Assembly (NCBI RefSeq): GCF_018863195.1
Contig: NZ_JAHKRT010000006.1
Span: forward strand, 124,001-188,000
Origin: Sphingomonas quercus
GTDB lineage: Bacteria; Pseudomonadota; Alphaproteobacteria; Sphingomonadales; Sphingomonadaceae
Length of the DNA: 64,000 bases
Reading direction: 5' to 3'
Within the stretch, counting starts at the first letter, position 1; each line of letters opens with the position of its first letter. A program made the translations under genes and the position numbers. Shown piece after piece: positions 1 through 64,000 of this stretch. The notes under the pieces were generated by a model. That model did no database searches and was not told where the DNA came from. It was given only the letters and a program-made list of their open reading frames with translations.

Positions 1-356
1 GAAAAGATGTCGCCGGTGCTGGTGACGTTGACGAGGAACTCCAGCACGTCCCCGGCGCGGACATTGCCGAAATCGAGGCGCGTGAAGTTCGGCGTATTGT
101 GGTTCTGGAAGACGCCGTCGGCGACGAGCTGGCCATTGACCTTCAGGCTCAGCGTCTCGTCATAGGACGCGGTCGAGCCCAGATAATAGCCGCTGAGCAG
201 ACCGTCGCTGGTCGCCGTGAAGCGATAAAGGTCGGCGTTCTGCGTCCCGGCCTTGCCGAGATCCGGATAGCGATAGACGACATCCGTCGCCGCGGCGGGC
301 GCGGCATACAGGGCAAGGGCCGCCACGCAGGTGGCGAACAGGGCAGGCGTGCGCAT
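1..356 (-). CDS. Exported protein of unknown function, C-terminus outside the window
   Basis: An open frame on the minus strand begins with ATG at 356 and runs off the left edge. The first 23 or so residues form a typical signal peptide (MRTPALFATC..., hydrophobic core, AAPAAA cleavage region). The mature part begins TDVVYRYPDLGK and has beta-rich, polar segments (LYRFTATSDGLLSGYYL, DETLSLKVNGQLV, VLEFLVNVTSTGDIF). The pattern suggests a secreted or periplasmic beta-sandwich protein, but no family can be named. Only about 118 residues are visible. Confidence 0.6.
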   Translation of the reverse strand, partial: MRTPALFATCVAALALYAAPAAATDVVYRYPDLGKAGTQNADLYRFTATSDGLLSGYYLGSTASYDETLSLKVNGQLVADGVFQNHNTPNFTRLDFGNVRAGDVLEFLVNVTSTGDIF

Positions 357-459
357 GTGGCGTTGATCCAGCAAGGGGCCGTCGGATCAGGCCGGCGGCG
401 ACCGATTTCTATGCCAGATGCGCTACGCCCGCCCCCGTAAAGGGCGCAAGAAGTTTATT

Positions 460-481
460 GGTTAACAATAGCTTGTTAACC
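460..481. repeat. Perfect inverted repeat upstream of the exported-protein gene
   Basis: Arms GGTTAACAA (460-468) and TTGTTAACC (473-481) are exact reverse complements around a TAGC spacer. The element sits about 105 bp upstream of the ATG at 356 in an AT-rich patch. It could be an operator. The TTAA cores are 10 bases apart, so it does not fit the CtrA spacing of 7. Confidence 0.6.
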
Positions 482-536
482 CTGTAACCGCGGCGCAGAG
501 CCATCTTCGTCACCTATCGGCAACAGATTTTCGACT

Positions 537-1082
537 TCACGCCGCAAGTCTTACGCACGGATTGTCTTCCTCCGACAAGTCCAGCGTAAATTCCGCACAC
601 TCCATCGGTCCGCCGCGACCGAGGCTGTGGCGCGGAACGACGCCGCCGGTCGGGCGGAAGCCGAGCTTGCGCAGCACGTTCCCCGACGCCGGATTGTCCA
701 GCGCGTGGCTCGCGACCAGCCGCGGCAGGCGCAGCGAGCGGCGCGCCATGTCGATCACGGCGCGGCCGGCCTCGGTGGCGAAACCCAGCCCCCAGAAGCT
801 GCGCGCCACCCAGTAGCCCAGCTCCGGCTCTCCTGCCTCGTCACGGTGCAGGCCGACGCCGCCGATCAGGCGCGGGGCCCCGGCGGTGCGCTGGAACATC
901 AGCAGGCGCGGCAAATCGTCGGCCGGCTGGCTGAGGAAGGCGTCCGCCTCCTCCAGGCCATAGGGCCACGGCGCGCGCGCCAGGTTACGGATGACAGCTT
1001 CGTCGGCAATGGCCCGCGCCAGGGCGGGCGCATCCTCGCGCCAGCCGGGCCGCAGCAACAGCCGCTCAGTACGTGCGAACAT
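537..1082 (-). CDS. GNAT-family N-acetyltransferase (RimJ/RimL type)
   Basis: A protein of about 181 residues with the RimJ/RimL-like arrangement: N-terminal TERLLLRPGWREDAPAL, a central GGVGLHRDEAGEPELGYWV strand, the acetyl-CoA loop region FWGLGFATEAGRAV, and the late HALDNPASGNVLRKLGF motif found in these enzymes. It should transfer an acetyl group from acetyl-CoA to an amine; the substrate cannot be predicted. I start at the ATG at 1082 because the family's first strand begins directly there. An upstream in-frame ATG would add 40 residues with no family resemblance. Confidence 0.85.
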   Translation of the reverse strand: MFARTERLLLRPGWREDAPALARAIADEAVIRNLARAPWPYGLEEADAFLSQPADDLPRLLMFQRTAGAPRLIGGVGLHRDEAGEPELGYWVARSFWGLGFATEAGRAVIDMARRSLRLPRLVASHALDNPASGNVLRKLGFRPTGGVVPRHSLGRGGPMECAEFTLDLSEEDNPCVRLAA

Positions 1083-1202
1083 CGTTATTAGCCTCTCCCT
1101 CGCGACGCGAGAACGCCCGTGACCGATGAAGGTTACCGGGGTGCGACAGTTTTTTTGAGGGAGATAGCAAGAAGGGAGGCGGGGGCGACCCGTCTCCCTC
1201 AC

Positions 1203-1258
1203 GCCCCGCCGAAGCGGGGCCTCGGGTCGCCCACCGGACGACCCGAAATCAGGTTCGT
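1203..1258 (-). terminator. Hairpins downstream of rpmA
   Basis: Two adjacent GC-rich stem-loops, GCCCCGC/GCGGGGC and CGGGTCG/CGACCCG, lie directly 3' of rpmA. There is no strong U tract. A probable transcript end for the rplU-rpmA operon. Confidence 0.4.
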
Positions 1259-1261
1259 CCG

Positions 1262-1534
1262 TTATTCGGCCGCGATCGCCATAATCGCGTCTACCGATAC
1301 ATATTTGCGGCCGAGACGGCCCTCGTGGAACACGACGCGGCCAGCCGCGGTCGCGAACAGGGTATGATCCTTGCCGATGCCGACATTGCGGCCCGGATAG
1401 ACCTTCGTCCCGCGCTGGCGGATGATGATGTTGCCGCCGACCACTTCCTGGCCGCCGAACTTCTTCACGCCGAGGCGACGGCCTGCCGAATCGCGACCGT
1501 TGCGCGAGGAGCCGCCTGCTTTCTTATGTGCCAT
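1262..1534 (-). CDS. rpmA: 50S ribosomal protein bL27
   Basis: A 90-residue protein with the full bL27 signature: [22 protein letters not shown] at the start, then [16 protein letters not shown] and [13 protein letters not shown]. The N-terminal tail reaches the peptidyl-transferase centre of the large subunit. It follows rplU with a 25 bp gap, the usual conserved rplU-rpmA pair. Length is normal and no processed leader of the Firmicutes type is present. Confidence 0.98.
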
Positions 1535-1559
1535 TTCCGTCTACTCCTTCGCGTACCCG

Positions 1560-1916
1560 TCAGGCTTCGGCGGCGGCCGGCGCTTCCGCCTTGGCAGCCT
1601 TCTTCGAAGCCTTCTGCTCGCCGCCGATCGACACGATCTTGAGGATCGTGTGCTGCTGGCGGTGGCCGTTGCGGCGCCGATAATTGTGACGGCGACGCTT
1701 CTTGAACACGATCACCTTCTCGCCCTTGGCCTGGGCGACGATCTCCGCGGCGACAGTCAGACCCTCGGTCGACTTCACGTCCCCGCCCTCACCGGCGAAC
1801 AGCACGTCGGAAAGCGTCACGGACGCACCGGCCTCGCCGTCCAGCTTCTCGACGACGATCTTGTCTCCGGCGGCGACGCGATACTGCTTGCCGCCCGTGC
1901 GCACGATAGCGAACAT
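1560..1916 (-). CDS. rplU: 50S ribosomal protein bL21
   Basis: A 118-residue protein starting [20 protein letters not shown], the invariant bL21 N-terminus, with the basic [19 protein letters not shown] segment that contacts 23S rRNA. The last 20 or so residues are an Ala/Lys/Glu-rich tail ([15 protein letters not shown]), an extension often seen in alphaproteobacteria. The ATG at 1916 is chosen because the conserved N-terminus begins there. First gene of the rplU-rpmA operon. Confidence 0.97.
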
Positions 1917-2077
1917 GGCTCTCTTTCCAATCCGAATTCTGACCCGCACATGGAATCGGCCACGGCCGGCCCCCGCGCGGGAATGGGCCGCCTAGTTGAT
2001 GGTCATTGAAGAGTCAATGTCGATCCGCCGGCGCCGTGGCGATGCCGGCCGGCCAATTGGCGAAGCCCAAGCCGACC

Positions 2078-2461
2078 CTAGTGCCGATGCTCGCGCCGCA
2101 AGCGGTAACGGCTGCCGTCGAAGCCGTCGAAGATGCCGGCGATGGCCGGATGGTCGACCGGCTCCAGCGTCTCGTCATGCTCGAGATTCTGCTGGCTGAC
2201 ATAGGCGACGTAGTTGCTCTCCGCATTCTCGGCGAGCAGGTGGTAGAAGGGCTGGTCCTTGCGGGGGCGGACTTCCTCCGGGATGGCCTGATACCATTCC
2301 TCGCTGTTGGCGAAGACGGGGTCGACGTCGAACACCACGCCGCGGAACGGAAACAGCCGGTGCCGCACCACGTCGCCGATGGCGAAACGGGCGTGCGCCA
2401 CCGCCGGCGCGCCGAGGGCGTCCGCAGGGTCGACAGGGTGAGAGATACGGTCAGGAACCAT
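2078..2461 (-). CDS. hspQ: Heat-shock protein HspQ (YccV-like, hemimethylated-DNA-binding fold)
   Basis: A 127-residue protein with the YccV domain: ARFAIGDVVRHRLFPFRGVVFDVDP, then EEWYQAIP and QPFYHLLAEN, then YVAYVSQQNLEHD. In Escherichia coli HspQ is a small heat-shock protein and a specificity factor for the Lon protease. The N-terminal 25 residues (MVPDRISHPVDPADALG) precede the domain and are not conserved. It stands alone, about 160 bp beyond rplU. No heat-shock promoter could be identified by eye. Confidence 0.92.
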   Translation of the reverse strand: MVPDRISHPVDPADALGAPAVAHARFAIGDVVRHRLFPFRGVVFDVDPVFANSEEWYQAIPEEVRPRKDQPFYHLLAENAESNYVAYVSQQNLEHDETLEPVDHPAIAGIFDGFDGSRYRLRREHRH

Positions 2462-2568
2462 AATTCACTATTTAGAACGCGGCTGTGGGTTGGCAAGCAA
2501 GATTGGACAGGTTAGGAGCGCCCTCCGACCGGCCCGGCGCATGCCGACGCGGCTTGAGCGCATCTTCT

Positions 2569-2658
2569 GGAGAGGTGGCAGAGAGGTCGAATGCGCCGCA
2601 CTCGAAATGCGGTTTACGGGCAACCGTAACGTGGGTTCGAATCCCACCCTCTCCGCCA
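2569..2658 (+). tRNA. tRNA-Ser (anticodon CGA)
   Basis: A class II tRNA. The acceptor stem GGAGAGG (2569-2575) pairs with CCTCTCC (2648-2654), followed by discriminator G and an encoded CCA. The anticodon loop CTCGAAA between GCCGCA and TGCGGT gives anticodon CGA, which reads UCG codons. A long variable arm (ACGGGCAACCGT) and the T loop GGTTCGAATCC are present. Confidence 0.96.
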
Positions 2659-2755
2659 GCGCGCCGGCCATCAGATTAGCGTCGAACATCGCACCCTCCC
2701 GGCACAGTCTGTTTCATGACTTATAGATGAAAATCGCGCGACTGGTGTTGCCCGG

Positions 2756-4141
2756 TCAGGCAAGCGCGGCCAATTCGATCAGCGCCGCGACGACCGCCGG
2801 GATCAGCGCCACGCCGAGCCAGCGTCGCTCCCGCAGATCGCCGGCTGCGACCGCCAGCGCCATCATCGCGCCGAGCATCGTCCAGAAATTATAACGCATG
2901 TCCGGCGCGACGCTGGCAACGGCATAGGCGAGGCCGTAGAGCAGCACCGAGGCGCTGACCGCCGTCACGAAGCCGCGCGCGCCGCCGAGCCGGCCGGAAA
3001 TCGCCAGCAGGCCGAGCGCCACCGCCATCCACGTCGCCGGGCGGCCGAGCGGGGTCGGCGCGACCATCCGGGCGGCGCGCAGCACGCCCCGCGTCACCGC
3101 ATTGGCGCGGAAGTCGAGGCCGTAAGGGTTGGGCGTCGACATCATGTAGATGGCGTCGTCCGGCACGCCGGGCACCGCGAAGCGCAGGTTGCGATTGAGA
3201 TGGGCCAGCCGATGCCGGAGATAGGGCAAGGGCGCGCGGGCGACGGCCTCCAGCCAGATCGACACCGCCGAGCGGCGATGCGCATGGGCATAATCCCGCA
3301 GCGCGCCCTCGACATCGTCGCAATCGGTGCGATCGGCCGGATTATAGAGCGAGGGCGTGTAGCAGAGCGCCGTCATCCGCGTCTCGGTGGCCTGATCGAG
3401 ATTGGGATAGACATGCCGGCCGCCATGCGCGGCGATGCCGCCCAGGTCGAAATTGACCAGCGAATAGATCGGCTCGGAATTCTGCGGGTGCAGCGCCACC
3501 GCGTCGATCGCCCAGCCGCCGAGGCCGAGAAGCGCCGCCGACCCGGCAAGCGTCGCCAGCAGCCGCGCCGGCCCGCTCAGCCAGCGCCGCGGCGCCCAGC
3601 CGGCGAGCAGGGGCGCGGTGGCGGCGACCGCGTTGAAGCGGGTGGCGCTGGCGAACAGCAGCAGCGCCAGCGCGACGGCGAAGGCGAGCGGACGCAGGCT
3701 GTGCCGGCGGGAAGCGAGCAGCAGGCCGCTCGCCACCAGACAGCAGGCGCACAGCAGCGGATCCTTGAGGATCGCCCCCATCTGCCCGAACGGGATCGGC
3801 GACGCCGCGCACAGCAGGGCAAGGCCGGCCGCCCAGCGCTGGCGCTCGCGCCACAGCGTTGCGGCGATCAGCCACACCCCCGTCCAGTAGAGCGCGATGT
3901 CGAAGATCAGGATCGGGGCGGTACCCGGGCCGAGCCGGCTCAGCTGCCGCCACGCCCAGGTCGTGGCCGGCGGGTGCCAATTGTCGTAGCGGCCCGACAC
4001 CACCTGGCTCCACTGGAAGATAGTGTCGGGGGTGATCACGCCCCAATGGAAAGCGTAGAGTTGCGCGCCCGCCAGCGCCGCAAGCAGCGCCAGCAGCCAT
4101 CCTGCCTCCTTGCCGCGCGACGCGCGCCCTCCCCGCTTCAT
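2756..4141 (-). CDS. Polytopic membrane protein, GT-C glycosyltransferase-like
   Basis: A 461-residue protein with about ten hydrophobic segments. A short basic N-terminus (MKRGGRASRGKEAG) leads into the first membrane helix. The first long extracytoplasmic loop reads HWGVITPDTIFQWSQVVSG and carries an acidic residue, as in GT-C enzymes that use lipid-linked sugar donors. A second polar loop (about residues 220-330, CDDVEGALRDYAHAHRR) lies between helices. This resembles membrane glycosyltransferases in topology only. Family and substrate are not established, and it stands alone. Confidence 0.55.
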   Translation of the reverse strand: MKRGGRASRGKEAGWLLALLAALAGAQLYAFHWGVITPDTIFQWSQVVSGRYDNWHPPATTWAWRQLSRLGPGTAPILIFDIALYWTGVWLIAATLWRERQRWAAGLALLCAASPIPFGQMGAILKDPLLCACCLVASGLLLASRRHSLRPLAFAVALALLLFASATRFNAVAATAPLLAGWAPRRWLSGPARLLATLAGSAALLGLGGWAIDAVALHPQNSEPIYSLVNFDLGGIAAHGGRHVYPNLDQATETRMTALCYTPSLYNPADRTDCDDVEGALRDYAHAHRRSAVSIWLEAVARAPLPYLRHRLAHLNRNLRFAVPGVPDDAIYMMSTPNPYGLDFRANAVTRGVLRAARMVAPTPLGRPATWMAVALGLLAISGRLGGARGFVTAVSASVLLYGLAYAVASVAPDMRYNFWTMLGAMMALAVAAGDLRERRWLGVALIPAVVAALIELAALA

Positions 4142-4218
4142 CCCGCGGCCATAGCCGGCCGATCAGCCCCCGTCATGCTGAACTTGGCTCGGCGCCATGG
4201 CCGTTGCCAACAGTCGGT

Positions 4219-4254
4219 TCGCACCCCGCCGGCAGAAGGATCGGCGGGGTGCGA
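4219..4254 (-). terminator. Strong hairpin 3' of the UrcA gene
   Basis: A perfect 13 bp stem, TCGCACCCCGCCG (4219-4231) with CGGCGGGGTGCGA (4242-4254), lies 12 bp beyond the UrcA stop. There is no U tract. Confidence 0.5.
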
Positions 4255-4266
4255 GGCGGGAAGATA

Positions 4267-4608
4267 TCAGTCCGGCTTGTAGGTTGCGGCGCTGCCCGCA
4301 ACGCCTGCGAGGCGCCGCTCCGAGGCCCCGGCGAGCACCCGGGCGCGCTCGCCGGCGATCGCGGATCGCTGCGCGGCATGGCAGCGCCGGGCGGCCATTC
4401 TGGTTTCCGGCGCCGTGCTCGCCATGTCCGGGCAGACGCGGTCGATGGCGCCGGCGAGGCGCCGGTTCAGACGGTGGATATCGGACGGACGGGCGAGATT
4501 GAGGTCGCCATAGGGCACGCGTACGCGGGGCGCCGCCGCCGGCTCGGCCTGTGCCGGCGCGGAGAGGCCGAGGCACAGCGCGGCCATCAGCAGAAGCTGC
4601 TTCGACAT
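4267..4608 (-). CDS. UrcA-family secreted protein
   Basis: A 113-residue protein with a signal peptide (MSKQLLLMAALCLGLSAPAQA) and the UrcA-family core VPYGDLNLARPSDIHRLNRRLAGAIDRVC, ending in a Cys-containing, Arg-rich region. UrcA proteins are small periplasmic proteins, common and multi-copy in sphingomonads and caulobacters, with no known function. I start at ATG 4608 because it opens the signal peptide. It is divergent from the LysR gene at 4712, so the regulator may control it. Confidence 0.8.
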   Translation of the reverse strand: MSKQLLLMAALCLGLSAPAQAEPAAAPRVRVPYGDLNLARPSDIHRLNRRLAGAIDRVCPDMASTAPETRMAARRCHAAQRSAIAGERARVLAGASERRLAGVAGSAATYKPD

Positions 4609-4711
4609 GATTGAATCTCCGATGTTTTGAACCGCGCTCCTTGTCGCCCGGCATGGCCACGATGACCAACAAAGCGTTGCGGCGTGATCACAAGTCTGGC
4701 TTATATGAGCG

Positions 4712-5629
4712 ATGCATCGCATCCCGCCGCTTGCCGCGATCCGCGTGTTTGAGGCGGCCGCCCGGCATGAGAATTTCAGCCGCGCCGCCGAGGAGCTGGC
4801 GATGACCCAGGCGGCGGTCAGCTACCAGATGAAGTTGCTCGAGGAGCGGCTCGGCGCGCCGCTGTTCGTGCGGCGCGGGCGGGGCATGGCGCTCACCGAT
4901 CTCGGTCGCCGCGTCGCGCCGATGTGCACCGAGGCCTTCGCCACGCTCGGCAAGGCCTTTGCCGATGCCCGCGCCGAAAGCGACAGCGTGCTCGCCATCA
5001 CCGCGCCACGCACCTTCGCCACCAACTGGCTGGCGGCGCGGCTCGGCGATTTCAACCTCGCCCATCCCGGCCTCGCCGTGCGGCTCGACGTCACCGACAC
5101 GCTGGTCGATCTCGCGGCGAGCGAATTCGACGTCGGCATCCGCGGCATTCCCGGGCCGCAGCCGGACATGATCTGCCATTTCCTGATGCGCATGCCGGTG
5201 ACGCCGCTGGCGAGCCCCGCCTTCCTCGCCCGCCACGCGCTGAACACGCCGGCCGACCTGCTCACCGCGCCGCGCCTTTCGCCGGACGACGACTGGTGGG
5301 ATTTGTGGTTCGACTCGCTGGAGGATCTGAACTGCGACGGACGGCTGCACAGCGGCATCCGTTTCGAATCGCAGGTGCTCGACGGACATGCCGCGATCGC
5401 CGGCCATGGCGTCGCCATCCTCAGCCCGCCGATGTTCCAGCAGCAGATCGAGGCGGGGCTGCTCGTCCAGCCCTTCCGCCATTTCGCGACCTACCGGAAC
5501 GGCTATTGGCTGGTCTACCCGGAGCGCAAGCGCAACCTGCCCAAGGTCCGCGCGCTGCGCGACTGGCTGCTCGACGCGGTGACGCGCGCCGCCGGGGACG
5601 ATCCGTTCGGAATCCTCACCCCGCCCTAG
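4712..5629 (+). CDS. LysR-family transcriptional regulator (GcvA-like)
   Basis: A 305-residue regulator. Residues 1-65 form the winged HTH (LAAIRVFEAAARHENFSRAA, MTQAAVSYQMKLLEERLG, PLFVRRGRGMALTDLG). The rest is a substrate-binding domain with the GcvA-group features ITAPRTFATNWLAARLGDF and DVGIRG. It is divergent from the UrcA gene with a gap of about 100 bp, the usual place for a LysR operator. Its stop overlaps the convergent MarR gene by 4 bp. The effector is unknown. Confidence 0.9.
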   Translation: MHRIPPLAAIRVFEAAARHENFSRAAEELAMTQAAVSYQMKLLEERLGAPLFVRRGRGMALTDLGRRVAPMCTEAFATLGKAFADARAESDSVLAITAPRTFATNWLAARLGDFNLAHPGLAVRLDVTDTLVDLAASEFDVGIRGIPGPQPDMICHFLMRMPVTPLASPAFLARHALNTPADLLTAPRLSPDDDWWDLWFDSLEDLNCDGRLHSGIRFESQVLDGHAAIAGHGVAILSPPMFQQQIEAGLLVQPFRHFATYRNGYWLVYPERKRNLPKVRALRDWLLDAVTRAAGDDPFGILTPP

Positions 5630-6066
5630 GCCAGCGCCCTGAGCGCCGCGCGGAGGGAATCGAAATCGAGAGCGGCGTGTTCGCGCTCGATCTCCGCATG
5701 GGTCTGGCGCCACGCCGGCAGCGCCGCGAGCAGCGCCGCGTGCCCCTCGGCGGTGAGGCGCAGGCGGCGGCCACGGCGGTCCCGCGGATCGGGCTCGATG
5801 GCGAGGAGGCCGCGGCGCTCCAGCGGCTTCACGGCGGCGGTCAGCGTGGTGCGGTCGATGGCCAGCAGCTGGGCAACCGGCGCCATGGTCGGCGGCTCCG
5901 GGCGGTTGAGCGCCATCAGCAGCGAGAATTGCTGGTTGGTCAACCCGTGCGGCCTCAGCGCTACATCGAAACGCCGCGCCAGAGCGCGGGCGGCGCGCTG
6001 GGCATGCAGGCACAGGCAATGATCGCGGACCTCGAGGGTGGTGGCGAAAGGAACGGCATCGGGCAT
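5626..6066 (-). CDS. MarR-family transcriptional regulator
   Basis: A 146-residue winged-helix regulator. The recognition region reads LTNQQFSLLMALNRPEPPTMAPVAQLLAIDRTTLTAAVKPLERRGLL and the wing DPRDRRGRRLRLTAEG. Two Cys (CLCLHAQR) lie near residues 18-20 in the dimer region, where some MarR/OhrR proteins sense thiol oxidation; redox sensing here is an inference. A perfect palindrome 12 bp upstream of the start is a likely autoregulatory operator shared with the divergent XRE-cupin gene. Confidence 0.88.
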   Translation of the reverse strand: MPDAVPFATTLEVRDHCLCLHAQRAARALARRFDVALRPHGLTNQQFSLLMALNRPEPPTMAPVAQLLAIDRTTLTAAVKPLERRGLLAIEPDPRDRRGRRLRLTAEGHAALLAALPAWRQTHAEIEREHAALDFDSLRAALRALA

Positions 6067-6077
6067 CGCGCCTCTGT

Positions 6078-6089
6078 GTTGATATCAAC
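6078..6089. promoter_or_regulatory. Palindromic operator in the MarR / XRE-cupin intergenic region
   Basis: GTTGATATCAAC is a perfect 12 bp palindrome between the divergent starts at 6066 and 6143. Its size and place fit a MarR-dimer operator. Confidence 0.55.
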
Positions 6090-6142
6090 TGTTTGCGTCA
6101 AGCAGGCGTTGATGCGCGCGCCACCCGATCTATAGTCGCGGC

Positions 6143-6709
6143 ATGGCCGAGAGAAGCAATGCGCCCGCGATCGGGCCGCGCCTTCAGCAACTGCGCAAGG
6201 AACGCGGCCTGACGCTGGACGAGCTGGCGGCGGCGTCGAGTGTGTCGCGGTCGATGCTCTCGCAGATCGAGCGCGGACAGGCCAATCCGACATTGGCCAT
6301 CGTCTGGCATCTGTCGCAGGCGCTCGGCGTGGAGCTGTCGGAGTTTGTCGGCGGGCGACGGATCGAGCGGCGCGGCCGCATCGAAGTGACTGCCGCTTCC
6401 TTCGTTCCCGAGATCCGCACCGAGGACGGCAATTGCGTGATGCGCATCCTCAGCCCGGCGCAGGAGGTGGGCAAGACCGAGCTCTATCACCTCACCGTGG
6501 CGCCCGGCGGCGAGCTGGTCTCGGACGCGCATGCGCGCGGCAGCACCGAGCATCTCTCCGTGCTGGCGGGGGAACTGATCGTGACAAGCGGCGACACCAA
6601 CGCCGCGGTCGGTACCGGCGCGATCGCGCGTTATCCGGTCGACGTGCCACATGCCATCCGCAATCATGGCGTCCTGCCGGCGCAGGCGTTGCTGGTGGTG
6701 ATGTCCTGA
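6143..6709 (+). CDS. XRE-family regulator with C-terminal cupin domain
   Basis: A 188-residue protein. Residues 10-65 are an XRE HTH (LQQLRKERGLTLDELAAASSVSRSMLSQIERG). Residues 100-188 form a cupin fold (LYHLTVAPGGELVSDAHARGSTEHLSVLAGELIVTSGD, then ARYPVDVPHAIRNHG). Such HTH-cupin proteins regulate small-molecule metabolism, with the cupin sensing an effector. The metal-type His are only partly present (DAHARGSTEH, VPHAIRNHG). Divergent from the MarR gene. Confidence 0.88.
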   Translation: MAERSNAPAIGPRLQQLRKERGLTLDELAAASSVSRSMLSQIERGQANPTLAIVWHLSQALGVELSEFVGGRRIERRGRIEVTAASFVPEIRTEDGNCVMRILSPAQEVGKTELYHLTVAPGGELVSDAHARGSTEHLSVLAGELIVTSGDTNAAVGTGAIARYPVDVPHAIRNHGVLPAQALLVVMS

Positions 6710-6724
6710 CACGCCCCCCCCCTG

Positions 6725-6757
6725 AGGAATCTGCCTGCGACAGGCAGGCAAATTCCT
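6725..6757. terminator. Bidirectional terminator between convergent genes
   Basis: Stem CTGCCTG (6731-6737) pairs with CAGGCAG (6741-6747) around a CGA loop. AGGAAT/ATTCCT outer arms enclose it after an internal loop. It sits between the stop at 6709 and the convergent stop at 6756. Confidence 0.6.
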
Positions 6758-7526
6758 ATTGACGGACCATCGCGTTGGTTTCGGTGAAATCGATGCGGAT
6801 GCGCACCCACGCGCCGACCATCGGGCGGCCGCCGACGCGCGGCGGGCGCACCCGGAATTGCCACGCCGCCTGACGGACGGCGCGCGCGAGGCCCGAGCCC
6901 GGGGACTGGCCGAGCTCCTGACAATTATCGACGTGGAAGTCGGGGAAGGTCTGGCAGGCGATCATCCCCCAGCCGCTGCGCACGCCATTCTTGGGCAGGT
7001 AGAAGGCGAGCTCGGCATGGGTCGGCTCGCGATACCAGTCGGCGGCATAGAGCTTCTCGCCATTCGGCCCGGTCGCTCCATCGCTGTCGGCGTCGCCGTT
7101 GCCGGCGTTGTCGGCAAGGTCCGGGCCGGCGCGCGGGCCAGGCGCGCGGGAGGGCAGGCGTGAAATGTCGCCAGCCGCCATCTGGTCGCTGGTCAGCGGG
7201 ATCAGCGCCAGCGGGGTGTTGTCCGGAACCGGGACCGGCGGCGGCGGCGGGGACGGCGCGGGCGCGGGCTCCGGCGCCGGCGTGCGCTTGCCCGAAGCGC
7301 CACCGGCCCGCTTGCTGCGCGCGCGCCGGGCGGGCTCGGGGGTGGCGGGCTGATCGGGCAGCAGGTCGACGGTGAGCGCCTTGCGGCCCATGTCGAGGAA
7401 TTCCATCGCCGGCGTCAGGCTCAGCAGCATCAGCAGCATGAGCAGATGGACGACGACGACCAGGATGAGGGCCGCGGTGCGGCGCGGAAACAGGTCCGAC
7501 GAAGGCAGGCGGATCGCCGAACGCAT
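6756..7526 (-). CDS. TonB-like membrane-anchored protein
   Basis: A 256-residue protein with TonB architecture. There is a short basic N-terminus, one membrane helix (TAALILVVVVHLLMLLMLL), then a long Pro/Ala-rich periplasmic linker with a PEPAPAPSPPPPPVPVP stretch. The globular C-terminus ends SGLARAVRQAAWQFRVRPP...VGAWVRIRIDF, which resembles the last helix and strand of TonB. A CQTFPDFHVDNC pair of Cys could form a disulfide. No exbB/exbD are nearby. It may be a degenerate energy transducer; that role is inference. Confidence 0.55.
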   Translation of the reverse strand: MRSAIRLPSSDLFPRRTAALILVVVVHLLMLLMLLSLTPAMEFLDMGRKALTVDLLPDQPATPEPARRARSKRAGGASGKRTPAPEPAPAPSPPPPPVPVPDNTPLALIPLTSDQMAAGDISRLPSRAPGPRAGPDLADNAGNGDADSDGATGPNGEKLYAADWYREPTHAELAFYLPKNGVRSGWGMIACQTFPDFHVDNCQELGQSPGSGLARAVRQAAWQFRVRPPRVGGRPMVGAWVRIRIDFTETNAMVRQ

Positions 7527-7634
7527 GGCGCGCCGGCCCTAGCGCCGCGCGCCCCCGCCCGCAACCTCGCCGGCGCGTGTTCGGCCGATCATTACGAGGA
7601 TTTCATCCGGGGGCGGCGGTGGGCCCCCGCCGGA

Positions 7635-8066
7635 TCAGGCCGGCTGCGCCTGGGTGACGGCGACGCGGCGCACCACACCCTTGCCGAGGGCTTCGTTGGC
7701 CGCATCCATGACGATGGAGCGGAACAGCTCGAGATCGGGCACCATGCCGTCCGGCCCGACCGCCATCGGCGAGCGATAGGTGCGCATGTTGATGGCATTG
7801 AGCAGCAGCGGCATGCGCTGGGTGACCTGGTCGACACGGGTCGCCGCCACCTGCAGCTGCACCTCGAACTGGGCGTAGCCGGACAGCTTGCCGTCTTCAG
7901 CCACCAGCGGCGCGAGAATAGTGCTGGTCGGCACGAACACCGGCTCGGGCTCGGCCGGCTTGTGCAGCGGCTTGCCGCCGAGCAGCTTGCTGGTGCCGAA
8001 CGCGGCGCCGCCGCCAAGGCCGGTGCCGAGCAGCAGGGCCGCGATCGCGAGAAGGATCTTCTTCAT
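7635..8066 (-). CDS. FliL-like membrane protein following motB
   Basis: A 143-residue protein with one N-terminal membrane helix (KKILLAIAALLLGTGLGGGAAF) and a periplasmic domain whose end resembles FliL: RMPLLLNAINMRTYRS, then VPDLELFRSIVMDAANEALGKGVVRRVAV. The ATG at 8066 is preferred because the helix begins there. FliL surrounds the stator and supports torque. Last gene after motB, which fits a stator accessory role. A clearer FliL is encoded at 27716-28246, so this is a second, divergent member. Confidence 0.6.
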   Translation of the reverse strand: MKKILLAIAALLLGTGLGGGAAFGTSKLLGGKPLHKPAEPEPVFVPTSTILAPLVAEDGKLSGYAQFEVQLQVAATRVDQVTQRMPLLLNAINMRTYRSPMAVGPDGMVPDLELFRSIVMDAANEALGKGVVRRVAVTQAQPA

Positions 8067-8079
8067 CGTGGCCGCTCCA

Positions 8080-8940
8080 TCAGAACTGGAAGCTGGCATC
8101 CTGCGGCAGCACCGCGGGATCCCCCTTGATGACGAGCGTGATGCGGCGGTTCTCCGGCCGCTCCGGCTGATCGGGATAGATGGGCTGGGTGCCGGCCTTG
8201 GCCACCACCTCGGAGAAATGATCGGGCGTCAGACCGGCGGCGACCATTGCCGAGCGCGCCGACAGTGCGCGCTCGCCCGACAGGCGCCAATTGGCGTCGC
8301 TCTGGCCGCCGGTGGCGTCGGTATGGCCTTCGATGGCGATCTGGGCACCGGTCTTGACCAGCTTCTGGGCGATGCGGGTAAGAAGCTCGCGCGCATAATC
8401 GTTGAGCTGCGCGGTCGGCCCGCGGAACATGGTGCGGTTGGCGGTGTCCATCAGGCTGACATGCACGCCGTCACGATCGGGCTCGATCTTGACGGATTGC
8501 TGGCCGTTGGAATCCGGCGACGTCTCCAGCGTGACGCGCATCTCGTTGGCGAGCTGGCGCAGCGCCGCCTCGGGGATGTCGGCGGTGCCGCCGCGCGCAT
8601 TGCCCTTGCGGGCCGCCTCGGTGGTCGGCTCGCCGCGCGGCGTGGCGCTGTCCGCCTGGGCGCGGCGGCGATGGCCGCCCATGCCGGGCTCGTTGCCGGG
8701 CTCGTTGGTCATGGTCGCGGGCGTGCCCAGCGCGGGCGATGGCGAGAAATAGTCGGCGAGCCCCTTCAACTGGGCCTTGTCCGGGTTGGACAGCAGCCAC
8801 AGCAGCATGAAGAACGCCATCATCGCCGTCACGAAGTCGGCATAGGCCACCTTCCACGCGCCGCCGTGATGGCCGTGCTTCTTGTGCTTGCGGACCTTGC
8901 GGATGACCACAGAGGGCGGGGCATTGTCGAACTGCGCCAT
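8080..8940 (-). CDS. motB: Flagellar stator protein MotB
   Basis: A 286-residue protein. After a basic cytoplasmic N-terminus (VRKHKKHGHHGGAWK) comes the single membrane helix VAYADFVTAMMAFFMLLWLL, with the essential proton-carrying Asp at residue 35. The linker is Gly/Ala/Arg-rich. The OmpA-like peptidoglycan-binding domain (about 150-275) has IAIEGHTDATGGQSDANWRLSGERALSAR and RRITLVIKGD. It pairs with motA, six genes upstream in the same direction. RBS GAGGAA precedes the ATG. Confidence 0.96.
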   Translation of the reverse strand: MAQFDNAPPSVVIRKVRKHKKHGHHGGAWKVAYADFVTAMMAFFMLLWLLSNPDKAQLKGLADYFSPSPALGTPATMTNEPGNEPGMGGHRRRAQADSATPRGEPTTEAARKGNARGGTADIPEAALRQLANEMRVTLETSPDSNGQQSVKIEPDRDGVHVSLMDTANRTMFRGPTAQLNDYARELLTRIAQKLVKTGAQIAIEGHTDATGGQSDANWRLSGERALSARSAMVAAGLTPDHFSEVVAKAGTQPIYPDQPERPENRRITLVIKGDPAVLPQDASFQF

Positions 8941-9002
8941 GACCTAATTCCTCATGGCAGCCGGCGGCCGCCTTCCATGAACTGCCTTCACGCGGCCCAC
9001 CC

Positions 9003-9030
9003 CGCGCATCCATGCCGGTGCGGATGCGCG
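9003..9030 (-). terminator. Hairpin at the cheY / motB boundary
   Basis: A 9 bp stem, CGCGCATCC (9003-9011) with GGATGCGCG (9022-9030), lies in the motB-cheY gap, just beyond the cheY stop on the plus strand. Read on the minus strand it lies in the motB leader, so it may be a processing or attenuation hairpin rather than a terminator. Confidence 0.35.
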
Positions 9031-9037
9031 CATGGCC

Positions 9038-9427
9038 TCAGGTGAGCTCGCCGAACACGCGCTCGATTTTTTCCTTCAGCGCGGCGGGCGCGAAGGGCTT
9101 CACGACGTAATTGTTGACGCCGAGCGCGGCCGCCTTCTGGACGATCTCCTTGTCCGACGAGCCGGTGAGCATGATGAACACCGTCTTGCCGATCACCGGA
9201 TCGCCGCGCACCGCCTCCAGGAACTGCAGCCCGTCCATGTCGGGCATGTTGAAGTCCGAGATGACGAGATGGACGCGATCCTGGCGGATCGCCGACAGCG
9301 CCTCTACGGCGCCGGGCTTGTCCCGCACATCCTTGAAACCGAAATCCTGCAAGGCGCGACGGATCATCGCGCGCATGCTCGTCTGGTCGTCCACGACCAT
9401 AACCTTGATTGCTGCTGCTGCCGGCAT
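9038..9427 (-). CDS. cheY: CheY-type single-domain response regulator
   Basis: A 129-residue receiver. Acidic pocket DD at 13-14, phosphoacceptor Asp58 in LVISDFNMPDMDG, Thr88 in FIMLTGSSD and Lys110 in YVVKPF are all present, so it should be phosphorylatable. It is the last gene of the chemotaxis group, before motB. The ATG at 9427 opens the conserved first strand. CheY-P binds FliM in flagellar motors. The kinase that feeds it is unclear because the adjacent cheA lacks a kinase domain. Confidence 0.93.
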   Translation of the reverse strand: MPAAAAIKVMVVDDQTSMRAMIRRALQDFGFKDVRDKPGAVEALSAIRQDRVHLVISDFNMPDMDGLQFLEAVRGDPVIGKTVFIMLTGSSDKEIVQKAAALGVNNYVVKPFAPAALKEKIERVFGELT

Positions 9428-9623
9428 GACAGGTTCCCGCTTTCCTAACGCTTGCGCCACGCCGGGAATGCTGGCCCCGGCATAACAATTTGATTCGATG
9501 TCAGTCCCCCCATGCGCCACCTTGCAACCGCAAGGCCGGCATGCGCCCCACCCCCAAGCACAATATAGACGGCGGCGCGGCCGAACGGCGCGCCGCGGCA
9601 ATTGCGATGTGTTGCCCGGACGC

Positions 9624-10091
9624 TCATGCCGCCATCCCCGTATCCGGGTGGCGCGCGCGCGCGTCGGCGACCATCGCCTCGATATCCAGGATCAGCGCGA
9701 TCGCGTCGCCGTCGAGCACGGTGACGCCGGCCAGGCCGCGCACCGGGTGGAGATTCTCCTCCAGCGGTCGCAGCAGCACATCGCAGCGATTCTCGATCGT
9801 GTCGGCCATCAGCCCGAACAGGCCGGCGTGGTTCGTCTCCACGATGATGATGACGGATTCCTCGGCGGGCCGCATCGCGCCGGTGTCGATGCCGAGCAGG
9901 TCGGCGATGCGGCACACCGGCAGGTAACGGCCGCGCAGCTCGATCATGCCGGCGGCATCGGACAGCGGCCGGATCTGGTCCCGCTCGGGGCGCACGGTCT
10001 CGACCACGCTCGCCAGCGGCAGCACATAGCGCTGCGCCCCCAGGCGGACGATCATGCCGTCGACGGGCTCGTTCACGCGCAAGTCGGGCAC
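9624..10091 (-). CDS. Detached CheA P5 (CheW-like) domain
   Basis: A 155-residue CheW-fold protein. DGMIVRLGAQRYVLPLASVVETVRP at the start and LEENLHPVRGLAGVTVLDGDAIALILD near the end match the P5 domain of CheA more closely than free CheW. It starts with GTG at 10091, overlapping the end of the HPt gene by 19 bp in another frame, with a GAGGAG ribosome site 8 bases upstream. This indicates translational coupling. It lies where an intact alphaproteobacterial CheA would carry P3-P4-P5, so it looks like the tail of an internally deleted cheA. It may act as a CheW-like adaptor. Confidence 0.75.
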   Translation of the reverse strand: MPDLRVNEPVDGMIVRLGAQRYVLPLASVVETVRPERDQIRPLSDAAGMIELRGRYLPVCRIADLLGIDTGAMRPAEESVIIIVETNHAGLFGLMADTIENRCDVLLRPLEENLHPVRGLAGVTVLDGDAIALILDIEAMVADARARHPDTGMAA

Positions 10092-10879
10092 AGGGCGAGC
10101 TCCTCAGGCGCGTCGACGAGACGCGCAATGTCGATGCGGGAATCGGGGGCGACGAAATCGAAACAGTCGCGGATCGCGGCGCCGTCGGTCGCTGCGGGCA
10201 GGACGATCGTCCACACGCAATAGCCATTTTCAGGGTCGAGATCGCGCAAGCCGGGCATCGCCGCAAAATCGGCCGCGATCACCCGTCCCCCCATATCCTC
10301 CAGCTCGCGGATGACGAGCAGCGGCTCGCCGCCATTGGCGAGAGCCGCGCGCGAGGGCGCGAACACCACCTGCCACGCTCCGGTCGCGTCGAGATCGAGG
10401 TCAAGCTCGGCGCCGACGGGCACGAAGCCGAACTCGTCGGCTTCGCCTGCCGACGCCGATGGCGACGCGGATGCCGGCACCGGCGCGGCACCGAGCACGG
10501 CGTTCAGCCCTGCCAGCACCGCCGCATCGGCGGGAAGAGCGCTTTGCCCGCGCGCCGCGGCGACATGATCGGCGAGCATTTCGAAAGCCTGACGCAGGAT
10601 CCCCGTCACCGCCGCGTCCGGTTCGACGCGCCCGGAACGGATTTCGTCCAGCACCGCCTCGAAACGGTGGGCAAAGCCGCTCAGCGGCGCATGGCCGAAC
10701 GCGCCGGCTCCGCCCTTGATCGAGTGGACGGCGCGGAACACCCCGCCGACGACCTCGGGGTTGGCGTCCCCGCCGGCCATCGCCGACAGGCCCCGTTCCG
10801 CGACGGACAGGCCTTCGGCGCATTCCTCGAAGAAGATCGCCTGGATCTCGTCCAGCGCGGCCGTGTCGGTCACGGGCAT
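10073..10879 (-). CDS. cheA: Kinase-less CheA: HPt (P1) plus P2-like domain
   Basis: A 268-residue protein. Residues 1-110 are an HPt domain with the phosphoacceptor His52 in FRAVHSIKGGAGAFG. Residues about 160-255 match the P2-like domain of alphaproteobacterial CheA (WQVVFAPSRAALANGGEPLLVIRELEDMGG, then LDPENGYCVWTIVLP). The protein stops there: dimerisation (P3) and HATPase (P4, with N, G1, F and G2 boxes) are absent and not encoded in any frame between here and the P5 gene. It can receive and pass phosphate but cannot use ATP. It overlaps cheY upstream by 10 bp. Confidence 0.85.
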   Translation of the reverse strand: MPVTDTAALDEIQAIFFEECAEGLSVAERGLSAMAGGDANPEVVGGVFRAVHSIKGGAGAFGHAPLSGFAHRFEAVLDEIRSGRVEPDAAVTGILRQAFEMLADHVAAARGQSALPADAAVLAGLNAVLGAAPVPASASPSASAGEADEFGFVPVGAELDLDLDATGAWQVVFAPSRAALANGGEPLLVIRELEDMGGRVIAADFAAMPGLRDLDPENGYCVWTIVLPAATDGAAIRDCFDFVAPDSRIDIARLVDAPEELALCPTCA

Positions 10880-11235
10880 ACGCGGCGGATCGCCGCGCCG
10901 AGCTTTTCGGGGTCGAACGGCTTGGTGATCCAGCCGGTGGCACCGGCGGCGCGCGCGCGGCCCTTCTTCTCGTCGGAGAATTCGGTCGAGAGGACGAGAA
11001 TCGGCGTGCCGCGGAATTCCTCGATGCCGCGCACCGCCTCGATCAGCTGGAAACCGTCCATGTTCGGCATGTTGATATCGGTGATGAGCAGGTCCGGCTT
11101 CAGCGCCTGCATGCGGGCAAGGCCGTCGAGGCCGTCTTCGGCGCTCTCCACCGCGAACCCCTGCGCCGACAGCGCCGAGTTGAGCAGCGCGCGCATGCTG
11201 GGAGAATCATCGACCGTCAGGATCATCTTGCTCAT
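10870..11235 (-). CDS. cheY: CheY-type single-domain response regulator
   Basis: A 121-residue receiver with DD at 9-10, phosphoacceptor Asp53 in LLITDINMPNMDG, the Ser/Thr position in ILVLSTEF and Lys105 in WITKPF. All catalytic residues are present. It lies between the STAS gene and the kinase-less cheA, overlapping both by a few bases, so the three are translationally coupled. In complete alphaproteobacterial che operons the same order STAS-cheY-cheA is common. Confidence 0.93.
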   Translation of the reverse strand: MSKMILTVDDSPSMRALLNSALSAQGFAVESAEDGLDGLARMQALKPDLLITDINMPNMDGFQLIEAVRGIEEFRGTPILVLSTEFSDEKKGRARAAGATGWITKPFDPEKLGAAIRRVCP

Positions 11236-11546
11236 GCTGCCTGCTCCAATCCCAGGGCGCCGCCGAGCCGGCAGCCGGCCACGCGATTCAGAAAGGCCGG
11301 GCTTGCCTTCACGAAGCGGAGCGTGCGCCCGGCGGATGCCGCCTCGGCGCGCGCCGCGACGAGCAGCTGCAACACGGCCTGGCCGACGCTGGCGACCTCG
11401 GCCGCGTCGACGAGCACATCGCCCGGCGGCCCGTCGATCTCGGCGACGAGGCGGCGGCGCAGGTCTGCCGCGGTGACGGTGGAGGCGTTGGCGGCGAGGC
11501 GCACGGCCCCGCCCTCGCCCGGGCCGGCCTCAGGCAGGCTTGGCAT
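11232..11546 (-). CDS. STAS-domain protein of the chemotaxis operon
   Basis: A 104-residue STAS fold: VRLAANASTVTAADLRRRLV, then DVLVDAAEVASVGQAVLQLLVAARAEAASAGRTLRFVKASPAFLNRV. These small proteins precede cheY-cheA in many alphaproteobacterial chemotaxis operons; their role there is poorly defined. It starts inside the end of motA (overlap of about 17 bp) and overlaps cheY. The usual phosphorylatable serine is not clearly conserved, so a phospho-switch is uncertain. Confidence 0.75.
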   Translation of the reverse strand: MPSLPEAGPGEGGAVRLAANASTVTAADLRRRLVAEIDGPPGDVLVDAAEVASVGQAVLQLLVAARAEAASAGRTLRFVKASPAFLNRVAGCRLGGALGLEQAA

Positions 11547-12414
11547 TGAGACGCTCCTTGGCCTCGTCGAGCGAGGTTTCGAGTTCGCTGAACGTCGGCG
11601 CATAGGCCGACGGCGTCATGCGGCGCGCCAGCTCCACGGCGACCTGCGTGGGCAGGCCCTGCGCGTAGGCGACGACCGCCGTCTTGACGAGCTGGAAGGG
11701 CTTGGAGTCGGCATCGACGATCTGCTGCAGCTTCGAGGCGATCGGCCCGACGAAGCAATAAGCGAGAAGCACGCCGAGGAAGGTGCCGACGAGGGCGCCG
11801 CCGATCATCGCGCCGAGGATTTCGGTCGGCTGATCGATCGAGGCCATCGTCTTGATGACGCCGAGCACGGCGGCGACGATGCCGAGCGCCGGCAGGCCGT
11901 CGGCCATCGTCTGGAGCGCCAGCTGCGGGGCGAGCTCCTCCTCGTGGTGGCGCTCGATATCGCCTTCCATCGCCTCGGCGAGCTGATGCGGATCCTCGAA
12001 GTTCACCGTCATCATGCGCAGATAGTCGCAGATGAAGTGAACCAGGTGATGATCCTTGAGCAGCCGCGGATAGGCGCTGAAGAAGGTGCTGGTCTCGGGC
12101 GATTCGATGTGCGGCTCGATCGCGGTCGCGCCGCCCTTGCGGAACGTTGCCAGCAGCGAGAAGAGCAGCGAGAGGAGATCGCGATAATCGCTCTCCTTCC
12201 AGTGCGGCCCCTTGAACACGCGCATGAAGCCGCCGCCGGCCTTCTTCACCGTGCCCATATTGTTGCTGAAGATGAATGCGCCGACCGCCGCGCCACCGAT
12301 CGCCATCATCTCATGCGGAAGCGCATGGAAGATGACGGTGAGGTTGCCCCCCGACAGGATGAAGCTGCCGAAGACGCAGACGAGGATGACGACGACGCCG
12401 ATTCCGTTGAGCAT
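11530..12414 (-). CDS. motA: Flagellar stator protein MotA
   Basis: A 294-residue protein. It begins MLNGIGVVVILVCVFGSFILSGG, the usual first membrane helix, followed by GGAAVGAFIFSNN. The cytoplasmic loop (about 70-175) includes RHHEEELAPQLALQTMADGLPALGIVAAVLGVIKTM, the MotA/TolQ/ExbB signature, then GGALVGTFLGVLLAYCFVGPIASKLQ. ATG 12414 is chosen because an upstream ATG at 12441 leaves only a few bases of leader after the CTATAA box. It leads the motA-STAS-cheY-cheA'-P5-cheY-motB group. Confidence 0.95.
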   Translation of the reverse strand: MLNGIGVVVILVCVFGSFILSGGNLTVIFHALPHEMMAIGGAAVGAFIFSNNMGTVKKAGGGFMRVFKGPHWKESDYRDLLSLLFSLLATFRKGGATAIEPHIESPETSTFFSAYPRLLKDHHLVHFICDYLRMMTVNFEDPHQLAEAMEGDIERHHEEELAPQLALQTMADGLPALGIVAAVLGVIKTMASIDQPTEILGAMIGGALVGTFLGVLLAYCFVGPIASKLQQIVDADSKPFQLVKTAVVAYAQGLPTQVAVELARRMTPSAYAPTFSELETSLDEAKERLNAKPA

Positions 12415-12458
12415 GACAGACCCGATAATCTGGAAGGCCAACAGGCCGGTTACTCTGA

Positions 12459-12464
12459 TTATAG
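12459..12464 (-). promoter_or_regulatory. CTATAA box upstream of motA
   Basis: On the minus strand TTCCTATAATC, a TATAAT -10 with the recurrent upstream pyrimidines, about 45 bp before the motA ATG. No clear -35 and no dyad are visible. Confidence 0.6.
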
Positions 12465-12516
12465 GAAGGATTCAGAGCAGCCGGCCCGCTGGAGACGCTT
12501 TTGCGCCGTGCAGCAT

Positions 12517-12543
12517 TAAGATATCGGAAAAATCGCGCGATAA
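12517..12543 (+). promoter_or_regulatory. FliA (sigma-28)-type promoter of flaF
   Basis: TAAG (12517-12520), 15 bases, then CGCGATAA (12536-12543). This closely follows the FliA pattern TAAA-N15-GCCGATAA. It lies about 56 bp upstream of the flaF start and is the only good sigma-28 match seen in the window. Confidence 0.55.
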
Positions 12544-12599
12544 TGCCGCTGGCCCTCCGCTTCATTCTAAAATGCTGGGAAATAGCCCAAGGAGCTGCA

Positions 12600-12965
12600 A
12601 TGTCCGTCGATGCCTATCGGCGCGCACGCGCAATCATCGAATCCCCGCGAGGCACGGAATACCGGCTGATCAGCAACGTCACCGGCGAGATGATCCAGGC
12701 CCGCGACGCCGGCCTCGCCGGGACGGCGCTGATGCCGGCGCTGCACCGCAACCGTGCCGTCTGGGGGACGTTCTCGTCGATGTGCGCGGCGCCCGGCAAC
12801 CAGCTTTCCGACGAGCTGCGCGCGGGAATCATCTCGCTCGCGCTGTGGGTCGATCGTCACACCACATTGGTGGTGCGCGGCCAGGACACGATCGACGAGC
12901 TGATCAGCGTCAACCGTACGCTGATGGACGGGCTGCAGCAGGAGAATTTCTCTCCGGAGGCGTGA
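12600..12965 (+). CDS. flaF: Flagellar biosynthesis regulator FlaF
   Basis: A 121-residue protein matching alphaproteobacterial FlaF throughout: DAYRRARAIIESPRGTEYRLISNVTGEMI, then LHRNRAVWGTFSSMCAAPGNQL and LRAGIISLALWVDRHT. FlaF is needed for flagellin production and secretion, acting with FlbT, which represses flagellin mRNA. The ATG at 12600 has AAGGAG seven bases upstream. Here flaF is far from both flbT (17133) and the flagellins (40884 and 42251), unlike the usual adjacent arrangement. Confidence 0.92.
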   Translation: MSVDAYRRARAIIESPRGTEYRLISNVTGEMIQARDAGLAGTALMPALHRNRAVWGTFSSMCAAPGNQLSDELRAGIISLALWVDRHTTLVVRGQDTIDELISVNRTLMDGLQQENFSPEA

Positions 12966-13120
12966 GGGGGGCGGGCGTGCGCCCGCCCTGCCCTGTTCCG
13001 GTTCACCGCCAGTCGCCGCCGAGCCTTTCGTAGCGGCATGTCGAATGTCGCGCCGCTGCCGACACGGGCCTTCGACTTTCCTCATCCCCTGCCCAGTACG
13101 CCCGGGCGGATCGCTGCATC

Positions 13121-13155
13121 AAAAAAGCCCGCCCCCCAATCGCTGGGGAGCGGGC
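13121..13155 (-). terminator. Rho-independent terminator of the sigma-factor gene
   Basis: Stem GCCCGC (13127-13132) with GCGGGC (13150-13155) plus CCCC/GGGG, followed on the minus strand by six U. It lies 30 bp beyond the sigma gene stop. Confidence 0.8.
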
Positions 13156-13184
13156 CTTTGATTGACGAGTGGAGGAAGCGAGCC

Positions 13185-14249
13185 TCAGTGGCTCATCGTC
13201 GACGGAGCCTCGAGCAGGCGCAGCTCGTTGGCCGGCACTTCGACCATCGTCGCCCAGGAGGCGATGTCGGCGGTCCAGGACGGCATCTCGGCGAGCGCGT
13301 GGCCCTCGACGAGGCGCTTGGTGACGGAGGGGACGGTGTGGAGCTGCTTCGGCGTCTCGACGACGCGCGGCTTGCGGGCACGCGGGGCGGCCATGCGGCG
13401 CTCACCGGCCATCAGCGCGAACCGGGGATCGCTCTCGGCAAGCTCGGCGATCGCCTTGGCGGCACGCTTGGTGATCTGGCGGACACGCTCCTTGGTGATG
13501 CCGGCGTCGTCGATCACCACTTCGGCAGTGGCGATGTCGAACAGGCGGCTCTCGACGATCTCGCGGTTGCGCTTGAGACGCTGGTCGAGCTTCTCCAGCT
13601 CCTCCGGATCGATGCCGTGGGTGGCGAAGCGCAGACGGGCGGCCATGGCGCCGTCCTCGCACGGCTGGACCGGCTTGCGGACGCGGGGGCGCTGCTTCTT
13701 CAGGCGGTTGATCGCGGTGGTGCGCAGGTGGCCGATATAGCTGTCGACCAGCGACTGCATCGCCGAATTGGCGAGGTAGCCCGAGGCGCCGGCCTCGGTC
13801 AGCGCCAGCGCGTCCTCGTCCTCGATCAGTGCGTCGAGGCTGGTCTCCTCGCCGTCCGGACCGTGGGTGACAGCGTTAAGGGACACGGTGGTCGCCTCGA
13901 CCTTCTTGGCGGACGGCCGCTGGTCGGTCATCACGCGGAAGCGCAGGCTCTGCAGCTCGCCGCGGATCTGCCAGTTAACAAACGTGGTAAACTGCGCTTT
14001 CTCGGGCTCGTAAGCCTGGATCGCCCGATGAACGGCGATCGCGCAGACCTGCTCGGCATCGTCCCAATAATCAATGAGACCATATTGGCGGGTGAAATGA
14101 CGAATGCGCGGCGCGATCAGCTTAAGAATTTGCGCAAAGGCACGATCGACTTCGGCGCGCTGACGAACGGTTTGCTTCGAGCCATCCTTAGGCGTGTTCT
14201 CGATTACTTTTGAGACCGCGGCTTCGAGCGCGAGCGTCGTCTTCGACAT
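13185..14249 (-). CDS. Atypical sigma-70-family factor (RpoH-like) of the flagellar locus
   Basis: A 354-residue protein. Residues about 45-105 match sigma region 2 (YGLIDYWDDAEQVCAIAVHRAIQAYEPEKA, then TFVNWQIRGELQSLRF). Next comes a RpoH-like linker VSLNAVTHGPDGEETSLDALIEDED, comparable to the SLNAP...DWLVDD stretch of RpoH. Region 4 ends ITKERVRQITKRAAKAIAEL. A long Arg/Ala/Pro-rich tail of about 80 residues follows. It lacks FliA-specific features. RBS GGAGG precedes ATG 14249. Its place between motA/flaF and the fliI operon suggests it drives flagellar genes; the promoter it reads is unknown. Confidence 0.75.
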   Translation of the reverse strand: MSKTTLALEAAVSKVIENTPKDGSKQTVRQRAEVDRAFAQILKLIAPRIRHFTRQYGLIDYWDDAEQVCAIAVHRAIQAYEPEKAQFTTFVNWQIRGELQSLRFRVMTDQRPSAKKVEATTVSLNAVTHGPDGEETSLDALIEDEDALALTEAGASGYLANSAMQSLVDSYIGHLRTTAINRLKKQRPRVRKPVQPCEDGAMAARLRFATHGIDPEELEKLDQRLKRNREIVESRLFDIATAEVVIDDAGITKERVRQITKRAAKAIAELAESDPRFALMAGERRMAAPRARKPRVVETPKQLHTVPSVTKRLVEGHALAEMPSWTADIASWATMVEVPANELRLLEAPSTMSH

Positions 14250-14326
14250 TTAGGTTCCTCCACTTCGGCTCGCGGCACTCATCGCGCCGTTCACCCTCCA
14301 CGAGGCGGAGTTATCCCCATCGCCAG

Positions 14327-14341
14327 TTAATTAAGGGTTAT
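14327..14341. promoter_or_regulatory. Candidate CtrA half-site pair upstream of the sigma gene
   Basis: TTAA-N7-TTAT lies 78-92 bp upstream of the sigma start, one mismatch from the CtrA pattern TTAA-N7-TTAA. CtrA tops the flagellar hierarchy in several alphaproteobacteria. Confidence 0.35.
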
Positions 14342-14377
14342 TTCTCTCATGCAGAAACTGATGGGCGCGGGAAAACA

Positions 14378-15358
14378 CTAGGCCGATCGGGCACTTACAG
14401 GATTTACCATCATCGCGAATCGCTCTGGTCGAACATTGCGGTCGATGTAACCGAGCAGCCAGGCACGGTGGGCGGCGCTGGCATCGCCATAGGCGGCGAT
14501 CTTCCGATTCGCGGCTTCATGCCCGATCTGGGCATCGAGAAGGTGGCGGGCGCGGCCGGAGGCGATGCCGTCCTTGAGGAAGCGAATCGCGTCGCCGAGC
14601 CCGAGATGATGGCCGAGATAGGCGGCGCGCGCGGTGGTCTCGGCATTGCCATCCACCGCTACGCCGGCGGCGCGCAGCCGGTCGAGATTGTCGCGGGCGT
14701 AATCGGCGATGCCGTTGATCGCGGCCTGAGGATCATAGCGCAGCTCAAGCAGCGCCGAGCGCGAGCGACCGCGGACATGGCCGTGTTCGTTCAGCCAGCC
14801 ATTCGCCTCGGCAAGCTGGTTGAGCCAGGTGCCGGGGCGCTCGGCCAGCGTCTCCCAGCTGCCGCTGAGGAACTGGCCGAGGCCGGCGGCGCTGGAGCGC
14901 GGATTGCGCGAGAAGATGCGCCAACGCCCATCGGCATCCTTGGCCGCCTCGGCATCGACGATCGAGGCGAGCACGGCGGAAGGGATGCCGGTGCGCTCGG
15001 CGGCGGCGGTGAGATGACGCGCGAGATCGACATTGGCGCCAAGTCCGTCGCGGCTGACTTCGCCGCCCGGCAGCCCCTCGGCAGGCGCGGGCGCCGCATC
15101 GGCCCGCTCGGCGGCCTTGGCCAGTTCGCGCGGGCGCGCCGCCTCGTCGGCCTGGCTGGTGAGCATCGCCAGCAGCGAATCCAGCGACATGCCCTGGACA
15201 TTGCGTCCGCCCTGGGCACCGGCAGCGGTCGCCGCGCCACGGTCCACGCCCAGCGCCGCCTGCCACAGGCTGTTCGACAGATCGGCGCGCGCGGTGGCGA
15301 GGATCAGGTCGGCCTTCTGCGCGGCGGCGAGCTGGGTGGCATCGTAGCGGGCAATCAC
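14378..15358 (-). CDS. Putative flagellar muramidase / lytic transglycosylase-like protein
   Basis: A 326-residue protein with a lysozyme-like domain at about 110-260: LTAAAERTGIPSAVLASIVDAEA, then FSRNPRSSAAGLGQFLSGSWETL, typical of Slt folds with a Glu in the DAEA segment. No signal peptide is seen. The N-terminal 100 residues are Ala-rich with an ARYDATQLAAAQKADLILATA helix. It is last in the flbT-fliI-fliJ operon, three bases after fliJ, so it may clear peptidoglycan for the rod in place of the FlgJ muramidase, which is not seen here. Lack of a signal peptide suggests export by the flagellar apparatus. Confidence 0.65.
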   Translation of the reverse strand: MIARYDATQLAAAQKADLILATARADLSNSLWQAALGVDRGAATAAGAQGGRNVQGMSLDSLLAMLTSQADEAARPRELAKAAERADAAPAPAEGLPGGEVSRDGLGANVDLARHLTAAAERTGIPSAVLASIVDAEAAKDADGRWRIFSRNPRSSAAGLGQFLSGSWETLAERPGTWLNQLAEANGWLNEHGHVRGRSRSALLELRYDPQAAINGIADYARDNLDRLRAAGVAVDGNAETTARAAYLGHHLGLGDAIRFLKDGIASGRARHLLDAQIGHEAANRKIAAYGDASAAHRAWLLGYIDRNVRPERFAMMVNPVSARSA

Positions 15359-15360
15359 GA

Positions 15361-15774
15361 TCAGGCGCTCCGCCGGAACAGGCTGGTCGCGGCGATGTCG
15401 TCGAGCATGGTCTGCTCGGCATTGGCGAGGATGCGCTCGGCCTCATGCCGATAATCGGCAGCGGCCGTCTCGATTGCCCGCAGCGCGCCATAAGCCTCGG
15501 CGGTCTGGTCGCGCAGCTGGGCGAGGCGGGCCTCGATCACCGGCTTCTCGGCGACGAGGCGCGCGCGCTCGGCGCGAAGCAGGTCCATATAGGCCTGGGC
15601 GGTGAGCGCGGGATCGTCGGCGGCCAGGCGCGCCTCGCGCACCAGCGCGGCGGCGATCGTCTCCAGCCTCTTGTCGATCTGGGCGAGGCGACCGCGCTCG
15701 GCGTCGATCAGCTTGCGCAGATCGTCGATCTCGCGCTGGCGGACGCGCGCGGCGGCGTCATAGGGCGTCTTCAT
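15361..15774 (-). CDS. fliJ: Flagellar export protein FliJ
   Basis: A 137-residue, almost fully alpha-helical coiled-coil protein (VRQREIDDLRKLIDAERGRLAQIDKRLETIAAALVRE, then MDLLRAERARLVAEKPVIEARLAQLRDQ). FliJ forms the central stalk of the FliI ring. It starts inside the fliI stop (ATGA overlap), the standard fliI-fliJ arrangement. Identification rests on length, coiled coil and context more than on specific residues. Confidence 0.82.
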   Translation of the reverse strand: MKTPYDAAARVRQREIDDLRKLIDAERGRLAQIDKRLETIAAALVREARLAADDPALTAQAYMDLLRAERARLVAEKPVIEARLAQLRDQTAEAYGALRAIETAAADYRHEAERILANAEQTMLDDIAATSLFRRSA

Positions 15775-17114
15775 GCGGCCTCCGCTTCGGCGACGTCGCC
15801 GTTCATCAATCGGTCGATCGCGGCAAAGGTCGCCACGGCGCTGCCGCGATCGTCCTTGCGCTGGTTGATCGCGTCCTCGATTCGCGGCGCCAGCGCCACG
15901 GCGCGGTCCACTTCCTCGCTCGATCCGGCCTTGTAAGCGCCGAGCCGCACCATCTCCTCCATGTCCCCATAGGTCGACAGCAGGCGGCGCGCGGCGAGGC
16001 GGGTGTCGTTCTGCGCTTCGCTGTGCGCTTGCGGCAAGGTGCGCGACACGGATTTGAGCACGTCGATCGCCGGATAGCGGCCGCGCTCGGCGATCTTGCG
16101 GGTGATGACGACGTGGCCGTCCAGGATGCCGCGCACGGCGTCGGCGACCGGTTCGTTATGATCGTCGCCATCCACCAGCACGGTGAACAGCCCGGTGATC
16201 GAGCCCTGCCCGGGCAGGCCGGGCCCGGCGCGCTCGAGAAGGCGGGGCAGCTCGGCGAAGACGGTCGGCGTATAGCCCTTGGTGGCCGGCGGCTCTCCGC
16301 TCGCCAGCCCGATCTCGCGCTGCGCCATGGCGAAACGCGTCACCGAATCCATCAGGCAGAGGACGTGCAGCCCCTGATCGCGAAAATGCTCGGCGACGGC
16401 GAGCGTGGTCCACGCCGCCTGCCGCCGCATCAGCGCCGGCTCGTCGGAGGTGGCAACGACGACGACGCTTCGTGCCAGGCCTTCCGGGCCGAGATCGTCC
16501 TCGACGAATTCCTGAACCTCGCGGCCACGCTCGCCGACCAGACCGATGACCGCGATGTCGCAATCCGTCCACCGGGCCAGCATCGACAGCAAGGTCGACT
16601 TGCCGACGCCGGAACCGGCGAACAGGCCGAGGCGCTGGCCAACGCAGAGCGGCGCGAACACGTCGAGCGCGCGCACCCCCGTCTCGATCTTGTGGCCGAC
16701 GCGGGCGCGGCTCGAGGCCTGCGGCGGGCTCGCCTTGATCGGGCGCGGGACGGCGCCGGCGATCAGCGGTCCCTTGCCGTCCACCGGCCGGCCGAGGCCG
16801 TCGACGAGGCGGCCGAGCCAGCTTTCCGACGGGCGAATCGAGAATTGCCCGGCGGTCAGCTCCGCCTTGGCGCCGGAGGCGATGCCCTGCGGATCGCTGA
16901 ACGGCAGGCAATGGGCGATGTGGCGGTCGAGCCCGGTCACCTCGGCATCGACCACGCCGGAAGGCGATGCGATGCGCAGGCGCGATCCGATCTGGGCGGC
17001 GCCGGCAAGCCCCTCCACCTCGATCAGGGCGCCGCGGACCGCGACGACCCGGCCGAAGCGCAGATCGGGCTCGAGGGCGCGCAAGCCCGATGCAGCTGAG
17101 GCCAGCGACAGCAC
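15771..17114 (-). CDS. fliI: Flagellum-specific export ATPase FliI
   Basis: A 447-residue F1-beta-like ATPase. Walker A GLFAGSGVGKST lies at about 163-174, VIGLVGERGREVQEF follows, and Walker B-type LHVLCLMDSVTRFAMAQREIGLASGEPP at about 250-277 continues with TKGYTPTVFAELPRLLERAGPG. It powers substrate entry to the flagellar export gate with FliH and FliJ. Length is normal. It lies between flbT and fliJ in one operon. Confidence 0.97.
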   Translation of the reverse strand: MLSLASAASGLRALEPDLRFGRVVAVRGALIEVEGLAGAAQIGSRLRIASPSGVVDAEVTGLDRHIAHCLPFSDPQGIASGAKAELTAGQFSIRPSESWLGRLVDGLGRPVDGKGPLIAGAVPRPIKASPPQASSRARVGHKIETGVRALDVFAPLCVGQRLGLFAGSGVGKSTLLSMLARWTDCDIAVIGLVGERGREVQEFVEDDLGPEGLARSVVVVATSDEPALMRRQAAWTTLAVAEHFRDQGLHVLCLMDSVTRFAMAQREIGLASGEPPATKGYTPTVFAELPRLLERAGPGLPGQGSITGLFTVLVDGDDHNEPVADAVRGILDGHVVITRKIAERGRYPAIDVLKSVSRTLPQAHSEAQNDTRLAARRLLSTYGDMEEMVRLGAYKAGSSEEVDRAVALAPRIEDAINQRKDDRGSAVATFAAIDRLMNGDVAEAEAA

Positions 17115-17132
17115 GATAAGCGTCCTTTACTC

Positions 17133-17537
17133 TTACTCTGCGGCAGCCGGGATTCTTGCCATCGCCTCAGCTTCATAGGCGATCAGCCACCGGCAATCGG
17201 TAAGCGCGCCATAAAAATCGAGCAGCGCCGCCTTCTGGGCGAAGGCGATGCACACCCGCTTGGCCTCGGGCGATTCCAGCGCGCCCATCAGATCGCCGAT
17301 GCGCGACACGATCGCGTCGCGATGGCGGGCGGCATTGTCCGGATCGATATAGGCCATCATGCACGCGAAATAGAGCAGCCGCGCCGGCGTGTTCGCCTCC
17401 TCGGCGGTCATCACGTCACGGCCGCGCAGGATGGTGGCGGTGTTTTCGACGCACAGGTTCACCCGGCCCGTCGCGCGCACCACGGCGCCGTTGACGACCA
17501 TGCGCTCGCCATCGCGAAGGGAGATGCGGAGAGTCAT
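17133..17537 (-). CDS. flbT: Flagellin synthesis repressor FlbT
   Basis: A 134-residue protein with the FlbT core: LRISLRDGERMVVNGAVVRATGR, then ENTATILRGRDVMTAEEANTPARLLYFACMMAYID. In Caulobacter FlbT binds the 5' leader of flagellin mRNA and promotes its decay. ATG 17537 has GAGGAA seven bases upstream and lies about 35 bp from a CTATAA box. It leads the flbT-fliI-fliJ-muramidase operon. Likely targets are the hairpin leaders of the two flagellin genes. Confidence 0.93.
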   Translation of the reverse strand: MTLRISLRDGERMVVNGAVVRATGRVNLCVENTATILRGRDVMTAEEANTPARLLYFACMMAYIDPDNAARHRDAIVSRIGDLMGALESPEAKRVCIAFAQKAALLDFYGALTDCRWLIAYEAEAMARIPAAAE

Positions 17538-17572
17538 GACAATTCCTCGGGGATCATAATCTGTTGTTCCCA

Positions 17573-17578
17573 TTATAG
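17573..17578 (-). promoter_or_regulatory. CTATAA box upstream of flbT
   Basis: Minus-strand CCACCTATAATGG, a TATAAT -10 about 35 bp before the flbT start. Confidence 0.6.
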
Positions 17579-17613
17579 GTGGCCGCGCCGTGCCGCGGAC
17601 GCGCCGGCGATGC

Positions 17614-17626
17614 GGAAAATTTTGCC
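17614..17626. promoter_or_regulatory. FlbD/ftr-like dyad between flbT and flgE
   Basis: GGAAA-ATT-TTGCC, a one-mismatch copy of the GGCAA-N3-TTGCC dyad. It is placed between divergent operons: 36 bp from the flbT CTATAA box and 27 bp upstream of a CCTACAAT box (17652-17659) on the flgE side. Confidence 0.5.
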
Positions 17627-17718
17627 TATGTTTGGCGGCCATTCGCCGCCTCCTACAATGATCGTGGGAACCCGGCTGGCGCCACGCGCCCGTCGAACCA
17701 CTATGCATGGAGACAGAC

Positions 17719-19014
17719 GTGAGCCTCTATTCCGCGATGTACGCCGGCGTTTCGGGCCTGAATTCGGAAGCGGCCGCGATGGCGACGGTCGCCGACAACA
17801 TCACCAACGTCAACACCATCGGCTACAAGTCCGCGCAGGCGAACTTCAGCACGATGGTGGCGGGCGGAACCACCAGCTCGACCTATGTCGCCGGCGGCGT
17901 GAAAGTGTCGCCGCAGTCGCTCATCTCCAAGGCCGGGTCGTTCCAGGCCGGCACGTCGAACACCGACATGGCGATCGACGGCAACGGCTTCTTCATCGTG
18001 CGCTCCGGCACCGCCGCCGACAGCCAGGTCGCCTATACCCGCGCCGGCAACTTCTCGCGCGACCAGGAAGGCAATCTCAAGAACGCGGCCGGCTACTACC
18101 TCCAGGGCTGGCCGCTCGATGACAGCGGCAATTTCGCCAATAATGGCGACCTCAACGCGCTGCAGCCGGTCAACCCGTACAAGGTGTCGGGCGCGGCCCA
18201 GCCGACGACGAAGTTCAACGTCAGCCTCAACCTCGAGTCCGACGCCGATGTCTCTCCGGGCGCCGCCGGCTATGCCGCCGGCGACATGGCGACCAACACG
18301 GTCCCGCCGCAATTCTCGCGCCCGTTCACCCTCTATGACGCGCAGGGCAACGCGCATCAGGTGACGATGGGCTTCATCAAGAGCGACGTGAACACCTGGA
18401 AGGTCGAGGTCTATGCCAATCCGGCGACCGACGTCACCCAGGCGAACGGCCTGCTCGCCAGCGGCGAAGTGAAGTTCAACGGCGACGGCACGCTCAACGC
18501 CAGCACGATGCCGGCGACGGCGACGCCGAGCTGGACCAACGGCGCCGGCTCGCAGCCGATCAGCCTCGGCCTCGGCACGCCGGGCAACCGCGACGGCCTG
18601 ACCACCAGCTCCGAGCCGTCCAACCTGCGCAGCTCCACCGTGGACGGCGGCAGCCCGTCTGCCGTCGCCTCGGTGTCGATCTCCGACGACGGCGTGGTCA
18701 GCGCCGTGTTCGAGGACGGCACCATGCGCGCCGTCTATCAGCTGCCGATCGCCACCTTCAACAATCCGGACGGGCTCAAGGCGATGGGCGGCAATGCCTA
18801 TCAGGTGTCGGCCAATTCCGGCACCGCGATCATCAACGCCGCCGCCACCCAGGGCTCGGGCAAGATCGCGGCCGGCCAGCTCGAGGGCTCGACCGCCGAC
18901 CTCGGCAAGGAATTCACCAACATGATCCTCTTCCAGCGCGCCTACAGCGCGTCCTCGAAGATCATCACCACGGTGGACGACATGCTCCAGGAACTCAGCA
19001 ACATGAAGCGCTGA
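17719..19014 (+). CDS. flgE: Flagellar hook protein FlgE
   Basis: A 431-residue hook protein. The N-terminus SLYSAMYAGVSGLNSEAAAMATVADNITNVNTIGYKS and C-terminus EFTNMILFQRAYSASSKIITTVDDMLQEL form the conserved D0 rod-hook domains; ATFNNPDGLKAMGGNAY is typical of FlgE. I choose GTG 17719 because GGAG lies six bases upstream and the family begins there; an in-frame ATG at 17707 would overlap that site. It leads flgE-flgK-flgL. The hook cap gene flgD lies far away at 43607. Confidence 0.93.
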   Translation: MSLYSAMYAGVSGLNSEAAAMATVADNITNVNTIGYKSAQANFSTMVAGGTTSSTYVAGGVKVSPQSLISKAGSFQAGTSNTDMAIDGNGFFIVRSGTAADSQVAYTRAGNFSRDQEGNLKNAAGYYLQGWPLDDSGNFANNGDLNALQPVNPYKVSGAAQPTTKFNVSLNLESDADVSPGAAGYAAGDMATNTVPPQFSRPFTLYDAQGNAHQVTMGFIKSDVNTWKVEVYANPATDVTQANGLLASGEVKFNGDGTLNASTMPATATPSWTNGAGSQPISLGLGTPGNRDGLTTSSEPSNLRSSTVDGGSPSAVASVSISDDGVVSAVFEDGTMRAVYQLPIATFNNPDGLKAMGGNAYQVSANSGTAIINAAATQGSGKIAAGQLEGSTADLGKEFTNMILFQRAYSASSKIITTVDDMLQELSNMKR

Positions 19015-19066
19015 TCCCGGCCGCGCTGCCGCCCTTCCCTGACCCGCCCCGCAAAGGACCGGACCC

Positions 19067-21163
19067 GTGTCGCTCAACGATATTTTCCACACCGCCATCA
19101 GCGGGCTTTCCGCGTCCCAGTCCGGGCTGGGGACGGTGTCCAACAATATCGCGAACGCGAATGTGCCGGGCTATGCCCGCACCCGTGTCTCGGTCAGCAC
19201 GGCAGCCTCGCAGGGGCAGGTTCAGGGCGTGGTCGTCGGCCAGCCGGAGCGGGTGGCGGATTCGTTCCTGGAAAACGCCGTCTATCGCAACGGCGGCGCG
19301 ATGGGGCAGTCGGAGGTCACCTCTTCCTATCTCGACCGCCTGCAGGCGCTGCTCGGCGCGCCCGGCTCGGCCGGCGGCCTCGCCGAGCGGCTGAACGCCA
19401 TCGCCAGCGCCGCCGGGGCGATGACCGGCGTGCAGGGTTCGCCGCAGACGGTGGGGGCGTTCACCGGCAACATCCAGGACGCGATCAACGCCATGGGCCA
19501 GGTCAGCGGCGACGTCGATGACCTGCGCCGCGATGTCGAGACCGAGGTCGGCCAGACGGTCAGCCGCGTCAACGTGCTGTTGAAGCAGATCCATAGCCTG
19601 AACGACGTCATCGCCCGCTCCAACCCGGTCGGCGGCGCCCCCGGCGCCGAGAGCAGCCGCGCGGCCGCGCTCGAGGAGCTGAGCGGGCTGATGCAGGTCA
19701 ATGTCCGCAACCAGACCGACGGCCGCGTCGTCATCGAGACGTCGAGCGGGCAGACCCTGCTCGACAAGCGGCTGCGCCAGCTGAGCTATCCGGCCTCCGT
19801 GGACGCGGACGCTCAGGCGACCTACCCGCCGATCGACATCCGCTTCACCGACGACAAGGGCAATATTGCCGCATCGACCGGCGAGAGCATCGACTCCTCC
19901 TCGGTCGGCGGCAAGCTGGGCGGCCTGCTCGATCTGCGCGACCGTGCGCTGCCGCAGTTCAAGGAGCAGCTCGGCCAGCTCTTCTCCGGCATGGCGGATT
20001 CGCTCAACAAGGTCAGCAACGAGGGCACCACCCTGCCCCCGCCACCGGACCTCACCGGCCGCCCCAACGGGCTGGTCGGCGCTGACCGGCTCGGCTTCAC
20101 CGGCAAGGCGACCTTCGCCGTGCTCGGCCAGGACGGCACGCTCGTCTCCAAGACGACGGTCGATTTCGACGCGCTCGGCCCGACTGCGACGATCGACGAC
20201 GCCGTCGCTGCGATCAACGCCGGCCTCGGCAGCACCGCGACCGCCGCGATCGATGCGAAGGGCGTGCTCTCCATCACCGCCAACACCGCCGGCAACGGCA
20301 TCGCCATCGCCCAGGACGCGACCGCGCCGAGCGATCGTGCCGGCATGGGCTTCTCCCAATTCTTCGGCATGAACGATGTCGTGCGCAGCGACAGCAGCGC
20401 GCTGGTGCCTTCGGGCCTCCAGGCCGGCGACCCGCACGGCTTCGCCGCCGGCCAGACCGCCGAGGTGGCGCTGCGCGATTCGAGCGGGCGGCTGGTCGCC
20501 AGCTACACGCTGTCGCCGGCCGCCGGCGGCAGCGTCGGCGACATGGTCAACAGCCTCAACGGCAGCGATGTCGGCAATTACGGCGTGTTCTCGCTGGATG
20601 GCGAGGGCCGCATCCGTTTCGCGCCCAACTCCAACTCGGCGGGCGCGACGATCACCGTGCCCGTCGATTCGACCAGCCGCGCCGGCACCGGCGTCACCTT
20701 CTCGTCGATGTTCGGGATGTCCGGCAACGCCAGCGGGCTCAACAGCGCGGCGGTGCGCGAGGACATCCTCAACAATCCGGGCCGCCTGCCGCTCGCCCGG
20801 CTCCAGCTCGACGTGCCGGTCGGCCAGAAGGCCGTCGGCCCCGGCGACATGCGCGGCGCCAACGCCTTTGTCGACCAGCTCCAGTCCGCCGCCGATTTCG
20901 GCAAGGACGGCATGACGACGATCGACGCCTTCTCCGCGCAGCTGCTCGGCCGGGCCGGCTCCGACGCGGCGATCGCGCAGACCAATTATGAGGATGCATC
21001 CAGCCGCCGCCTCGATGCGCAGACGCGGCGGGACAATTTCGGCGGGGTGAATATAGACGAGGAGCTGTCGCAGATGGTCATCTTGCAGAACAGCTACACC
21101 GCCGCTGCGCGTGTGGTTACCACCGCCAGCGAGATGTACCGCACCCTCGTCGAGATGGTGTAA
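19067..21163 (+). CDS. flgK: Hook-filament junction protein FlgK
   Basis: A 698-residue protein starting with GTG (LNDIFHTAISGLSASQSGLGTVSNNIANANVPGYARTRV), the FlgK N-terminus, with C-terminal YEDASSRRLDAQTRRDNFGGVNIDEELSQMVILQNSYTAAARVVTTASEMYRTL, the FlgK-specific ending. The large middle carries exposed domains and is longer than the usual 550 residues. AAAGGA precedes the start. It is 52 bp after flgE and 14 bp before flgL. Confidence 0.95.
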   Translation: MSLNDIFHTAISGLSASQSGLGTVSNNIANANVPGYARTRVSVSTAASQGQVQGVVVGQPERVADSFLENAVYRNGGAMGQSEVTSSYLDRLQALLGAPGSAGGLAERLNAIASAAGAMTGVQGSPQTVGAFTGNIQDAINAMGQVSGDVDDLRRDVETEVGQTVSRVNVLLKQIHSLNDVIARSNPVGGAPGAESSRAAALEELSGLMQVNVRNQTDGRVVIETSSGQTLLDKRLRQLSYPASVDADAQATYPPIDIRFTDDKGNIAASTGESIDSSSVGGKLGGLLDLRDRALPQFKEQLGQLFSGMADSLNKVSNEGTTLPPPPDLTGRPNGLVGADRLGFTGKATFAVLGQDGTLVSKTTVDFDALGPTATIDDAVAAINAGLGSTATAAIDAKGVLSITANTAGNGIAIAQDATAPSDRAGMGFSQFFGMNDVVRSDSSALVPSGLQAGDPHGFAAGQTAEVALRDSSGRLVASYTLSPAAGGSVGDMVNSLNGSDVGNYGVFSLDGEGRIRFAPNSNSAGATITVPVDSTSRAGTGVTFSSMFGMSGNASGLNSAAVREDILNNPGRLPLARLQLDVPVGQKAVGPGDMRGANAFVDQLQSAADFGKDGMTTIDAFSAQLLGRAGSDAAIAQTNYEDASSRRLDAQTRRDNFGGVNIDEELSQMVILQNSYTAAARVVTTASEMYRTLVEMV

Positions 21164-21177
21164 AGGGAGTATAGACA

Positions 21178-22083
21178 ATGAACCGCGTTGCCACCCTTCC
21201 TATTCAGTACACGATGTCGAACTCGATCCAGAACACGCAGGCGAAGCTTGCGAATAGCCTGGATCAGATGAACACGCAGAAGAAGGCGAACAGCTACGCC
21301 GAGCTCGGCCTCGACACCACGCGCGTGCTGTCGGCCCGCAACATGCTGGCCCGGCAGGCGGCACAGGACACGGTGACGTCGCAGGTCGGCACCACGCTCG
21401 ACTATTACAACACCTCGCTCACCGCGGTCGACGGCGACATGTCCGACCTGCGCAAGGCGATGCTGGATGTGGTCGGCTCGGGCGACACCTACGGCCTGCA
21501 GACGACGATCGAGCAGACCTTCGCCAGCGTGCGCACCGCGCTCAACACCACCGTCGCCGGCCAGCCGATCTTCGCGGGCTCGATGACCGGGTCCACCCCG
21601 GTCAAGCCTGCGACGTTGCAGGACACGATCGGCCTGGATCCGAACGACGCCTTCAACAATGACCAGGTGAAGCTGTCCGCCCAGGTCTCCAACGACAACA
21701 CGATGCAATATGGCGTCGTCGCCAGCGATGTCGGCAAGAATATCATCGCTGCGTTCCGCACCCTCGCCGAGGCCGGGCCGTTCGGCGAAAAGGCCACCGA
21801 CGCGCAGATGGACGCGGTGAAGACCGCGATGAAGCAGATCGAGGACGGGCTTGCCGACGTCCGCACGGCCAATGCCAATAATGGCCGCCTCCAGGCCGAG
21901 GTCGACACCGTCACCGCGCGCGGCGAGGATCGCACCAAGATGCTGAAGACCGTCATCGGCAAGGCCGAGGACGCCGATCTCGGCCAGGTGGCGCTGGACA
22001 TCACCAACGGCCAGACGATGCTGTCGGCGAGCTATTCGGTGTTCGCCAAGATCGCCAATCTGTCGCTGGCGAACTATCTGTAA
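21178..22083 (+). CDS. flgL: Hook-filament junction protein FlgL
   Basis: A 301-residue flagellin-like junction protein: TMSNSIQNTQAKLANSLDQMNTQKKANSYAELGLDTTRVLSARNMLARQ at the start and DITNGQTMLSASYSVFAKIANLSLANYL at the end. RBS AAAGGGAG precedes the ATG. Last gene of flgE-flgK-flgL. No filament cap gene follows it. Confidence 0.93.
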   Translation: MNRVATLPIQYTMSNSIQNTQAKLANSLDQMNTQKKANSYAELGLDTTRVLSARNMLARQAAQDTVTSQVGTTLDYYNTSLTAVDGDMSDLRKAMLDVVGSGDTYGLQTTIEQTFASVRTALNTTVAGQPIFAGSMTGSTPVKPATLQDTIGLDPNDAFNNDQVKLSAQVSNDNTMQYGVVASDVGKNIIAAFRTLAEAGPFGEKATDAQMDAVKTAMKQIEDGLADVRTANANNGRLQAEVDTVTARGEDRTKMLKTVIGKAEDADLGQVALDITNGQTMLSASYSVFAKIANLSLANYL

Positions 22084-22182
22084 ACGCTGAGGGGCGGGCG
22101 GGCAGACCGCTCGCCTCGCGCGTTCCTTGCCGTTGGCGCACGAGCGACGGCGCTCGCGCAGGCATCGCCGGCGGCCGCGCGG

Positions 22183-22214
22183 CCCCGTCATGCTGGACTT
22201 GCTCCAGCATCCAC
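22183..22214. repeat. REP-like hairpin element
   Basis: CCCCGTCATGCTGGA, loop CTTGC, then TCCAGCATCCAC. One of at least four related GTCATGC...GCATCCA hairpins in gaps (also 22320-22350, 25228-25256, 43385-43415), with a fragment near 4171. Confidence 0.65.
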
Positions 22215-22319
22215 TCTTCCACCTCCTCCGGAGCCCCGGTGGACCCCGAACCACGCGGTCAAGCTGTCGAAGGGTACGGGGGTGATCGCGAATTGCGGGC
22301 GGCCGGGCGCCAACCCGGT

Positions 22320-22350
22320 GCCGTCATGCCGGACCTGATCCGGCATCCAC
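22320..22350. repeat. REP-like hairpin element
   Basis: GTCATGCCGGA, loop CCTGA, then TCCGGCATCCACT. Compared with the copy at 22183, the stem base pairs change together (CTGGA/TCCAG to CCGGA/TCCGG). Confidence 0.65.
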
Positions 22351-22407
22351 TCATCCACAAACGCGGCAGCCTGTCCCCGCCGGACCCTCGACCCAATCCA
22401 GCGCGAC

Positions 22408-22444
22408 AAAAAAAGGGCGCTCCGGTCGATCCGGAGCGCCCTTT
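22408..22444. terminator. Bidirectional terminator between flgL and the TPR gene
   Basis: Stem GGGCGCTCCGG (22415-22425) with CCGGAGCGCCC (22431-22441), loop TCGAT. Seven U follow on the minus strand, three on the plus strand. Confidence 0.85.
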
Positions 22445-22449
22445 CCTTG

Positions 22450-24285
22450 TCACGCCTTCTTCTTGGTAACCGGCAGCGGCTGCGCGTCGATGAGCGCGGC
22501 GAGCTCGCCGACCGGGCTCGCCGTCGGCATCGCCGCCATGGCGCGGGCGAGCTTGTCGGGATCGACGGTGCCGATCGAGGTTGTCAGCATGTCGAACACC
22601 GGGCCGGTGGGCAGCTTGGCGAAGGCGATCGAATAGCGCTCGCGCAGATGGACGAGGCCGTCATCACGGCCGATCATCGCATAGGCGATGGCGTGACGCA
22701 GCACGATCGCCTGATCGACATCACTGAGCGCGGCGGCATTGGCCGGCAGCGCCGCGGTCTCGGCGGCGAGCCCCTGCCAGTCATGCCGTTTCCACAGGAT
22801 CTCCGCCTTGAGCGAGCCGGCGTCGGGCAGGTCCTGGATCACCGCGAAGGCTTCCTGCACCTTGCCGAGCTGGCTCAGCGCCACGGCCTCGACACGCGCG
22901 CGCGACCGCAGCATGTCCGGCGTATAATCCTGCTGCGCCGAGCGGCGCAGCGCGATCACCGCGCGATCCGGCTGGCCGGCAAGGATGCGCAGCGAAGCGA
23001 CCCGCACCGACAGCGGCCCACGCGACAGGTCGCGGGCGCGGTTGAACAACTGGTGCTCGAACAGGTCGGCGGCACGCCCGTAAAGGCCCGCCGTCTGCAG
23101 GCGATCGGCAAGCTTGGCGAGCAGCGCATCGCCCTCGGCGCCGCTCGGCGTCAGATCGCGATAATCCCAGAACAGCCCGGCCGCCTGATCGAGCGGCAGG
23201 CCATTGGCGGCATCGAGCGAGGCGAGCAGCTTTTCCTGCAGCCCCATGACGAAATCCGGCCCCTGGCGGGTCGGATCGTAGAAGCGGAACAGCGTCGCGC
23301 CGGCGGACAGCGCCTCGCGCAGGTCGCGGGTGTCGGAGGCGAGCTTGTAGCTCAGCCGCAGCGCCCGCTCCTCGATCGCGTCGCCACGCCACGCAAAGCG
23401 CAGTGCGTCGAGCTGACGCAGTGCCGCCGCGGGCTTCAGCGAACCCTCGGCGACGCTCGCCTCGATCTGGCTGAGCGCGGCCTCGGTGCTTTCCTGGCGG
23501 GTGCCGCTGCGCACGACGCGGGCGAAGCGCAGCCGCGCCTCCGCGGTCTTGCCGAGCGCGACATAGGCCTGGCCGCGACCGAGGTTGGCGGCGGCATCGC
23601 GATCCGGCAGCTGGGCGAGCAGGCGCAGGGCGACGTCGGGCTTGCCGGCCGCCACCGCGGCATGAGCGGCGTCGAGCAGGAACGGCGTGCCGCTCGCCAG
23701 CGGCCGCTTGACCAGCGCTTCCCGTGCGCAACGCAGCTCGCCGAGCGCCTGGGCGGCGAAGCCCTGCTGGGAAAGCGCACGCATCCGCCAGGCGCAGGCC
23801 TCGGGATTGGCGGCGAGGCCGGGGCGGCTGAGCGTCGCCAGCGCGTCCGGCAGGCGGTTCATCTGCACGAGGGTGACGGCGCGGGCGAGCTGGAAGCTGT
23901 CGACCATGGCGAGGTCGGGATCGTCCTGCTGCATGACGTCGAGCACGCCGATCGCCTCGGCGCCGCGATTGCGACCGATCAGGCTGCGCGCATAGGCCCA
24001 GCGCGCTTCCTGCCGGGCCTCGCCATGGGCGCGGGCCAGCACCTTCCACGAATCCTCGTCGGCGACCACCAGCCAGTCCGCCGGCCCGGCGATCGACGGG
24101 CGCTGGGCGAGATCGGCGGCGAAACCGGGGATACGCGCCTGGGCCGAAACCTGCGGCGACGGATCGGCGAACGCCACCGGCGTGGGCGCGGCGACCGGCG
24201 CGGCCGGCGCAGCGGGCAGCGGCGCCTGCCGGACGGCGGGGGTAGCGGCCAGAGCAGCCGAAGCGAGCAGCAGGGCGGTCTTCAT
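22450..24285 (-). CDS. Exported helical-repeat (TPR-like) protein of the flagellar locus
   Basis: A 611-residue protein with a signal peptide (MKTALLLASAALAATPAVR), a Pro/Ala-rich stretch (about 20-50) and then continuous TPR-like helical pairs, for example AYARSLIGRNRGAEAIGVLDVM, LARAVTLVQMNRLPDALATL and LGRGQAYVALGKTAEARLRFARVV. It should be a periplasmic scaffold. It overlaps the upstream small membrane-protein gene by 4 bp (ATGA) and shares its CTATAA promoter, linking it to the flagellar genes. I do not recognise a named family. It may support motor or stator assembly, which is inference from context. Confidence 0.7.
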   Translation of the reverse strand: MKTALLLASAALAATPAVRQAPLPAAPAAPVAAPTPVAFADPSPQVSAQARIPGFAADLAQRPSIAGPADWLVVADEDSWKVLARAHGEARQEARWAYARSLIGRNRGAEAIGVLDVMQQDDPDLAMVDSFQLARAVTLVQMNRLPDALATLSRPGLAANPEACAWRMRALSQQGFAAQALGELRCAREALVKRPLASGTPFLLDAAHAAVAAGKPDVALRLLAQLPDRDAAANLGRGQAYVALGKTAEARLRFARVVRSGTRQESTEAALSQIEASVAEGSLKPAAALRQLDALRFAWRGDAIEERALRLSYKLASDTRDLREALSAGATLFRFYDPTRQGPDFVMGLQEKLLASLDAANGLPLDQAAGLFWDYRDLTPSGAEGDALLAKLADRLQTAGLYGRAADLFEHQLFNRARDLSRGPLSVRVASLRILAGQPDRAVIALRRSAQQDYTPDMLRSRARVEAVALSQLGKVQEAFAVIQDLPDAGSLKAEILWKRHDWQGLAAETAALPANAAALSDVDQAIVLRHAIAYAMIGRDDGLVHLRERYSIAFAKLPTGPVFDMLTTSIGTVDPDKLARAMAAMPTASPVGELAALIDAQPLPVTKKKA

Positions 24286-24548
24286 GGGATCGGCATCTCG
24301 ACAAGATTGAGGGCGACGCTCAGCGCGCCGCCACCGGCGGCGCCGAGCACGAAGAGGATGATCAGCAACAGGCTGCTCATCGATCCGGAGCCGCCCTCCT
24401 GCCCCTTGTAGCCGGCATCGGTGCGCCGGCGCTGCGGTGTCGAGCCGGCCGACGCGGGCGCGGCGCCGTCGCCCGCGGGAGCGGGCGCGGCGGCAGACCG
24501 GCTGCTGTCGGAATAGACCCGGACCTTGGCCGGCCTGCGGTCGCTCAT
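24282..24548 (-). CDS. Small single-pass membrane protein
   Basis: An 88-residue protein: a polar, Ala/Pro/Ser-rich N-terminal 55 residues and one C-terminal membrane helix (SSLLLIILFVLGAAGGGALSVAL) ending LVEMPIP. No family is recognised. It is translationally coupled to the TPR protein downstream and sits 35 bp below a CTATAA box, so the two are probably made together during flagellar assembly. Confidence 0.65.
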   Translation of the reverse strand: MSDRRPAKVRVYSDSSRSAAAPAPAGDGAAPASAGSTPQRRRTDAGYKGQEGGSGSMSSLLLIILFVLGAAGGGALSVALNLVEMPIP

Positions 24549-24582
24549 ATTTTGTTTACCTGTCGTTCAAGCTTTTACCCCA

Positions 24583-24588
24583 TTATAG
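24583..24588 (-). promoter_or_regulatory. CTATAA box upstream of the TM/TPR operon
   Basis: Minus-strand GTCCTATAATGG, about 35 bp before the small membrane-protein start. Confidence 0.55.
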
Positions 24589-24668
24589 GACGTGATCGCT
24601 GCTGGACGCTTATCGGCGCCAGGATATTCGGTGGTGATCGAGTGCATGTTTACCCCCGGAGATTATCG

Positions 24669-25070
24669 ATGCGTCTGCCTGTTCTGTTTGCCGCGCTGCT
24701 GGGCGGCGCCGTCACCAGCGGCAGCGTCGCGGCGTCCGGAGACCCGCTCGATTCGCCGGCGCCGGGCTTCATGCCGATCGCCGAGATCACCACCCCGATC
24801 GTCGACGCCAGCCGGCTCGACGGCGCGGTGAAGGTGCTGGCGACGATCGAGACGGCCGACCCGGCAACGATGGACCAGGTGCGTGCAGACATGCCCATGG
24901 TCCGCGCCGAAATGTACGCGGCGACGCTGGAATTCTCCCGCCTCTACGCCTCGGGCCTGCGCGCGGTGGACGCCAAACGCCTTGGCGAGCATCTTTCCGC
25001 TGCCGTGCGCAAGTCGCACCCGCAGGTGTCGCGCGTGCTGATCCTCAGGCTCCAGGCACAGCCCGCCTGA
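24669..25070 (+). CDS. Small exported protein, FliL-like C-terminal pattern
   Basis: A 133-residue protein with a signal peptide (MRLPVLFAALLGGAVTSGSVAASG). The mature part reads MPIAEITTPIVDASRLDGAVKVLATIETADPATMDQVRADMPMVRAEMYAATLEF and ends RKSHPQVSRVLILRLQAQ. The strand-helix-helix-strand pattern recalls the periplasmic domain of FliL, but without a membrane anchor; this is a weak resemblance. GGAG lies seven bases before ATG 24669. Divergent from the TM/TPR operon. Function unknown. Confidence 0.6.
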   Translation: MRLPVLFAALLGGAVTSGSVAASGDPLDSPAPGFMPIAEITTPIVDASRLDGAVKVLATIETADPATMDQVRADMPMVRAEMYAATLEFSRLYASGLRAVDAKRLGEHLSAAVRKSHPQVSRVLILRLQAQPA

Positions 25071-25227
25071 CACATCTCCGCGCACCGGGCAGCCGTCTTC
25101 CTACGCCGTCAGACTGAGTTCGGTTCAGCATCCCCTCGGCCGCAGATGCCGGGGTTCCGCCCGGGCGGACCCGAAGTCCGGGGTGACGATGCCTGGACTG
25201 TTGCCGGGCGCCAGTTCCGCACCCCCC

Positions 25228-25256
25228 GTCATGCTGAACTGGGTTCAGCATCCACC
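25228..25256. repeat. REP-like hairpin element
   Basis: GTCATGCTGAAC, loop TGG, then GTTCAGCATCCACC. Same family as 22183 and 43385. Confidence 0.65.
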
Positions 25257-25313
25257 CCGCCGCAAGCGCCCGGATCGGGGCTGCGCCGATCCTGGAACAG
25301 GTCAGGTGACGAT

Positions 25314-25367
25314 GCGCCGGGGCGAGACGGGGCAGGCCCCGTGCCTGTCCCCGTCTCGCCCCGGCGC
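25314..25367. terminator. Very long GC-rich hairpin 3' of motE
   Basis: A perfect 19 bp stem (25314-25332 with 25349-25367) continues, after a one-base bulge, into CAGGC/GCCTG with loop CCCGT. It begins 7 bp beyond the motE stop. No U tract on either strand, so it may protect the 3' end rather than terminate. Confidence 0.55.
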
Positions 25368-25373
25368 TCTTCC

Positions 25374-26171
25374 TTATGCCTTTGGCGGCGGCGGGGTGAT
25401 CTCTTCCTTGGGCGCGCCGGCGCCCGCCTGCTTCGGCGCAGCGGCGCGCGTCAGCGGCGGGCGGGCCGCGGCGGTCTTGCCGCGCGGCTGGGCACGCTCG
25501 GGCTGGGCAACGGGCGCCGGCGCAGGCGCAGGCGCGGCGACCGGCTGCGGCGCGGCCTCCGGCGCCGGACCGATCGGCTTGCCAGCGAGCGCCATGCTGA
25601 GGCGCACCGCCGCCTGCGGGCTCATGCTCGACAGGATCATCGCGGTGTTGCGCTCGCGCATCCGCTTGGCGACCTGCATCTGAACATCGAGGTCGAGCCG
25701 CTCGAACACCGGCGCGGCGCGGGCGGGCTTCATCGTCTGATAAATGCGCGCGAGATCGTCATAGGGCTGGTCGACCGCGTCCGGCGTGCCGCTCTGGCCA
25801 CCATTGGCGCCGCCGCCACGCGCGCCACCCGCCTGCGGCGCGGGCGCCTGACGCGCGGCAAGCTCTGCCTTCAGCCGTTGCTCGGCGGCGCGGGTCGCCT
25901 GCTCGCGCAGGTCAAGCGCGCGGCGCTGGCTGGCCATCACCTGATCATGGTCGGCGGCGCTCTGCGCAATCTGCACGCCGAGCCGCGTCGGGATCGGCGC
26001 GGCATCGGGCGCGGCCACCGCCGCCACCGCATTGGCGACCGCAGCGACGCCGGCGACGCCGATCATCGCGGTCAGCGGCGAGGGCCGGCGACGCATCACC
26101 CGCTCGAGCATGGGCACCGGCTTCGTCGTCCGGGCGGGCAACCCGGCGCCGCCCTTCTTCTGTGCGGCCAT
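25374..26171 (-). CDS. motE: MotE-family flagellar protein (MgtE-N-like domain)
   Basis: A 265-residue protein with one membrane segment (LTAMIGVAGVAAVANAVAAVAA). A charged helix follows (QRRALDLREQATRAAEQRLKAELAAR), then the MotE/MgtE-N motif DDLARIYQTMKPARAAPVFERLDLDVQMQVAKRMRERNTAMILSSM. The tail is Pro/Ala/Lys-rich (about 195-265). In rhizobia MotE is a periplasmic chaperone of MotC. Here it ends the fliL-fliM-DUF6468-motE operon. Confidence 0.8.
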   Translation of the reverse strand: MAAQKKGGAGLPARTTKPVPMLERVMRRRPSPLTAMIGVAGVAAVANAVAAVAAPDAAPIPTRLGVQIAQSAADHDQVMASQRRALDLREQATRAAEQRLKAELAARQAPAPQAGGARGGGANGGQSGTPDAVDQPYDDLARIYQTMKPARAAPVFERLDLDVQMQVAKRMRERNTAMILSSMSPQAAVRLSMALAGKPIGPAPEAAPQPVAAPAPAPAPVAQPERAQPRGKTAAARPPLTRAAAPKQAGAGAPKEEITPPPPKA

Positions 26172-26172
26172 C

Positions 26173-26703
26173 TCAATATTTCTCCGCGGACATGGTCACC
26201 TTGTCATGCGCCGTGGCCAGCGCTTCCAGCTCGGCCATGAGGCCGATTGCGGGCTTGAACTCCTCCTCGTCGCCGGTGGCGCGCTTCGGCTGCAACCGGC
26301 CGCCGGCGGCGCGGCGGGCGCGCATCTGCTGCGACGGGCGGCCACGCTTCGCCGGGGCGGGAGCGGCCTCGGCCACCTCTTCCTTGGCGCGCTCGGCGCT
26401 GGACGCCTCGACGATGCGCTCGGCGATGGAATTGCCGATGCCGATCATCACCGACAGCTCCTCGCGCAGATCCTCGGCGGACTGGATGGTGCGGATGCTC
26501 GCCGCGCCATCGGTCGCGAGCATTTCCTTCAGCTCGCCGAGCACCTGCCGGGCCTGGCCGGTGGCGCGATCGAGCGACTTGACCATCTCGCCCAGATCAC
26601 CCTTTTTGAGCGCGTTGAAGCGGCGGATCATCCGCACCGTCTGCACGATCACGGCGATGCACAGCACGCTGAGCAGCAGGTTGCTGAGGGCCACGAAGCT
26701 CAT
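26173..26703 (-). CDS. DUF6468 flagellar-locus protein
   Basis: A 176-residue protein with one N-terminal membrane helix (SFVALSNLLLSVLCIAVIVQTV). A helical cytoplasmic part follows (RRFNALKKGDLGEMVKSLDRATGQARQVLGELKEML, then GNSIAERIVEASSAER) and a basic tail. DUF6468 genes sit next to fliM in many alphaproteobacteria; function unknown. ATG 26703 overlaps the fliM stop, so translation is coupled. Confidence 0.75.
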   Translation of the reverse strand: MSFVALSNLLLSVLCIAVIVQTVRMIRRFNALKKGDLGEMVKSLDRATGQARQVLGELKEMLATDGAASIRTIQSAEDLREELSVMIGIGNSIAERIVEASSAERAKEEVAEAAPAPAKRGRPSQQMRARRAAGGRLQPKRATGDEEEFKPAIGLMAELEALATAHDKVTMSAEKY

Positions 26704-27719
26704 CGGGAAAAGCCTTTCGAAATGTCCGTCACCATGCGGATGGCGATGTTGCTGCAGCGCTGGCCGATATGGGCGCGGCCCAGCGGCACGCCGCCGCAAT
26801 GCACTTCCAGCGCATCGTCGGGCCCGCGATTGACGCCGATCGTCTGGCCGACAGCCAGGTTCATGACGTCGTTGAGGCGCATCACCTTCTCGCCGAGCAC
26901 CACGTCCATGATGATCTCGGTCTGCCACAGCTCGTTGGCCATGTGGGCTTCCCAGATGCGATCGCGGCCGAGCTTCTCGCCCATGAAGCGCTGCAACAGC
27001 TTGCCGCGCACGGGCTCGATGGTGGCGTGCGGCAGGACGACGGAGAATTTGCCGCCGCGCCCTTCCATGTCGACGCGGAAGGTGGCGACCGCGGCGATGT
27101 TGGAGGGGCCGGCGATCGCCGCGAAGCGGGGGCTCGTCTCGACGCGCTCCAGCTCGATGCCGATCGGCTCGATCGCCTCGAAGGAGGCGGCGAAATCGTT
27201 GAGCGCCAGCTGCACCATCCGCGACACCAGCGAGGTTTCGATGGTGGTGAAGGCGCGGCCGTCGATGCGCACCGGCTCATTGCCCTTGCGCCCGCCGAGC
27301 AGCGCATCGACGACGGCGTAGATCAGGCCGGAATCGACGGTGACGACGCCGTAATTCTCCCACTCGCGCACCTTGAACACGCCGAGCATGGCGGGCAGCG
27401 CGACGCGGTTCATGAACTCGCCGAAGCGCGTCGAGGTGACTTCCTCCAGATGGACGTCGATCGCGTCCGAAGTGAGGTTGCGCATGCTGGTGGCGAAGGT
27501 GCGCACCATCCGCTCGCACACCACCTCCAGCATCGGCAGGCGCTCATGGCTGATGACGTCGGACTCGATGACCGCCTTGAGGCCGCTCTTCTGCGCGGTC
27601 GGCGTGACCAGGTCGAAGCCGAACAGCGCGTCGATGCCGGCCTGATCGAAGGTCTCGCCGACCTCTGACGAGACCTTCGGCGGCTCCGGCAGCTCGAAAT
27701 CGTCGAAATCGTCGCTCAT
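26700..27719 (-). CDS. fliM: Flagellar switch protein FliM
   Basis: A 339-residue C-ring protein. The middle domain has RNLTSDAIDVHLEEVTSTRFGEFMNRVALPAMLGVF and GRAFTTIETSLVSRMVQLALNDFAASF. The C-terminal SpoA domain has MDVVLGEKVMRLNDVMNLAVGQTI. The N-terminus is acidic (MSDDFDDFELPEP) and lacks an obvious canonical CheY-binding LSQxEIDALL; the nearest match is DQAGIDALFGFD. It overlaps fliL and DUF6468 by ATGA-type junctions. Confidence 0.95.
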   Translation of the reverse strand: MSDDFDDFELPEPPKVSSEVGETFDQAGIDALFGFDLVTPTAQKSGLKAVIESDVISHERLPMLEVVCERMVRTFATSMRNLTSDAIDVHLEEVTSTRFGEFMNRVALPAMLGVFKVREWENYGVVTVDSGLIYAVVDALLGGRKGNEPVRIDGRAFTTIETSLVSRMVQLALNDFAASFEAIEPIGIELERVETSPRFAAIAGPSNIAAVATFRVDMEGRGGKFSVVLPHATIEPVRGKLLQRFMGEKLGRDRIWEAHMANELWQTEIIMDVVLGEKVMRLNDVMNLAVGQTIGVNRGPDDALEVHCGGVPLGRAHIGQRCSNIAIRMVTDISKGFSR

Positions 27720-28246
27720 TGCTGCACCAGATCCTGGATCAGAATGTCACGCACCATGCCCGGCCCGAGCGCCTCGGTGGCACGCACCATCATCTCTTCC
27801 TTGACGCGGAAGAGCGCGGCGGAGCCGTTGAGATCCTCGGGGCGAAGCTCGCGCAGGAAAGGCTGCAGCGCGTCGAGCACCGCCGGCAGCTTGGCCTTGA
27901 GGTCGGCGGCCTTCTTCGCATCGGTCGCGACGACGATGAAGCGCATCTTCAGGAAGCGCGCCTCCCCGTCCGCCGTGCGCAGGTTGACCAGCATCGTCGG
28001 CGCCTCGACATAGGCGTCCGCCGAGGCGCCCTCCTTGCCGTGGCCGCCCTCGGCCGCCGGCGCCTCCGCCCCATGCTCGGTATCGGCCTTCTTGCCGCCC
28101 AGCATCACATAGGCGCCGGCACCCGCCGCGATCAGCACCGCCACCACCGCGAGCGCGATGATGATCAGCTTCTTCTTCTTCGGCTGCGTGGCCTGCGCAG
28201 GAGCTTCGTCCTCCGCGGCCACATTGATGATCACGTCGCTCGACAT
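27716..28246 (-). CDS. fliL: Flagellar basal-body protein FliL
   Basis: A 176-residue protein: Lys-rich cytoplasmic tail, one membrane helix (LIIIALAVVAVLIAAGAGAYVML), a charged linker, then the FliL domain YVEAPTMLVNLRTADGEARFLKMRFIVVATD...ALFRVKEEMMVRATEALGPGMVRDILIQDLVQQ. It leads fliL-fliM-DUF6468-motE, driven by the CTATAA box at 28322-28327 with a dyad 12 bp further upstream. Confidence 0.92.
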   Translation of the reverse strand: MSSDVIINVAAEDEAPAQATQPKKKKLIIIALAVVAVLIAAGAGAYVMLGGKKADTEHGAEAPAAEGGHGKEGASADAYVEAPTMLVNLRTADGEARFLKMRFIVVATDAKKAADLKAKLPAVLDALQPFLRELRPEDLNGSAALFRVKEEMMVRATEALGPGMVRDILIQDLVQQ

Positions 28247-28317
28247 TTTATCTCCACCGAGATCAGGAAAACACGGTCGCTTTCGTGTTCGGCTGCGACC
28301 CGTCCCGCCGTTTCTCT

Positions 28318-28328
28318 CCTATTATAGG
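28318..28328. promoter_or_regulatory. Overlapping divergent -10 boxes of fliL and flgF
   Basis: CCTATTATAGG is a perfect 11 bp palindrome. It gives CTATAAT on the minus strand (fliL) and TATTAT on the plus strand (flgF), so the two promoters may share one -10 site. Confidence 0.55.
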
Positions 28329-28338
28329 ATGGACACTG

Positions 28339-28351
28339 GGCAATATTTGCC
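28339..28351. promoter_or_regulatory. FlbD/ftr-like dyad between fliL and flgF
   Basis: GGCAA-TAT-TTGCC, a perfect dyad. It lies 12 bp upstream of the fliL CTATAA box and inside the likely flgF leader, so one protein could activate one operon and repress the other. Confidence 0.65.
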
Positions 28352-28379
28352 TGGGCGTGAATTTTCCGAGGTGCTTCGA

Positions 28380-29132
28380 ATGAGCGACGTCTCATCCTAT
28401 GTGCTGCTGAGCCACGAGCAGGCGCTCCGGCGCCAGATGGACGTGACCGCCAACAACATGGCGAACAGCAGCACGGTCGGATACAAGCGCGAGCAGCCGC
28501 TGTTCCACGAATATGTGGAGCGGGTGAACGAAGCGCCGGTCAACGACGCCAGGAAGACATCGTTCGTGCTCGATTACGGCGCCGTGCACGATACCGCGCA
28601 GGGCTCCTTCCAGGCGACCGGCAACCCGCTCGACGTGATGATCGAGGGTCCCGGCTATCTCAATGTCGAGGCTCCGGGCGGCGGCGTCGCCTATACGCGC
28701 GCAGGGTTCATCAAGGTTCTGGAATCCGGCGACCTCGCCACCGCCGGCGGCCAGCGCCTGCTCGACACCAACGGCCGGCCGATCAACGTGCCGCCCGACC
28801 AGGCCAGCCGCATCTCCATCCAGTCGGACGGGTCGGTGATCGGCCCCGACGGCGGCCAGCTCGGCCGCATCGCCGTCACCGGCTTTCCCGACGAGATGGC
28901 GGTGAAGGTGCGCGGCGACGGGCTGCTCGATGGCAGCAACGGCCGCATCTACACGCAGCGCGAGGCGCGGCTGCGCTCCGGCGGGGTCGAGGCTTCCAAC
29001 GTGGAGCCGATCGTCGAGACCACCCGCATGGTCGAGATCCTGCGCGCCTACCAGACCAGCATGTCCATGTCCCAGGACCTGGACAATATGCGCAAGAGCG
29101 CGATCAGCCGCCTCGGCGGCACCAACCACTGA
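28380..29132 (+). CDS. flgF: Proximal rod protein FlgF
   Basis: A 250-residue rod protein. VLLSHEQALRRQMDVTANNMANSSTVGYKREQPLF at the start and GGVEASNVEPIVETTRMVEILRAYQTSMSMSQDLDNM at the end are the conserved rod domains; the short length separates it from FlgE. ATG 28380 opens the family N-terminus. It leads flgF-flgG-flgA-flgH. flgB is far away and flgC is not visible. Confidence 0.93.
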   Translation: MSDVSSYVLLSHEQALRRQMDVTANNMANSSTVGYKREQPLFHEYVERVNEAPVNDARKTSFVLDYGAVHDTAQGSFQATGNPLDVMIEGPGYLNVEAPGGGVAYTRAGFIKVLESGDLATAGGQRLLDTNGRPINVPPDQASRISIQSDGSVIGPDGGQLGRIAVTGFPDEMAVKVRGDGLLDGSNGRIYTQREARLRSGGVEASNVEPIVETTRMVEILRAYQTSMSMSQDLDNMRKSAISRLGGTNH

Positions 29133-29162
29133 TCTTTGATGTAATCCGAAAGGACCGGACCC

Positions 29163-29948
29163 ATGCGTTCCCTCTCGATCGCCGCCACCGGCATGCTTGC
29201 CCAGCAGACCAATGTCGACGTGATCTCAAACAACATCGCCAACATGAACACCACCGCGTTCAAGCGGCAGCGCGCCGAATTCCAGGACCTGCTGTACCAG
29301 CAGGTTTCGCGTCCGGGCACCGCAACGAGCCAGGATGGCACCAAGGTGCCGTCCGGCATCCAGATCGGCGCCGGTGTGCGCACCGGCGGCGTCTATCGCA
29401 TCAACGAGGCGGGCGCGCTGACCAAGACCGACGGCCGCTATGACATGGCGATCGACGGCGAGGGCTTTTTCCAGGTGACGCTGCCGACCGGCGAGACGGG
29501 CTATACCCGCGCCGGCTCCTTCCAGGTGTCCGACCAGGGCGAGCTCGTCACCAGCGACGGCTATCGCGTCGAGCCGGCGATCACCGTGCCGCAGGGCGCG
29601 GTCGACGTGATGGTCTCGAAGACCGGCGAGGTCCAGATCAAGATGCAGGACCAGACCCAGATCCAGACGATCGGCCAGATCGAGCTTGCCACCTTCGTCA
29701 ACCAGTCCGGCCTCGAGGCGATGGGCTCCAACCTGTTCCTGGAGACCGACGCGTCCGGCCAGCCGACCGTCTCGACGCCCGGCCAGCCGGGTTTCGGCAC
29801 CATCAACCAGGGCTTCCTCGAAGCGTCCAACGTCAACCCGGTGTCCGAGATCACCTCGCTGATCACGGCGCAGCGCGCCTATGAGATGAACAGCCGGGTG
29901 GTGAAGACCGCCGACGAGATGCTGGCCACCTCCTCGCAGATGCACTGA
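29163..29948 (+). CDS. flgG: Distal rod protein FlgG
   Basis: A 261-residue protein: MRSLSIAATGMLAQQTNVDVISNNIANMNTTAFKRQRAEFQDLLYQ at the start and QGFLEASNVNPVSEITSLITAQRAYEMNSRVVKTADEML at the end, both diagnostic for FlgG. RBS AAAGGA precedes the ATG. 30 bp after flgF and 5 bp before flgA. Confidence 0.96.
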   Translation: MRSLSIAATGMLAQQTNVDVISNNIANMNTTAFKRQRAEFQDLLYQQVSRPGTATSQDGTKVPSGIQIGAGVRTGGVYRINEAGALTKTDGRYDMAIDGEGFFQVTLPTGETGYTRAGSFQVSDQGELVTSDGYRVEPAITVPQGAVDVMVSKTGEVQIKMQDQTQIQTIGQIELATFVNQSGLEAMGSNLFLETDASGQPTVSTPGQPGFGTINQGFLEASNVNPVSEITSLITAQRAYEMNSRVVKTADEMLATSSQMH

Positions 29949-29953
29949 GCCCG

Positions 29954-30400
29954 ATGCGCGCGCTTCTCATCGCGACGCTGCTGCTGCCCGGCGCGGCGGC
30001 GGCGCAGCCTTCCTCTCCGCTCGCCGACACGCCGGTGCTGGCGCGCACCGTCGAGAAGGGCGAGCGGGTCACCGCCGGCGACTTCACCGTCGATCGCCGC
30101 CCGGCCAGCGTGGCGCGCGTCGCGCTCAAGCCGGCCGATGCCGATGGCATGGAGGCCGCCCGGCGGCTGATGGCCGGGGCGCCGCTGCGCGCCAGCGACC
30201 TCGTCCATGCCCAGCTCGTGCGGCGCGGCGAATCCGTGGTGATCACGGTGCGCGCCGGCACGCTGTCCATCTCGACGCCGGGCAAGGCGCTGACCGGCGG
30301 CGGCGCGGGCGAGGCGGTGCGCGTGCTGAGCATCAGCACCAACCGCACGCTCGATGCCGTCGTCGAATCCGGCGGCCATGTCCGCGTGACGACGCTTTAG
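29954..30400 (+). CDS. flgA: P-ring assembly chaperone FlgA
   Basis: A 148-residue protein with a signal peptide (MRALLIATLLLPGAAAAQ) and a FlgA/SAF-type domain: PVLARTVEKGERVTAGDFTVDRRP, then RRLMAGAPLRASDLVHAQLVRRGESVVITVRAGTLSISTPGKAL and a VRVLSISTNRTLDAVVESGGHVRV ending. It is a periplasmic chaperone for FlgI, yet flgI is not present after flgH as it usually is. Confidence 0.88.
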   Translation: MRALLIATLLLPGAAAAQPSSPLADTPVLARTVEKGERVTAGDFTVDRRPASVARVALKPADADGMEAARRLMAGAPLRASDLVHAQLVRRGESVVITVRAGTLSISTPGKALTGGGAGEAVRVLSISTNRTLDAVVESGGHVRVTTL

Positions 30401-30411
30401 GAGTGATTGTG

Positions 30412-31161
30412 ATGAAGCGTATGGTTTCCGTTGTAGCGCTGGCCTGCCTGCTGTCCGGCTGCGGCGCGGTCGGGCGTCTGCAAGGCGTCGGCAAGGCGCC
30501 GAAGATGACGGCGATGGACGATCCCGTCGCGCCGGAGATCGAGCCCTCGCTCGGCCTGCAGGGTGCGGCCCATCGCAACGGCGCGACGGCGGCGCCTGCG
30601 CCCTCCGCCTCGCTGTTCCGCACCGGCGCGGGCGGCTTCCTGCGCGATCAGCGCGCCTCGAAGGTGGGCGATATCCTCACCATCCGCATCAACATCGCCG
30701 ACAAGGCGTCGGTGGACAACACCACGTCGCGCACGCGCGCCGGCGGCGAGACGGGCGGCATCGCCGGCCTGCTCGGCCTGGAGACGCAGCTGCCCAAGAT
30801 CCTGCCGGGCAAGCCGGATCCGTCGAAGCTGGTCGATTTCAATTCCAACTCGACCGCGACCGGCGCCGGCAACACGACCCGCAGCGAGCAGATCAACCTG
30901 ACCATGGCGGCGATCGTCACCGGCGTGCTGCCCAACGGCAATCTGGTGATCCGCGGCCGGCAGGAGGTGCGCGTCAATTTCGAGCTGCGCGAGCTGATCG
31001 TCACCGGCATCGTCCGGCCCGAGGATATCGCCCGCGACAATACCATTGCCCACAGCCAGATCGCGGAAGCGCGCATCAGCTATGGCGGCCGCGGCCAGCT
31101 CACCGACGCGCAGCAGGCGCGCTGGGGCCAGCAGATCTACGACGCGCTGTTTCCGTTCTGA
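30412..31161 (+). CDS. flgH: L-ring lipoprotein FlgH
   Basis: A 249-residue lipoprotein. The lipobox LLSGC places the lipidated Cys at residue 17. Family motifs LFRTGAGGFLRDQRASKVGDILTIRINIADKASVDNTTSRTR and GNLVIRGRQEVRVNFELRELIVTGIVRPEDIARDNTI follow. AGGAG lies eight bases before ATG 30412, preferred over GTG codons just upstream. Last gene of the flgF operon; flgI would be expected next but is absent. Confidence 0.95.
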   Translation: MKRMVSVVALACLLSGCGAVGRLQGVGKAPKMTAMDDPVAPEIEPSLGLQGAAHRNGATAAPAPSASLFRTGAGGFLRDQRASKVGDILTIRINIADKASVDNTTSRTRAGGETGGIAGLLGLETQLPKILPGKPDPSKLVDFNSNSTATGAGNTTRSEQINLTMAAIVTGVLPNGNLVIRGRQEVRVNFELRELIVTGIVRPEDIARDNTIAHSQIAEARISYGGRGQLTDAQQARWGQQIYDALFPF

Positions 31162-31303
31162 CCGAACGCCGGGCGCCGCACTGGCTGCGCCCGGCCCGCC
31201 TCCGATCACCGGCCACGGCCGGGCGGGACGCGCGCCGTCCTGCCCGGCCGTTTCGCCGTTTGGCGTCGCTTCGCGGCGGGGAGCCCGGCCGGTCCAAATA
31301 AAA

Positions 31304-31335
31304 GCGGAGGCCCGGCGCGATCGCCGGACCTCCGC
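31304..31335 (-). terminator. Terminator of the DGHHR-methyltransferase gene
   Basis: GCGGAGG/CCTCCGC outer stem with CCGGCG/CGCCGG inner stem and a CGAT loop. On the minus strand it is followed by UUUUAUUU. It also lies between the convergent flgH and methyltransferase genes. Confidence 0.8.
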
Positions 31336-31366
31336 AGATTGTCCGTCAGGACGTGCCTGCCGGCGA

Positions 31367-32539
31367 TCAGCCGGCGAGGAACGGGCGATAGGGGTTGAAG
31401 GCGAGCAGGCTGTCGATCGCGTCGGCATTGCGCGCGAAGATGCCGAGCTCGCGCACCCGGCCCGTGCCGATCGTCATGCGCAGCCGTCGATAGGCGCCGA
31501 AGCCGGTGTGCCTGTTCATGAAGTCGATCTCGCGGGCAATGTCCGATCCGGACTCCCAGAACAGGAAGTCGGACACATGATTGTCGATCTTCTTGGCGAT
31601 CTTCACCGCCGTGTCGCCTCGGTCGAGGAAGTGATAGAGAACGGTCAGCACGATCGCCATGTCGAACACCTGACTCCCGAGGTCGACGGACTCGGCGGTA
31701 TCCTGCCGGAAATCGCACTGCGTGTTGAACAGCTCGTTGAGGATCGAGGCGGTGGTGAAATGGGAATCCTGCGGCTCGACGCCGACCACTTGCGCGCCCA
31801 GGCGGCTGAAGTGACGCGAGAAATAGCCCGCGTTGCAGCCGATATCGAGCACGCTCGCCGGCCGGATATAGCCGAGCGTGTCGGCGATGCAGCCGAGCCG
31901 GTTAGGGAAGAAATTGTCACGATGGGCGAAGGGGATATGGAATTGCGGATGCTCGATCGGCGAATAGGGCTCCTTATAGCCGATCTGCTCGACATGCCGG
32001 CGTACGCGCGCGCCGATCGACGGCTCGAACAGCGACCCGAATGAGCGGGGCGACATGCGCACATTGGCCCAGCGCTGGCGCCGGCCGATCAGATAGCTGG
32101 CGCGGTGATGGCCGTCGCGCAGGATGAAGCGGCCGGTGGCCGCATCATATTCGCCGTCGAGCAGGAAGGCGTCGTCGTCTACGCCATTCTCGGCATAGCG
32201 GGCGTTGAGATGGTTGAAATAATCATAGCGCTCGAAGATCTGACGGGCGGCATCACGCGGCGGGGCGACGCCCATCGTGCGGTGGGTGGCATTCCACCAA
32301 TTCTCATAATAGCCAACGTCCAGGCGCGAGGGATCGAAGAAACCCTCGAACAGCCGCACATGCGAGCGCAGGCTCAGGATCGACAGGCCGTCGGTGATGC
32401 CGTGCTGCTGATGCCAGAGCGGCGGCCGATCGGGATATTTCCCCGGGCCATGGATGAAATCATTGCTTTCGCAAAACAGCATCTCCACCGGAACCCGGCA
32501 GATATAGGTGTCACCAACGACCTTGAACGAGGTCTTCAT
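31367..32539 (-). CDS. Methyltransferase fused to a DGHHR (ParB/Srx-like) domain
   Basis: A 390-residue protein. The middle (about 100-155) has FLLDGEYDAATGRFILRDGHHRASYL, the DGHHR signature of ParB/sulfiredoxin-like folds. The C-terminal half is a class I SAM methyltransferase (ASVLDIGCNAGYFSRHFSRLGAQVVGVEPQ, then MAIVLTVLYHFLDRGDTAVKIAKK). The substrate is unknown. It is the 3'-most gene on this strand of a block that includes a glycosyltransferase/methyltransferase fusion, kdsA and kdsD, beside the flagellins, so a glycan or flagellin target is plausible by context only. Confidence 0.7.
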   Translation of the reverse strand: MKTSFKVVGDTYICRVPVEMLFCESNDFIHGPGKYPDRPPLWHQQHGITDGLSILSLRSHVRLFEGFFDPSRLDVGYYENWWNATHRTMGVAPPRDAARQIFERYDYFNHLNARYAENGVDDDAFLLDGEYDAATGRFILRDGHHRASYLIGRRQRWANVRMSPRSFGSLFEPSIGARVRRHVEQIGYKEPYSPIEHPQFHIPFAHRDNFFPNRLGCIADTLGYIRPASVLDIGCNAGYFSRHFSRLGAQVVGVEPQDSHFTTASILNELFNTQCDFRQDTAESVDLGSQVFDMAIVLTVLYHFLDRGDTAVKIAKKIDNHVSDFLFWESGSDIAREIDFMNRHTGFGAYRRLRMTIGTGRVRELGIFARNADAIDSLLAFNPYRPFLAG

Positions 32540-32585
32540 TCCTCATCATCCCCTGAATGACTATCGACACCCGGCAGTCGCCGGT

Positions 32586-33977
32586 TTATTTCCGGTCGAA
32601 CGCGAGGAACGTGATGCGGCTGTCCTTGCCGACATTCCAGGGCGCGCGATTATAGTGGGAATATTCGTGCTTCGCGTAGTCGGCGAGGCGGAAGCCAAGC
32701 TCGTTCATCAGATAGATGTAGAGTTCGGGATCGCGATTGAACACCGGCGGATTGCCGTCACGGCGCCACCGCTGGTCCATCAACTCGGCGATGACGACGC
32801 GCTGACGCCCCTTCACCGCCTCAACGAGCAGCGGCAGGATCGCCTCGTCGGCGACGTGCAGCAGAACGGTGTAGAAAAGCAGCGCCGGGGCCTCCGGATA
32901 TTGATAGCCGTGATCATGGATGCGGAAGCTATGGCCCGGCAGATATTCGCGCGCCTGGCGCAGCGAATTCGGATTCACGTCGACGCCGGTATAGCCCTCC
33001 GGTGTGAACAGGGAGGCGATCCGGCCGATGCCGCAGCCGATCTCCAGTACCGGGAAAGTGCCGCCGAGCGCGCGACCGAGCGCGGCGCCGACATCGAACC
33101 CTTCGGGGAATTCATAGCCCTTGCCGGGGATGATGTGGTCGACGCCTTCCTGGATCCAGAACGCCTCCTCCGGCGTCCGCCACAGGCGGTTGTCGCGCCG
33201 GTCGCGCGCGCCCTGCTCGGTAATGCGGGCGGATTCATGCTCGACCTTGGCGCCAGTGGCCCTGGCGGCGCGCGACGCCTGCCAGTGGCGGATCACTGCC
33301 GGCTCGGCCCCGGGCGCACCGTCGATGTGGAGATAGGAGCGCGGCAGCCAGCTCGTCTTCAGCGGCTTGACGCTGCTGACGTCGCACCAGGCGGAGCTGA
33401 GATGGACCTGATCCCAGGTCAGCGGGTCGGCCTTGCAGCGCAGCACCCATTGTTTCAGCAGATCGCGCGCCAGCTCGGTCTTGCCGAAATAGAGCGTGCC
33501 GGAACAAAATTCCCAGCCACGGTCATGCTCGGCATGGTTCCACGTCCATTTGTGAAGCGCGACATCGGCCGCGAGCGCGGAGAACAGCTCCGGCAGTGCC
33601 TCGACGGTGGCATCGGCGTCGATCCACACGATCGGATGATCGGAAGCTTCCCACTGGGCGAGGATGAATTCGGCCTTGTAGGCGCAGACATGTTCCCAGC
33701 GCGCCGTCGCGTCGATCGGATGCAGCACATAGTCGAGGCCGAATTGATCGAGCGTCGCGCGCAGGCGCGCGGCATGCTCGGCATATTCGTTGTTGGCGGT
33801 GTAGAAAGACACGATCTTGAAGGGATGGGCGCCGGCTGCGACGACATCGCGCACCTCGCGCGGCTCGACCTTGCGCGCAAGATCACGACCGACAAAGCCC
33901 TTCACCTCATAGGCGCGGGTATTGCTCTCGCCAAAGACCGGAGCCGGAGCCAGCGCGGCGGCACTCTGAAAATTCAT
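32586..33977 (-). CDS. Glycosyltransferase-like / methyltransferase fusion protein
   Basis: A 463-residue protein with two parts. Residues about 20-220 look like a nucleotide-sugar transferase fold (FKIVSFYTANNEYAEHAARL, then HPIVWIDADATVEALPEL with a DxD motif, and WEFCSGTLYFGKTELARDLL). Residues about 285-460 are a class I methyltransferase (FPVLEIGCGIGRIASLFTPEGYTGVDVNPNSL). It may add and then methylate a sugar. Start 33977 is chosen from the GGGA eight bases upstream; 33986 is possible. A CTATAA box lies about 97 bp upstream, which ties it to the flagellar regulon. Confidence 0.65.
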   Translation of the reverse strand: MNFQSAAALAPAPVFGESNTRAYEVKGFVGRDLARKVEPREVRDVVAAGAHPFKIVSFYTANNEYAEHAARLRATLDQFGLDYVLHPIDATARWEHVCAYKAEFILAQWEASDHPIVWIDADATVEALPELFSALAADVALHKWTWNHAEHDRGWEFCSGTLYFGKTELARDLLKQWVLRCKADPLTWDQVHLSSAWCDVSSVKPLKTSWLPRSYLHIDGAPGAEPAVIRHWQASRAARATGAKVEHESARITEQGARDRRDNRLWRTPEEAFWIQEGVDHIIPGKGYEFPEGFDVGAALGRALGGTFPVLEIGCGIGRIASLFTPEGYTGVDVNPNSLRQAREYLPGHSFRIHDHGYQYPEAPALLFYTVLLHVADEAILPLLVEAVKGRQRVVIAELMDQRWRRDGNPPVFNRDPELYIYLMNELGFRLADYAKHEYSHYNRAPWNVGKDSRITFLAFDRK

Positions 33978-34074
33978 CACGATCATCCCATCGGCTAGGC
34001 CGCCGCTTCTTGAGATCTGGTCCATCAAGCGGTGACACGATCGCAACGGCGACGGGCGCCATTGCTCCTGTTCA

Positions 34075-34080
34075 TTATAG
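34075..34080 (-). promoter_or_regulatory. CTATAA box upstream of the glycosyl/methyltransferase fusion
   Basis: Minus-strand CGCCCTATAATG, about 97 bp before the start. A half-dyad TTTGCC lies at 34120-34125. Confidence 0.55.
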
Positions 34081-34129
34081 GGCGGGATGCCGTCCGAGCG
34101 TGGCGGCGGCCGATGATTGTTTGCCTATT

Positions 34130-34969
34130 TCAGCTCTTGGCGAGCTGATCGAATTTCTGAAGCCTGGCCAGCAAGGCCGGCATGTCGGCGAGGCGGACCA
34201 TGTTCGGCCCGTCGCTCGGCGCGCGCTCCGGCTGCTCATGGGTTTCCATGAAGATAGCCGCGACGCCGATCGCCAGCGCCGCACGCGCCAGCACCGGCAC
34301 GAACTCGCGCTCGCCGCCGGAACTCGTCCCCTGCCCGCCCGGCTGCTGCACCGAATGGGTGGCGTCGAACACCACCGGGAAGCCGGTGCGCGCCATGATC
34401 GGCAGCGAACGCATGTCCGTCACCAGCGTGTTGTAGCCGAAGCTGGCGCCGCGCTCGCACAGCAGCACCTGATCATTGCCGGCGGAGACCAGCTTGGCGG
34501 CGACATTGCGCATGTCCCACGGCGCGAGGAACTGGCCCTTCTTGACGTTGACCGGCTTGCCCGTCTTCGCCGCGGCGACGAGCAGGTCGGTCTGGCGGCA
34601 GAGGAATGCGGGGATCTGCAACAGGTCGACCGCTTCTGCGACCGGCGCGCACTGTCCGGCGTCATGAACGTCGGTGACGACCGGGCAGCCATAAGTCTCG
34701 CGCACTTCGGCGAACACCTCCAGCGCCTTGTCGATGCCGATGCCGCGCGGTGCGTCGATCGAGGTGCGATTGCCCTTGTCGAATGAGGATTTGTAGATCA
34801 GCGGGATGCCGAGCTGCCCACATATCTCGGTAAGCGCGGCCGCCATTTCCAGCGCATGGGCGCGGCTTTCCATCGCGCACGGGCCGGCGATCAGGGTGAA
34901 CGGCCGGTCATTGGCGATGGCGTGCGGTCCGACATGGACGGTGCGCGGGCTGTCGGGAGCGTCGGTCAT
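34130..34969 (-). CDS. kdsA: 3-deoxy-8-phosphooctulonate (Kdo-8-P) synthase
   Basis: A 279-residue enzyme joining phosphoenolpyruvate and arabinose 5-phosphate to Kdo 8-phosphate. Motifs: [71 protein letters not shown] and [19 protein letters not shown]. Cys31 in AGPC marks the metal-dependent class (the E. coli metal-free type has Asn there). It lies 25 bp after kdsD. This pair normally serves LPS or capsule synthesis; here it sits between flagellar genes under a flagellar-type promoter box. Confidence 0.95.
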
Positions 34970-34994
34970 CGAGGAACAGAGCCTTTCTCAAATC

Positions 34995-36008
34995 TCACGG
35001 GCGAAGCAGGTCGTAGCTCTGGATCATACCGCATAGCCGCCCGCCGTCATCCACCACCGGCACCACCGACAATGGCCGGCCGACCTGCTGGAGCAGCATC
35101 AGCACGTCGGCAACCACCGCGCTCTCGCGCACTGTAATCGGCTGGGCGCACATGATGTCGGCAGTGCGCTTCGAATAAATGTCGTGGCGGGATTCGATGA
35201 GGCGGCGGACATCCCCGTCCACCACCAGCCCGAGCAGGCGCGCGGCATGATCAACCACGCACACCGCACCCATGCGCTGGGCGGAGATCACGGTGATCAT
35301 GTCGGCAACGCTGGCGTCCGGCCCGATCGTCGGCAGATCGGCCCCCTTGCGCATGAGATCGCGGATCGGGATCATGTGGCGGCCGAGCAGGCCGGCCGGG
35401 TGATGGCGCAGGAAATCGTCGCGGGTGAAGCCCCGCGCGCGGCTGACGGCGACCGCCAGCGCATCGCCGATCGCCATCTGCAGCGTGGTGCTGCAGGTCG
35501 GCGCCATGCCGATATGATCGGCCTCGCCGCGCACATTCATCAGCACGCAATGCTCGACGACCTGGGCAAGTGGCGATTCCGCCCTGCCGATGATTCCGAT
35601 CAGGCGGCAGCGGCGCGCCTTGAGGATCGGCAGGATGCGCATGATCTCTTCGGTGGTACCGCTGTTTGAGAAGAGCAGCACGACATTCTCGGTCTGCACC
35701 GCGCCGAGATCGCCATGGGCCGCCTCGGCGGCGTTGAGGAAGAAGGCGGAGGTGCCGAGGCTCGAGAAGGTTGCCGCCACCTTGGCCGCGACCAGCCCCG
35801 ACTTGCCGATGCCCAGGCACACGATCGGCCGCTCCTGCGCGGCGACCAGCGCGACGATCGCGGGAATGGCGTCATGCTCGGCGCCGAGGAATTGATCCAG
35901 TGCGTCGCGCTCGGCGGCGAGCACGTCGCGGAACCACAACCGGCTGAGCTCGTCGCCAGTGTCGGAAGCCTCAAGCGGCAGAAACGCATTGGCATTGTAG
36001 TTCAGCAT
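34995..36008 (-). CDS. kdsD: Arabinose-5-phosphate isomerase (KpsF/GutQ family)
   Basis: A 337-residue enzyme. The SIS domain (about 30-175) has IVCLGIGKSGLVAAKVAATFSSLGTSAFFLNAAEAAHGDLG and LLFSNSGTTEEI. A linker GFTRDDFLRHHPAGLLGRHM follows, then two CBS domains (about 200-335). It turns ribulose 5-phosphate into arabinose 5-phosphate for KdsA. ATG 36008 opens the conserved region; an upstream ATG adds 17 unlike residues. First gene of kdsD-kdsA. Confidence 0.93.
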   Translation of the reverse strand: MLNYNANAFLPLEASDTGDELSRLWFRDVLAAERDALDQFLGAEHDAIPAIVALVAAQERPIVCLGIGKSGLVAAKVAATFSSLGTSAFFLNAAEAAHGDLGAVQTENVVLLFSNSGTTEEIMRILPILKARRCRLIGIIGRAESPLAQVVEHCVLMNVRGEADHIGMAPTCSTTLQMAIGDALAVAVSRARGFTRDDFLRHHPAGLLGRHMIPIRDLMRKGADLPTIGPDASVADMITVISAQRMGAVCVVDHAARLLGLVVDGDVRRLIESRHDIYSKRTADIMCAQPITVRESAVVADVLMLLQQVGRPLSVVPVVDDGGRLCGMIQSYDLLRP

Positions 36009-36109
36009 TCGACAGCTCCAACCCCGCAGTGATCCTGCTCGTTTTTTCAGACCGTGCATGACGCGCTCCGCCTGGTGACGGAGCCCTGCCGGCGATCCCT
36101 TTCCTCACC

Positions 36110-36115
36110 TTATAG
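36110..36115 (-). promoter_or_regulatory. CTATAA box upstream of kdsD-kdsA
   Basis: Minus-strand CCCTCTATAAGG, about 100 bp before the kdsD start. Confidence 0.5.
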
Positions 36116-36136
36116 AGGGCTAATCGGGGCCTGCGA

Positions 36137-37924
36137 TCACGCCGCCTGGCGCAGCCGCGTGTTGAGGCGCTGGGTCTCGCGCTGCAAGTCGCGCAGCCAC
36201 GAACCCAGGCCGAAGCGACGCATGTCGATCTGGCGCCAGAACAGCCCCGGATCGCGGGCATAGAGGTCGATATGGGCGAGCGCGTTGGCGCATTGCGAGC
36301 CCATGTCGATCACCTCGGCCAGCTCGACCAGATAGAATGGCAGCGGCCGCTCCGTGTTGCCGAGCTGCTCGGCATGCGCTGCGGAAGCGGCGCGAAGCGA
36401 CACGTCCATGCCGTGGCGGAAATAGGCGGTTGCCGCCTCGATATCGCCATTGGCGAGATGCAGCCGCGCCCCGAAAAAGGCGCCGCCCACCGCCTTGGTC
36501 GCCAGGATCGGCGAGAATTCCTGCCAATTGCCTTCAGCGGCCATGCGGAACCAGCTGATCGCCGCGGCGCGATCGCCGATCATCTCGCACAGCCGACCGG
36601 CGAGGAAGGACAGCGAGATCGTCCAGCGGCGGACATGCGGCGGCGCGTCCGTCCCCTCGACCGTCTGGAGATAATCGATGATGTTGCCGATCAGCGTCGC
36701 CACGCGCTGCCCGGCGCGCAACTCCAGCGCGCGATAGCCCAGCACGGTGAGCGCGGCGCCGCGATCGGCGGAATCCGGGCGCGACGTGGCGATGACCTGG
36801 CCGGCGAGCTGGGCCAGCTTGCCCTCGTCGCCCAGCCGCTCGCCCATCTGCACCATGCTGCGATAGAGCCAGGGATTGTCATAGGCGGCGCCGAAATCGG
36901 CGGCCACCGGATTGCCGGACGGCTCGAAGCCGGGATGCGAATAGAGATCGCGATGGGCGGCGCCCTGCAACGGGTCGACGATCGCCGAGACGATCATCCA
37001 TTCCAGCGACAGCTGATTGTCGAGATCGACCTTGATGAGGGTGCGCGGCCCCTGCGGGTCGGGCGTGGTCGGCACCTGCGCATGGCGCTGCTCGGTGATG
37101 AATCGGCGGGCGACTTCGTCATGGAAGGCCTGCCAGCTGGTCGGGCGGGCATTGTCGCCCGGCGAGCCTTCGCGCAGGGCGAGGATCAGCCGGCCGTCGA
37201 ACTTCAGCACGCGGGCATAATCGTCGAGCCGCGCCGAAAGGCCTTGCGGCATCGCCGGCTCGACGGCGACGATCATGTCGAGCGAATGGTCGGCAATGTC
37301 GCGCAGCGAGCCCTCGACGCCGTCCGCGCCTTCCGCGTCCGCCACGCGGCGGAAGCGGCTGCCGCGGCACGACGCGCCGAGGATGCGCACGCCATCGGCG
37401 GAGTCCGCCCCGTCAACCAGCACCGTGTCGCCGGCGCGCACCCGGGTGGCGGCGAAGGCGTAGCGCGCGATGATCGCGTCGGCCGCGACACCGCCGCGGG
37501 AGAGCGCGCCGCCGCGCCCATGCTCCGGCAGGCGCTGATAATAGGTGACGATGGGCAGCGTCTGCCCGCTCCAGTCCGAATAGTCGTTGGCGAACATGCC
37601 GGCAGGATGACGGCTGAGACCGGCCGCGAACAGGGTCGCTTCGATCGCCGCGCGATGGGCGCCGCGCGTCATGAGCACCAGCGTGTCGAGATGGATGAAG
37701 GGGCGGATCACCTCGGCCAGCGACTGGCTGCCGTCCTGGCGCGGCCATTCGACGAAGCCGACCCTCGGTCCGCTGCCGTCGGCGAGCGGGCCGTCCGGTG
37801 TGCCATAGACGTCGCAGCCCATAAGCGACAATTCATGCGCCAGTGCGACGTGATCGGACAGGTTCAGCGCGATGCGGCACGGGCCCAGGCGCGAGACGAT
37901 TTTCGAGGCGAGGTCGATGTTCAC
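36137..37924 (-). CDS. Large helical-repeat protein with a degenerate methyltransferase-like N-terminus
   Basis: About 595 residues. The N-terminal half resembles a Rossmann methyltransferase core without a clear SAM loop (IALNLSDHVALAHELSLMGCDVYG, ADTVLVDGADSADGVRILGASCRG, LDMIVAVEPAM). The C-terminal half is TPR-like (ALTVLGYRALELRAGQRVATL, AISWFRMAAEGNWQEF, HLANGDIEAATAYFRHGMD). I choose GTG 37924; the ATG at 38005 lies at the expected transcript start. No named family. By position it may be a scaffold or transferase of the flagellin-modification block. Confidence 0.55.
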   Translation of the reverse strand: MNIDLASKIVSRLGPCRIALNLSDHVALAHELSLMGCDVYGTPDGPLADGSGPRVGFVEWPRQDGSQSLAEVIRPFIHLDTLVLMTRGAHRAAIEATLFAAGLSRHPAGMFANDYSDWSGQTLPIVTYYQRLPEHGRGGALSRGGVAADAIIARYAFAATRVRAGDTVLVDGADSADGVRILGASCRGSRFRRVADAEGADGVEGSLRDIADHSLDMIVAVEPAMPQGLSARLDDYARVLKFDGRLILALREGSPGDNARPTSWQAFHDEVARRFITEQRHAQVPTTPDPQGPRTLIKVDLDNQLSLEWMIVSAIVDPLQGAAHRDLYSHPGFEPSGNPVAADFGAAYDNPWLYRSMVQMGERLGDEGKLAQLAGQVIATSRPDSADRGAALTVLGYRALELRAGQRVATLIGNIIDYLQTVEGTDAPPHVRRWTISLSFLAGRLCEMIGDRAAAISWFRMAAEGNWQEFSPILATKAVGGAFFGARLHLANGDIEAATAYFRHGMDVSLRAASAAHAEQLGNTERPLPFYLVELAEVIDMGSQCANALAHIDLYARDPGLFWRQIDMRRFGLGSWLRDLQRETQRLNTRLRQAA

Positions 37925-38014
37925 GAGCAAGATCCTGTCCGGACAATGATAGGCCTGCCCTCCGCAACCGCACCGGCCGCCCGAGGGCATCGTAAATATG
38001 GCCATTACTATCTC

Positions 38015-38020
38015 TTATAG
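38015..38020 (-). promoter_or_regulatory. CTATAA box upstream of the helical-repeat gene
   Basis: Minus-strand CCCTCTATAAGAG, about 90 bp before the GTG start. Confidence 0.5.
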
Positions 38021-38073
38021 AGGGGTTTTCATGGACACCCCGCGCAGCAATAAAAAAGCGCATCGCGTCGGGC

Positions 38074-38086
38074 GGCAAAGCTTTCC
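38074..38086. promoter_or_regulatory. FlbD/ftr-like dyad upstream of the HAD gene
   Basis: GGCAA-AGC-TTTCC, one mismatch from the dyad, three bases upstream of a CTATATT box (38089-38095) on the plus strand and 57 bp before the HAD start. A TTAACC half-site follows at 38094-38099. Confidence 0.5.
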
Positions 38087-38142
38087 CTCTATATTAACCG
38101 CGACGGCCAGATCTCTGCGCCACCCATGCCCCGAGGGACGAG

Positions 38143-40560
38143 ATGACCCATAACGCCATTCGCGCCAATGCCCTTCACACGCTGCTGGACATGGTTCCCC
38201 CGAGCATCACCTGCCTGTCGCTCGACTGTTTCGACACGCTGATCTGGCGCAATCTCAACGCGCCGGTCGACGTTTTCCCCGATCTCGGCCTGCCCGGTGG
38301 CAGCATCGAGCGCCGCCGCATGGCCGAGGGCCAGGCGCGCGCCCTTGCCCCCCACCTGCGCAACCGCTCGGAAGTGACGCTCGAGGAAATCCACGCCGAA
38401 CTCGTCCCGGACAATGTCGAGCATCAGCAGGCGCTGGTTCAGGCCGAGCTGGATGCGGAAGCGCGCCACTGCTTTGCCTTCGCGCCGGTCCGCGACCTGA
38501 TCGTCGGCGCCAAGCAGCGCGGCATGAAGGTGGTGGTCGTTTCCGACACCTATCTGTCCGAGGCGCGGCTGCGCACGCTGATCGCCGATGTCGCCGGTGC
38601 CGACCTGCTCGCCATGATCGACCAGGTGTTCTGCTCGTGCGAATATGGCATCGGCAAGACGCGCGGCCTGTTCGCCCATGTCCTCAAGGAAACCGGGCTG
38701 AAGCCGAGCGAGATCCTGCACATCGGCGACAATCTGACCGCGGACGTCTCGGCGCCGGCCTTCTACAACATCAACGCCGTCCATCTCCAGCAGTTCAGCC
38801 TGGAGACGCTGCAGCGCCTGCGCATGGAAGCGGCGGCCGGCACGATGCTGGATTCGACGACGCGCAACACCCATCCGGCCTACCAGCCGCATCGCGCCCA
38901 GATCGCGCTGCGCGAGAATGACGACCCGGTCTACGCCTTCGGCCATGACGTGCTCGGGCCGGTGATGTCCGCGTTCGCGACGTGGTTGCACGACGAGGCG
39001 GAGGCGCTGGAGAAGGAAACGGGCAAGCCCGTGAAGCTGCTGTTCCTGCTGCGCGACGGCCATCTGCCGGCGCGCGCCTTCACCGCGCTCTATCCGCAAT
39101 GGGCGGATCGCGTGAAGGAGGTTTCGATCAGCCGCTTCACCGCCGTCGCCTCCAGTTTCCGCGATAGCGAAACGATCAACCGCTACATGATGCCGTGGCT
39201 GGTCAAGAATATCCGCCGGCCGATCTCGAAGGCGACCTTCTTCACCCGCCAGCTGCTGTTCAGCGACGAGGAAGGCGCCGCGCTGACCGAAGGCAAGACG
39301 ATGGGCGAATTCGGCGAGGACATTCTGAAGCCGGAGCATCAGCAGCTCATCGTCGATCGCTCCCGCGCTTTCTCCCGCCGGCTCGTCGCCCATCTGCACG
39401 GCGAGGGCATCGACGATGGCGACACGGTGATGATGATCGATCTCGGCTATGCCGGCACCGTGCAGGACGCCGTCGAGGCCGTGCTGCGCGAGGATATGGG
39501 GCTGACCGTCGCCGGCCGTTACCTGCTGCTGCGCGAGCAGCTTCGCCAGTCCAGCGACAAGAAGGGCTTTTTCGACACCCGCAATTATGACTATCGGGCA
39601 ATCACCTCGATCTATGGGCCGATCTCGGTGCTGGAGCAGTTCTGCACCGTCGGCCTCGGCTCGGTGGTCGACTATGCGGCGGATGGCACGCCGATCCGCG
39701 ACGAGCCGGGCGTGAAGGGCGCGCAGAGCGACATCCGCGAACAGGCCCAGCACGCCTGCATCGATTTCGTGCGCGAGACCGGCAAGGGCTTCGTCCGCCC
39801 GCCCCGTTCCGACAATCATGATGCGCGCCGCCGCGGCGCCGCCGGCATCCTCGCGCGCCTGCTGTACATGCCGATGGACAGCGAGATCGCCATGCTCGAA
39901 AATTTCGCGCACGACGTCAATTTCGGCACGGACGCGATGATCGAGATGTTCGACCCCGCCTCCGCCGATCGCAGCCTGCGCCGCCGCGGCATGTTCTACA
40001 CCAAGAACGCGATGCGCATGTATCTGCCGGGCGAACTGCACAAGCACGGCCTGCCGATGAACATGACCTTGTTCGGCATGCGCCGCTTCGCGCTCGACTT
40101 TGCCAAGGACGAGTTCAACGTCGACGCCATGCAGCTGCCGATCCAGATCTTCGGCGGCGGCCAGTCGTCGGCCGAGACGGTCGGCGCGCACCGCACCGCG
40201 GACGGCTTCTACCGGGCGACCATTCCGGTCGGCAGGGGCGAGTTCACGGTCGGCATCTTCCTCGGCCGGCTGTTCGAATATGTCCAGTTCGACGAGATCA
40301 GTTTCCAGCCGGTCGACGAGCTGGTGCTGGAGGCGCAGACACCGGCCCACGCCATCATCGAGGGCATGGATGAGGTGGCCAAGGGGCTGTACCGCATCGA
40401 GGGGGCGGACGGCTTCATGGTCGTCCAGGCCGTGCCGGCCGAACAGCCGATGCTGCTCAACCTCGTCTTCCGCCCGATCGTGACCCGCGCCAAGCCGAAG
40501 CTCGAAAGCATCGAGCCCGCGCACGAGGCCGTCGATGAGGGCCGCAGGGCGGCTGCCTGA
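38143..40560 (+). CDS. HAD-superfamily protein (COG5610-like) upstream of the flagellins
   Basis: An 805-residue protein. Residues 1-230 hold the HAD motifs: LSLDCFDTLIW (nucleophile Asp), VVVVSDTYLSE, a KTR lysine in EYGIGKTRGLF, and LHIGDNLTADV. A second conserved part follows with PVKLLFLLRDGHLPARAF, ISRFTAVAS and MMIDLGYAGTVQDAVEAVL, as in COG5610-type predicted hydrolases linked to polysaccharide loci. The end is beta-rich. The phosphatase residues look intact. It has its own dyad and terminator. A role in making the flagellin glycan is inferred from position. Confidence 0.7.
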   Translation: MTHNAIRANALHTLLDMVPPSITCLSLDCFDTLIWRNLNAPVDVFPDLGLPGGSIERRRMAEGQARALAPHLRNRSEVTLEEIHAELVPDNVEHQQALVQAELDAEARHCFAFAPVRDLIVGAKQRGMKVVVVSDTYLSEARLRTLIADVAGADLLAMIDQVFCSCEYGIGKTRGLFAHVLKETGLKPSEILHIGDNLTADVSAPAFYNINAVHLQQFSLETLQRLRMEAAAGTMLDSTTRNTHPAYQPHRAQIALRENDDPVYAFGHDVLGPVMSAFATWLHDEAEALEKETGKPVKLLFLLRDGHLPARAFTALYPQWADRVKEVSISRFTAVASSFRDSETINRYMMPWLVKNIRRPISKATFFTRQLLFSDEEGAALTEGKTMGEFGEDILKPEHQQLIVDRSRAFSRRLVAHLHGEGIDDGDTVMMIDLGYAGTVQDAVEAVLREDMGLTVAGRYLLLREQLRQSSDKKGFFDTRNYDYRAITSIYGPISVLEQFCTVGLGSVVDYAADGTPIRDEPGVKGAQSDIREQAQHACIDFVRETGKGFVRPPRSDNHDARRRGAAGILARLLYMPMDSEIAMLENFAHDVNFGTDAMIEMFDPASADRSLRRRGMFYTKNAMRMYLPGELHKHGLPMNMTLFGMRRFALDFAKDEFNVDAMQLPIQIFGGGQSSAETVGAHRTADGFYRATIPVGRGEFTVGIFLGRLFEYVQFDEISFQPVDELVLEAQTPAHAIIEGMDEVAKGLYRIEGADGFMVVQAVPAEQPMLLNLVFRPIVTRAKPKLESIEPAHEAVDEGRRAAA

Positions 40561-40606
40561 CAATCGCGCCAGGCCGCGGCAATGGGCCGCGGCGCAGACT
40601 TGCCCA

Positions 40607-40640
40607 GCCCCCTTCCGGTCCGCCCGGAAGGGGGCTTTTT
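40607..40640 (+). terminator. Rho-independent terminator of the HAD gene
   Basis: GCCCCCTTCCGG (40607-40618) pairs with CCGGAAGGGGGC (40624-40635), followed by five T. Confidence 0.88.
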
Positions 40641-40675
40641 CTTGCCTGCGCCGGCCTCATGGCCAAAACCCGCCC

Positions 40676-40688
40676 GGCAAATATTTCC
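40676..40688. promoter_or_regulatory. FlbD/ftr-like dyad 1 of the first flagellin
   Basis: GGCAA-ATA-TTTCC. The right arm ends 15 bases before TATACT (40704-40709), the same spacing as at fliF and the second flagellin. Confidence 0.6.
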
Positions 40689-40690
40689 TA

Positions 40691-40703
40691 GGCAAGATTT
40701 GCC
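40691..40703. promoter_or_regulatory. FlbD/ftr-like dyad 2 of the first flagellin
   Basis: GGCAA-GAT-TTGCC, a perfect dyad 15 bp downstream of dyad 1 and abutting the TATACT box. Confidence 0.65.
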
Positions 40704-40718
40704 TATACTTGATCGTTT

Positions 40719-40742
40719 CGTAGTAAATGCAGTTTTACTACG
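40719..40742. repeat. AT-rich perfect inverted repeat in the flagellin upstream region
   Basis: CGTAGTAAA (40719-40727) and TTTACTACG (40734-40742), loop TGCAGT, followed by ATTTTTCT. It could be an operator, an attenuator, or a weak terminator. Confidence 0.65.
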
Positions 40743-40840
40743 ATTTTTCTCGCACATCACTTTGCCGTGAGTGCATTCCTTCCCACAATGGATTTGTAAG
40801 CTCGTCAAAAAGGCTTTCCGAGGGTCGGCGTTTCCGGCCC

Positions 40841-40873
40841 AGGGTCAAAGAATTGACCCTTAAATCCTAGAAA
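40841..40873 (+). promoter_or_regulatory. Leader hairpin and RBS block of the first flagellin mRNA
   Basis: AGGGTCAA (40841-40848) pairs with TTGACCCT (40853-40860) around loop AGAA. ATCCTAGAAAGGAA with the ribosome site follows directly, ten bases before the ATG. The second flagellin has the same loop and downstream block with a different stem, so the structure is conserved. A likely FlbT target. Confidence 0.7.
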
Positions 40874-40883
40874 GGAAAACACC

Positions 40884-41726
40884 ATGGCACTTTCGCTCAA
40901 CACCAACATCGGCGCGATGGCCGCGCTGCAGACCCTGAACGCCTCGAACCGTTCGATGGAGACGACCCAGAGCCGCATCAACACCGGCCTGAACGTCGCC
41001 AGCACGAAGGACGATTCCGCGAAGTTCACGATCGCCCAGCAGCTGCGCGGCGACGTTGGCGGTCTGGCTTCCGTTACCTCCTCGCTCAACAACGCGAAGA
41101 GCGTCTCGGACGTCGCCGTCTCGGGTACCGAGCAGATCTCGGACATCCTCAACAAGATGAAGGCGCTCGTCGCCCAGACCGAAGGCGCGGACTCCGAGTC
41201 CAAGGAGCGCATCGGCGAGGACTTCAAGGCCTATCAGTCGCAGATCAAGAACATCATCACCTCTTCGGCCTTCAACGGCGTGAACCTGCTCGCTGGCACC
41301 TCTGCCGGCGGTTCCAGCACCACGGCGCTGATCTCGCTGCAGGGTTCGGATGGTGACTCGACGACCTGGGATTTCGAGAAGCTGTCGCTCGACAACCAGG
41401 ACCTGACCACGAAGCTCGCCACCATCACCGGTTCGGGCGAAGCGGTCACCGGTTCGGGCACGATGAGCGACCTCGAGGACGCGTTCGGCAGCGTGCAGGA
41501 CGTGCTCAGCACGCTCGGCGCCAACGCCCGCCGCATCGAGGACCAGCTGGTGTTCACCAGCAAGCTGTCGGACACGATCACGAGCGGCATCGGCAACATG
41601 GTCGACGCTGACCTGGCCAAGGAATCGGCCAACCTCCAGTCGCTGCAGGTCAAGCAGCAGCTGGGCGTGCAGGCTCTCTCCATCGCCAATCAGGCGCCGC
41701 AGACCCTGCTGTCGCTGTTCCGTTAA
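40884..41726 (+). CDS. fliC: Flagellin A
   Basis: A 280-residue flagellin. The N-terminal D0/D1 has LSLNTNIGAMAALQTLNASNRSMETTQSRINTGLNVASTKDDSAKFTIAQQLRGDV. The C-terminal D1/D0 has VKQQLGVQALSIANQAPQTLLSLFR. The middle is short and Ser/Thr-rich (SAGGSSTTALISLQGSDGDSTTWDF), with possible O-glycosylation sites. Most of its length is near-identical to the flagellin at 42251. It follows the putative modification block. The promoter region has two dyads, and the mRNA leader has a hairpin just before AAGGAA. Confidence 0.96.
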   Translation: MALSLNTNIGAMAALQTLNASNRSMETTQSRINTGLNVASTKDDSAKFTIAQQLRGDVGGLASVTSSLNNAKSVSDVAVSGTEQISDILNKMKALVAQTEGADSESKERIGEDFKAYQSQIKNIITSSAFNGVNLLAGTSAGGSSTTALISLQGSDGDSTTWDFEKLSLDNQDLTTKLATITGSGEAVTGSGTMSDLEDAFGSVQDVLSTLGANARRIEDQLVFTSKLSDTITSGIGNMVDADLAKESANLQSLQVKQQLGVQALSIANQAPQTLLSLFR

Positions 41727-41800
41727 TCGATTAACGGAAGGAGGCTGCCACGCCCCCTTCCTCCACCCCCACACCCGGGGGCGTGACAGCCGACAAAGGA

Positions 41801-41830
41801 GGCCGGGATGGTTCGCCATCCCGGCCTTTC
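41801..41830 (+). terminator. Terminator of flagellin A
   Basis: GGCCGGGATGG (41801-41811), TTCG tetraloop, CCATCCCGGCC (41816-41826), then TTTCTTC. The identical stem follows flagellin B. Confidence 0.9.
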
Positions 41831-42050
41831 TTCTTGCGTGCGAAGCCGGCAGCCGATGATGAGCACGCGTGGAGCGGCCGGGCGCCCGGCGGGGCGGCCC
41901 GTGGCCATTTCCGCCGTCGCCATGCCGAACCCTTCGACAGGCTCAGGACAGGCTTGTTTCAGCGTCCAAGCCGCCACAGGCGCCGGCGCCCCGGGGAAAC
42001 GGATGGGCCGCGGATCAAGTCCGGGACAGCGTTTTCTTGGGAGACCCCCC

Positions 42051-42063
42051 GGCAATATTTGCC
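42051..42063. promoter_or_regulatory. FlbD/ftr-like dyad 1 of the second flagellin
   Basis: GGCAA-TAT-TTGCC, a perfect dyad, 17 bp upstream of dyad 2. Confidence 0.65.
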
Positions 42064-42067
42064 GCCA

Positions 42068-42080
42068 GGCAATTTTTTCC
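42068..42080. promoter_or_regulatory. FlbD/ftr-like dyad 2 of the second flagellin
   Basis: GGCAA-TTT-TTTCC. The right arm ends 15 bases before TATAGC (42096-42101). Confidence 0.6.
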
Positions 42081-42206
42081 TGTCTAGTTGGACAGTATAG
42101 CCCTGTTTTCAGGCGTTTTTCCTGCGTCCGATTTTGGCGGCGCATTTTTTCTTCCCAGAATAAGGGCACGGGACGCGCAAGCGACCTGCAGTGGCCAGGG
42201 ACAATC

Positions 42207-42244
42207 CGGGTGCGAAGAATTCGGCCCGATATCCTAGAAGGGAA
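42207..42244 (+). promoter_or_regulatory. Leader hairpin and RBS block of the second flagellin mRNA
   Basis: CGGG-CGAA (42207-42216 with a TG bulge) pairs with TTCG-CCCG (42220-42228) around loop GAA. ATCCTAGAAGGGAA follows. The loop and downstream block match flagellin A while the stem bases differ but still pair. Confidence 0.68.
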
Positions 42245-42250
42245 GTGAAT

Positions 42251-43102
42251 ATGCCTTCAGTCAACACCAATGTCGGCGCAATGGCCGCGCTGCAGGTCCT
42301 CAACGCCACCAACCGTTCGCTGGAAACGACCCAGAGCCGCATCAACACCGGCCTGAACGTCGCCAGCACCAAGGACGATTCCGCCAAGTACACCATCGCC
42401 CAGCAGCTGCGCGGCGATGTCGGCGGTCTGGCTTCCGTCACCTCTTCGCTCAACAACGCGAAGAGCGTCTCGGATGTCGCGGTGTCGGGAACCGAGCAGA
42501 TCTCGGACATCCTCAACAAGATGAAGGCGCTCGTCGCCCAGTCGGAAGGCACGGATGCCGAATCCACGGCTCGCATCGGCAAGGACTTCCAGGCCTATCA
42601 GAACCAGATCGAGAACATCATCACCTCCTCCGGCTTCAACGGCATCAATCTTCTTGCCTCGCCGAACTCCACCGGTGGCGGTTCCAGCACCACGGCGCTG
42701 ATCTCGCTGCAGGGTGGTGATGGTGACTCGACGACCTGGGACTTCGAGAAACTGTCGCTCGACAATGTCGATCTGTCCACGAAGCTCGCCTCCGTCCTCG
42801 GCGGAAGCGCAGAGTGGGCGGCGGCCGGCTCGGTGAAGATGGAGCATCTCGAGGATGCGTTTGGCGAAGTGCAGGACGTGCTCAGCACGCTCGGCGCCAA
42901 TGCCCGTCGCATCGACGACCAGCTCGTCTTCACCAGCAAGCTGTCGGACACGATCACCAGCGGCATCGGCAATCTCGTCGATGCGGACCTGGCCAAGGAA
43001 TCGGCGAGCCTCCAGGCGCTGCAGGTCAAGCAGCAGCTGGGCGTGCAGGCCCTCTCCATCGCCAACCAGGCGCCGCAGACCCTGCTGTCGCTGTTCCGTT
43101 AA
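42251..43102 (+). CDS. fliC: Flagellin B
   Basis: A 283-residue flagellin, PSVNTNVGAMAALQVLNATNRSLETTQSRINTGLNVASTKDDSAKYTIAQQLRGD at the start and the same LGVQALSIANQAPQTLLSLFR end as flagellin A. The main differences are in the middle (SPNSTGGGSSTT, then ASVLGGSAEWAAAGSVKMEHLEDAFGEVQ). ATG 42251 is chosen because AAGGGAAG lies just upstream and the family begins there; an upstream ATG would run through the leader hairpin. Both the gene and its 3' region are a tandem duplicate of flagellin A. Confidence 0.96.
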   Translation: MPSVNTNVGAMAALQVLNATNRSLETTQSRINTGLNVASTKDDSAKYTIAQQLRGDVGGLASVTSSLNNAKSVSDVAVSGTEQISDILNKMKALVAQSEGTDAESTARIGKDFQAYQNQIENIITSSGFNGINLLASPNSTGGGSSTTALISLQGGDGDSTTWDFEKLSLDNVDLSTKLASVLGGSAEWAAAGSVKMEHLEDAFGEVQDVLSTLGANARRIDDQLVFTSKLSDTITSGIGNLVDADLAKESASLQALQVKQQLGVQALSIANQAPQTLLSLFR

Positions 43103-43204
43103 GTCGATAACGGAAGGAGGCTGACGACGCCCCCTTCCTCCACCCCCACCGGGGGCGTGACAGCGACAAGAGGCCGGGATGGTTCGCCATCCCGGCCTTT
43201 TTTT
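43072..43204 (+). terminator. Terminator of flagellin B
   Basis: GGCCGGGATGG (43172-43182), TTCG, CCATCCCGGCC (43187-43197), then seven T. The preceding 3' segment (GGAAGGAGGCTG...CCCCCTTCCTCC) is also shared with flagellin A and can fold. Confidence 0.9.
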
Positions 43205-43384
43205 GTGGACAGCGGGGCGGGTGCCAATGCCAAAGCCCGCCACGCGGGAACCCTTCGACAGGCTCGAGACAGGCTTGTGTCCGCAACCACCCGGCCACAC
43301 ACCCCTGCGCTTGCAAGGGCGTGGACCCTGAAACAAGTTCAGGGTGACGACGAGCGGTGGGGCGGCCGGGCCCCATTCCGCACC

Positions 43385-43415
43385 CCGTCATGCTGAACCT
43401 GTTTCAGCATCCACC
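43385..43415. repeat. REP-like hairpin element
   Basis: CCGTCATGCTGAA, loop CCTG, then TTTCAGCATCCACC. Same family as 22183, 22320 and 25228. Confidence 0.65.
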
Positions 43416-43547
43416 CGGCCACACACCCGCCTGCGCTCGCAAAGGCGCGGTCCCGAAACTACGATGTCCCGGGCCTGTCGAGGCGCCCGGGGTGACGACA
43501 AGTGGTGACCGGCGGTCATCTCACGCCGACCCGACCGTCATTCACAA

Positions 43548-43582
43548 TAAAAAACCCCTCCGGCGTGAGGCCGGAGGGGTTT
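43548..43582. terminator. Terminator of flgD, bidirectional
   Basis: CCCCTCCGG (43555-43563) pairs with CCGGAGGGG (43571-43579). Seven A on the left give U on the minus strand; TTT on the right. Confidence 0.85.
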
Positions 43583-43606
43583 CTCCCCGGATAGGTTATG
43601 ACAGGT

Positions 43607-44305
43607 TCAGTCGCCGGCCTGCTGGGCTGCGGCAGGCGCCGAGACCGCGACCAGGCTCGCCAGCGGAAAGCGCAGGCCGTTGACGCTGAGCATGACGTTG
43701 GCGCCATCGGTGACGACTTCCTTGACGGTGCCGACCGAGTTGATCGTCGTCTTGACGGCGTTGTTGTTGGCATCGGTAGCCGCGATCGACAGCGTGTAGC
43801 CGCCATCGGCCGCGCGATCGCCGTTGGTCTTGATGCCGTCCCAGCTGAAGCGGCCCTGGGTGTCGGGCGTCAGATCCACCTTCTTGACGACCGCGCCGGA
43901 CGAATCCTTGACGGTCGCGGTGACCGCGGCCGGCTTGGTGTCGAAGGCGTAGCTCCACGTCGCCGGCTTGCCGTCGGCGAGGCCCGAGGTGGCGGAATCA
44001 AAGCGGCCCTCCTGCCCGATATAGGAAGCGGACTGGGCCATATCCTGCGTCGACATGCGCGCCAGCATGTCCTTCAGCGTGCTGGTCTGCTGCATCGACT
44101 GCTCGACCTGCGAGAACTGGACGAGCTGCTGGGTATATTCCGACGTGTCCATCGGGTTGAGCGGATCCTGGTTCTGCATCTGCGTGGTGAGCAGCTTCAG
44201 GAACATGTTGAAATCGGGCGCGATCAGGCTCTTGCTGTCGGTGTCCGTCTTCTGCTGGGCGCCGGCCGAGGAGGCCGCGCTGCTGTCGGGGATGGTCGTC
44301 GCCAT
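43607..44305 (-). CDS. flgD: Hook cap protein FlgD
   Basis: A 232-residue protein. The N-terminal export/assembly region has FNMFLKLLTTQMQNQDPLNPMDTSEYTQQLVQFSQVEQSMQQ, diagnostic for FlgD. The C-terminal Fn3/tudor-like part has ATWSYAFDTKPAAVTATVKDSSG and GRFSWDGIKTNGDRAADGGYTLSI. It caps the growing hook. It follows fliK by 13 bp, so hook length control and capping share one operon, apart from flgE. Confidence 0.95.
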   Translation of the reverse strand: MATTIPDSSAASSAGAQQKTDTDSKSLIAPDFNMFLKLLTTQMQNQDPLNPMDTSEYTQQLVQFSQVEQSMQQTSTLKDMLARMSTQDMAQSASYIGQEGRFDSATSGLADGKPATWSYAFDTKPAAVTATVKDSSGAVVKKVDLTPDTQGRFSWDGIKTNGDRAADGGYTLSIAATDANNNAVKTTINSVGTVKEVVTDGANVMLSVNGLRFPLASLVAVSAPAAAQQAGD

Positions 44306-44318
44306 GGCGTGCCGTTCC

Positions 44319-45764
44319 TTATGCCATCATGTCGATACGGCCGCTCGTGCGGAGCTGCCGGTAAGCGGGTTCGTCCTCGGCGAGGCCATCGGCGCCGCCC
44401 GCCGCACTGCCGCGGCTGTTCGTTCCGTCCTGCTGGGCCTGGCGCCATTGCTGGCCGCCATCGCCACTGCGGCTATCGAAGCGGAAGGACTGGCTGTCGG
44501 AGCGCACGCCGGCATCGGACAGCGCGCGGACGAGATCGGCCGAGTCCCGCTTCAACAGGTCGAGCGCGCCGTGATTGTCGGCGGCGACGACGGCGCGAAG
44601 GCCGCCATCCTTGTCGAAGGACATGCGCACCTCGATGCGGCCCATCTCGGGCGGATCGAGGCGGACGAGGATTTCATGACGGCCGGCGGCAACGCTGCGC
44701 GCGATCTCCACGCCCATGTCGTGACCGATGCGGCCGGTCTGGGCGGCAACGGTGGCGTGGGCGGCCTCGGTGCTGGTCTGGGCGAGGTTGGCGGCATAGA
44801 CCGTGCCGAAGCTCGCCGGCTTGGTGTCGGCGGGCACGCTCTGCGCCAGCAGGGTCGAGGAAAGCCCGCCCTGGGCGAGCTGGTGGGTCTGCACGGCGGG
44901 GCCGGCGTCGCGCGCCGCCGGCGCAGCGGCACCGGTATCGGCATCGGCAGTAGGAGAAGCAGCGACCTCGCCTTTGGCAGCCGTGCGCGACAATGCGCCG
45001 GACAGGCCGGGCAGCGCCGCGTCGGCGGGGGGGGCCTCGTCCTGCGCCACGGTGGCGGCGACGGCCTGCTGCGGCGCGACCACCGGCATCGGCAGGGCGG
45101 CGGCGGTGGCGGCGGCAGTCGCCTGCGCCGGATCGGCCTTGGTGTCGGCTTTGGGGGCGGCGGCGCTGTCCTGCTTCTTCGCCGGAGCGGCCGGCTTCGG
45201 CGCCGCAATCCCGGCGGTGGCGGCGGCGAGCGGCTGCTCGACGATCGCATCTGCGGCGGCGGCCTGCTGGGCGAGCGCGGGCGTCTGGATCGGTTTGGTC
45301 GCGGCAACGGGCGCCGGGGGCGTCGCCGGCAATGTCGGGTCGGCGGGCTTCACCGCATCGTCGGCAAGCGAGCCCGCAAGCGTGTTGGCCGCGTCGTCGC
45401 CCAGCGCCAGTTCGCCCGGCGTCGGCGCGATCGGATCGGCCTCGGCGGCGCCGGCCGGCAGGTCGGGGAGCGGCGGCGCCTCGACAGCGGGTTCGGCGAC
45501 GGCCTGTTCGAGCGTTTCATTCGTGGCGTCGGCGGGCGCGGGCTTGTCGGCCTTCGCGGTCGCACCGGCGGGCCTGTCGGCGGCCGTCTTGTCGGCAGCC
45601 GGCTCCTGCTGCTGCGCCTGCTGGCTCGGGCGAACCGGGGCGGCGGCCGGCTTGTTGTCGTCGACCATCGCGCCAAACGCCGAGCCCGCCGCGGACGAGC
45701 CATTATCGGCGGGGCGCACCGGCGCCGGCGCGGGAGAGCGGGAGACGATCGACGGGATGCTCAT
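44319..45764 (-). CDS. fliK: Hook-length control protein FliK
   Basis: A 481-residue protein. Most of it (about 1-350) is low-complexity and Ala/Pro/Asp-rich, like FliK ruler regions. The C-terminal switch domain has GRHEILVRLDPPEMGRIEVRMSFDKDGGLRAVVAADNHGALDLLKRDSADLVRALSDAGV, the Flg_hook domain. A Gln/Gly-rich tail follows. A CTATAA box lies 39 bp upstream. It leads fliK-flgD. Confidence 0.9.
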   Translation of the reverse strand: MSIPSIVSRSPAPAPVRPADNGSSAAGSAFGAMVDDNKPAAAPVRPSQQAQQQEPAADKTAADRPAGATAKADKPAPADATNETLEQAVAEPAVEAPPLPDLPAGAAEADPIAPTPGELALGDDAANTLAGSLADDAVKPADPTLPATPPAPVAATKPIQTPALAQQAAAADAIVEQPLAAATAGIAAPKPAAPAKKQDSAAAPKADTKADPAQATAAATAAALPMPVVAPQQAVAATVAQDEAPPADAALPGLSGALSRTAAKGEVAASPTADADTGAAAPAARDAGPAVQTHQLAQGGLSSTLLAQSVPADTKPASFGTVYAANLAQTSTEAAHATVAAQTGRIGHDMGVEIARSVAAGRHEILVRLDPPEMGRIEVRMSFDKDGGLRAVVAADNHGALDLLKRDSADLVRALSDAGVRSDSQSFRFDSRSGDGGQQWRQAQQDGTNSRGSAAGGADGLAEDEPAYRQLRTSGRIDMMA

Positions 45765-45802
45765 CAGGCGTGCTTTCTGGGCGTATGGCGCCCCTTCATC
45801 CG

Positions 45803-45808
45803 TTATAG
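45803..45808 (-). promoter_or_regulatory. CTATAA box upstream of fliK-flgD
   Basis: Minus-strand ACCCTCTATAACGG, 39 bp before the fliK start. Confidence 0.55.
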
Positions 45809-45854
45809 AGGGTTTCCCCGCGCTGCGGTCGCGACCGGCCGATCATTTCGCCCG

Positions 45855-47936
45855 TCAACCGATCGACCCGAGGCTGCGGATGCGGGCCCGCGCATGGATC
45901 TCGTTCTGGGAGAGCACCACCGTCGCCGGCCGGATGCGCTCGACGATCGAGCGCACGAACGGCCGGAGCGCCGGGCTGGTCATCAGGCAGGGGATCTCCC
46001 CCTTGCTGGCCAGCGTGTCGTAGGTCTCCTTCAGCGAATTGATGAACGCCTGCAGGCTGGACGGCGCCATGGCGAGCTGACGATCGTCGCCCTGGCCGAT
46101 GATGCTTTCCGCGAATTGCTCGTCCCATTGCGGTGTCAGGGTGACGATCGGGATGGCGCCGTCGCGCATCTGCTGCGCCGAGATCTGGCGGGCAAGCCGG
46201 CTGCGGACATGTTCCGTCACCAGCGTGATGTTGGCGGTGTAGCCGGTGGCCTCGGCGATGCCCTCCAGGATCGACGGCAGGTCGCGGATCGACACGCCCT
46301 CGGCGAGCAGGTTCTGCAGGATGCGCTGGATGCCGGAGATGGAGATTTTGGACGGGATGATGTCGGCGATCAGCTTCTCCGAATCCTTGTGGCATTCGGA
46401 CAGCAGCTTCTGCGTTTCCGAATAGGAGAGCAGATCGGCGATATTCTCCTTCACGATCTCGGTCAGGTGGGTGGTGATGATCGTGCCGCTGTTGACGACG
46501 GTGAGGCCGCGCAGGCCCGCCTCGTCGCGCAGCGATCGCTCGATCCACAGCGCCGGCAGGTTGAACACCGGCTCGCGCGTGTCCTCGCCCTTCAGGCCGA
46601 CATTGCCGCCACCCGGATTGATGACCATCAGCTTGTCGATGCGGATCTGGCCGCGCGCCGCCTCGGTCTCCTTGACGTAGATGACATAGTCGTTGGGCTG
46701 GAGCGACATGTTGTCGAGGATGCGCACCGACGGCAGCACGAAGCCGAAATCGATCGCCATCTGGCGGCGCAGCGCGCGCACCTGATCGTCGAGCCGCGGC
46801 TCGGCGTTGCTGTCATTGATCAGCGGCAGCAGCGCATAGCCGAGCTCGATACGCACCGTGTCGATGGCGAGGGTACGCGCGATCGGCTCGTCGACCTGGG
46901 CCTCCTGCTGCTCGGCCATCGCCTTCTGCATGCGGGTCCGGGCGCGCTCCAGCTCAGCGGTCTTGGACATGCGCCAGGCGAGGAAGCCGCAGAACGCGCC
47001 GAACACCGCGAACGGCACGAACGGCAGGCCCGGCATCAGCGCGAGCATGCCCATCAGCACCCCGGCCATGCCGAACGCCTTGGGATAGCGGCCGAGCTGG
47101 GCGCTCAGCGCCTCGCCGGTCTTGCCCTCGACGCCACCCTTGGTGACGAGCAGGCCAGCCGCGGTCGACACGATCAGCGCCGGGATCTGGCTGACCAGGC
47201 CGTCACCGGCGGTCAGCACCGTATAGGTGTGGAAGGCCTCCCCGAACGGCACGCCATGAATGACCACGCCGATGATCAGGCCGACGAGGATGTTGATGCC
47301 GGTGATGACGAGGCCGGCGACCGCGTCGCCCTTCACGAACTTGGAGGCGCCGTCCATCGCGCCGTAGAAGCCGCTTTCCGCCTCGATCTCGCTGCGGCGC
47401 TCCTTGGCCTGCTGCTCATTGATCATGCCGGCGGACAGATCGGCGTCGATCGCCATCTGCTTGCCGGGCATCGAATCGAGGCTGAAGCGGGCCGCCACCT
47501 CGGCGATGCGGCCGGCGCCCTTGGTGATGACGACGAAGTTGATGACGACGAGGATCAGGAAGATGGTGAGGCCGATCACGGTCTCGCCACCCATCAGGAA
47601 TTCACCGAATGCGCCGATCACCCCGCCGGCCGCCTGATGCCCCTCATGGCCGTGGCCGAGGATCAGGCGGGTCGAGGCGAGGTTGAGGCCCAGCCTGAGC
47701 ATGGTGACGATGAGCAGGATGGTCGGGAAGCTCGACAGCTGCAGCGGCTTCTCGATGAACAGCGCCGTCATCAGGATGAGGACCGACGCCGTGATCGACA
47801 GCGACAAGCCGAAATCGAGCAGCCAGCCCGGCATCGGCAGGATCAGCATGGCGATGATCGCGATCACCGCGCCGGCGAGCGCGAGGTCGCGGCTGCCGGA
47901 GAACTGCTTCAGGATTTTCTCGACCTGGGGCGGCAT
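45855..47936 (-). CDS. flhA: Flagellar export gate protein FlhA
   Basis: A 693-residue protein. The N-terminal half has eight membrane helices and the loop RFSLDSMPGKQMAIDADLSAGMI, the FHIPEP signature. The cytoplasmic domain includes LGYALLPLIND, RILDNMSLQPNDYVIYVKETEAARG and the C-terminal QISAQQMRDGAIPIVTLTPQWDEQF. It forms the nonameric docking ring. It ends the fliF-fliN-flbD-like-flhA group. No flhB, fliP, fliQ or fliR is in the window. Confidence 0.97.
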   Translation of the reverse strand: MPPQVEKILKQFSGSRDLALAGAVIAIIAMLILPMPGWLLDFGLSLSITASVLILMTALFIEKPLQLSSFPTILLIVTMLRLGLNLASTRLILGHGHEGHQAAGGVIGAFGEFLMGGETVIGLTIFLILVVINFVVITKGAGRIAEVAARFSLDSMPGKQMAIDADLSAGMINEQQAKERRSEIEAESGFYGAMDGASKFVKGDAVAGLVITGINILVGLIIGVVIHGVPFGEAFHTYTVLTAGDGLVSQIPALIVSTAAGLLVTKGGVEGKTGEALSAQLGRYPKAFGMAGVLMGMLALMPGLPFVPFAVFGAFCGFLAWRMSKTAELERARTRMQKAMAEQQEAQVDEPIARTLAIDTVRIELGYALLPLINDSNAEPRLDDQVRALRRQMAIDFGFVLPSVRILDNMSLQPNDYVIYVKETEAARGQIRIDKLMVINPGGGNVGLKGEDTREPVFNLPALWIERSLRDEAGLRGLTVVNSGTIITTHLTEIVKENIADLLSYSETQKLLSECHKDSEKLIADIIPSKISISGIQRILQNLLAEGVSIRDLPSILEGIAEATGYTANITLVTEHVRSRLARQISAQQMRDGAIPIVTLTPQWDEQFAESIIGQGDDRQLAMAPSSLQAFINSLKETYDTLASKGEIPCLMTSPALRPFVRSIVERIRPATVVLSQNEIHARARIRSLGSIG

Positions 47937-47959
47937 CGGAAACGGGCTCCGGAAAGGGA

Positions 47960-48382
47960 TCAGGACGCCGGCGAGACGGGCACGCCGTCCTCGATGAAGC
48001 TGCGCAGCTTGTTGCGCATCGTGCGCACCGAGATGCCGAGGATCGTCGCCGCCGAGGTGCGGTTGCCGCGGCAGCGCGCCAGCGTGCCGAGGATCAGCGC
48101 GCGCTCGACATCGGCGACGCTGCGGCCGACGAGCCCCTCGATCACCGCCGGGCCGGCGCCGAGGCGGGACAACACGTCCGACACGTCGATCGGCACGTCC
48201 ACGGCGACGAGGCCGCCCTGGGCCCGTTCGCGCAGCCGATCCAGCATGCCGGCATCGGCCGGGCGGATGACGAGCGCTTCACGGCCGGCGCGTGCCAGCC
48301 CCGCGGCAACCTCGGCAGCCGCAAGCGGCTCGCCGACGAGGAGGATATGGGACGTTTCCTTGGGAGCCTGAACGTGAGCCAT
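47960..48382 (-). CDS. flbD: FlbD-like regulator lacking the AAA+ domain
   Basis: A 140-residue protein. Residues 1-80 are a degenerate receiver-like domain (SHILLVGEPLAAAEVAAGLARAGREALVIRP) with no phosphoacceptor Asp. Residues 85-127 are a Fis-type HTH (GLVGRSVADVERALILGTLARCRGNRTSAATILGISVRTMRNKLRSF) close to that of FlbD/NtrC activators. The AAA+ sigma-54-activating domain (Walker A, GAFTGA) is absent, and the gene is packed between fliN (TAATG overlap) and flhA (23 bp), so it is not cut by the window. It can still bind DNA, probably the GGCAA-N3-TTGCC dyads. Confidence 0.8.
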   Translation of the reverse strand: MAHVQAPKETSHILLVGEPLAAAEVAAGLARAGREALVIRPADAGMLDRLRERAQGGLVAVDVPIDVSDVLSRLGAGPAVIEGLVGRSVADVERALILGTLARCRGNRTSAATILGISVRTMRNKLRSFIEDGVPVSPAS

Positions 48383-48735
48383 TAACGATCCTGCCTGACG
48401 ATTTCGGTGAGGGTCACGCCGAGTGCGCTGTCGATCAGCACCACTTCGCCGCGGGCGATCAGCCGGTTGTTCACGAAAATGTCGACGGGCTCGCCGACAC
48501 GGCGGTCCAGCTCGACGACATCACCATTTTTCAGGCGCATGAGCTGGCCGATGTCCATGCGCGAGCGGCCAAGTACGGCCTGCACCTTCACCGGCACGTC
48601 GAACACGGCGTGCAGGTCGGCGGAGGTGGGCGGCGCCGACGGGATCTCCGGGGCGTTGTCGATCTGATCGGTCTCGGTGGCATCCGAGCCGAAATGGGTC
48701 GGCGCGAGCTGACGCGGTTCGGAATTCTCGATCAT
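48382..48735 (-). CDS. fliN: Flagellar switch protein FliN
   Basis: A 117-residue C-ring protein with the SpoA domain FDVPVKVQAVLGRSRMDIGQLMRLKNGDVVELDRRVGEPVDIFVNNRLIARGEVVLIDSALGVTLTEIV. ATG 48735 has GAGG five bases upstream; ATG 48750 overlaps the fliF stop (ATGA) and is an alternative. The N-terminal 35 residues are acidic and variable. Between fliF and the FlbD-like gene. Confidence 0.95.
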   Translation of the reverse strand: MIENSEPRQLAPTHFGSDATETDQIDNAPEIPSAPPTSADLHAVFDVPVKVQAVLGRSRMDIGQLMRLKNGDVVELDRRVGEPVDIFVNNRLIARGEVVLIDSALGVTLTEIVRQDR

Positions 48736-48746
48736 GCTATCCTCGT

Positions 48747-50330
48747 TCATGCGTTCATCCACTGGCGAATGACCGAGACGGACTCCGCCGGGTTGGCGCT
48801 GATCGCGTCACCGATCTTGCGCAGCGCCGAGAGCCGGATGCGGCCGTCGACCTGGGCCAGCGCGATTTCCTGGTCGAGCAGGTCGGGATCGCCCTGCCCT
48901 TCGAGCATCGGGTTGCCATCGGCATCCACCAGCATCTCGCCTTCGCGGCCCTCCACCGTCAGCTCGCCCTCGCGGGTGCCGGGCTCGGCATCGGTGCCGC
49001 GACGACGCAACATGCGGACCGCGAACAGGCCGGCGGCGACGACGACGATCAGTTCGACGAGGTTGAGCAGGTTGCCGCCGGTCAGGCCGAAAGGCAGGGC
49101 GCTCTTCTCGCCGTCCATGCCGTCGACGGCGGCAAACGGCATGCTTTCCACGACCACGCTGTCACCGCGGTCGGCATCGAAGCCGACGGCATTCTCCACC
49201 AGCCGGGTGAGGCGCTGCACCTGGGGCGCAGGCAGGCCGGCGGTGCCGCCATCGACCATCACCGCGACGGTGAGGCGATTGATCTTGCCGGGGCCGCTGA
49301 CGCTCACCGTATGGGTGCGGCTATTGTCGTAGGTCGTGTCTTCGGACGATTCGTTCTTGGCCGAGCGGCGGGAATTGCCGCCATTGCCGTTGACGTCGGC
49401 TTCCTTGTCGGGAAGCTGGGCGGCGACGGTCGCGCCCTGGGCACCGGCATCGGATTCATTGTTCTGGTCGTTCGATTCCACCGTCACCTGGTGCTGGATC
49501 ACCTGCTTGTCGGGATCGAACATCTCGGCTTCCTGCCGGGTCTGGTCGCGGTTCAGCACCACGGCGACCTCGGCGCGCACCTTGCCCTGGCCGACGATCG
49601 GCTCGATCAGGGATTCGATCTCCTGACGCAGCCGGCCCTCGACGGCAGCCTGGCGTTCCTCGATCTCGGAGGCGGCGGCGCCGGCCTCGTCACCGGCCCG
49701 GGCGAGCAACGCTCCGGACTGATCGACGACCGATACGCTTTCCGGCGACAGTTCGGGCACCGAGGACGACACGAGATAGCGGATCGACTGGACCGCCTCG
49801 CTCGGCAGGCGGCCCTGCGTCTTCAGCGTGACGGCGGCGGTCGCCTTGCGCGCCTCGGCGGCGAACATCGCGCGCTCCGGCATGACGATGTGGACGCGCG
49901 CCTTGCTGACACGATCGAGGCTCTCGATCGACTTGGCGAGCTCGCCCTCGACGGCGCGCGTCTCGTTCATCTTGGCGCGCGAGGAGGATACGCCGAACGG
50001 CTCCTCGGCATCGAGCACCTCGTAGCCGATCTTGCCGCCCAGCTTCTCGGAGGCCATCGCCATCCGAAGCTCCGGCAGCTTGTCCACCGGCGCGGTGATC
50101 GCGGTGCCATCCGCCGACAGCTGGAACGGCACGTTCTGCGCCTTCAGCTTCTCGGAGATCGCGGCCGCGGCCGACGGATCAAGATCCGTGTAGAGAAAGC
50201 CCATCTCGGACGACGAGCCACTGCGCATGGCCAGCACGCCAATTCCGAGGAGCAGCGCCAGGGCGACGCCACCCATGATCATCAGCCGGCGTGGGCCAAG
50301 CTGGGTGATCAGATTCCGCAATCCGTTCAA
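48747..50330 (-). CDS. fliF: MS-ring protein FliF
   Basis: A 527-residue protein with two membrane helices (LMIMGGVALALLLGIGVLAM near 18 and LLNLVELIVVVAAGLFAVRML near 430). Periplasmic YscJ/FliF domains have FLYTDLDPSAAAAISEKLKAQNVPFQL, ALEGELAKSIESL-type and VSKARVHIVMPERAMFA. The C-terminus (VSVIRQWMN) binds FliG. It has its own promoter: CTATAA box 49 bp upstream and a perfect dyad overlapping the end of fliH. Confidence 0.96.
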   Translation of the reverse strand: MNGLRNLITQLGPRRLMIMGGVALALLLGIGVLAMRSGSSSEMGFLYTDLDPSAAAAISEKLKAQNVPFQLSADGTAITAPVDKLPELRMAMASEKLGGKIGYEVLDAEEPFGVSSSRAKMNETRAVEGELAKSIESLDRVSKARVHIVMPERAMFAAEARKATAAVTLKTQGRLPSEAVQSIRYLVSSSVPELSPESVSVVDQSGALLARAGDEAGAAASEIEERQAAVEGRLRQEIESLIEPIVGQGKVRAEVAVVLNRDQTRQEAEMFDPDKQVIQHQVTVESNDQNNESDAGAQGATVAAQLPDKEADVNGNGGNSRRSAKNESSEDTTYDNSRTHTVSVSGPGKINRLTVAVMVDGGTAGLPAPQVQRLTRLVENAVGFDADRGDSVVVESMPFAAVDGMDGEKSALPFGLTGGNLLNLVELIVVVAAGLFAVRMLRRRGTDAEPGTREGELTVEGREGEMLVDADGNPMLEGQGDPDLLDQEIALAQVDGRIRLSALRKIGDAISANPAESVSVIRQWMNA

Positions 50331-50378
50331 GACAGCCTCGCAAATCTGGTAAGCAAAGGCCGTGCCCCTGCACAGGCA

Positions 50379-50384
50379 TTATAG
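50379..50384 (-). promoter_or_regulatory. CTATAA box of fliF-fliN-flbD-flhA
   Basis: Minus-strand CTCCTCCTATAATGC. TTGCC of the dyad lies 15 bases upstream, near -35. Confidence 0.65.
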
Positions 50385-50395
50385 GAGGAGAATCG

Positions 50396-51145
50396 CTAGG
50401 CAATTCTTGCCGGATCGATTTCTTTCTCGATGGCCGGCTCCTCGGCGGAAACGCGCTCGGCCACCGGCATGCCGGCGAGCAGCGGCGCCATCTCGGCCAT
50501 CACCGCCGCACGCCGCGCGGCGCTGTCGATCGCCAGGCTGCCTTCGTCCCAGGCGATCACGGCATCGCCATGGCTCATGTCGGGATCGGGCAGCACGGTG
50601 ACGTAGAGCTTGCGGCGTTCCTTGCCCTGGCGCAGCGCGAACAGCCGCTCCACCTCGCCCACGATGCCGGGGCTGACGCGGATGACGAGCCGCGTGCCGC
50701 GCGCCACCTGCTGGAGCACGCGGCCGAGCGCTTCGTCGATGGCGCGGCCGGGATCCTGCGCGAGCGCATGGCCGGCCAGCGCCTCGCCGATCAGCAGCGC
50801 AACGTTGGCGGCATCGCGGGTCATGCCGTCGGCGGCCGCCACGAGCCGCTGGTCGACATCGTCGAAGGAGGCGTGGACCGCATCGAGCGCGGCGAGCACC
50901 GCCGCGTCGCGTTCGCCGCGGGCGTGGCGGAGCCCCGCCTCGAAACCGTCGGCGCGGGCGCGGGCCAGCTCGTCGCCATGATCGCGCGCCATGCGCGCCA
51001 TGGCCTCGCGCAGCTCGCTCACGACCTCGTCTTCCTCGGCCTCCACCCCCATCTCGGCCTCGTTCCTGGGCTCGGTGGTGTGGAGGTTGCTGAACACGCG
51101 ATCGAAGCGGAACGGCCGCACATCGGATGAAGCATGGTGGATCAT
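50396..51145 (-). CDS. fliH: Flagellar export stator FliH
   Basis: A 249-residue protein. The N-terminal region is charged, then comes a coiled-coil middle (REAMARMARDHGDELARARADGFEAGLRHARGERDAAVLAAL). The C-terminal FliH domain has GRVLQQVARGTRLVIRVSPGIVGEVERLF and SHGDAVIAWDEGSLAIDSAARR. FliH holds FliI and contacts the C-ring. It follows fliG by 25 bp. Its last codons contain the fliF dyad. Confidence 0.9.
   Translation of the reverse strand: MIHHASSDVRPFRFDRVFSNLHTTEPRNEAEMGVEAEEDEVVSELREAMARMARDHGDELARARADGFEAGLRHARGERDAAVLAALDAVHASFDDVDQRLVAAADGMTRDAANVALLIGEALAGHALAQDPGRAIDEALGRVLQQVARGTRLVIRVSPGIVGEVERLFALRQGKERRKLYVTVLPDPDMSHGDAVIAWDEGSLAIDSAARRAAVMAEMAPLLAGMPVAERVSAEEPAIEKEIDPARIA
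50399..50411. promoter_or_regulatory. FlbD/ftr-like dyad at the fliF promoter
   Basis: GGCAA-TTC-TTGCC, a perfect dyad formed by the last codons and upstream edge of the fliH stop. On the minus strand the arm nearer fliF ends 15 bases before TATAAT. Confidence 0.65.
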
Positions 51146-51170
51146 CGAGAGTTCGCCCTTTCCGGGAAGA

Positions 51171-52205
51171 TCAATAGATCACGGCCTCGTCGCCCTTGGG
51201 ATCGGCGAGGATGATCTCGCCGCGATCGCCAAGCGTCTTGGCGAGCCGCACGAGATTGCCCTGCGCCTCCTCGCAGTCGCGCGCGCGCACCGGGCCCATC
51301 GCGGCCATGTCGTCGCGGAGCAGCTTGGCGGCGCGCTCGGTCATGCCGGACAGGAAGAGCGTCTTGATCTCCTCCGTCGCGCCCTTCAGCGCCAGCGCCA
51401 GCTCGCGCTTGTTGCAATTGCGCACGATGACCTGGATCGCCGTCGGCAGCAGCTTGCCGAGATCGTCGAAGGTGAACATCAGCGCGCGGATCTTCTCGGC
51501 CGATTCCGGCGCGCGCGCATCGAGCGCGGTCAGCATCGATTCCTCGGTGGTGCGATCCAGGGCGTTGAACATCTCGGCCATGGATTCATGCGGGTCGCGG
51601 CGCTGGGCGCGCGACAGGTTGCTCATGAACTCGCTCTTCAGCGTGTGCTCGACCTGCTGGATGACGTCCTTCTGCACCGTATCCATGCGCAGCATGCGCA
51701 TCACCACGTCGGTGGCGAGATCGCGCGGCAGTTCGGAGAGCACGCGCGCGGCGTGATCGGAACGCAGCTTGTGGAGGATGACGGCGACGGTCTGGGGATA
51801 TTCATTCTTCAGATAGGCGGCGAGCACCGTCTCGCTGACGTTGGACAGCTTGTCCCACATCGTCCGGCCGGACGGACCACGGATATCCTCCATGATCTCC
51901 TTGACGCGATCGTCCGGCAGCATGCCGGCGAGCAGCCGCTCGGTGGTCTCGAACGAGCCGTGCAGCGTCGACATGCTGGAGACTTCGCCCGAGAAGCTGA
52001 TCAGCAGATGCTCGACCACCGCCGCCGGCACGCGACCGAGCTGGGCGATGGCGGAGGACAGCTCGCGGATCTCCTCGGTGGTCAGCTGCTGCCAGATCGG
52101 CGCGCCATGTTCCTGGCCGAGCGCCAGCATCAGGGCCGCGGCACGCTGCAGGCCGGAGAATTTCTTCAGCTCCGGCGGTTCGCCGATCTGCGTCATCGCG
52201 TTCAT
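51171..52205 (-). CDS. fliG: Flagellar switch protein FliG
   Basis: A 344-residue rotor protein. The N-terminal domain has LKKFSGLQRAAALMLALGQEHGAPIWQQLTTEEIRELSSAIAQLGRVPAAVVEHLL, the middle domain YPQTVAVILHKLRSDHAARVLSELP and the EHTLKSEF region, and the C-terminal torque domain FTFDDLGKLLPTAIQVIVRNCNKRELALALKGATEEIKTLFLSGMTERAAKLLRDDMAAMGPVRARDCEEAQ. ATG 52205 is preferred with GGGGA upstream; an ATG at 52256 sits at the expected transcript start. It leads fliG-fliH. Confidence 0.96.
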   Translation of the reverse strand: MNAMTQIGEPPELKKFSGLQRAAALMLALGQEHGAPIWQQLTTEEIRELSSAIAQLGRVPAAVVEHLLISFSGEVSSMSTLHGSFETTERLLAGMLPDDRVKEIMEDIRGPSGRTMWDKLSNVSETVLAAYLKNEYPQTVAVILHKLRSDHAARVLSELPRDLATDVVMRMLRMDTVQKDVIQQVEHTLKSEFMSNLSRAQRRDPHESMAEMFNALDRTTEESMLTALDARAPESAEKIRALMFTFDDLGKLLPTAIQVIVRNCNKRELALALKGATEEIKTLFLSGMTERAAKLLRDDMAAMGPVRARDCEEAQGNLVRLAKTLGDRGEIILADPKGDEAVIY

Positions 52206-52261
52206 TGAAATCCCCAAAAAAACCCCCGATCCGCGACCGGACCGGCTTCCATCCATCTATC

Positions 52262-52267
52262 TTATAG
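52262..52267 (-). promoter_or_regulatory. CTATAA box upstream of fliG-fliH
   Basis: Minus-strand TTCTCCTATAAGAT, about 57 bp before the fliG start. No dyad found. Confidence 0.55.
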
Positions 52268-52307
52268 GAGAAGCGCGGCCCGGCCGGCCCTCGGGGAGAA
52301 GATCGAC

Positions 52308-55184
52308 GTGACAAATTTGTCGGGTGGACTGATCGGGCTCAGCATCCTGTCAGGAAGCGAAGCCGCCACCAATTTCATGAATTTCTCCAGCTCGCTGACG
52401 GCCAATGTCGACTCTGCCGCGGTGACCAAGGCCAAGGCCGCGTTCATCACCCCGGCGACGGTCGCGCCGTGGCAAAACGACACGCCGCTCACCAATCCGA
52501 GCTGGGCGCAACTCGAACAGATCATCGGCGCGCGCACGATCATCAGCCCGTCGAGCAACTCCGCTATCGCCGGGTTGCCCGACGTCCAGGCGACCTTCAC
52601 CACCTACAAGGCGCTCGACCAGCTGCGCGTCCTCGCCGAGCAGGCGGCGAAGGCCGGCACCAGCCCGACCGATCGCGACAAGCTGCAGACCGCTTTCAAC
52701 AAGGGTCTCGACCAGCTCAAGACCTATCTCGGCAGTGCCGTCACCGATCAGCTCCGGCTCGGCTTCAGCCAGCCCGCTACCCAGGTGAAGAGCATCGGCG
52801 TGCAGCCTGACGTGACGACCAAGGTCTCCGGCCGCGGCGTCGCCGACAATCGCGACGATCCGGTGGCCGGGCTCGCCGGCAACGAGGTGCTCCGTGTCAG
52901 CCTCTCCAAGGTCGGCGCCAGCACCTATGTCGATGTCGACCTGTCGACCGTCAATGGCGGCAATCCGCCGACGCTGGATCAGGTTGCCGCCGCGCTCAAC
53001 AATGCGATCAGCCAGGATCCGCCGATCAACCAGGCCAACGGCCAGCCGCTGACAGGCGCCAACGGCCAGGTGCTGAGCGCGTTCAAATCGAAATTCACGG
53101 TGACGAAGGGCACCGACGGCGAGTGGGGCCTGACGCTCTCGCCCTATGGCGTCGAGACGATCGGCCTCGATGAGGCGAGCGCCCCGAACGCGGTGATGGC
53201 GACCAGCGGCCAGGCCTATTTCGCCAATACCGGCAAGGACGTCGACAAGACCAACACCCCGCAGCCGGTCTCGGTGATGCGCTTCGACAATCTCGACGGG
53301 TCGGCGGTGCGCACCGTCGTCGGCACGATCGGCGGCGTCGACGAGAACGCCACCGCCGTGGCGCGCAAGGAGGAGGCCGATGCCGCCGCCGCGCTCAAGA
53401 CCGACAAGCCGGCCAGCTGGGACGACGAGGATGAGCATCAGATCACCCCGCCGACCATCTACAAGCAGACCACCGCCAACGCGATGGTGACGGACGCGGA
53501 CGGCTTCACCTACGTCGTCGGCACCACCGCCGGCAAGGTCGGCGCCAACGTCTCCGACGGGCTCGACGACCTGTTCCTCACCAAGATGGACAGCGAGGGC
53601 AAGGTCGTCTGGCAGCATGCGCTGGGCGAGGTCGGCGATGCCAAGGGCGCGGCGATCAGCCTCGCCCCCAATGGCGACGTCGTCGTCGCGGGCACCGTCA
53701 CCGGCGATCTCAAGGGCGGCACCAGCACCGACACCAACATGCTCGTCACCCGCTTCACCGCCAATGGCGAGCAGACCTTCACCACCTCCTTCGGCACGCT
53801 CGGCAACGACAGCGCCACGGCGGTGACGGTCGGCGCCGACGGCAGCATCTATGTCGGCGGCAAGACGGCGGCGGGCAATGGCAACGCCTATGTCGCCCGC
53901 GTCGACGGCACCGGCAAGGTGCTGGAGCGGACCTCGCTCGCCGACAGCGGCGGCAATGATTTCGTGAGCGGGCTCGCCGTCGACAATTCCGGCAATCTGC
54001 TGGTGCTGACCCGCGAGGGCAGCGGCTCGAAAATCCATCAGCTGAGCGGCGCGGCGCTGACCACCGAAACCGGCGTGATCGACCTCGGCAATGTCGATGC
54101 GCGCTCGATCGCGGTTTCCGCCAACGGCAAGATCGCGGTGGCCGGCTCGGCCTCCACCCCGGTCGCCGCCGGCACCCAGGCGAACGCGCTCTCCGGCGGC
54201 ACCGACGGCTTCGTCACCCGCCTCGACGCCGGCCTCGCCAACGCCACCACCAGCTATGTCGGCACCGCCTCCAACGACCAGATCGACAGCATCGCCTTCA
54301 TGGGCGACGATCTCTATGTCGGCGGGCGCACCCGCGGCCTGCTCAGCGGCCTCGCCGTGCGCGGCACCGTCGACGGCTTCGTCGGCAAGCTCGACGCCGG
54401 CGGCAGCTTCACCGTCACCGCCCAGTTCGGCCAGAGCGGCGTCACCACCGAGCCGGTGCGCGTCTCCGTGGCGCAGAATGGCGGCGGCAGCGCGGTGCGT
54501 TCGCTCGGCTTCAGCCGCGGCGCGATCAACCCGCCGACGGTGACGACGCTGGTCGCGCAGACCAATCTGCACCAGCCCGAATATACCAGCTACACCAACC
54601 CCGTCACCGGAAAGACCAGCAAGTTCCTGGTCGGCGGCGACAGCTTCGAGATCGCCGTCGACGGCAAGCAGCCGCGCTCGATCATGATCGACAAGACCGA
54701 GACCATGTCGACGCTCGCCGACAAGATCCGCAGCATCGTCGGCGACAGCGCATTCGTGTCGACGACGAAGAATGACGACGGCACGGTCAGCCTGCAAATC
54801 CTTGGCAAGGACGGACACCCGGTCGAGCTGATCGCCGGGCCCAAGGGTTCGGACGCGCTCGCCGCGCTCGGCATCACGCCGGGCAAGATCGACATCCCTG
54901 CCCAGCCCGGCAAGGATGATCCCAAGGTCCGCCCGGGCGGCACCTACGGCCTCAATCTCGACAACGCCTATGATCTGACCTCGTCGAAGACCGCTCAGGC
55001 GGCGGCGGCGGCGATCAACAAGGCGATCTCGATGATCCAGACCGCCTATCGCTCGCTCTACTGGAGCAGCACCGATGCCCAGATCGTCGACGGCACCAAG
55101 GGCGGCGGGGGCACCGCCTATCAGGCCGCCCAGCTCGCCAATTACAAAGCCGGGCTGGCGCGCCTGTCCGGCATCTCCGTCTGA
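52308..55184 (+). CDS. Large FlaEY-like protein: flagellin-type ends around a beta-propeller
   Basis: A 958-residue protein starting with GTG, with GGGGAG nine bases upstream. The ends are flagellar-like: an N-terminal helix region (TYKALDQLRVLAEQAAKAGTSPTDRDKLQTAFNKGLDQLKTYL) and a C-terminus SSKTAQAAAAAINKAISMIQTAYRSLYW...YQAAQLANYKAGLARLSG. The middle (about 385-745) has repeated beta-propeller blades (GFTYVVGTTAGKVG, DVVVAGTVTGDLKGG, SIYVGGKTAAGNG, KIAVAGSASTPVAA, DLYVGGRTRGLLSG). It resembles Caulobacter FlaEY, a protein affecting flagellin synthesis, from memory. It may be exported by the flagellar apparatus. Confidence 0.65.
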   Translation: MTNLSGGLIGLSILSGSEAATNFMNFSSSLTANVDSAAVTKAKAAFITPATVAPWQNDTPLTNPSWAQLEQIIGARTIISPSSNSAIAGLPDVQATFTTYKALDQLRVLAEQAAKAGTSPTDRDKLQTAFNKGLDQLKTYLGSAVTDQLRLGFSQPATQVKSIGVQPDVTTKVSGRGVADNRDDPVAGLAGNEVLRVSLSKVGASTYVDVDLSTVNGGNPPTLDQVAAALNNAISQDPPINQANGQPLTGANGQVLSAFKSKFTVTKGTDGEWGLTLSPYGVETIGLDEASAPNAVMATSGQAYFANTGKDVDKTNTPQPVSVMRFDNLDGSAVRTVVGTIGGVDENATAVARKEEADAAAALKTDKPASWDDEDEHQITPPTIYKQTTANAMVTDADGFTYVVGTTAGKVGANVSDGLDDLFLTKMDSEGKVVWQHALGEVGDAKGAAISLAPNGDVVVAGTVTGDLKGGTSTDTNMLVTRFTANGEQTFTTSFGTLGNDSATAVTVGADGSIYVGGKTAAGNGNAYVARVDGTGKVLERTSLADSGGNDFVSGLAVDNSGNLLVLTREGSGSKIHQLSGAALTTETGVIDLGNVDARSIAVSANGKIAVAGSASTPVAAGTQANALSGGTDGFVTRLDAGLANATTSYVGTASNDQIDSIAFMGDDLYVGGRTRGLLSGLAVRGTVDGFVGKLDAGGSFTVTAQFGQSGVTTEPVRVSVAQNGGGSAVRSLGFSRGAINPPTVTTLVAQTNLHQPEYTSYTNPVTGKTSKFLVGGDSFEIAVDGKQPRSIMIDKTETMSTLADKIRSIVGDSAFVSTTKNDDGTVSLQILGKDGHPVELIAGPKGSDALAALGITPGKIDIPAQPGKDDPKVRPGGTYGLNLDNAYDLTSSKTAQAAAAAINKAISMIQTAYRSLYWSSTDAQIVDGTKGGGGTAYQAAQLANYKAGLARLSGISV

Positions 55185-55196
55185 GGACCCAGGATC

Positions 55197-55631
55197 ATGG
55201 CTGACGGCCCCACCTCGCTGATCGGCGGCATCACCCGCTCGATGCACAACCTTGCCGATCGCCAGCGGGTGATCTCCGAGAATATCGCCAATAGCGAGAC
55301 CCCCCATTTCAAGGCGCGCGACGTCGAGGCTCCGGATTTCTCCGCGATGCTGCGCGCGCAGGGCGGCAGCAAGGGCGCGCCGCGCGTGGCGCGCCCGCAT
55401 ATCACCATCACCAGCGGCATGACCGCGCTCGGCGCCCGACCGCCGGCCTCGGCGACCGACATCATCATGGATCGCAACACCACCGAGACCAAGCCCGACG
55501 GCAACAATGTCACACTGGAGGAACAGCTCCTCAAGATGGGCACCGTTCAGTCCGATTTCACGGCGATGACCAACCTCTATCGCAAGCAGATGGGCCTGCT
55601 GAAGACGGCGCTGGGCCGCTCGGCCAACTAG
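55197..55631 (+). CDS. flgB: Proximal rod protein FlgB
   Basis: A 144-residue rod protein: LIGGITRSMHNLADRQRVISENIANSETPHFKARDVEAPDF at the start and VTLEEQLLKMGTVQSDFTAMTNLYRKQMGLLKTALGR at the end. Only 12 bp after the FlaEY-like gene, probably co-transcribed. flgC and fliE, which almost always follow flgB, are absent; the island ends here with a hairpin. Confidence 0.94.
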   Translation: MADGPTSLIGGITRSMHNLADRQRVISENIANSETPHFKARDVEAPDFSAMLRAQGGSKGAPRVARPHITITSGMTALGARPPASATDIIMDRNTTETKPDGNNVTLEEQLLKMGTVQSDFTAMTNLYRKQMGLLKTALGRSAN

Positions 55632-55948
55632 CGTCTCAACGGCGTCTGCCGGTCGGGCAGACGCCGCCCTGCCCCGCCCCCCCGCCCCCCGCCCACGTCG
55701 CCCCGACGTCGCTTCAGGGCCTGCCCTGCCGGCGGGCTCCGGGATGTCTGGTCGGATGGCAGCGGGCCCGCGTTCATCATGATGGACGCAGGCGAGTCCG
55801 GCGCTTGTGACATACCCGCCACAATCGTAAATTTCCTCGAAATGATATATTGTCACGTCCCTATGGAGGGGCTACCCAGCTCCCCGCCGTCGCCGTTTGC
55901 GCGCGGCATATCGTCTTGATGTTATCACATCACCATAAGGGGTGGCCC
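55632..55948. other. Intergenic region, end of the flagellar island
   Basis: No gene seen. A terminator follows flgB, then a C-rich stretch, then an AT-rich segment (about 55825-55860) likely to hold the receptor promoter. No cobalamin riboswitch core was found. Confidence 0.6.
55641..55667 (+). terminator. Hairpin terminator after flgB
   Basis: CGGCGTCTGCC (55641-55651) pairs with GGCAGACGCCG (55657-55667), loop GGTCG. No T tract. Confidence 0.65.
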
Positions 55949-58081
55949 ATGCGCCGTACGTTCCTGCTCTCCTCCTGCGCCATCCTGCTCGCCGCGATGC
56001 CCGCCACCGGCGCGCTCGCGGCGGATGACGCGGCAGCGGCCGCAGACGCGCCGGCCCAGGGCGATTTCCATGCCACGGCCCCGAACGAGATCATCGTCAC
56101 CGCCCCTTTCGCGCGGGATCGTCAGGATCTGCTTTCCGGCGTCGCGGTGGTGCAGGGCGCCGAGCTTACCCAGGCCACCCGCCCGACGATCGGCGAGACG
56201 CTGAGCCGTACCCCCGGCGTGTCGGCGACCTCGTTTGGTCCGAACGCCTCGCGGCCGGTGCTCCGCGGCCTGCAGGGCGAGCGCGTGCGGGTGCTGACCG
56301 ATGGCATCGGCTCGATCGACGTTTCCAACACCAGCGTCGATCACGCGGTGGTGGTCAATCCGCTGCTCGCCGAGCGTGTCGAGGTGCTGCGCGGGCCGGA
56401 ATCGCTGCTCTATGGTTCGTCGGCGATCGGCGGCGTCGTCAACGTCATCGACAAGCGCATCCCGCGTGCGGTGCCGAGCGAGCCCGTCCATATCGACGCC
56501 ATCGCCACCTATGGTTCGGCCGCCAATGAGCGCTCCGGCGGCGCGGCGGTGGACATGCCCGTCACCGACAAGATCGTCGTCCATGCCGACGCCAGCTACC
56601 TCAAGACCGGGGACCTCGAGATAGGCGGCCATGTCCTCTCGCCGAGCGCACGGGCGCAGGCGCTGGCCAATGCCGGCAAGGAGGATGACGACCAGGTCGC
56701 CGACGGCATCGACTTCGCCGCCAACGCCGCCCTGAAAGGCACGCTGCCCAATTCGGCGAGCAAGACATGGACAGTCGGCGCCGGCGCCGCGATCATCACC
56801 GACACCGGCAATTTCGGCCTCTCCTACAGCCATTATGACAGCCTCTACGGCGTGCCGATCCGCTTCGCCACCGCCCCGGGTCAGGAGCAGGAGGCGCCAC
56901 GCATCAGCCTCGTCCAGAATCGCTGGGACGGACGCGCCGAGGTGCAGACCGGCGGCGACATCCTCCAGACGATCCGCGCCCGCGTCGGCTACGCCACCTA
57001 TCGCCATTTCGAGCTGGAAGAGGACGGCTCGGTCGGCACCGCTTTCTACAACCAGGGCGCCGAGGGGCGGCTGGAGCTGGTGCAGGCCGATCACGGCGTG
57101 TGGAAGGGCGCCAGCGGCGTGCAATATTTCTCGCGCGACTTCGACGTGGTCGGCGACGAGGCGTTCCTGCCGGCGAACAGCACCGAGCAGCTTGGCCTGT
57201 TCACCTCCCAGCAGCTCGATTTCGGCGCGCTGAAAGTCGAGGGCGCGGCCCGTTTCGAGCATAGCAACGTGTCCGCATCGCCCCGGCCCGACCAGGATTT
57301 CTTCAAGGGCGAGCGCAGCTTCAACGCCTTCTCCTTCTCGGCCGGCGCCTCTTACGGCCTGAGCGGCACGTGGCGGCTCGGCGCGAACCTCATGCGCGCG
57401 GTGCGCGCGCCGTCCGCCGAGGAGCTGTTCGCCAATGGCCCGCATGCCGGCACCGAGGCGTTCGAGATCGGCAATCCCGATTTCAAGCTGGAGAAAAGCT
57501 GGGGGCTGGAGGCGGTGCTGCGCGGTGGCGGACCGGGTTACCACATCGAGCTGTCGGTCTATCACAACTGGTTCGACAACTATATTTTCGACACCCAGAC
57601 CGGCGCGATCGAGGACGGGCTCCCCGTCTATCAGTCGAAGCAGGGCAAGGTGCGCTTCTACGGTTTCGAGGCGCAGGGCAATGTCACCCTTGCCGAGTTC
57701 GGCTCGGTGAAGCTGGTGGCCGACGGGCTGGCCGATTACGTCCACGCCAATATCAGCGACGTCGGCCCGGTGCCGCGCATCCCGCCGCTGCGCGTGCTCG
57801 GCGGCGTCGCCTTGCAGGGCACCAAGCTCGACGCCCGCGCCGAGGTGGAATGGTCCGACAAGCAGGACCGCATTCAGGCCTTTGAGACGCCGACCGACAG
57901 CTTCACCGTCGTCAATGCCGAGCTCAACATCCGCCCCTGGGGGGCGGAGCGGCCTCTGTCCTTCGCGCTGTCGGCGAACAACATCTTCGACGTGGTGGCC
58001 CGCCGCCACGCCTCCTTCCTCAAGGACTTCGCGCCTTTGGCCGGCCGCGACCTCCGCATTACGGCCAGGGCGGCGTTCTGA
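55949..58081 (+). CDS. TonB-dependent outer-membrane receptor, ZnuD type
   Basis: A 710-residue receptor with signal peptide MRRTFLLSSCAILLAAMPATGALA. The plug has NEIIVTAPFARDRQDLLSGVAVVQGAELTQATRPTIGETLSRTPGVSATSFGPNASRPVLRGLQGERVRVLTDGIGSIDVSNTSVDHAV, characteristic of ZnuD. VRGPESLLYGSSAIGGVVNVID follows. The barrel ends HASFLKDFAPLAGRDLRITARAAF, the ZnuD ending. ATG 55949 has AAGGGG upstream. It would take up zinc, or another metal. It lies next to the cobalamin genes, convergent with cobU. Confidence 0.8.
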   Translation: MRRTFLLSSCAILLAAMPATGALAADDAAAAADAPAQGDFHATAPNEIIVTAPFARDRQDLLSGVAVVQGAELTQATRPTIGETLSRTPGVSATSFGPNASRPVLRGLQGERVRVLTDGIGSIDVSNTSVDHAVVVNPLLAERVEVLRGPESLLYGSSAIGGVVNVIDKRIPRAVPSEPVHIDAIATYGSAANERSGGAAVDMPVTDKIVVHADASYLKTGDLEIGGHVLSPSARAQALANAGKEDDDQVADGIDFAANAALKGTLPNSASKTWTVGAGAAIITDTGNFGLSYSHYDSLYGVPIRFATAPGQEQEAPRISLVQNRWDGRAEVQTGGDILQTIRARVGYATYRHFELEEDGSVGTAFYNQGAEGRLELVQADHGVWKGASGVQYFSRDFDVVGDEAFLPANSTEQLGLFTSQQLDFGALKVEGAARFEHSNVSASPRPDQDFFKGERSFNAFSFSAGASYGLSGTWRLGANLMRAVRAPSAEELFANGPHAGTEAFEIGNPDFKLEKSWGLEAVLRGGGPGYHIELSVYHNWFDNYIFDTQTGAIEDGLPVYQSKQGKVRFYGFEAQGNVTLAEFGSVKLVADGLADYVHANISDVGPVPRIPPLRVLGGVALQGTKLDARAEVEWSDKQDRIQAFETPTDSFTVVNAELNIRPWGAERPLSFALSANNIFDVVARRHASFLKDFAPLAGRDLRITARAAF

Positions 58082-58124
58082 GACAGGGTGGCGGCTCCCG
58101 CGACAGGTGACTCCTGAGACCAGG

Positions 58125-58670
58125 TCAGGGTGACGGGTTCGTCCCGGGAAGGATCTGCCCTTTCAGCACCAGCGGCAGGCCGGCGGCGACGAACGTCACC
58201 TGATCGGCCGCCGCCGCGATCCGCTGGTTCATCGCGCCCGCGATGTCGCGGAACCGGCGGGCAAGCGCATTGTCCGGGACGATGCCGAGCCCCACCTCGT
58301 TGGCGACGAGGATCAGCGGCCGGCCGAGAGCCGCGCCGGCCGCCAGCAACGCCGCCGTCGCCTGATCCGCGTTGTGCTCGGCGAGCAGCAGGTTGCTCGC
58401 CCATAAGGTCAGGCAGTCGACCAGCACCGCTCCCTCGCCCTGCCCCCGGCAGCCGTCGAGCGCGGCGGCGAGGTCCAGCGGCGCCTCGATCGTCGTCCAG
58501 CGCGCGCCGCGGTCGGCGCGATGGCGGAGGATGCGCCCGGCCATCTCCCCGTCCAGCGCCTGCGCGGTGGCGACATAGACCGGATCGCCGGGCTCGGTCT
58601 CGGCCAGCGCCTGCGCATACCGGCTTTTTCCGGAGCGGGCGCCCCCGAGGATAAGATGGATATACGTCAT
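58125..58670 (-). CDS. cobU: Adenosylcobinamide kinase / guanylyltransferase
   Basis: A 181-residue enzyme that phosphorylates adenosylcobinamide and attaches GMP. P-loop GGARSGKS lies at 9-16, the GMP-binding His50 sits in RILRHRADR, and VLVDCLTLWASNLL and ILVANEVGLGIVPDNALARRFRDIAGAMNQRIA follow. All key residues are present. Divergent from the cobD-cbiB-cobQ operon, the two starts 83 bp apart. Confidence 0.95.
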   Translation of the reverse strand: MTYIHLILGGARSGKSRYAQALAETEPGDPVYVATAQALDGEMAGRILRHRADRGARWTTIEAPLDLAAALDGCRGQGEGAVLVDCLTLWASNLLLAEHNADQATAALLAAGAALGRPLILVANEVGLGIVPDNALARRFRDIAGAMNQRIAAAADQVTFVAAGLPLVLKGQILPGTNPSP

Positions 58671-58753
58671 GCCGTCGCTTTCCGGGGTTGCCGTGCGCGC
58701 GCTGATTGGCGAACGAGGGGCCTCCGGATCAAGCGTAAAGGGACGGACGGGCC

Positions 58754-59773
58754 GTGGACGGGCAGATTGGAACGGCGCCGATGGCGTCCGAGTGGATGAT
58801 GCATGGCGGGCGCCTGGACCTTGCGAAGCTGCGTTTCCCCGACGCGCCGCAGCCCTGGCTGGATCTGTCGACGGGCATCAATCCGCTACGCTGGCCGGTG
58901 CCGGAGGGTCTGGCGACAGCCGATCTCGGCCCGCTCCCCGCCCCGTCGGCGCTGGCCGCGCTCGAGCGCGCGGCCGCCGGCGCCTTCGCCACCGATGCGG
59001 CGGTAACGGCGCTGCCGGGCTCCGAAATCGGCATCCGCATGTTGCAGGCGATCGGCTTTCCCGGGCCGCATCGCCATGTCGGCCCCGGCTATGCCAGCCA
59101 CGCGGCCGCGTTCCACGACAGCCGCCGGATCCCGGTGACGGATATCGACGCGGCAGCGGCCGGCGGCGGGACCATCATCGTCGCCAATCCATCCAATCCC
59201 GAGGGCCACCGGGTGGACCCGGAGCATCTGCTTGCCGTCGCCCGGCGCCTCAAGCGGCGCGGCGGCTGGCTGATCGTCGACGAGGCCTTTGCCGACACGC
59301 TCCCCGAAGCGAGCGTGCTGCCCTATCGCACCGCCGAGGATCCGGTGCTGGTGTTCCGCTCCTTCGGCAAATTCTTCGGGCTGGCGGGCATCCGCCTCGG
59401 CTTCGCGGTCGGGCCGGAGCCGATGATCGAGCGCATTCGCGCGCGGCTGGGCAGCTGGCCGGTGTCCAGCCTCGCCATCGAAGTGGGTCGCGCCGCCTAT
59501 GCGGATGCGGGCTGGATCGCCGCCACCCGTGCCCATCTCCATGATGAAGCGGCGGCGCTGGACAACGTGCTGACAGCGGCCGGCCACACGCCCCGCGGCG
59601 CATGCCCACTGTTCCGGCTGATCGAAACCGAGGATGCGCATGGCCTGTTCTTGCGCCTCGCGCGTGCCGGCATCCTCACCCGGCCGTTCGACACGGCGCC
59701 GCGCTGGCTGCGTCTCGGGCTTCCCGGCGGCGCAGGGCTCGCGCGGCTGGAGCGTGCGCTGGCGGATGGCTGA
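58754..59773 (+). CDS. cobD: Threonine-phosphate decarboxylase (CobD/CobC), PLP enzyme
   Basis: A 339-residue class I/II aminotransferase-fold enzyme that makes (R)-1-amino-2-propanol phosphate, the side arm of cobinamide. HGGRLDLAKLRFPDAPQPWLDLSTGINPLRWPVP is the family start. GWLIVDEAFADTLPE binds PLP and Lys206 in RSFGKFFGLAGIRLGF is the Schiff-base lysine. Starts at 58781 or 58796 are also possible. Overlaps cbiB by 8 bp. Gene naming differs between species (cobC in Pseudomonas). Confidence 0.9.
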   Translation: MDGQIGTAPMASEWMMHGGRLDLAKLRFPDAPQPWLDLSTGINPLRWPVPEGLATADLGPLPAPSALAALERAAAGAFATDAAVTALPGSEIGIRMLQAIGFPGPHRHVGPGYASHAAAFHDSRRIPVTDIDAAAAGGGTIIVANPSNPEGHRVDPEHLLAVARRLKRRGGWLIVDEAFADTLPEASVLPYRTAEDPVLVFRSFGKFFGLAGIRLGFAVGPEPMIERIRARLGSWPVSSLAIEVGRAAYADAGWIAATRAHLHDEAAALDNVLTAAGHTPRGACPLFRLIETEDAHGLFLRLARAGILTRPFDTAPRWLRLGLPGGAGLARLERALADG

Positions 59774-60704
59774 ACCCATGGCGCTGGCGGCGCTGGCGAT
59801 CGACGCCGCCCTCGGCTGGCCGCCAGCCCTCTATGCACGGATCGGCCACCCCGTCGGCCTGTTCGCGCGGGTGATCGGCTGGGGCGAGCGCCGATGGAAC
59901 CGGGCGGACCTGCCGGATCGCGCGCGGCGGTTGCGCGGTATCGCCACGCTGGCGCTGGCCGCCGGCATCGCCGCGGCCGGCGGCTGGGCGATCGAGGCGA
60001 TTTGCCGCGCGCTGCTCGGCGGCCATGCGTGGCTCGGCATCGCGTTTGCCGCGGCGCCCGGCCTCGCCCAGCGCAGCCTGTACGATCATGTCCTGCCGGT
60101 CTCGCGCGCGCTGGCGGCGGGCGATCTCTCTGCGGCACGCGCGGCGGTGGGCCGGATCGTCGGCCGCGACACCGCCGCGCTGGACGAGGCGGGTGTCGCC
60201 CGCGCCGCGATCGAAAGCCTCGCGGAAAGTTTTTGCGACGGCATTGCCGCGCCGCTGTTCTGGCTGCTGCTGCTCGGCCTGCCCGGCCTGTGGGCCTATA
60301 AGGCGATCAACACCGCCGACAGCCTGATCGGCCATTACGAGCCGCGCTGGCGCGCCTTCGGCTGGGCGGCGGCACGCACCGACGACGTCGCCAATTTCGT
60401 TCCGGCGCGCATCGCGGGCGCGACGATCTGCCTTGCCGGCCGGGGCGGGTGGCGGATCATGGCCCGCGATGCCGGCAACCATACCTCGCCCAATGCCGGC
60501 TGGCCGGAAGCGGCGATGGCGGGCGCCCTCGGGCTCAGCCTCGGTGGACCGGCGGCCTATGACGGCGCGGTGCTGGACAAGCCACGGATCGGCGACGGCT
60601 GCCGGCAGGCCGGCGCCGCCGACATCACCCGGGCGCTGCGTGTCTACCGGCGCTCGTGCCTGACGCTCTGGCTGGTGGCGGGAGGCATGGCGTGGGCGCT
60701 CTGA
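59766..60704 (+). CDS. cbiB: Adenosylcobinamide-phosphate synthase CbiB
   Basis: A 312-residue membrane enzyme that joins aminopropanol phosphate to adenosylcobyric acid. Motifs [93 protein letters not shown] and [22 protein letters not shown] are family-specific. It overlaps the cobD stop and ends inside the cobQ start region, so the three genes are coupled. Confidence 0.95.
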
Positions 60705-62137
60705 TGCTGCAGGGCACGGGCTCGGACGTCGGCAAGTCGGTGCTGGTTGCCGGCCTGTGCCGGGCGCTCGCCAATCGCGGGCTGACGGTGCGCCCGTTCA
60801 AGCCGCAGAACATGTCCAACAACGCCGCCGTCACCGACGATGGTGGCGAGATCGGTCGCGCCCAGGCGACGCAGGCCATCGCCTGCCGCGCGCGGCCGAG
60901 CGTCGACATGAACCCGGTGTTGTTGAAGCCGCAGGCGGACCGCACGTCGCAGCTCATCGTCCACGGCCGGATGCGCGGCACGCTCACCACCGGCAATTGG
61001 CGGCAGGCGCGTGAGCCGCTGTTGCCCGAGGTGCTGGCGAGCTTCCGGCGACTGCAGGACCAGGCCGACATCGTCGTCGTCGAGGGCGCCGGCTCGCCCG
61101 CCGAGATCAACCTGCGCGGCGGCGATATCGCCAATATGGGCTTTGCGCGCGCAGCCGGCGTGCCGGTTGTGCTGGTCGGCGATATCGACCGCGGCGGGGT
61201 CATCGCCGCGATCATCGGCACGCGCGCGGTGATCGATGCCGATGATGCGGCGATGATCCGCGGCTTCCTGATCAACAAGTTCCGGGGCGATCCGGCGCTG
61301 TTCGCCGACGGCTATCGCGCCATCGAGGCGCGGGCCGGCTGGCGCGGTTTCGGCGTGGTGCCCTGGATCGCCGAGGCGGCGGGGCTGCCGAGCGAGGACG
61401 CGGTGGTGCTTGAACGGCACGCCCCGCAGGCGCAGGCGCGGCTGGTCGTCGCCTGCCCGATCACGCCGCGCATCTCCAATTTCGACGATCTCGATCCGTT
61501 GAAGCTGGAGCCCGGCGTGGAGGTGATGATGATCCCACCCGGCCGGGCGATCCCGGCCGAAGCGGCGCTGATCCTGCTCGCCGGCTCCAAATCGACGATC
61601 GCCGACCTCGCCTTCGTGCGCGCGCAGGGCTGGGACATCGACATCAAGGCCCATGTCCGACGGGGTCGTCCGGTGCTCGGCCTGTGCGGCGGCTATCAGA
61701 TGCTCGGCCGGCGCATCGCCGATCCGCACGGCATCGAGGGGCCGGCCGGCAGCGTCGACGGGCTCGGCCTGCTCGACGTGGAGACGGTGCTGACCGGGGA
61801 CAAGGCCTTGCGGCAGGTGACCGGCGAGGCGCGGGGCGCGCGCTTTGCCGGCTATGAGATGCACGTCGGGGAGACTAGCGGGCCCGACACCGCACGGCCG
61901 CTGGCCCGCTTCGAAGATGGCCGGCCAGATGGCGCGGCGCGCGCCGACGGGCTGGTCGCCGGCTGCTATGTCCACGGACTGTTCGGAATGGCGGAGCAGC
62001 GCGCGGCGTGGCTCGGCGTGGCCAGCAGCGGGCCGGATCACGCGCTTGCCGTCGACGCGGCGCTCAACGCGATCGCCGCCACTCTGGAGGCGCATGTCGA
62101 TATCGACGGGCTGATCCGCCTCTCAGAACAGCAGTAG
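60692..62137 (+). CDS. cobQ: Cobyric acid synthase CobQ
   Basis: A 481-residue amidotransferase. [23 protein letters not shown] carries the P-loop. [35 protein letters not shown] and [33 protein letters not shown] follow. The C-terminal glutaminase has [15 protein letters not shown] with the nucleophile Cys and a C-terminal VHGLFG His. GTG 60692 is chosen (GGAGG six bases upstream); ATG 60704 is an alternative. It overlaps the convergent cobS by 15 bp. Confidence 0.95.
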
Positions 62138-62821
62138 CGCCGCCAGCAGACCGGTCTCGACCAGTTCGATCCCGGCGCCGTGGCAGTCGCCGGTGATGCC
62201 GCCCACCCGCCAGCGGAGCCAGAGCGCCCAGCCCGGAATCAGCAGAAACGCCACCGCCAGCCCCGGCGCGACGATCGCCGCGCCCGCCGCCGCTAGCGCC
62301 CAGACACCGACATCGCGCCAGCGCGCCGCCTGCGCGATCGTCGCCCCCAGTCCCGGCTTGAGCGGCAGCAGCAGCCTCGCCCAGACCAACGGCCCGATCC
62401 GCGCCGCGAACGGCACCAGCAGCACGCGCCAATCACCGCCAAGGCCGTGGAGCAGCACCAGCTTGGCGATGAGCTGCAACGCGATCGCCGTCACCGCGAA
62501 GCTGCCGGCATGCGGATCCGCCATCACCGCGAGCATCCGATCCCGGTCGCGATGCGCGGCGCCCAGCCCGTCGGCGAGGTCGGCAAGCCCGTCGAGGTGG
62601 AGCGCGCCTGTCACCAGCACCCACGCCGCCAGCCCGGCGAGCGCGCCGACCCACGCATCGGCGAGCCCTCCGGCGCGGGCCGCCGCAATTACGATCGCAC
62701 CGACGACCAGCCCCGCCAGCGGATAGAGGCGCAGCGCCGCGGCGAACTCCGCATCGTCCGCCACCACGCGCGGCATCGGCAGCCGCGTCAGGAATGCGAC
62801 CGCGAGGATCAGCCGGCGCAC
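62123..62821 (-). CDS. cobS: Adenosylcobinamide-GDP ribazoletransferase CobS
   Basis: A 232-residue membrane enzyme joining adenosylcobinamide-GDP and alpha-ribazole phosphate. [13 protein letters not shown] opens the family. The catalytic region [38 protein letters not shown] is intact. About six membrane helices follow, and [16 protein letters not shown] is near the end. It starts with GTG at 62821, overlapping cobC by 13 bp, so it is coupled to it. Confidence 0.94.
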
Positions 62822-63369
62822 GGGCGCAGCGCGATGATCTGCGCCGGGCTGCCCGGCCACAGGCGCAGGCTGATCACCGCCCCGCATGGCAGATCGAAGG
62901 CGCGCGCCTGCTCCAGCCCGAAGCCGGTCAGGTGCATCAACGCCGCCCGCATCGCCCCGCCATGGGTGACGATCAGCAGCGGGCCGCCGGGCCTGTCGGC
63001 CAGCGCCGCGGCGATACGGGCGGTCAGCGACGACCAGCGTTCCCCGCCGGGCGGCGGGCAGGCGTCGGGGTCGGCCCAGAAGCGGGCCAGCGCGCCGGCG
63101 TCCACCTCGGCGGCGCCAAGCCCCTCCCACGCGCCGAAATCAAGCTCGCGCCAGCGCGGATCGACCCGCACGGCAATGCCCTGCGCCCGGCCGATCGCGT
63201 CGGCACAAGCCTTGGCCCGGACCAGGTCGGAGGTGAGGATATGATCGAAGGCAAGCCCCGCCGCCTGCGCCACGCAGTCGGAAATACCCTCGGGCGTGGC
63301 CGGCCAGTCCGTCCGCCCCAGCATGCGGCCCGGCCGCGCTGTCGGCCCGTGGCGCATCAGGTGGATCAT
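62809..63369 (-). CDS. cobC: Alpha-ribazole phosphatase CobC (phosphoglycerate mutase-like)
   Basis: A 186-residue histidine phosphatase with the RHG motif (LMRHGPTARPGRMLGRTDWP, His7 catalytic), a middle ELDFGAWEGLG and the second His in LLIVTHGGAMRAAL. It removes the phosphate from alpha-ribazole phosphate or adenosylcobalamin phosphate. It lies between cobT and cobS with short overlaps. Confidence 0.9.
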   Translation of the reverse strand: MIHLMRHGPTARPGRMLGRTDWPATPEGISDCVAQAAGLAFDHILTSDLVRAKACADAIGRAQGIAVRVDPRWRELDFGAWEGLGAAEVDAGALARFWADPDACPPPGGERWSSLTARIAAALADRPGGPLLIVTHGGAMRAALMHLTGFGLEQARAFDLPCGAVISLRLWPGSPAQIIALRPCAG

Positions 63370-64000
63370 CAGCCGGCTGTCACTCCCGCTTCGGCGAAGG
63401 TCGCCATCTGCGCATGCGCGGCCAGCGCCGAGCGGACGATCTGCGCCGCCACCGCCGCCCCGCTGCCCTCGCCAAGCCGCATGTCGAGCCGAAGCAGCGG
63501 CGCGAGGCCGAGCCGCGCGAGCAGCCGGCCATGCCCGGGCTCGGCCGAGCAATGGCCGGCGAGGCAATGCCCCGTGATCGCCGGGCGGGCCGCGGCCAAT
63601 GGCGCGACGCCGGCGCAACTGATGAACCCGTCGAGCAGCACCGGCACGCGCATCAGCCGCGCCGTCACCACCGCGCCGGCGATGGCCGCGATCTCACGTC
63701 CGCCGAGCCGGCGCAGCGTCTCGACCGGGGTGACGGCCGCGTCGGCGTGGGCGGCGAGGCCGGCTGCCACCACCGCCGCCTTGCGCGTCACCCCCTCCGC
63801 GTCGAGCCCGGTGCCGGGGCCTGTCCAGTCCGTCGCGGTGCCGCCGAAACTCCGTGCGCAGAGCGCCGCGGCGGCGGTGGAATTGCCAATGCCCATCTCG
63901 CCGAGGACGAGCAGGTCCATGCCCTCCGCCACGATCGCCGCGCCGCTGTTGAGCGCGGAGAGCAGCTCTTCAGCGGTCATCGCTGGTGCCACGGTGAAGT
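63369..64000 (-). CDS. cobT: Nicotinate-nucleotide:dimethylbenzimidazole phosphoribosyltransferase CobT, N-terminus outside the window
   Basis: About 210 residues of a normal 340 are visible. The frame stays open to the right edge. LLVLGEMGIGNSTAAAALCARSFG, TDWTGPGTGLDAEGVTRKAAVVAAGL and GFISCAGVAPLAAARPAITGHCLAGHCSAEPGH are CobT motifs, and RLDMRLGEGSGAAVAAQIV contains the catalytic Glu. It activates dimethylbenzimidazole as alpha-ribazole phosphate. Its stop overlaps the cobC start by one base. Confidence 0.95.
   Translation of the reverse strand, partial: FTVAPAMTAEELLSALNSGAAIVAEGMDLLVLGEMGIGNSTAAAALCARSFGGTATDWTGPGTGLDAEGVTRKAAVVAAGLAAHADAAVTPVETLRRLGGREIAAIAGAVVTARLMRVPVLLDGFISCAGVAPLAAARPAITGHCLAGHCSAEPGHGRLLARLGLAPLLRLDMRLGEGSGAAVAAQIVRSALAAHAQMATFAEAGVTAG

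Follow-up and report, generated by a model that had tools for sequence, protein, structure and literature searches.

The closest described counterpart of the locus studied here is the flagellar circuit of Caulobacter, made up of FlbD, its ftr sites and FliX. We take these FlbD-bound ftr sites to have GGCA...TGCC half-sites, which the dyads of the present locus resemble, and the Caulobacter flbD gene presumably occupies the same kind of place as the short flbD gene described below. The window (the whole stretch of 64,000 nucleotides that was analysed) is like that circuit in the HTH family of its FlbD and, judging by related genomes with an intact FlbD, in a GGCAA/TTGCC dyad upstream of fliF and the flagellins. 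It differs in having no AAA+ domain, no GAFTGA motif, no -24/-12 promoters, no FliX and no CtrA-like box at fliF. According to excerpts of the respective papers, Caulobacter FlbD carries GAFTGA (PMC10274813) and represses fliF (PMC3930126, PMC3096577).

A second point of comparison is offered by enhancer-binding proteins that lack GAFTGA and act on sigma-70. TyrR is also one of them, and proteins of the NtrC/VspR/TyrR type are not known to have lost their AAA+ domain. The NtrC proteins of Rhodobacter capsulatus and Caulobacter, together with VspR of Vibrio, are given as examples in the excerpted part of PMC10274813. The window FlbD appears similar in that contact with sigma-54 is lost and the promoter sequences would fit sigma-70; it is different in that its AAA+ domain became degenerate and was then removed, that it is a flagellar regulator, and that the promoters of the cluster changed alongside. 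The absence of GAFTGA alone is no proof that sigma-54 function is lost in full, because Caulobacter NtrC point mutants without this motif raise sigma-54-dependent flagellar transcripts (PMC12421884, in excerpt).

Two further comparisons concern small proteins with a Fis-type HTH. Response regulators of the RegA/PrrA/ActR group consist of a receiver and a Fis-type HTH with no AAA+ domain, and three of the loci compared here (L100, L104 and L151) share this plan, with a complete receiver fused straight to the HTH. Descent and gene place set them apart from that group, and in the window protein the receiver is incomplete. Fis is alike in being a small Fis-type HTH protein, whereas the short FlbD derives from FlbD, is encoded in a flagellar operon and is the presumed reader of GGCAA dyads.

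Enhancer-binding proteins that have moved to sigma-70 are known, and in the open-licence literature, as far as its accessible portions go, we found no report of FlbD losing its sigma-54 machinery, nor of such a flagellar FlbD case. A 2022 study of Sphingomonas sp. WG treated FlbD as a sigma-54 activator (PMC8921679, in excerpt). Our results question this assumption for Sphingomonas, as GAFTGA is present in 0/80 loci among the best 80 of 311 matches, which are loci of short-form likeness; strain WG itself lies outside the comparison. Here we propose as likely that a shrunken FlbD works on the same dyads at sigma-70 promoters, with activation by contact as its main mode and some repression possible.

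The flagellar cluster of the window holds fliI, flbT, flgE-K-L, fliM-fliL, flgF-G-A-H, two flagellins, flgD, fliK, flhA, fliN, fliF and fliG; fliH is assigned by its place and a weak match. The features on which the argument rests are as follows.

47960-48382, minus strand: short FlbD, 140 aa, partial receiver and Fis-type HTH, no AAA+ domain, between fliN and flhA
50399-50411, minus strand: putative FlbD box of fliF, exact GGCAA-N3-TTGCC, overlapping the end of fliH
50378-50383, minus strand: putative -10 TATAAT of fliF, 15 nt from the dyad
50352-50367, minus strand: sigma-54-like GGGCACGGCCTTTGCT in the fliF leader, scoring 11/12, judged a chance match
48747-50330, minus strand: fliF, presumed target
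28339-28351, minus strand: putative FlbD box between fliL and flgF, exact dyad
28321-28326, minus strand: putative -10 TATAAT of fliL, overlapping TATTAT at 28320-28325 (plus strand), which faces flgF
17614-17626, plus strand: putative FlbD box between flbT and flgE, GGAAA-N3-TTGCC
17654-17659, plus strand: putative -10 TACAAT of flgE, 27 nt from the dyad, with TTTGGC at 17631-17636
17572-17577, minus strand: putative -10 TATAAT of flbT
40676-40703, plus strand: putative tandem FlbD boxes upstream of flagellin 1, dyads at 40676 and 40691
40784-40789, plus strand: likely -10 CACAAT of flagellin 1, with TTTGCC at 40761-40766
40884-41726, plus strand: flagellin 1, presumed target
42051-42080, plus strand: putative tandem FlbD boxes upstream of flagellin 2, dyads at 42051 and 42068
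42156-42161, plus strand: likely -10 CAGAAT of flagellin 2, with TTTGGC at 42133-42138
42191-43102, plus strand: flagellin 2, presumed target; start codon as called, flagellin domain from residue 24
38074-38086, plus strand: the weakest dyad, between a gene at 36137-38005 (minus strand) and a HAD-domain gene at 38143 (plus strand)

All eight dyads that the original prediction had named (17614, 28339, 38074, 40676, 40691, 42051, 42068 and 50399) match GGMAA-N3-TTKCC without a mismatch and, as it had said, lie in intergenic DNA or at a gene end near flagellar genes or the modification block. The apparent intragenic position of the dyad at 17614 comes solely from an overlong call of the flbT ORF, whose FlbT domain begins at residue 60. 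With one mismatch allowed, the window holds 15 matches against 4.4 expected, a number reached by 0/100 shuffles. The whole genome has 22 sites per strand (8 for the reversed pattern), and the window, 1.8% of the genome, accounts for 8/22 of them (binomial P 2.4e-9). Since the motif was derived from the window itself, the independent test is provided by the relatives. Upstream of fliF, GGCAA-N3-TTGCC was exact in 19 of 79 named-locus regions and present with at most one mismatch in 55, as opposed to 0/80 stretches of flhA coding DNA used as control. The spacing variant GGCAA-N4-TTGCC also matches 37/79 fliF regions at one mismatch, because the distal site is frequently GGCAAAAAATTCCC. Six control palindromes at five spacings gave at most 11 matches (CGGAA-N5-TTCCG), the others matching 0-2 times in upstream regions and 0-6 times in coding DNA. 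Relatives have three of the sites at the corresponding position, namely those at fliL/flgF (28339), flgE/flbT (17614) and fliF (50399). The dyad at 38074 had no support in the relatives examined; in G002 and G009 the HAD-domain gene has no such dyad upstream. The window dyads are best read as putative ftr-like FlbD boxes.

Non-coding copies of the GGCAA dyad are mostly found within the flagellar cluster. Among the 14 sites beyond the window, nine fall within likely ORFs and five do not, one of the five being at a contig end. Flanking proteins were tested for three of these five non-coding sites and none was motility-like (a TonB receptor; an ABC ATPase and a zinc-ribbon gene; an ORF without Pfam match), and the outside dyads were rejected as a wider regulon on this basis.

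Next to the flagellins, the region 31367-40560 encodes two methyltransferases, a DAHP-synthase-family protein (PF00793), a SIS-CBS protein, a 622-aa protein with no family over the cut-off and an 805-aa HAD-domain protein. It might be a flagellin modification block.

The short FlbD is most likely the protein that reads the dyads. HTH_8 is the only Pfam family over the cut-off in its 140 residues (E 1.2e-12); there is no PF00158 match, and Walker A, Walker B and GAFTGA are gone together with the AAA+ domain. It keeps the FlbD recognition helix and, of the receiver, only the first part, and the gene order fliN-flbD-flhA matches that of intact relatives. The HTH, with an invariant core, is the best-kept part of the short forms, and the recognition helix is nearly invariant from intact rows (SIRTLRNKL) to derived ones (SVRTMRNKL). 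The structure model (mean pLDDT 73, pTM 0.46) is good only in the HTH. A Foldseek search with it gave no match at E < 0.001; its leading entries were Fis and DNA-binding domains of the NtrC type, the PrrA effector domain (1umq) came at rank 38 (E 0.94), and the model thus contributes little. A search of PDB sequences with the short-form alignment placed Fis first (E 1.5e-5).

How this protein may have arisen is indicated by the relatives. Across 60 genomes searched, long frames (455-563 aa) with a strong match turned up in 20/24 genomes of other families, plus G015 and G031; in G000 (the window genome), G001, G002, G009 and G030 the frames are short, with 178-272 aa from stop to stop. The named loci are the best 80 among 311 matches found with a query of the short form, hence those that resemble it most; they comprise 58 long (414-453 aa) and 22 short (111-191 aa) members, nearly all from sphingomonads; all adjoin flhA. 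We call a FlbD row intact when GAFTGA is present, and 17/17 such rows also keep the Walker A Lys and the Walker B Asp-Glu. In contrast, the 65 long rows without GAFTGA have all lost the Walker B Asp (to Arg in 63, to another residue in 2), and the Thr of GAFTGA is Pro in 49 and Ala in 9, with the Walker A Lys kept in 60. In the HTH, these long derived rows differ from the intact ones by His to Ser (64/65), Ala to Ser, Ile to Val and Leu to Met.

In a tree of FlhA (114 rows, built by a quick method, some genomes occurring twice), a single clade of 96 rows, with support 100, unites the 65 degenerate rows with the 31 short ones, and the short rows make up one inner clade (95). The tree reads as a single loss of sigma-54 function followed by a single excision. 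The rows and genomes compared are related, so that the counts are not of independent events, and at least six genomes are apparently represented by two entries (G009 and L088, for example), identical FlhA rows being among the grounds. L092, with 479 residues of FlhA in its locus, was left out of the tree and hence out of the fliF counts. A 71-aa FlbD fragment in G016 (C1:807784-807969; genome 86% complete) was left out of the alignment and retained in the tree, where it stands apart from the short clade; either a second truncation, independent of the first, or an error of assembly could account for it.

FliX shows a parallel distribution. PF10768 was matched in 16/17 genomes with intact FlbD, in 5/7 with degenerate and in 0/10 with short FlbD, and the window genome likewise gave no PF10768 match.

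We compared promoters after removing regions with an identical last 120 nt, with shuffles of two-base blocks as the background, a sigma-54 site being counted at 11/12 positions or better and a CtrA-like box as TTAA-N7-TTAA with one mismatch allowed. The 38 intact flagellin regions came from 30 loci, a number set as the upper limit, and so represent part of the flagellins found in those genomes. Sigma-54 sites are present in 22/38 of these and in 0/58 regions of the derived clade; dyads are present in 21/38 and 6/58, respectively. CtrA-like boxes were found in 34/58 derived flagellin regions (shuffles 1.7) and in 14/38 of the AT-richer intact set (shuffles 8.8). Apart from the window, 4/56 derived flagellin regions have any such dyad at one mismatch, which makes the tandem pairs of the window rare. 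Many derived flagellin regions have a common TTTGG...CANAAT element, and the two flagellins of the window carry tandem FlbD boxes instead of a CtrA-like box.

At fliF the dyad is retained, in 12/12 intact and 64/88 derived regions, and its surroundings have changed. The CtrA-like box, found in 11/12 intact regions (shuffles 3.6), is found in 0/88 derived ones; conversely, TATAAT is present in 0/12 intact versus 59/88 derived regions (shuffles 0.5). The nearest dyad (up to three mismatches) ends 11-16 nt ahead of TATAA[TGC] in 53/88 derived regions and 30-33 nt ahead of it in 19; 24/88 have no dyad at one mismatch and 16/88 no TATAA[TGC] within 250 nt. Searching at spacers of 16-18, we found no more than 2/6 matches to a -35 hexamer in 59/59 derived fliF TATAAT promoters (shuffles reach at least 3 in about 18/59) and in 14/14 fliL promoters (shuffles 5.9/14), while 11/11 flgE promoters have a -35 match of 3 or 4. 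Taking promoter-facing dyads together, a count that leaves out the 17614 dyad of the window owing to the overlong flbT call, sigma-54 sites lie within 200 nt of 7 of the 22 dyads in intact, 0 of the 21 in degenerate and 1 of the 29 in short-FlbD genomes; TATAA-like boxes lie within 45 nt of 2, 17 and 23 of them, respectively.

In 11 of the 12 intact fliF regions (G036, G038, G039, G042, G045, G046, G048, G052, G056, G057 and G058), the CtrA-like box begins exactly 5 nt after the dyad. This fixed spacing suggests direct contact or competition between FlbD and CtrA.

Two statements of the original prediction need to be qualified. First, it held that the dyad arm ends 15 bases before a TATANN box in three cases. 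This is literally right for all three, and it is not a general rule: the distance is 12 nt at fliL in 13/16 derived genomes (11 in one, none found in two), 11-16 nt at most fliF promoters, and at flgE, with up to two mismatches in the dyad, 27 nt in 6, 28 in 2 and 29 in 3 of 15 genomes (not found in 4), that is, 27-29 nt in 11/15. At the flagellins, we rejected the 15-base TATANN rule; the element common to many relatives is the later TTTGSC-N17-CANAAT, and the nearer TATANN boxes are probably not the -10. Second, it reported no GG-N10-GC element beside the dyads. Scanning at 11/12 positions or better, we found none except GGGCACGGCCTTTGCT at 50352-50367 on the minus strand, and the remaining dyads have no sigma-54 element. 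We rejected this match as a promoter; it lies downstream of TATAAT, is the only such site in 88 derived fliF regions (shuffles 0.15) and is judged to be due to chance.

Its central proposal, an ftr circuit rebuilt on sigma-70-type promoters, is borne out at the level of sequence, where the dyad tracks FlbD while sigma-54 sites go from 22/38 to 0/58, and we regard this part of the model as very probable. The truncated FlbD, the loss of FliX and the loss of the CtrA-like box at fliF were not part of it.

We propose the following course of events. The ancestral FlbD would have been a regular activator of the sigma-54 type, with a further position next to a CtrA box at fliF. In the sphingomonad lineage, GAFTGA and Walker B would have been lost first and the entire AAA+ domain later, FliX being lost as well. 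Similar to Fis or RegA, the remnant would go on binding the dyad and would act on promoters presumably read through their new -10 boxes by the housekeeping sigma factor. If transcription starts 7 nt after the -10, FlbD would take the -35 position at fliF and fliL (centre about -30 to -35), where TATAAT is accompanied by no -35 hexamer; at flgE it would sit just upstream of the -35-like TTTGGC (centre about -46), and at the window flagellins far upstream (about -94 and -99).

As for the mode of action, we lean towards activation as the main one, conceivably by contact with RNA polymerase, because the dyad replaces the -35 hexamer at fliF and fliL and the CtrA-like box of fliF is gone. Repression can be argued because Caulobacter FlbD represses fliF, because the fliF spacing varies by at least five bases, and because the dyad between fliL and flgF lies downstream of the putative flgF -10. 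Repression is possible at fliF and for flgF, and activation and repression may each operate at different promoters.

A bolder version, which we regard as a genuine possibility short of an expectation, is that the hierarchy was overturned: CtrA would have left fliF, an early promoter, for the flagellins, and FlbD, stripped of its AAA+ domain, would now serve as a small, Fis-like activator of sigma-70 promoters, its dyad (centre about -31) taking the place of the -35 in the early ones. If true, this would be a new route to a Fis-type protein and a switch of sigma factor with living intermediates. The case bears on how a regulon can change its sigma factor and avoid a dead state on the way, since several stages survive side by side (intact FlbD, ruined AAA+ domain, receiver plus HTH, and part receiver plus HTH), with promoter changes alongside, and the ancestral double use of FlbD, as a distant sigma-54 activator and at a close-range site by CtrA at fliF, is a possible bridge.

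The most serious alternative, which we nonetheless consider unlikely, is that the short FlbD is only a repressor, keeping the ftr4 negative feedback on early genes, with the promoters being of the sigma-70 type and either driven by CtrA or constitutive. Repressors often sit over the -35 or downstream of the -10, and some dyads here do just that. The variable fliF spacing (11 to 16 and 30-33 nt) suits steric repression better than the strict contact of an activator, and CtrA-like boxes are present in over half of the derived flagellin regions. The precedent is Caulobacter FlbD, which represses fliF through ftr4 (PMC3930126, in excerpt). However, fliF and fliL have no -35 hexamer and fliF has no CtrA-like box, which would call for another activator; the spacing at fliL is nearly fixed; and at flgE and the flagellins the dyads precede the -35.

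The dyads might instead belong to an unrelated regulator, the short FlbD being a dying remnant. Its receiver part is indeed degrading, and its binding to the dyads is a prediction; against this improbable reading, the HTH is the part best kept, and the dyad stands upstream of fliF in every one of the 12 regions with intact FlbD. Transcription of the sites by another alternative sigma factor, such as FliA, is very improbable. FliA is over the cut-off in 10/26 related genomes searched, but the fliF, fliL and flbT -10 boxes are TATAAT, and FliA was rejected for the window genome, where the best score, 110.5 bits for a frame of 675 aa, stays below the cut-off of 189.6. Finally, a classic FlbD-sigma-54 circuit whose -24/-12 elements are poor, and in which a different enhancer-binding protein may take part, is scarcely credible: rpoN is present, the fliF leader has its one 11/12 site, and loss of GAFTGA in Caulobacter NtrC mutants is compatible with a rise in sigma-54 flagellar transcripts (PMC12421884, in excerpt), but flagellin sigma-54 sites fall to zero in the derived clade and 0/11 strict sigma-54 sites of the genome are on the window's contig.

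Some smaller observations concern the promoters and sigma-54. At 28318-28328, fliL and flgF have in common one near-palindromic -10 (CCTATTATAGG), read as TATAAT and TATTAT on opposite strands, and a similar TCCTATAAGATAG is found for fliG and the gene at 52308; both elements are possible two-way promoters. The rpoN gene is present in 59/60 genomes, that of the window included. The window genome has 11 strict -24/-12 sites, versus 1 for the reversed pattern. Among six tested ORFs beside such sites, five (L205, L210, L213, L214 and L215) carry PEP-CTERM motifs, pointing to a probable separate role for sigma-54.
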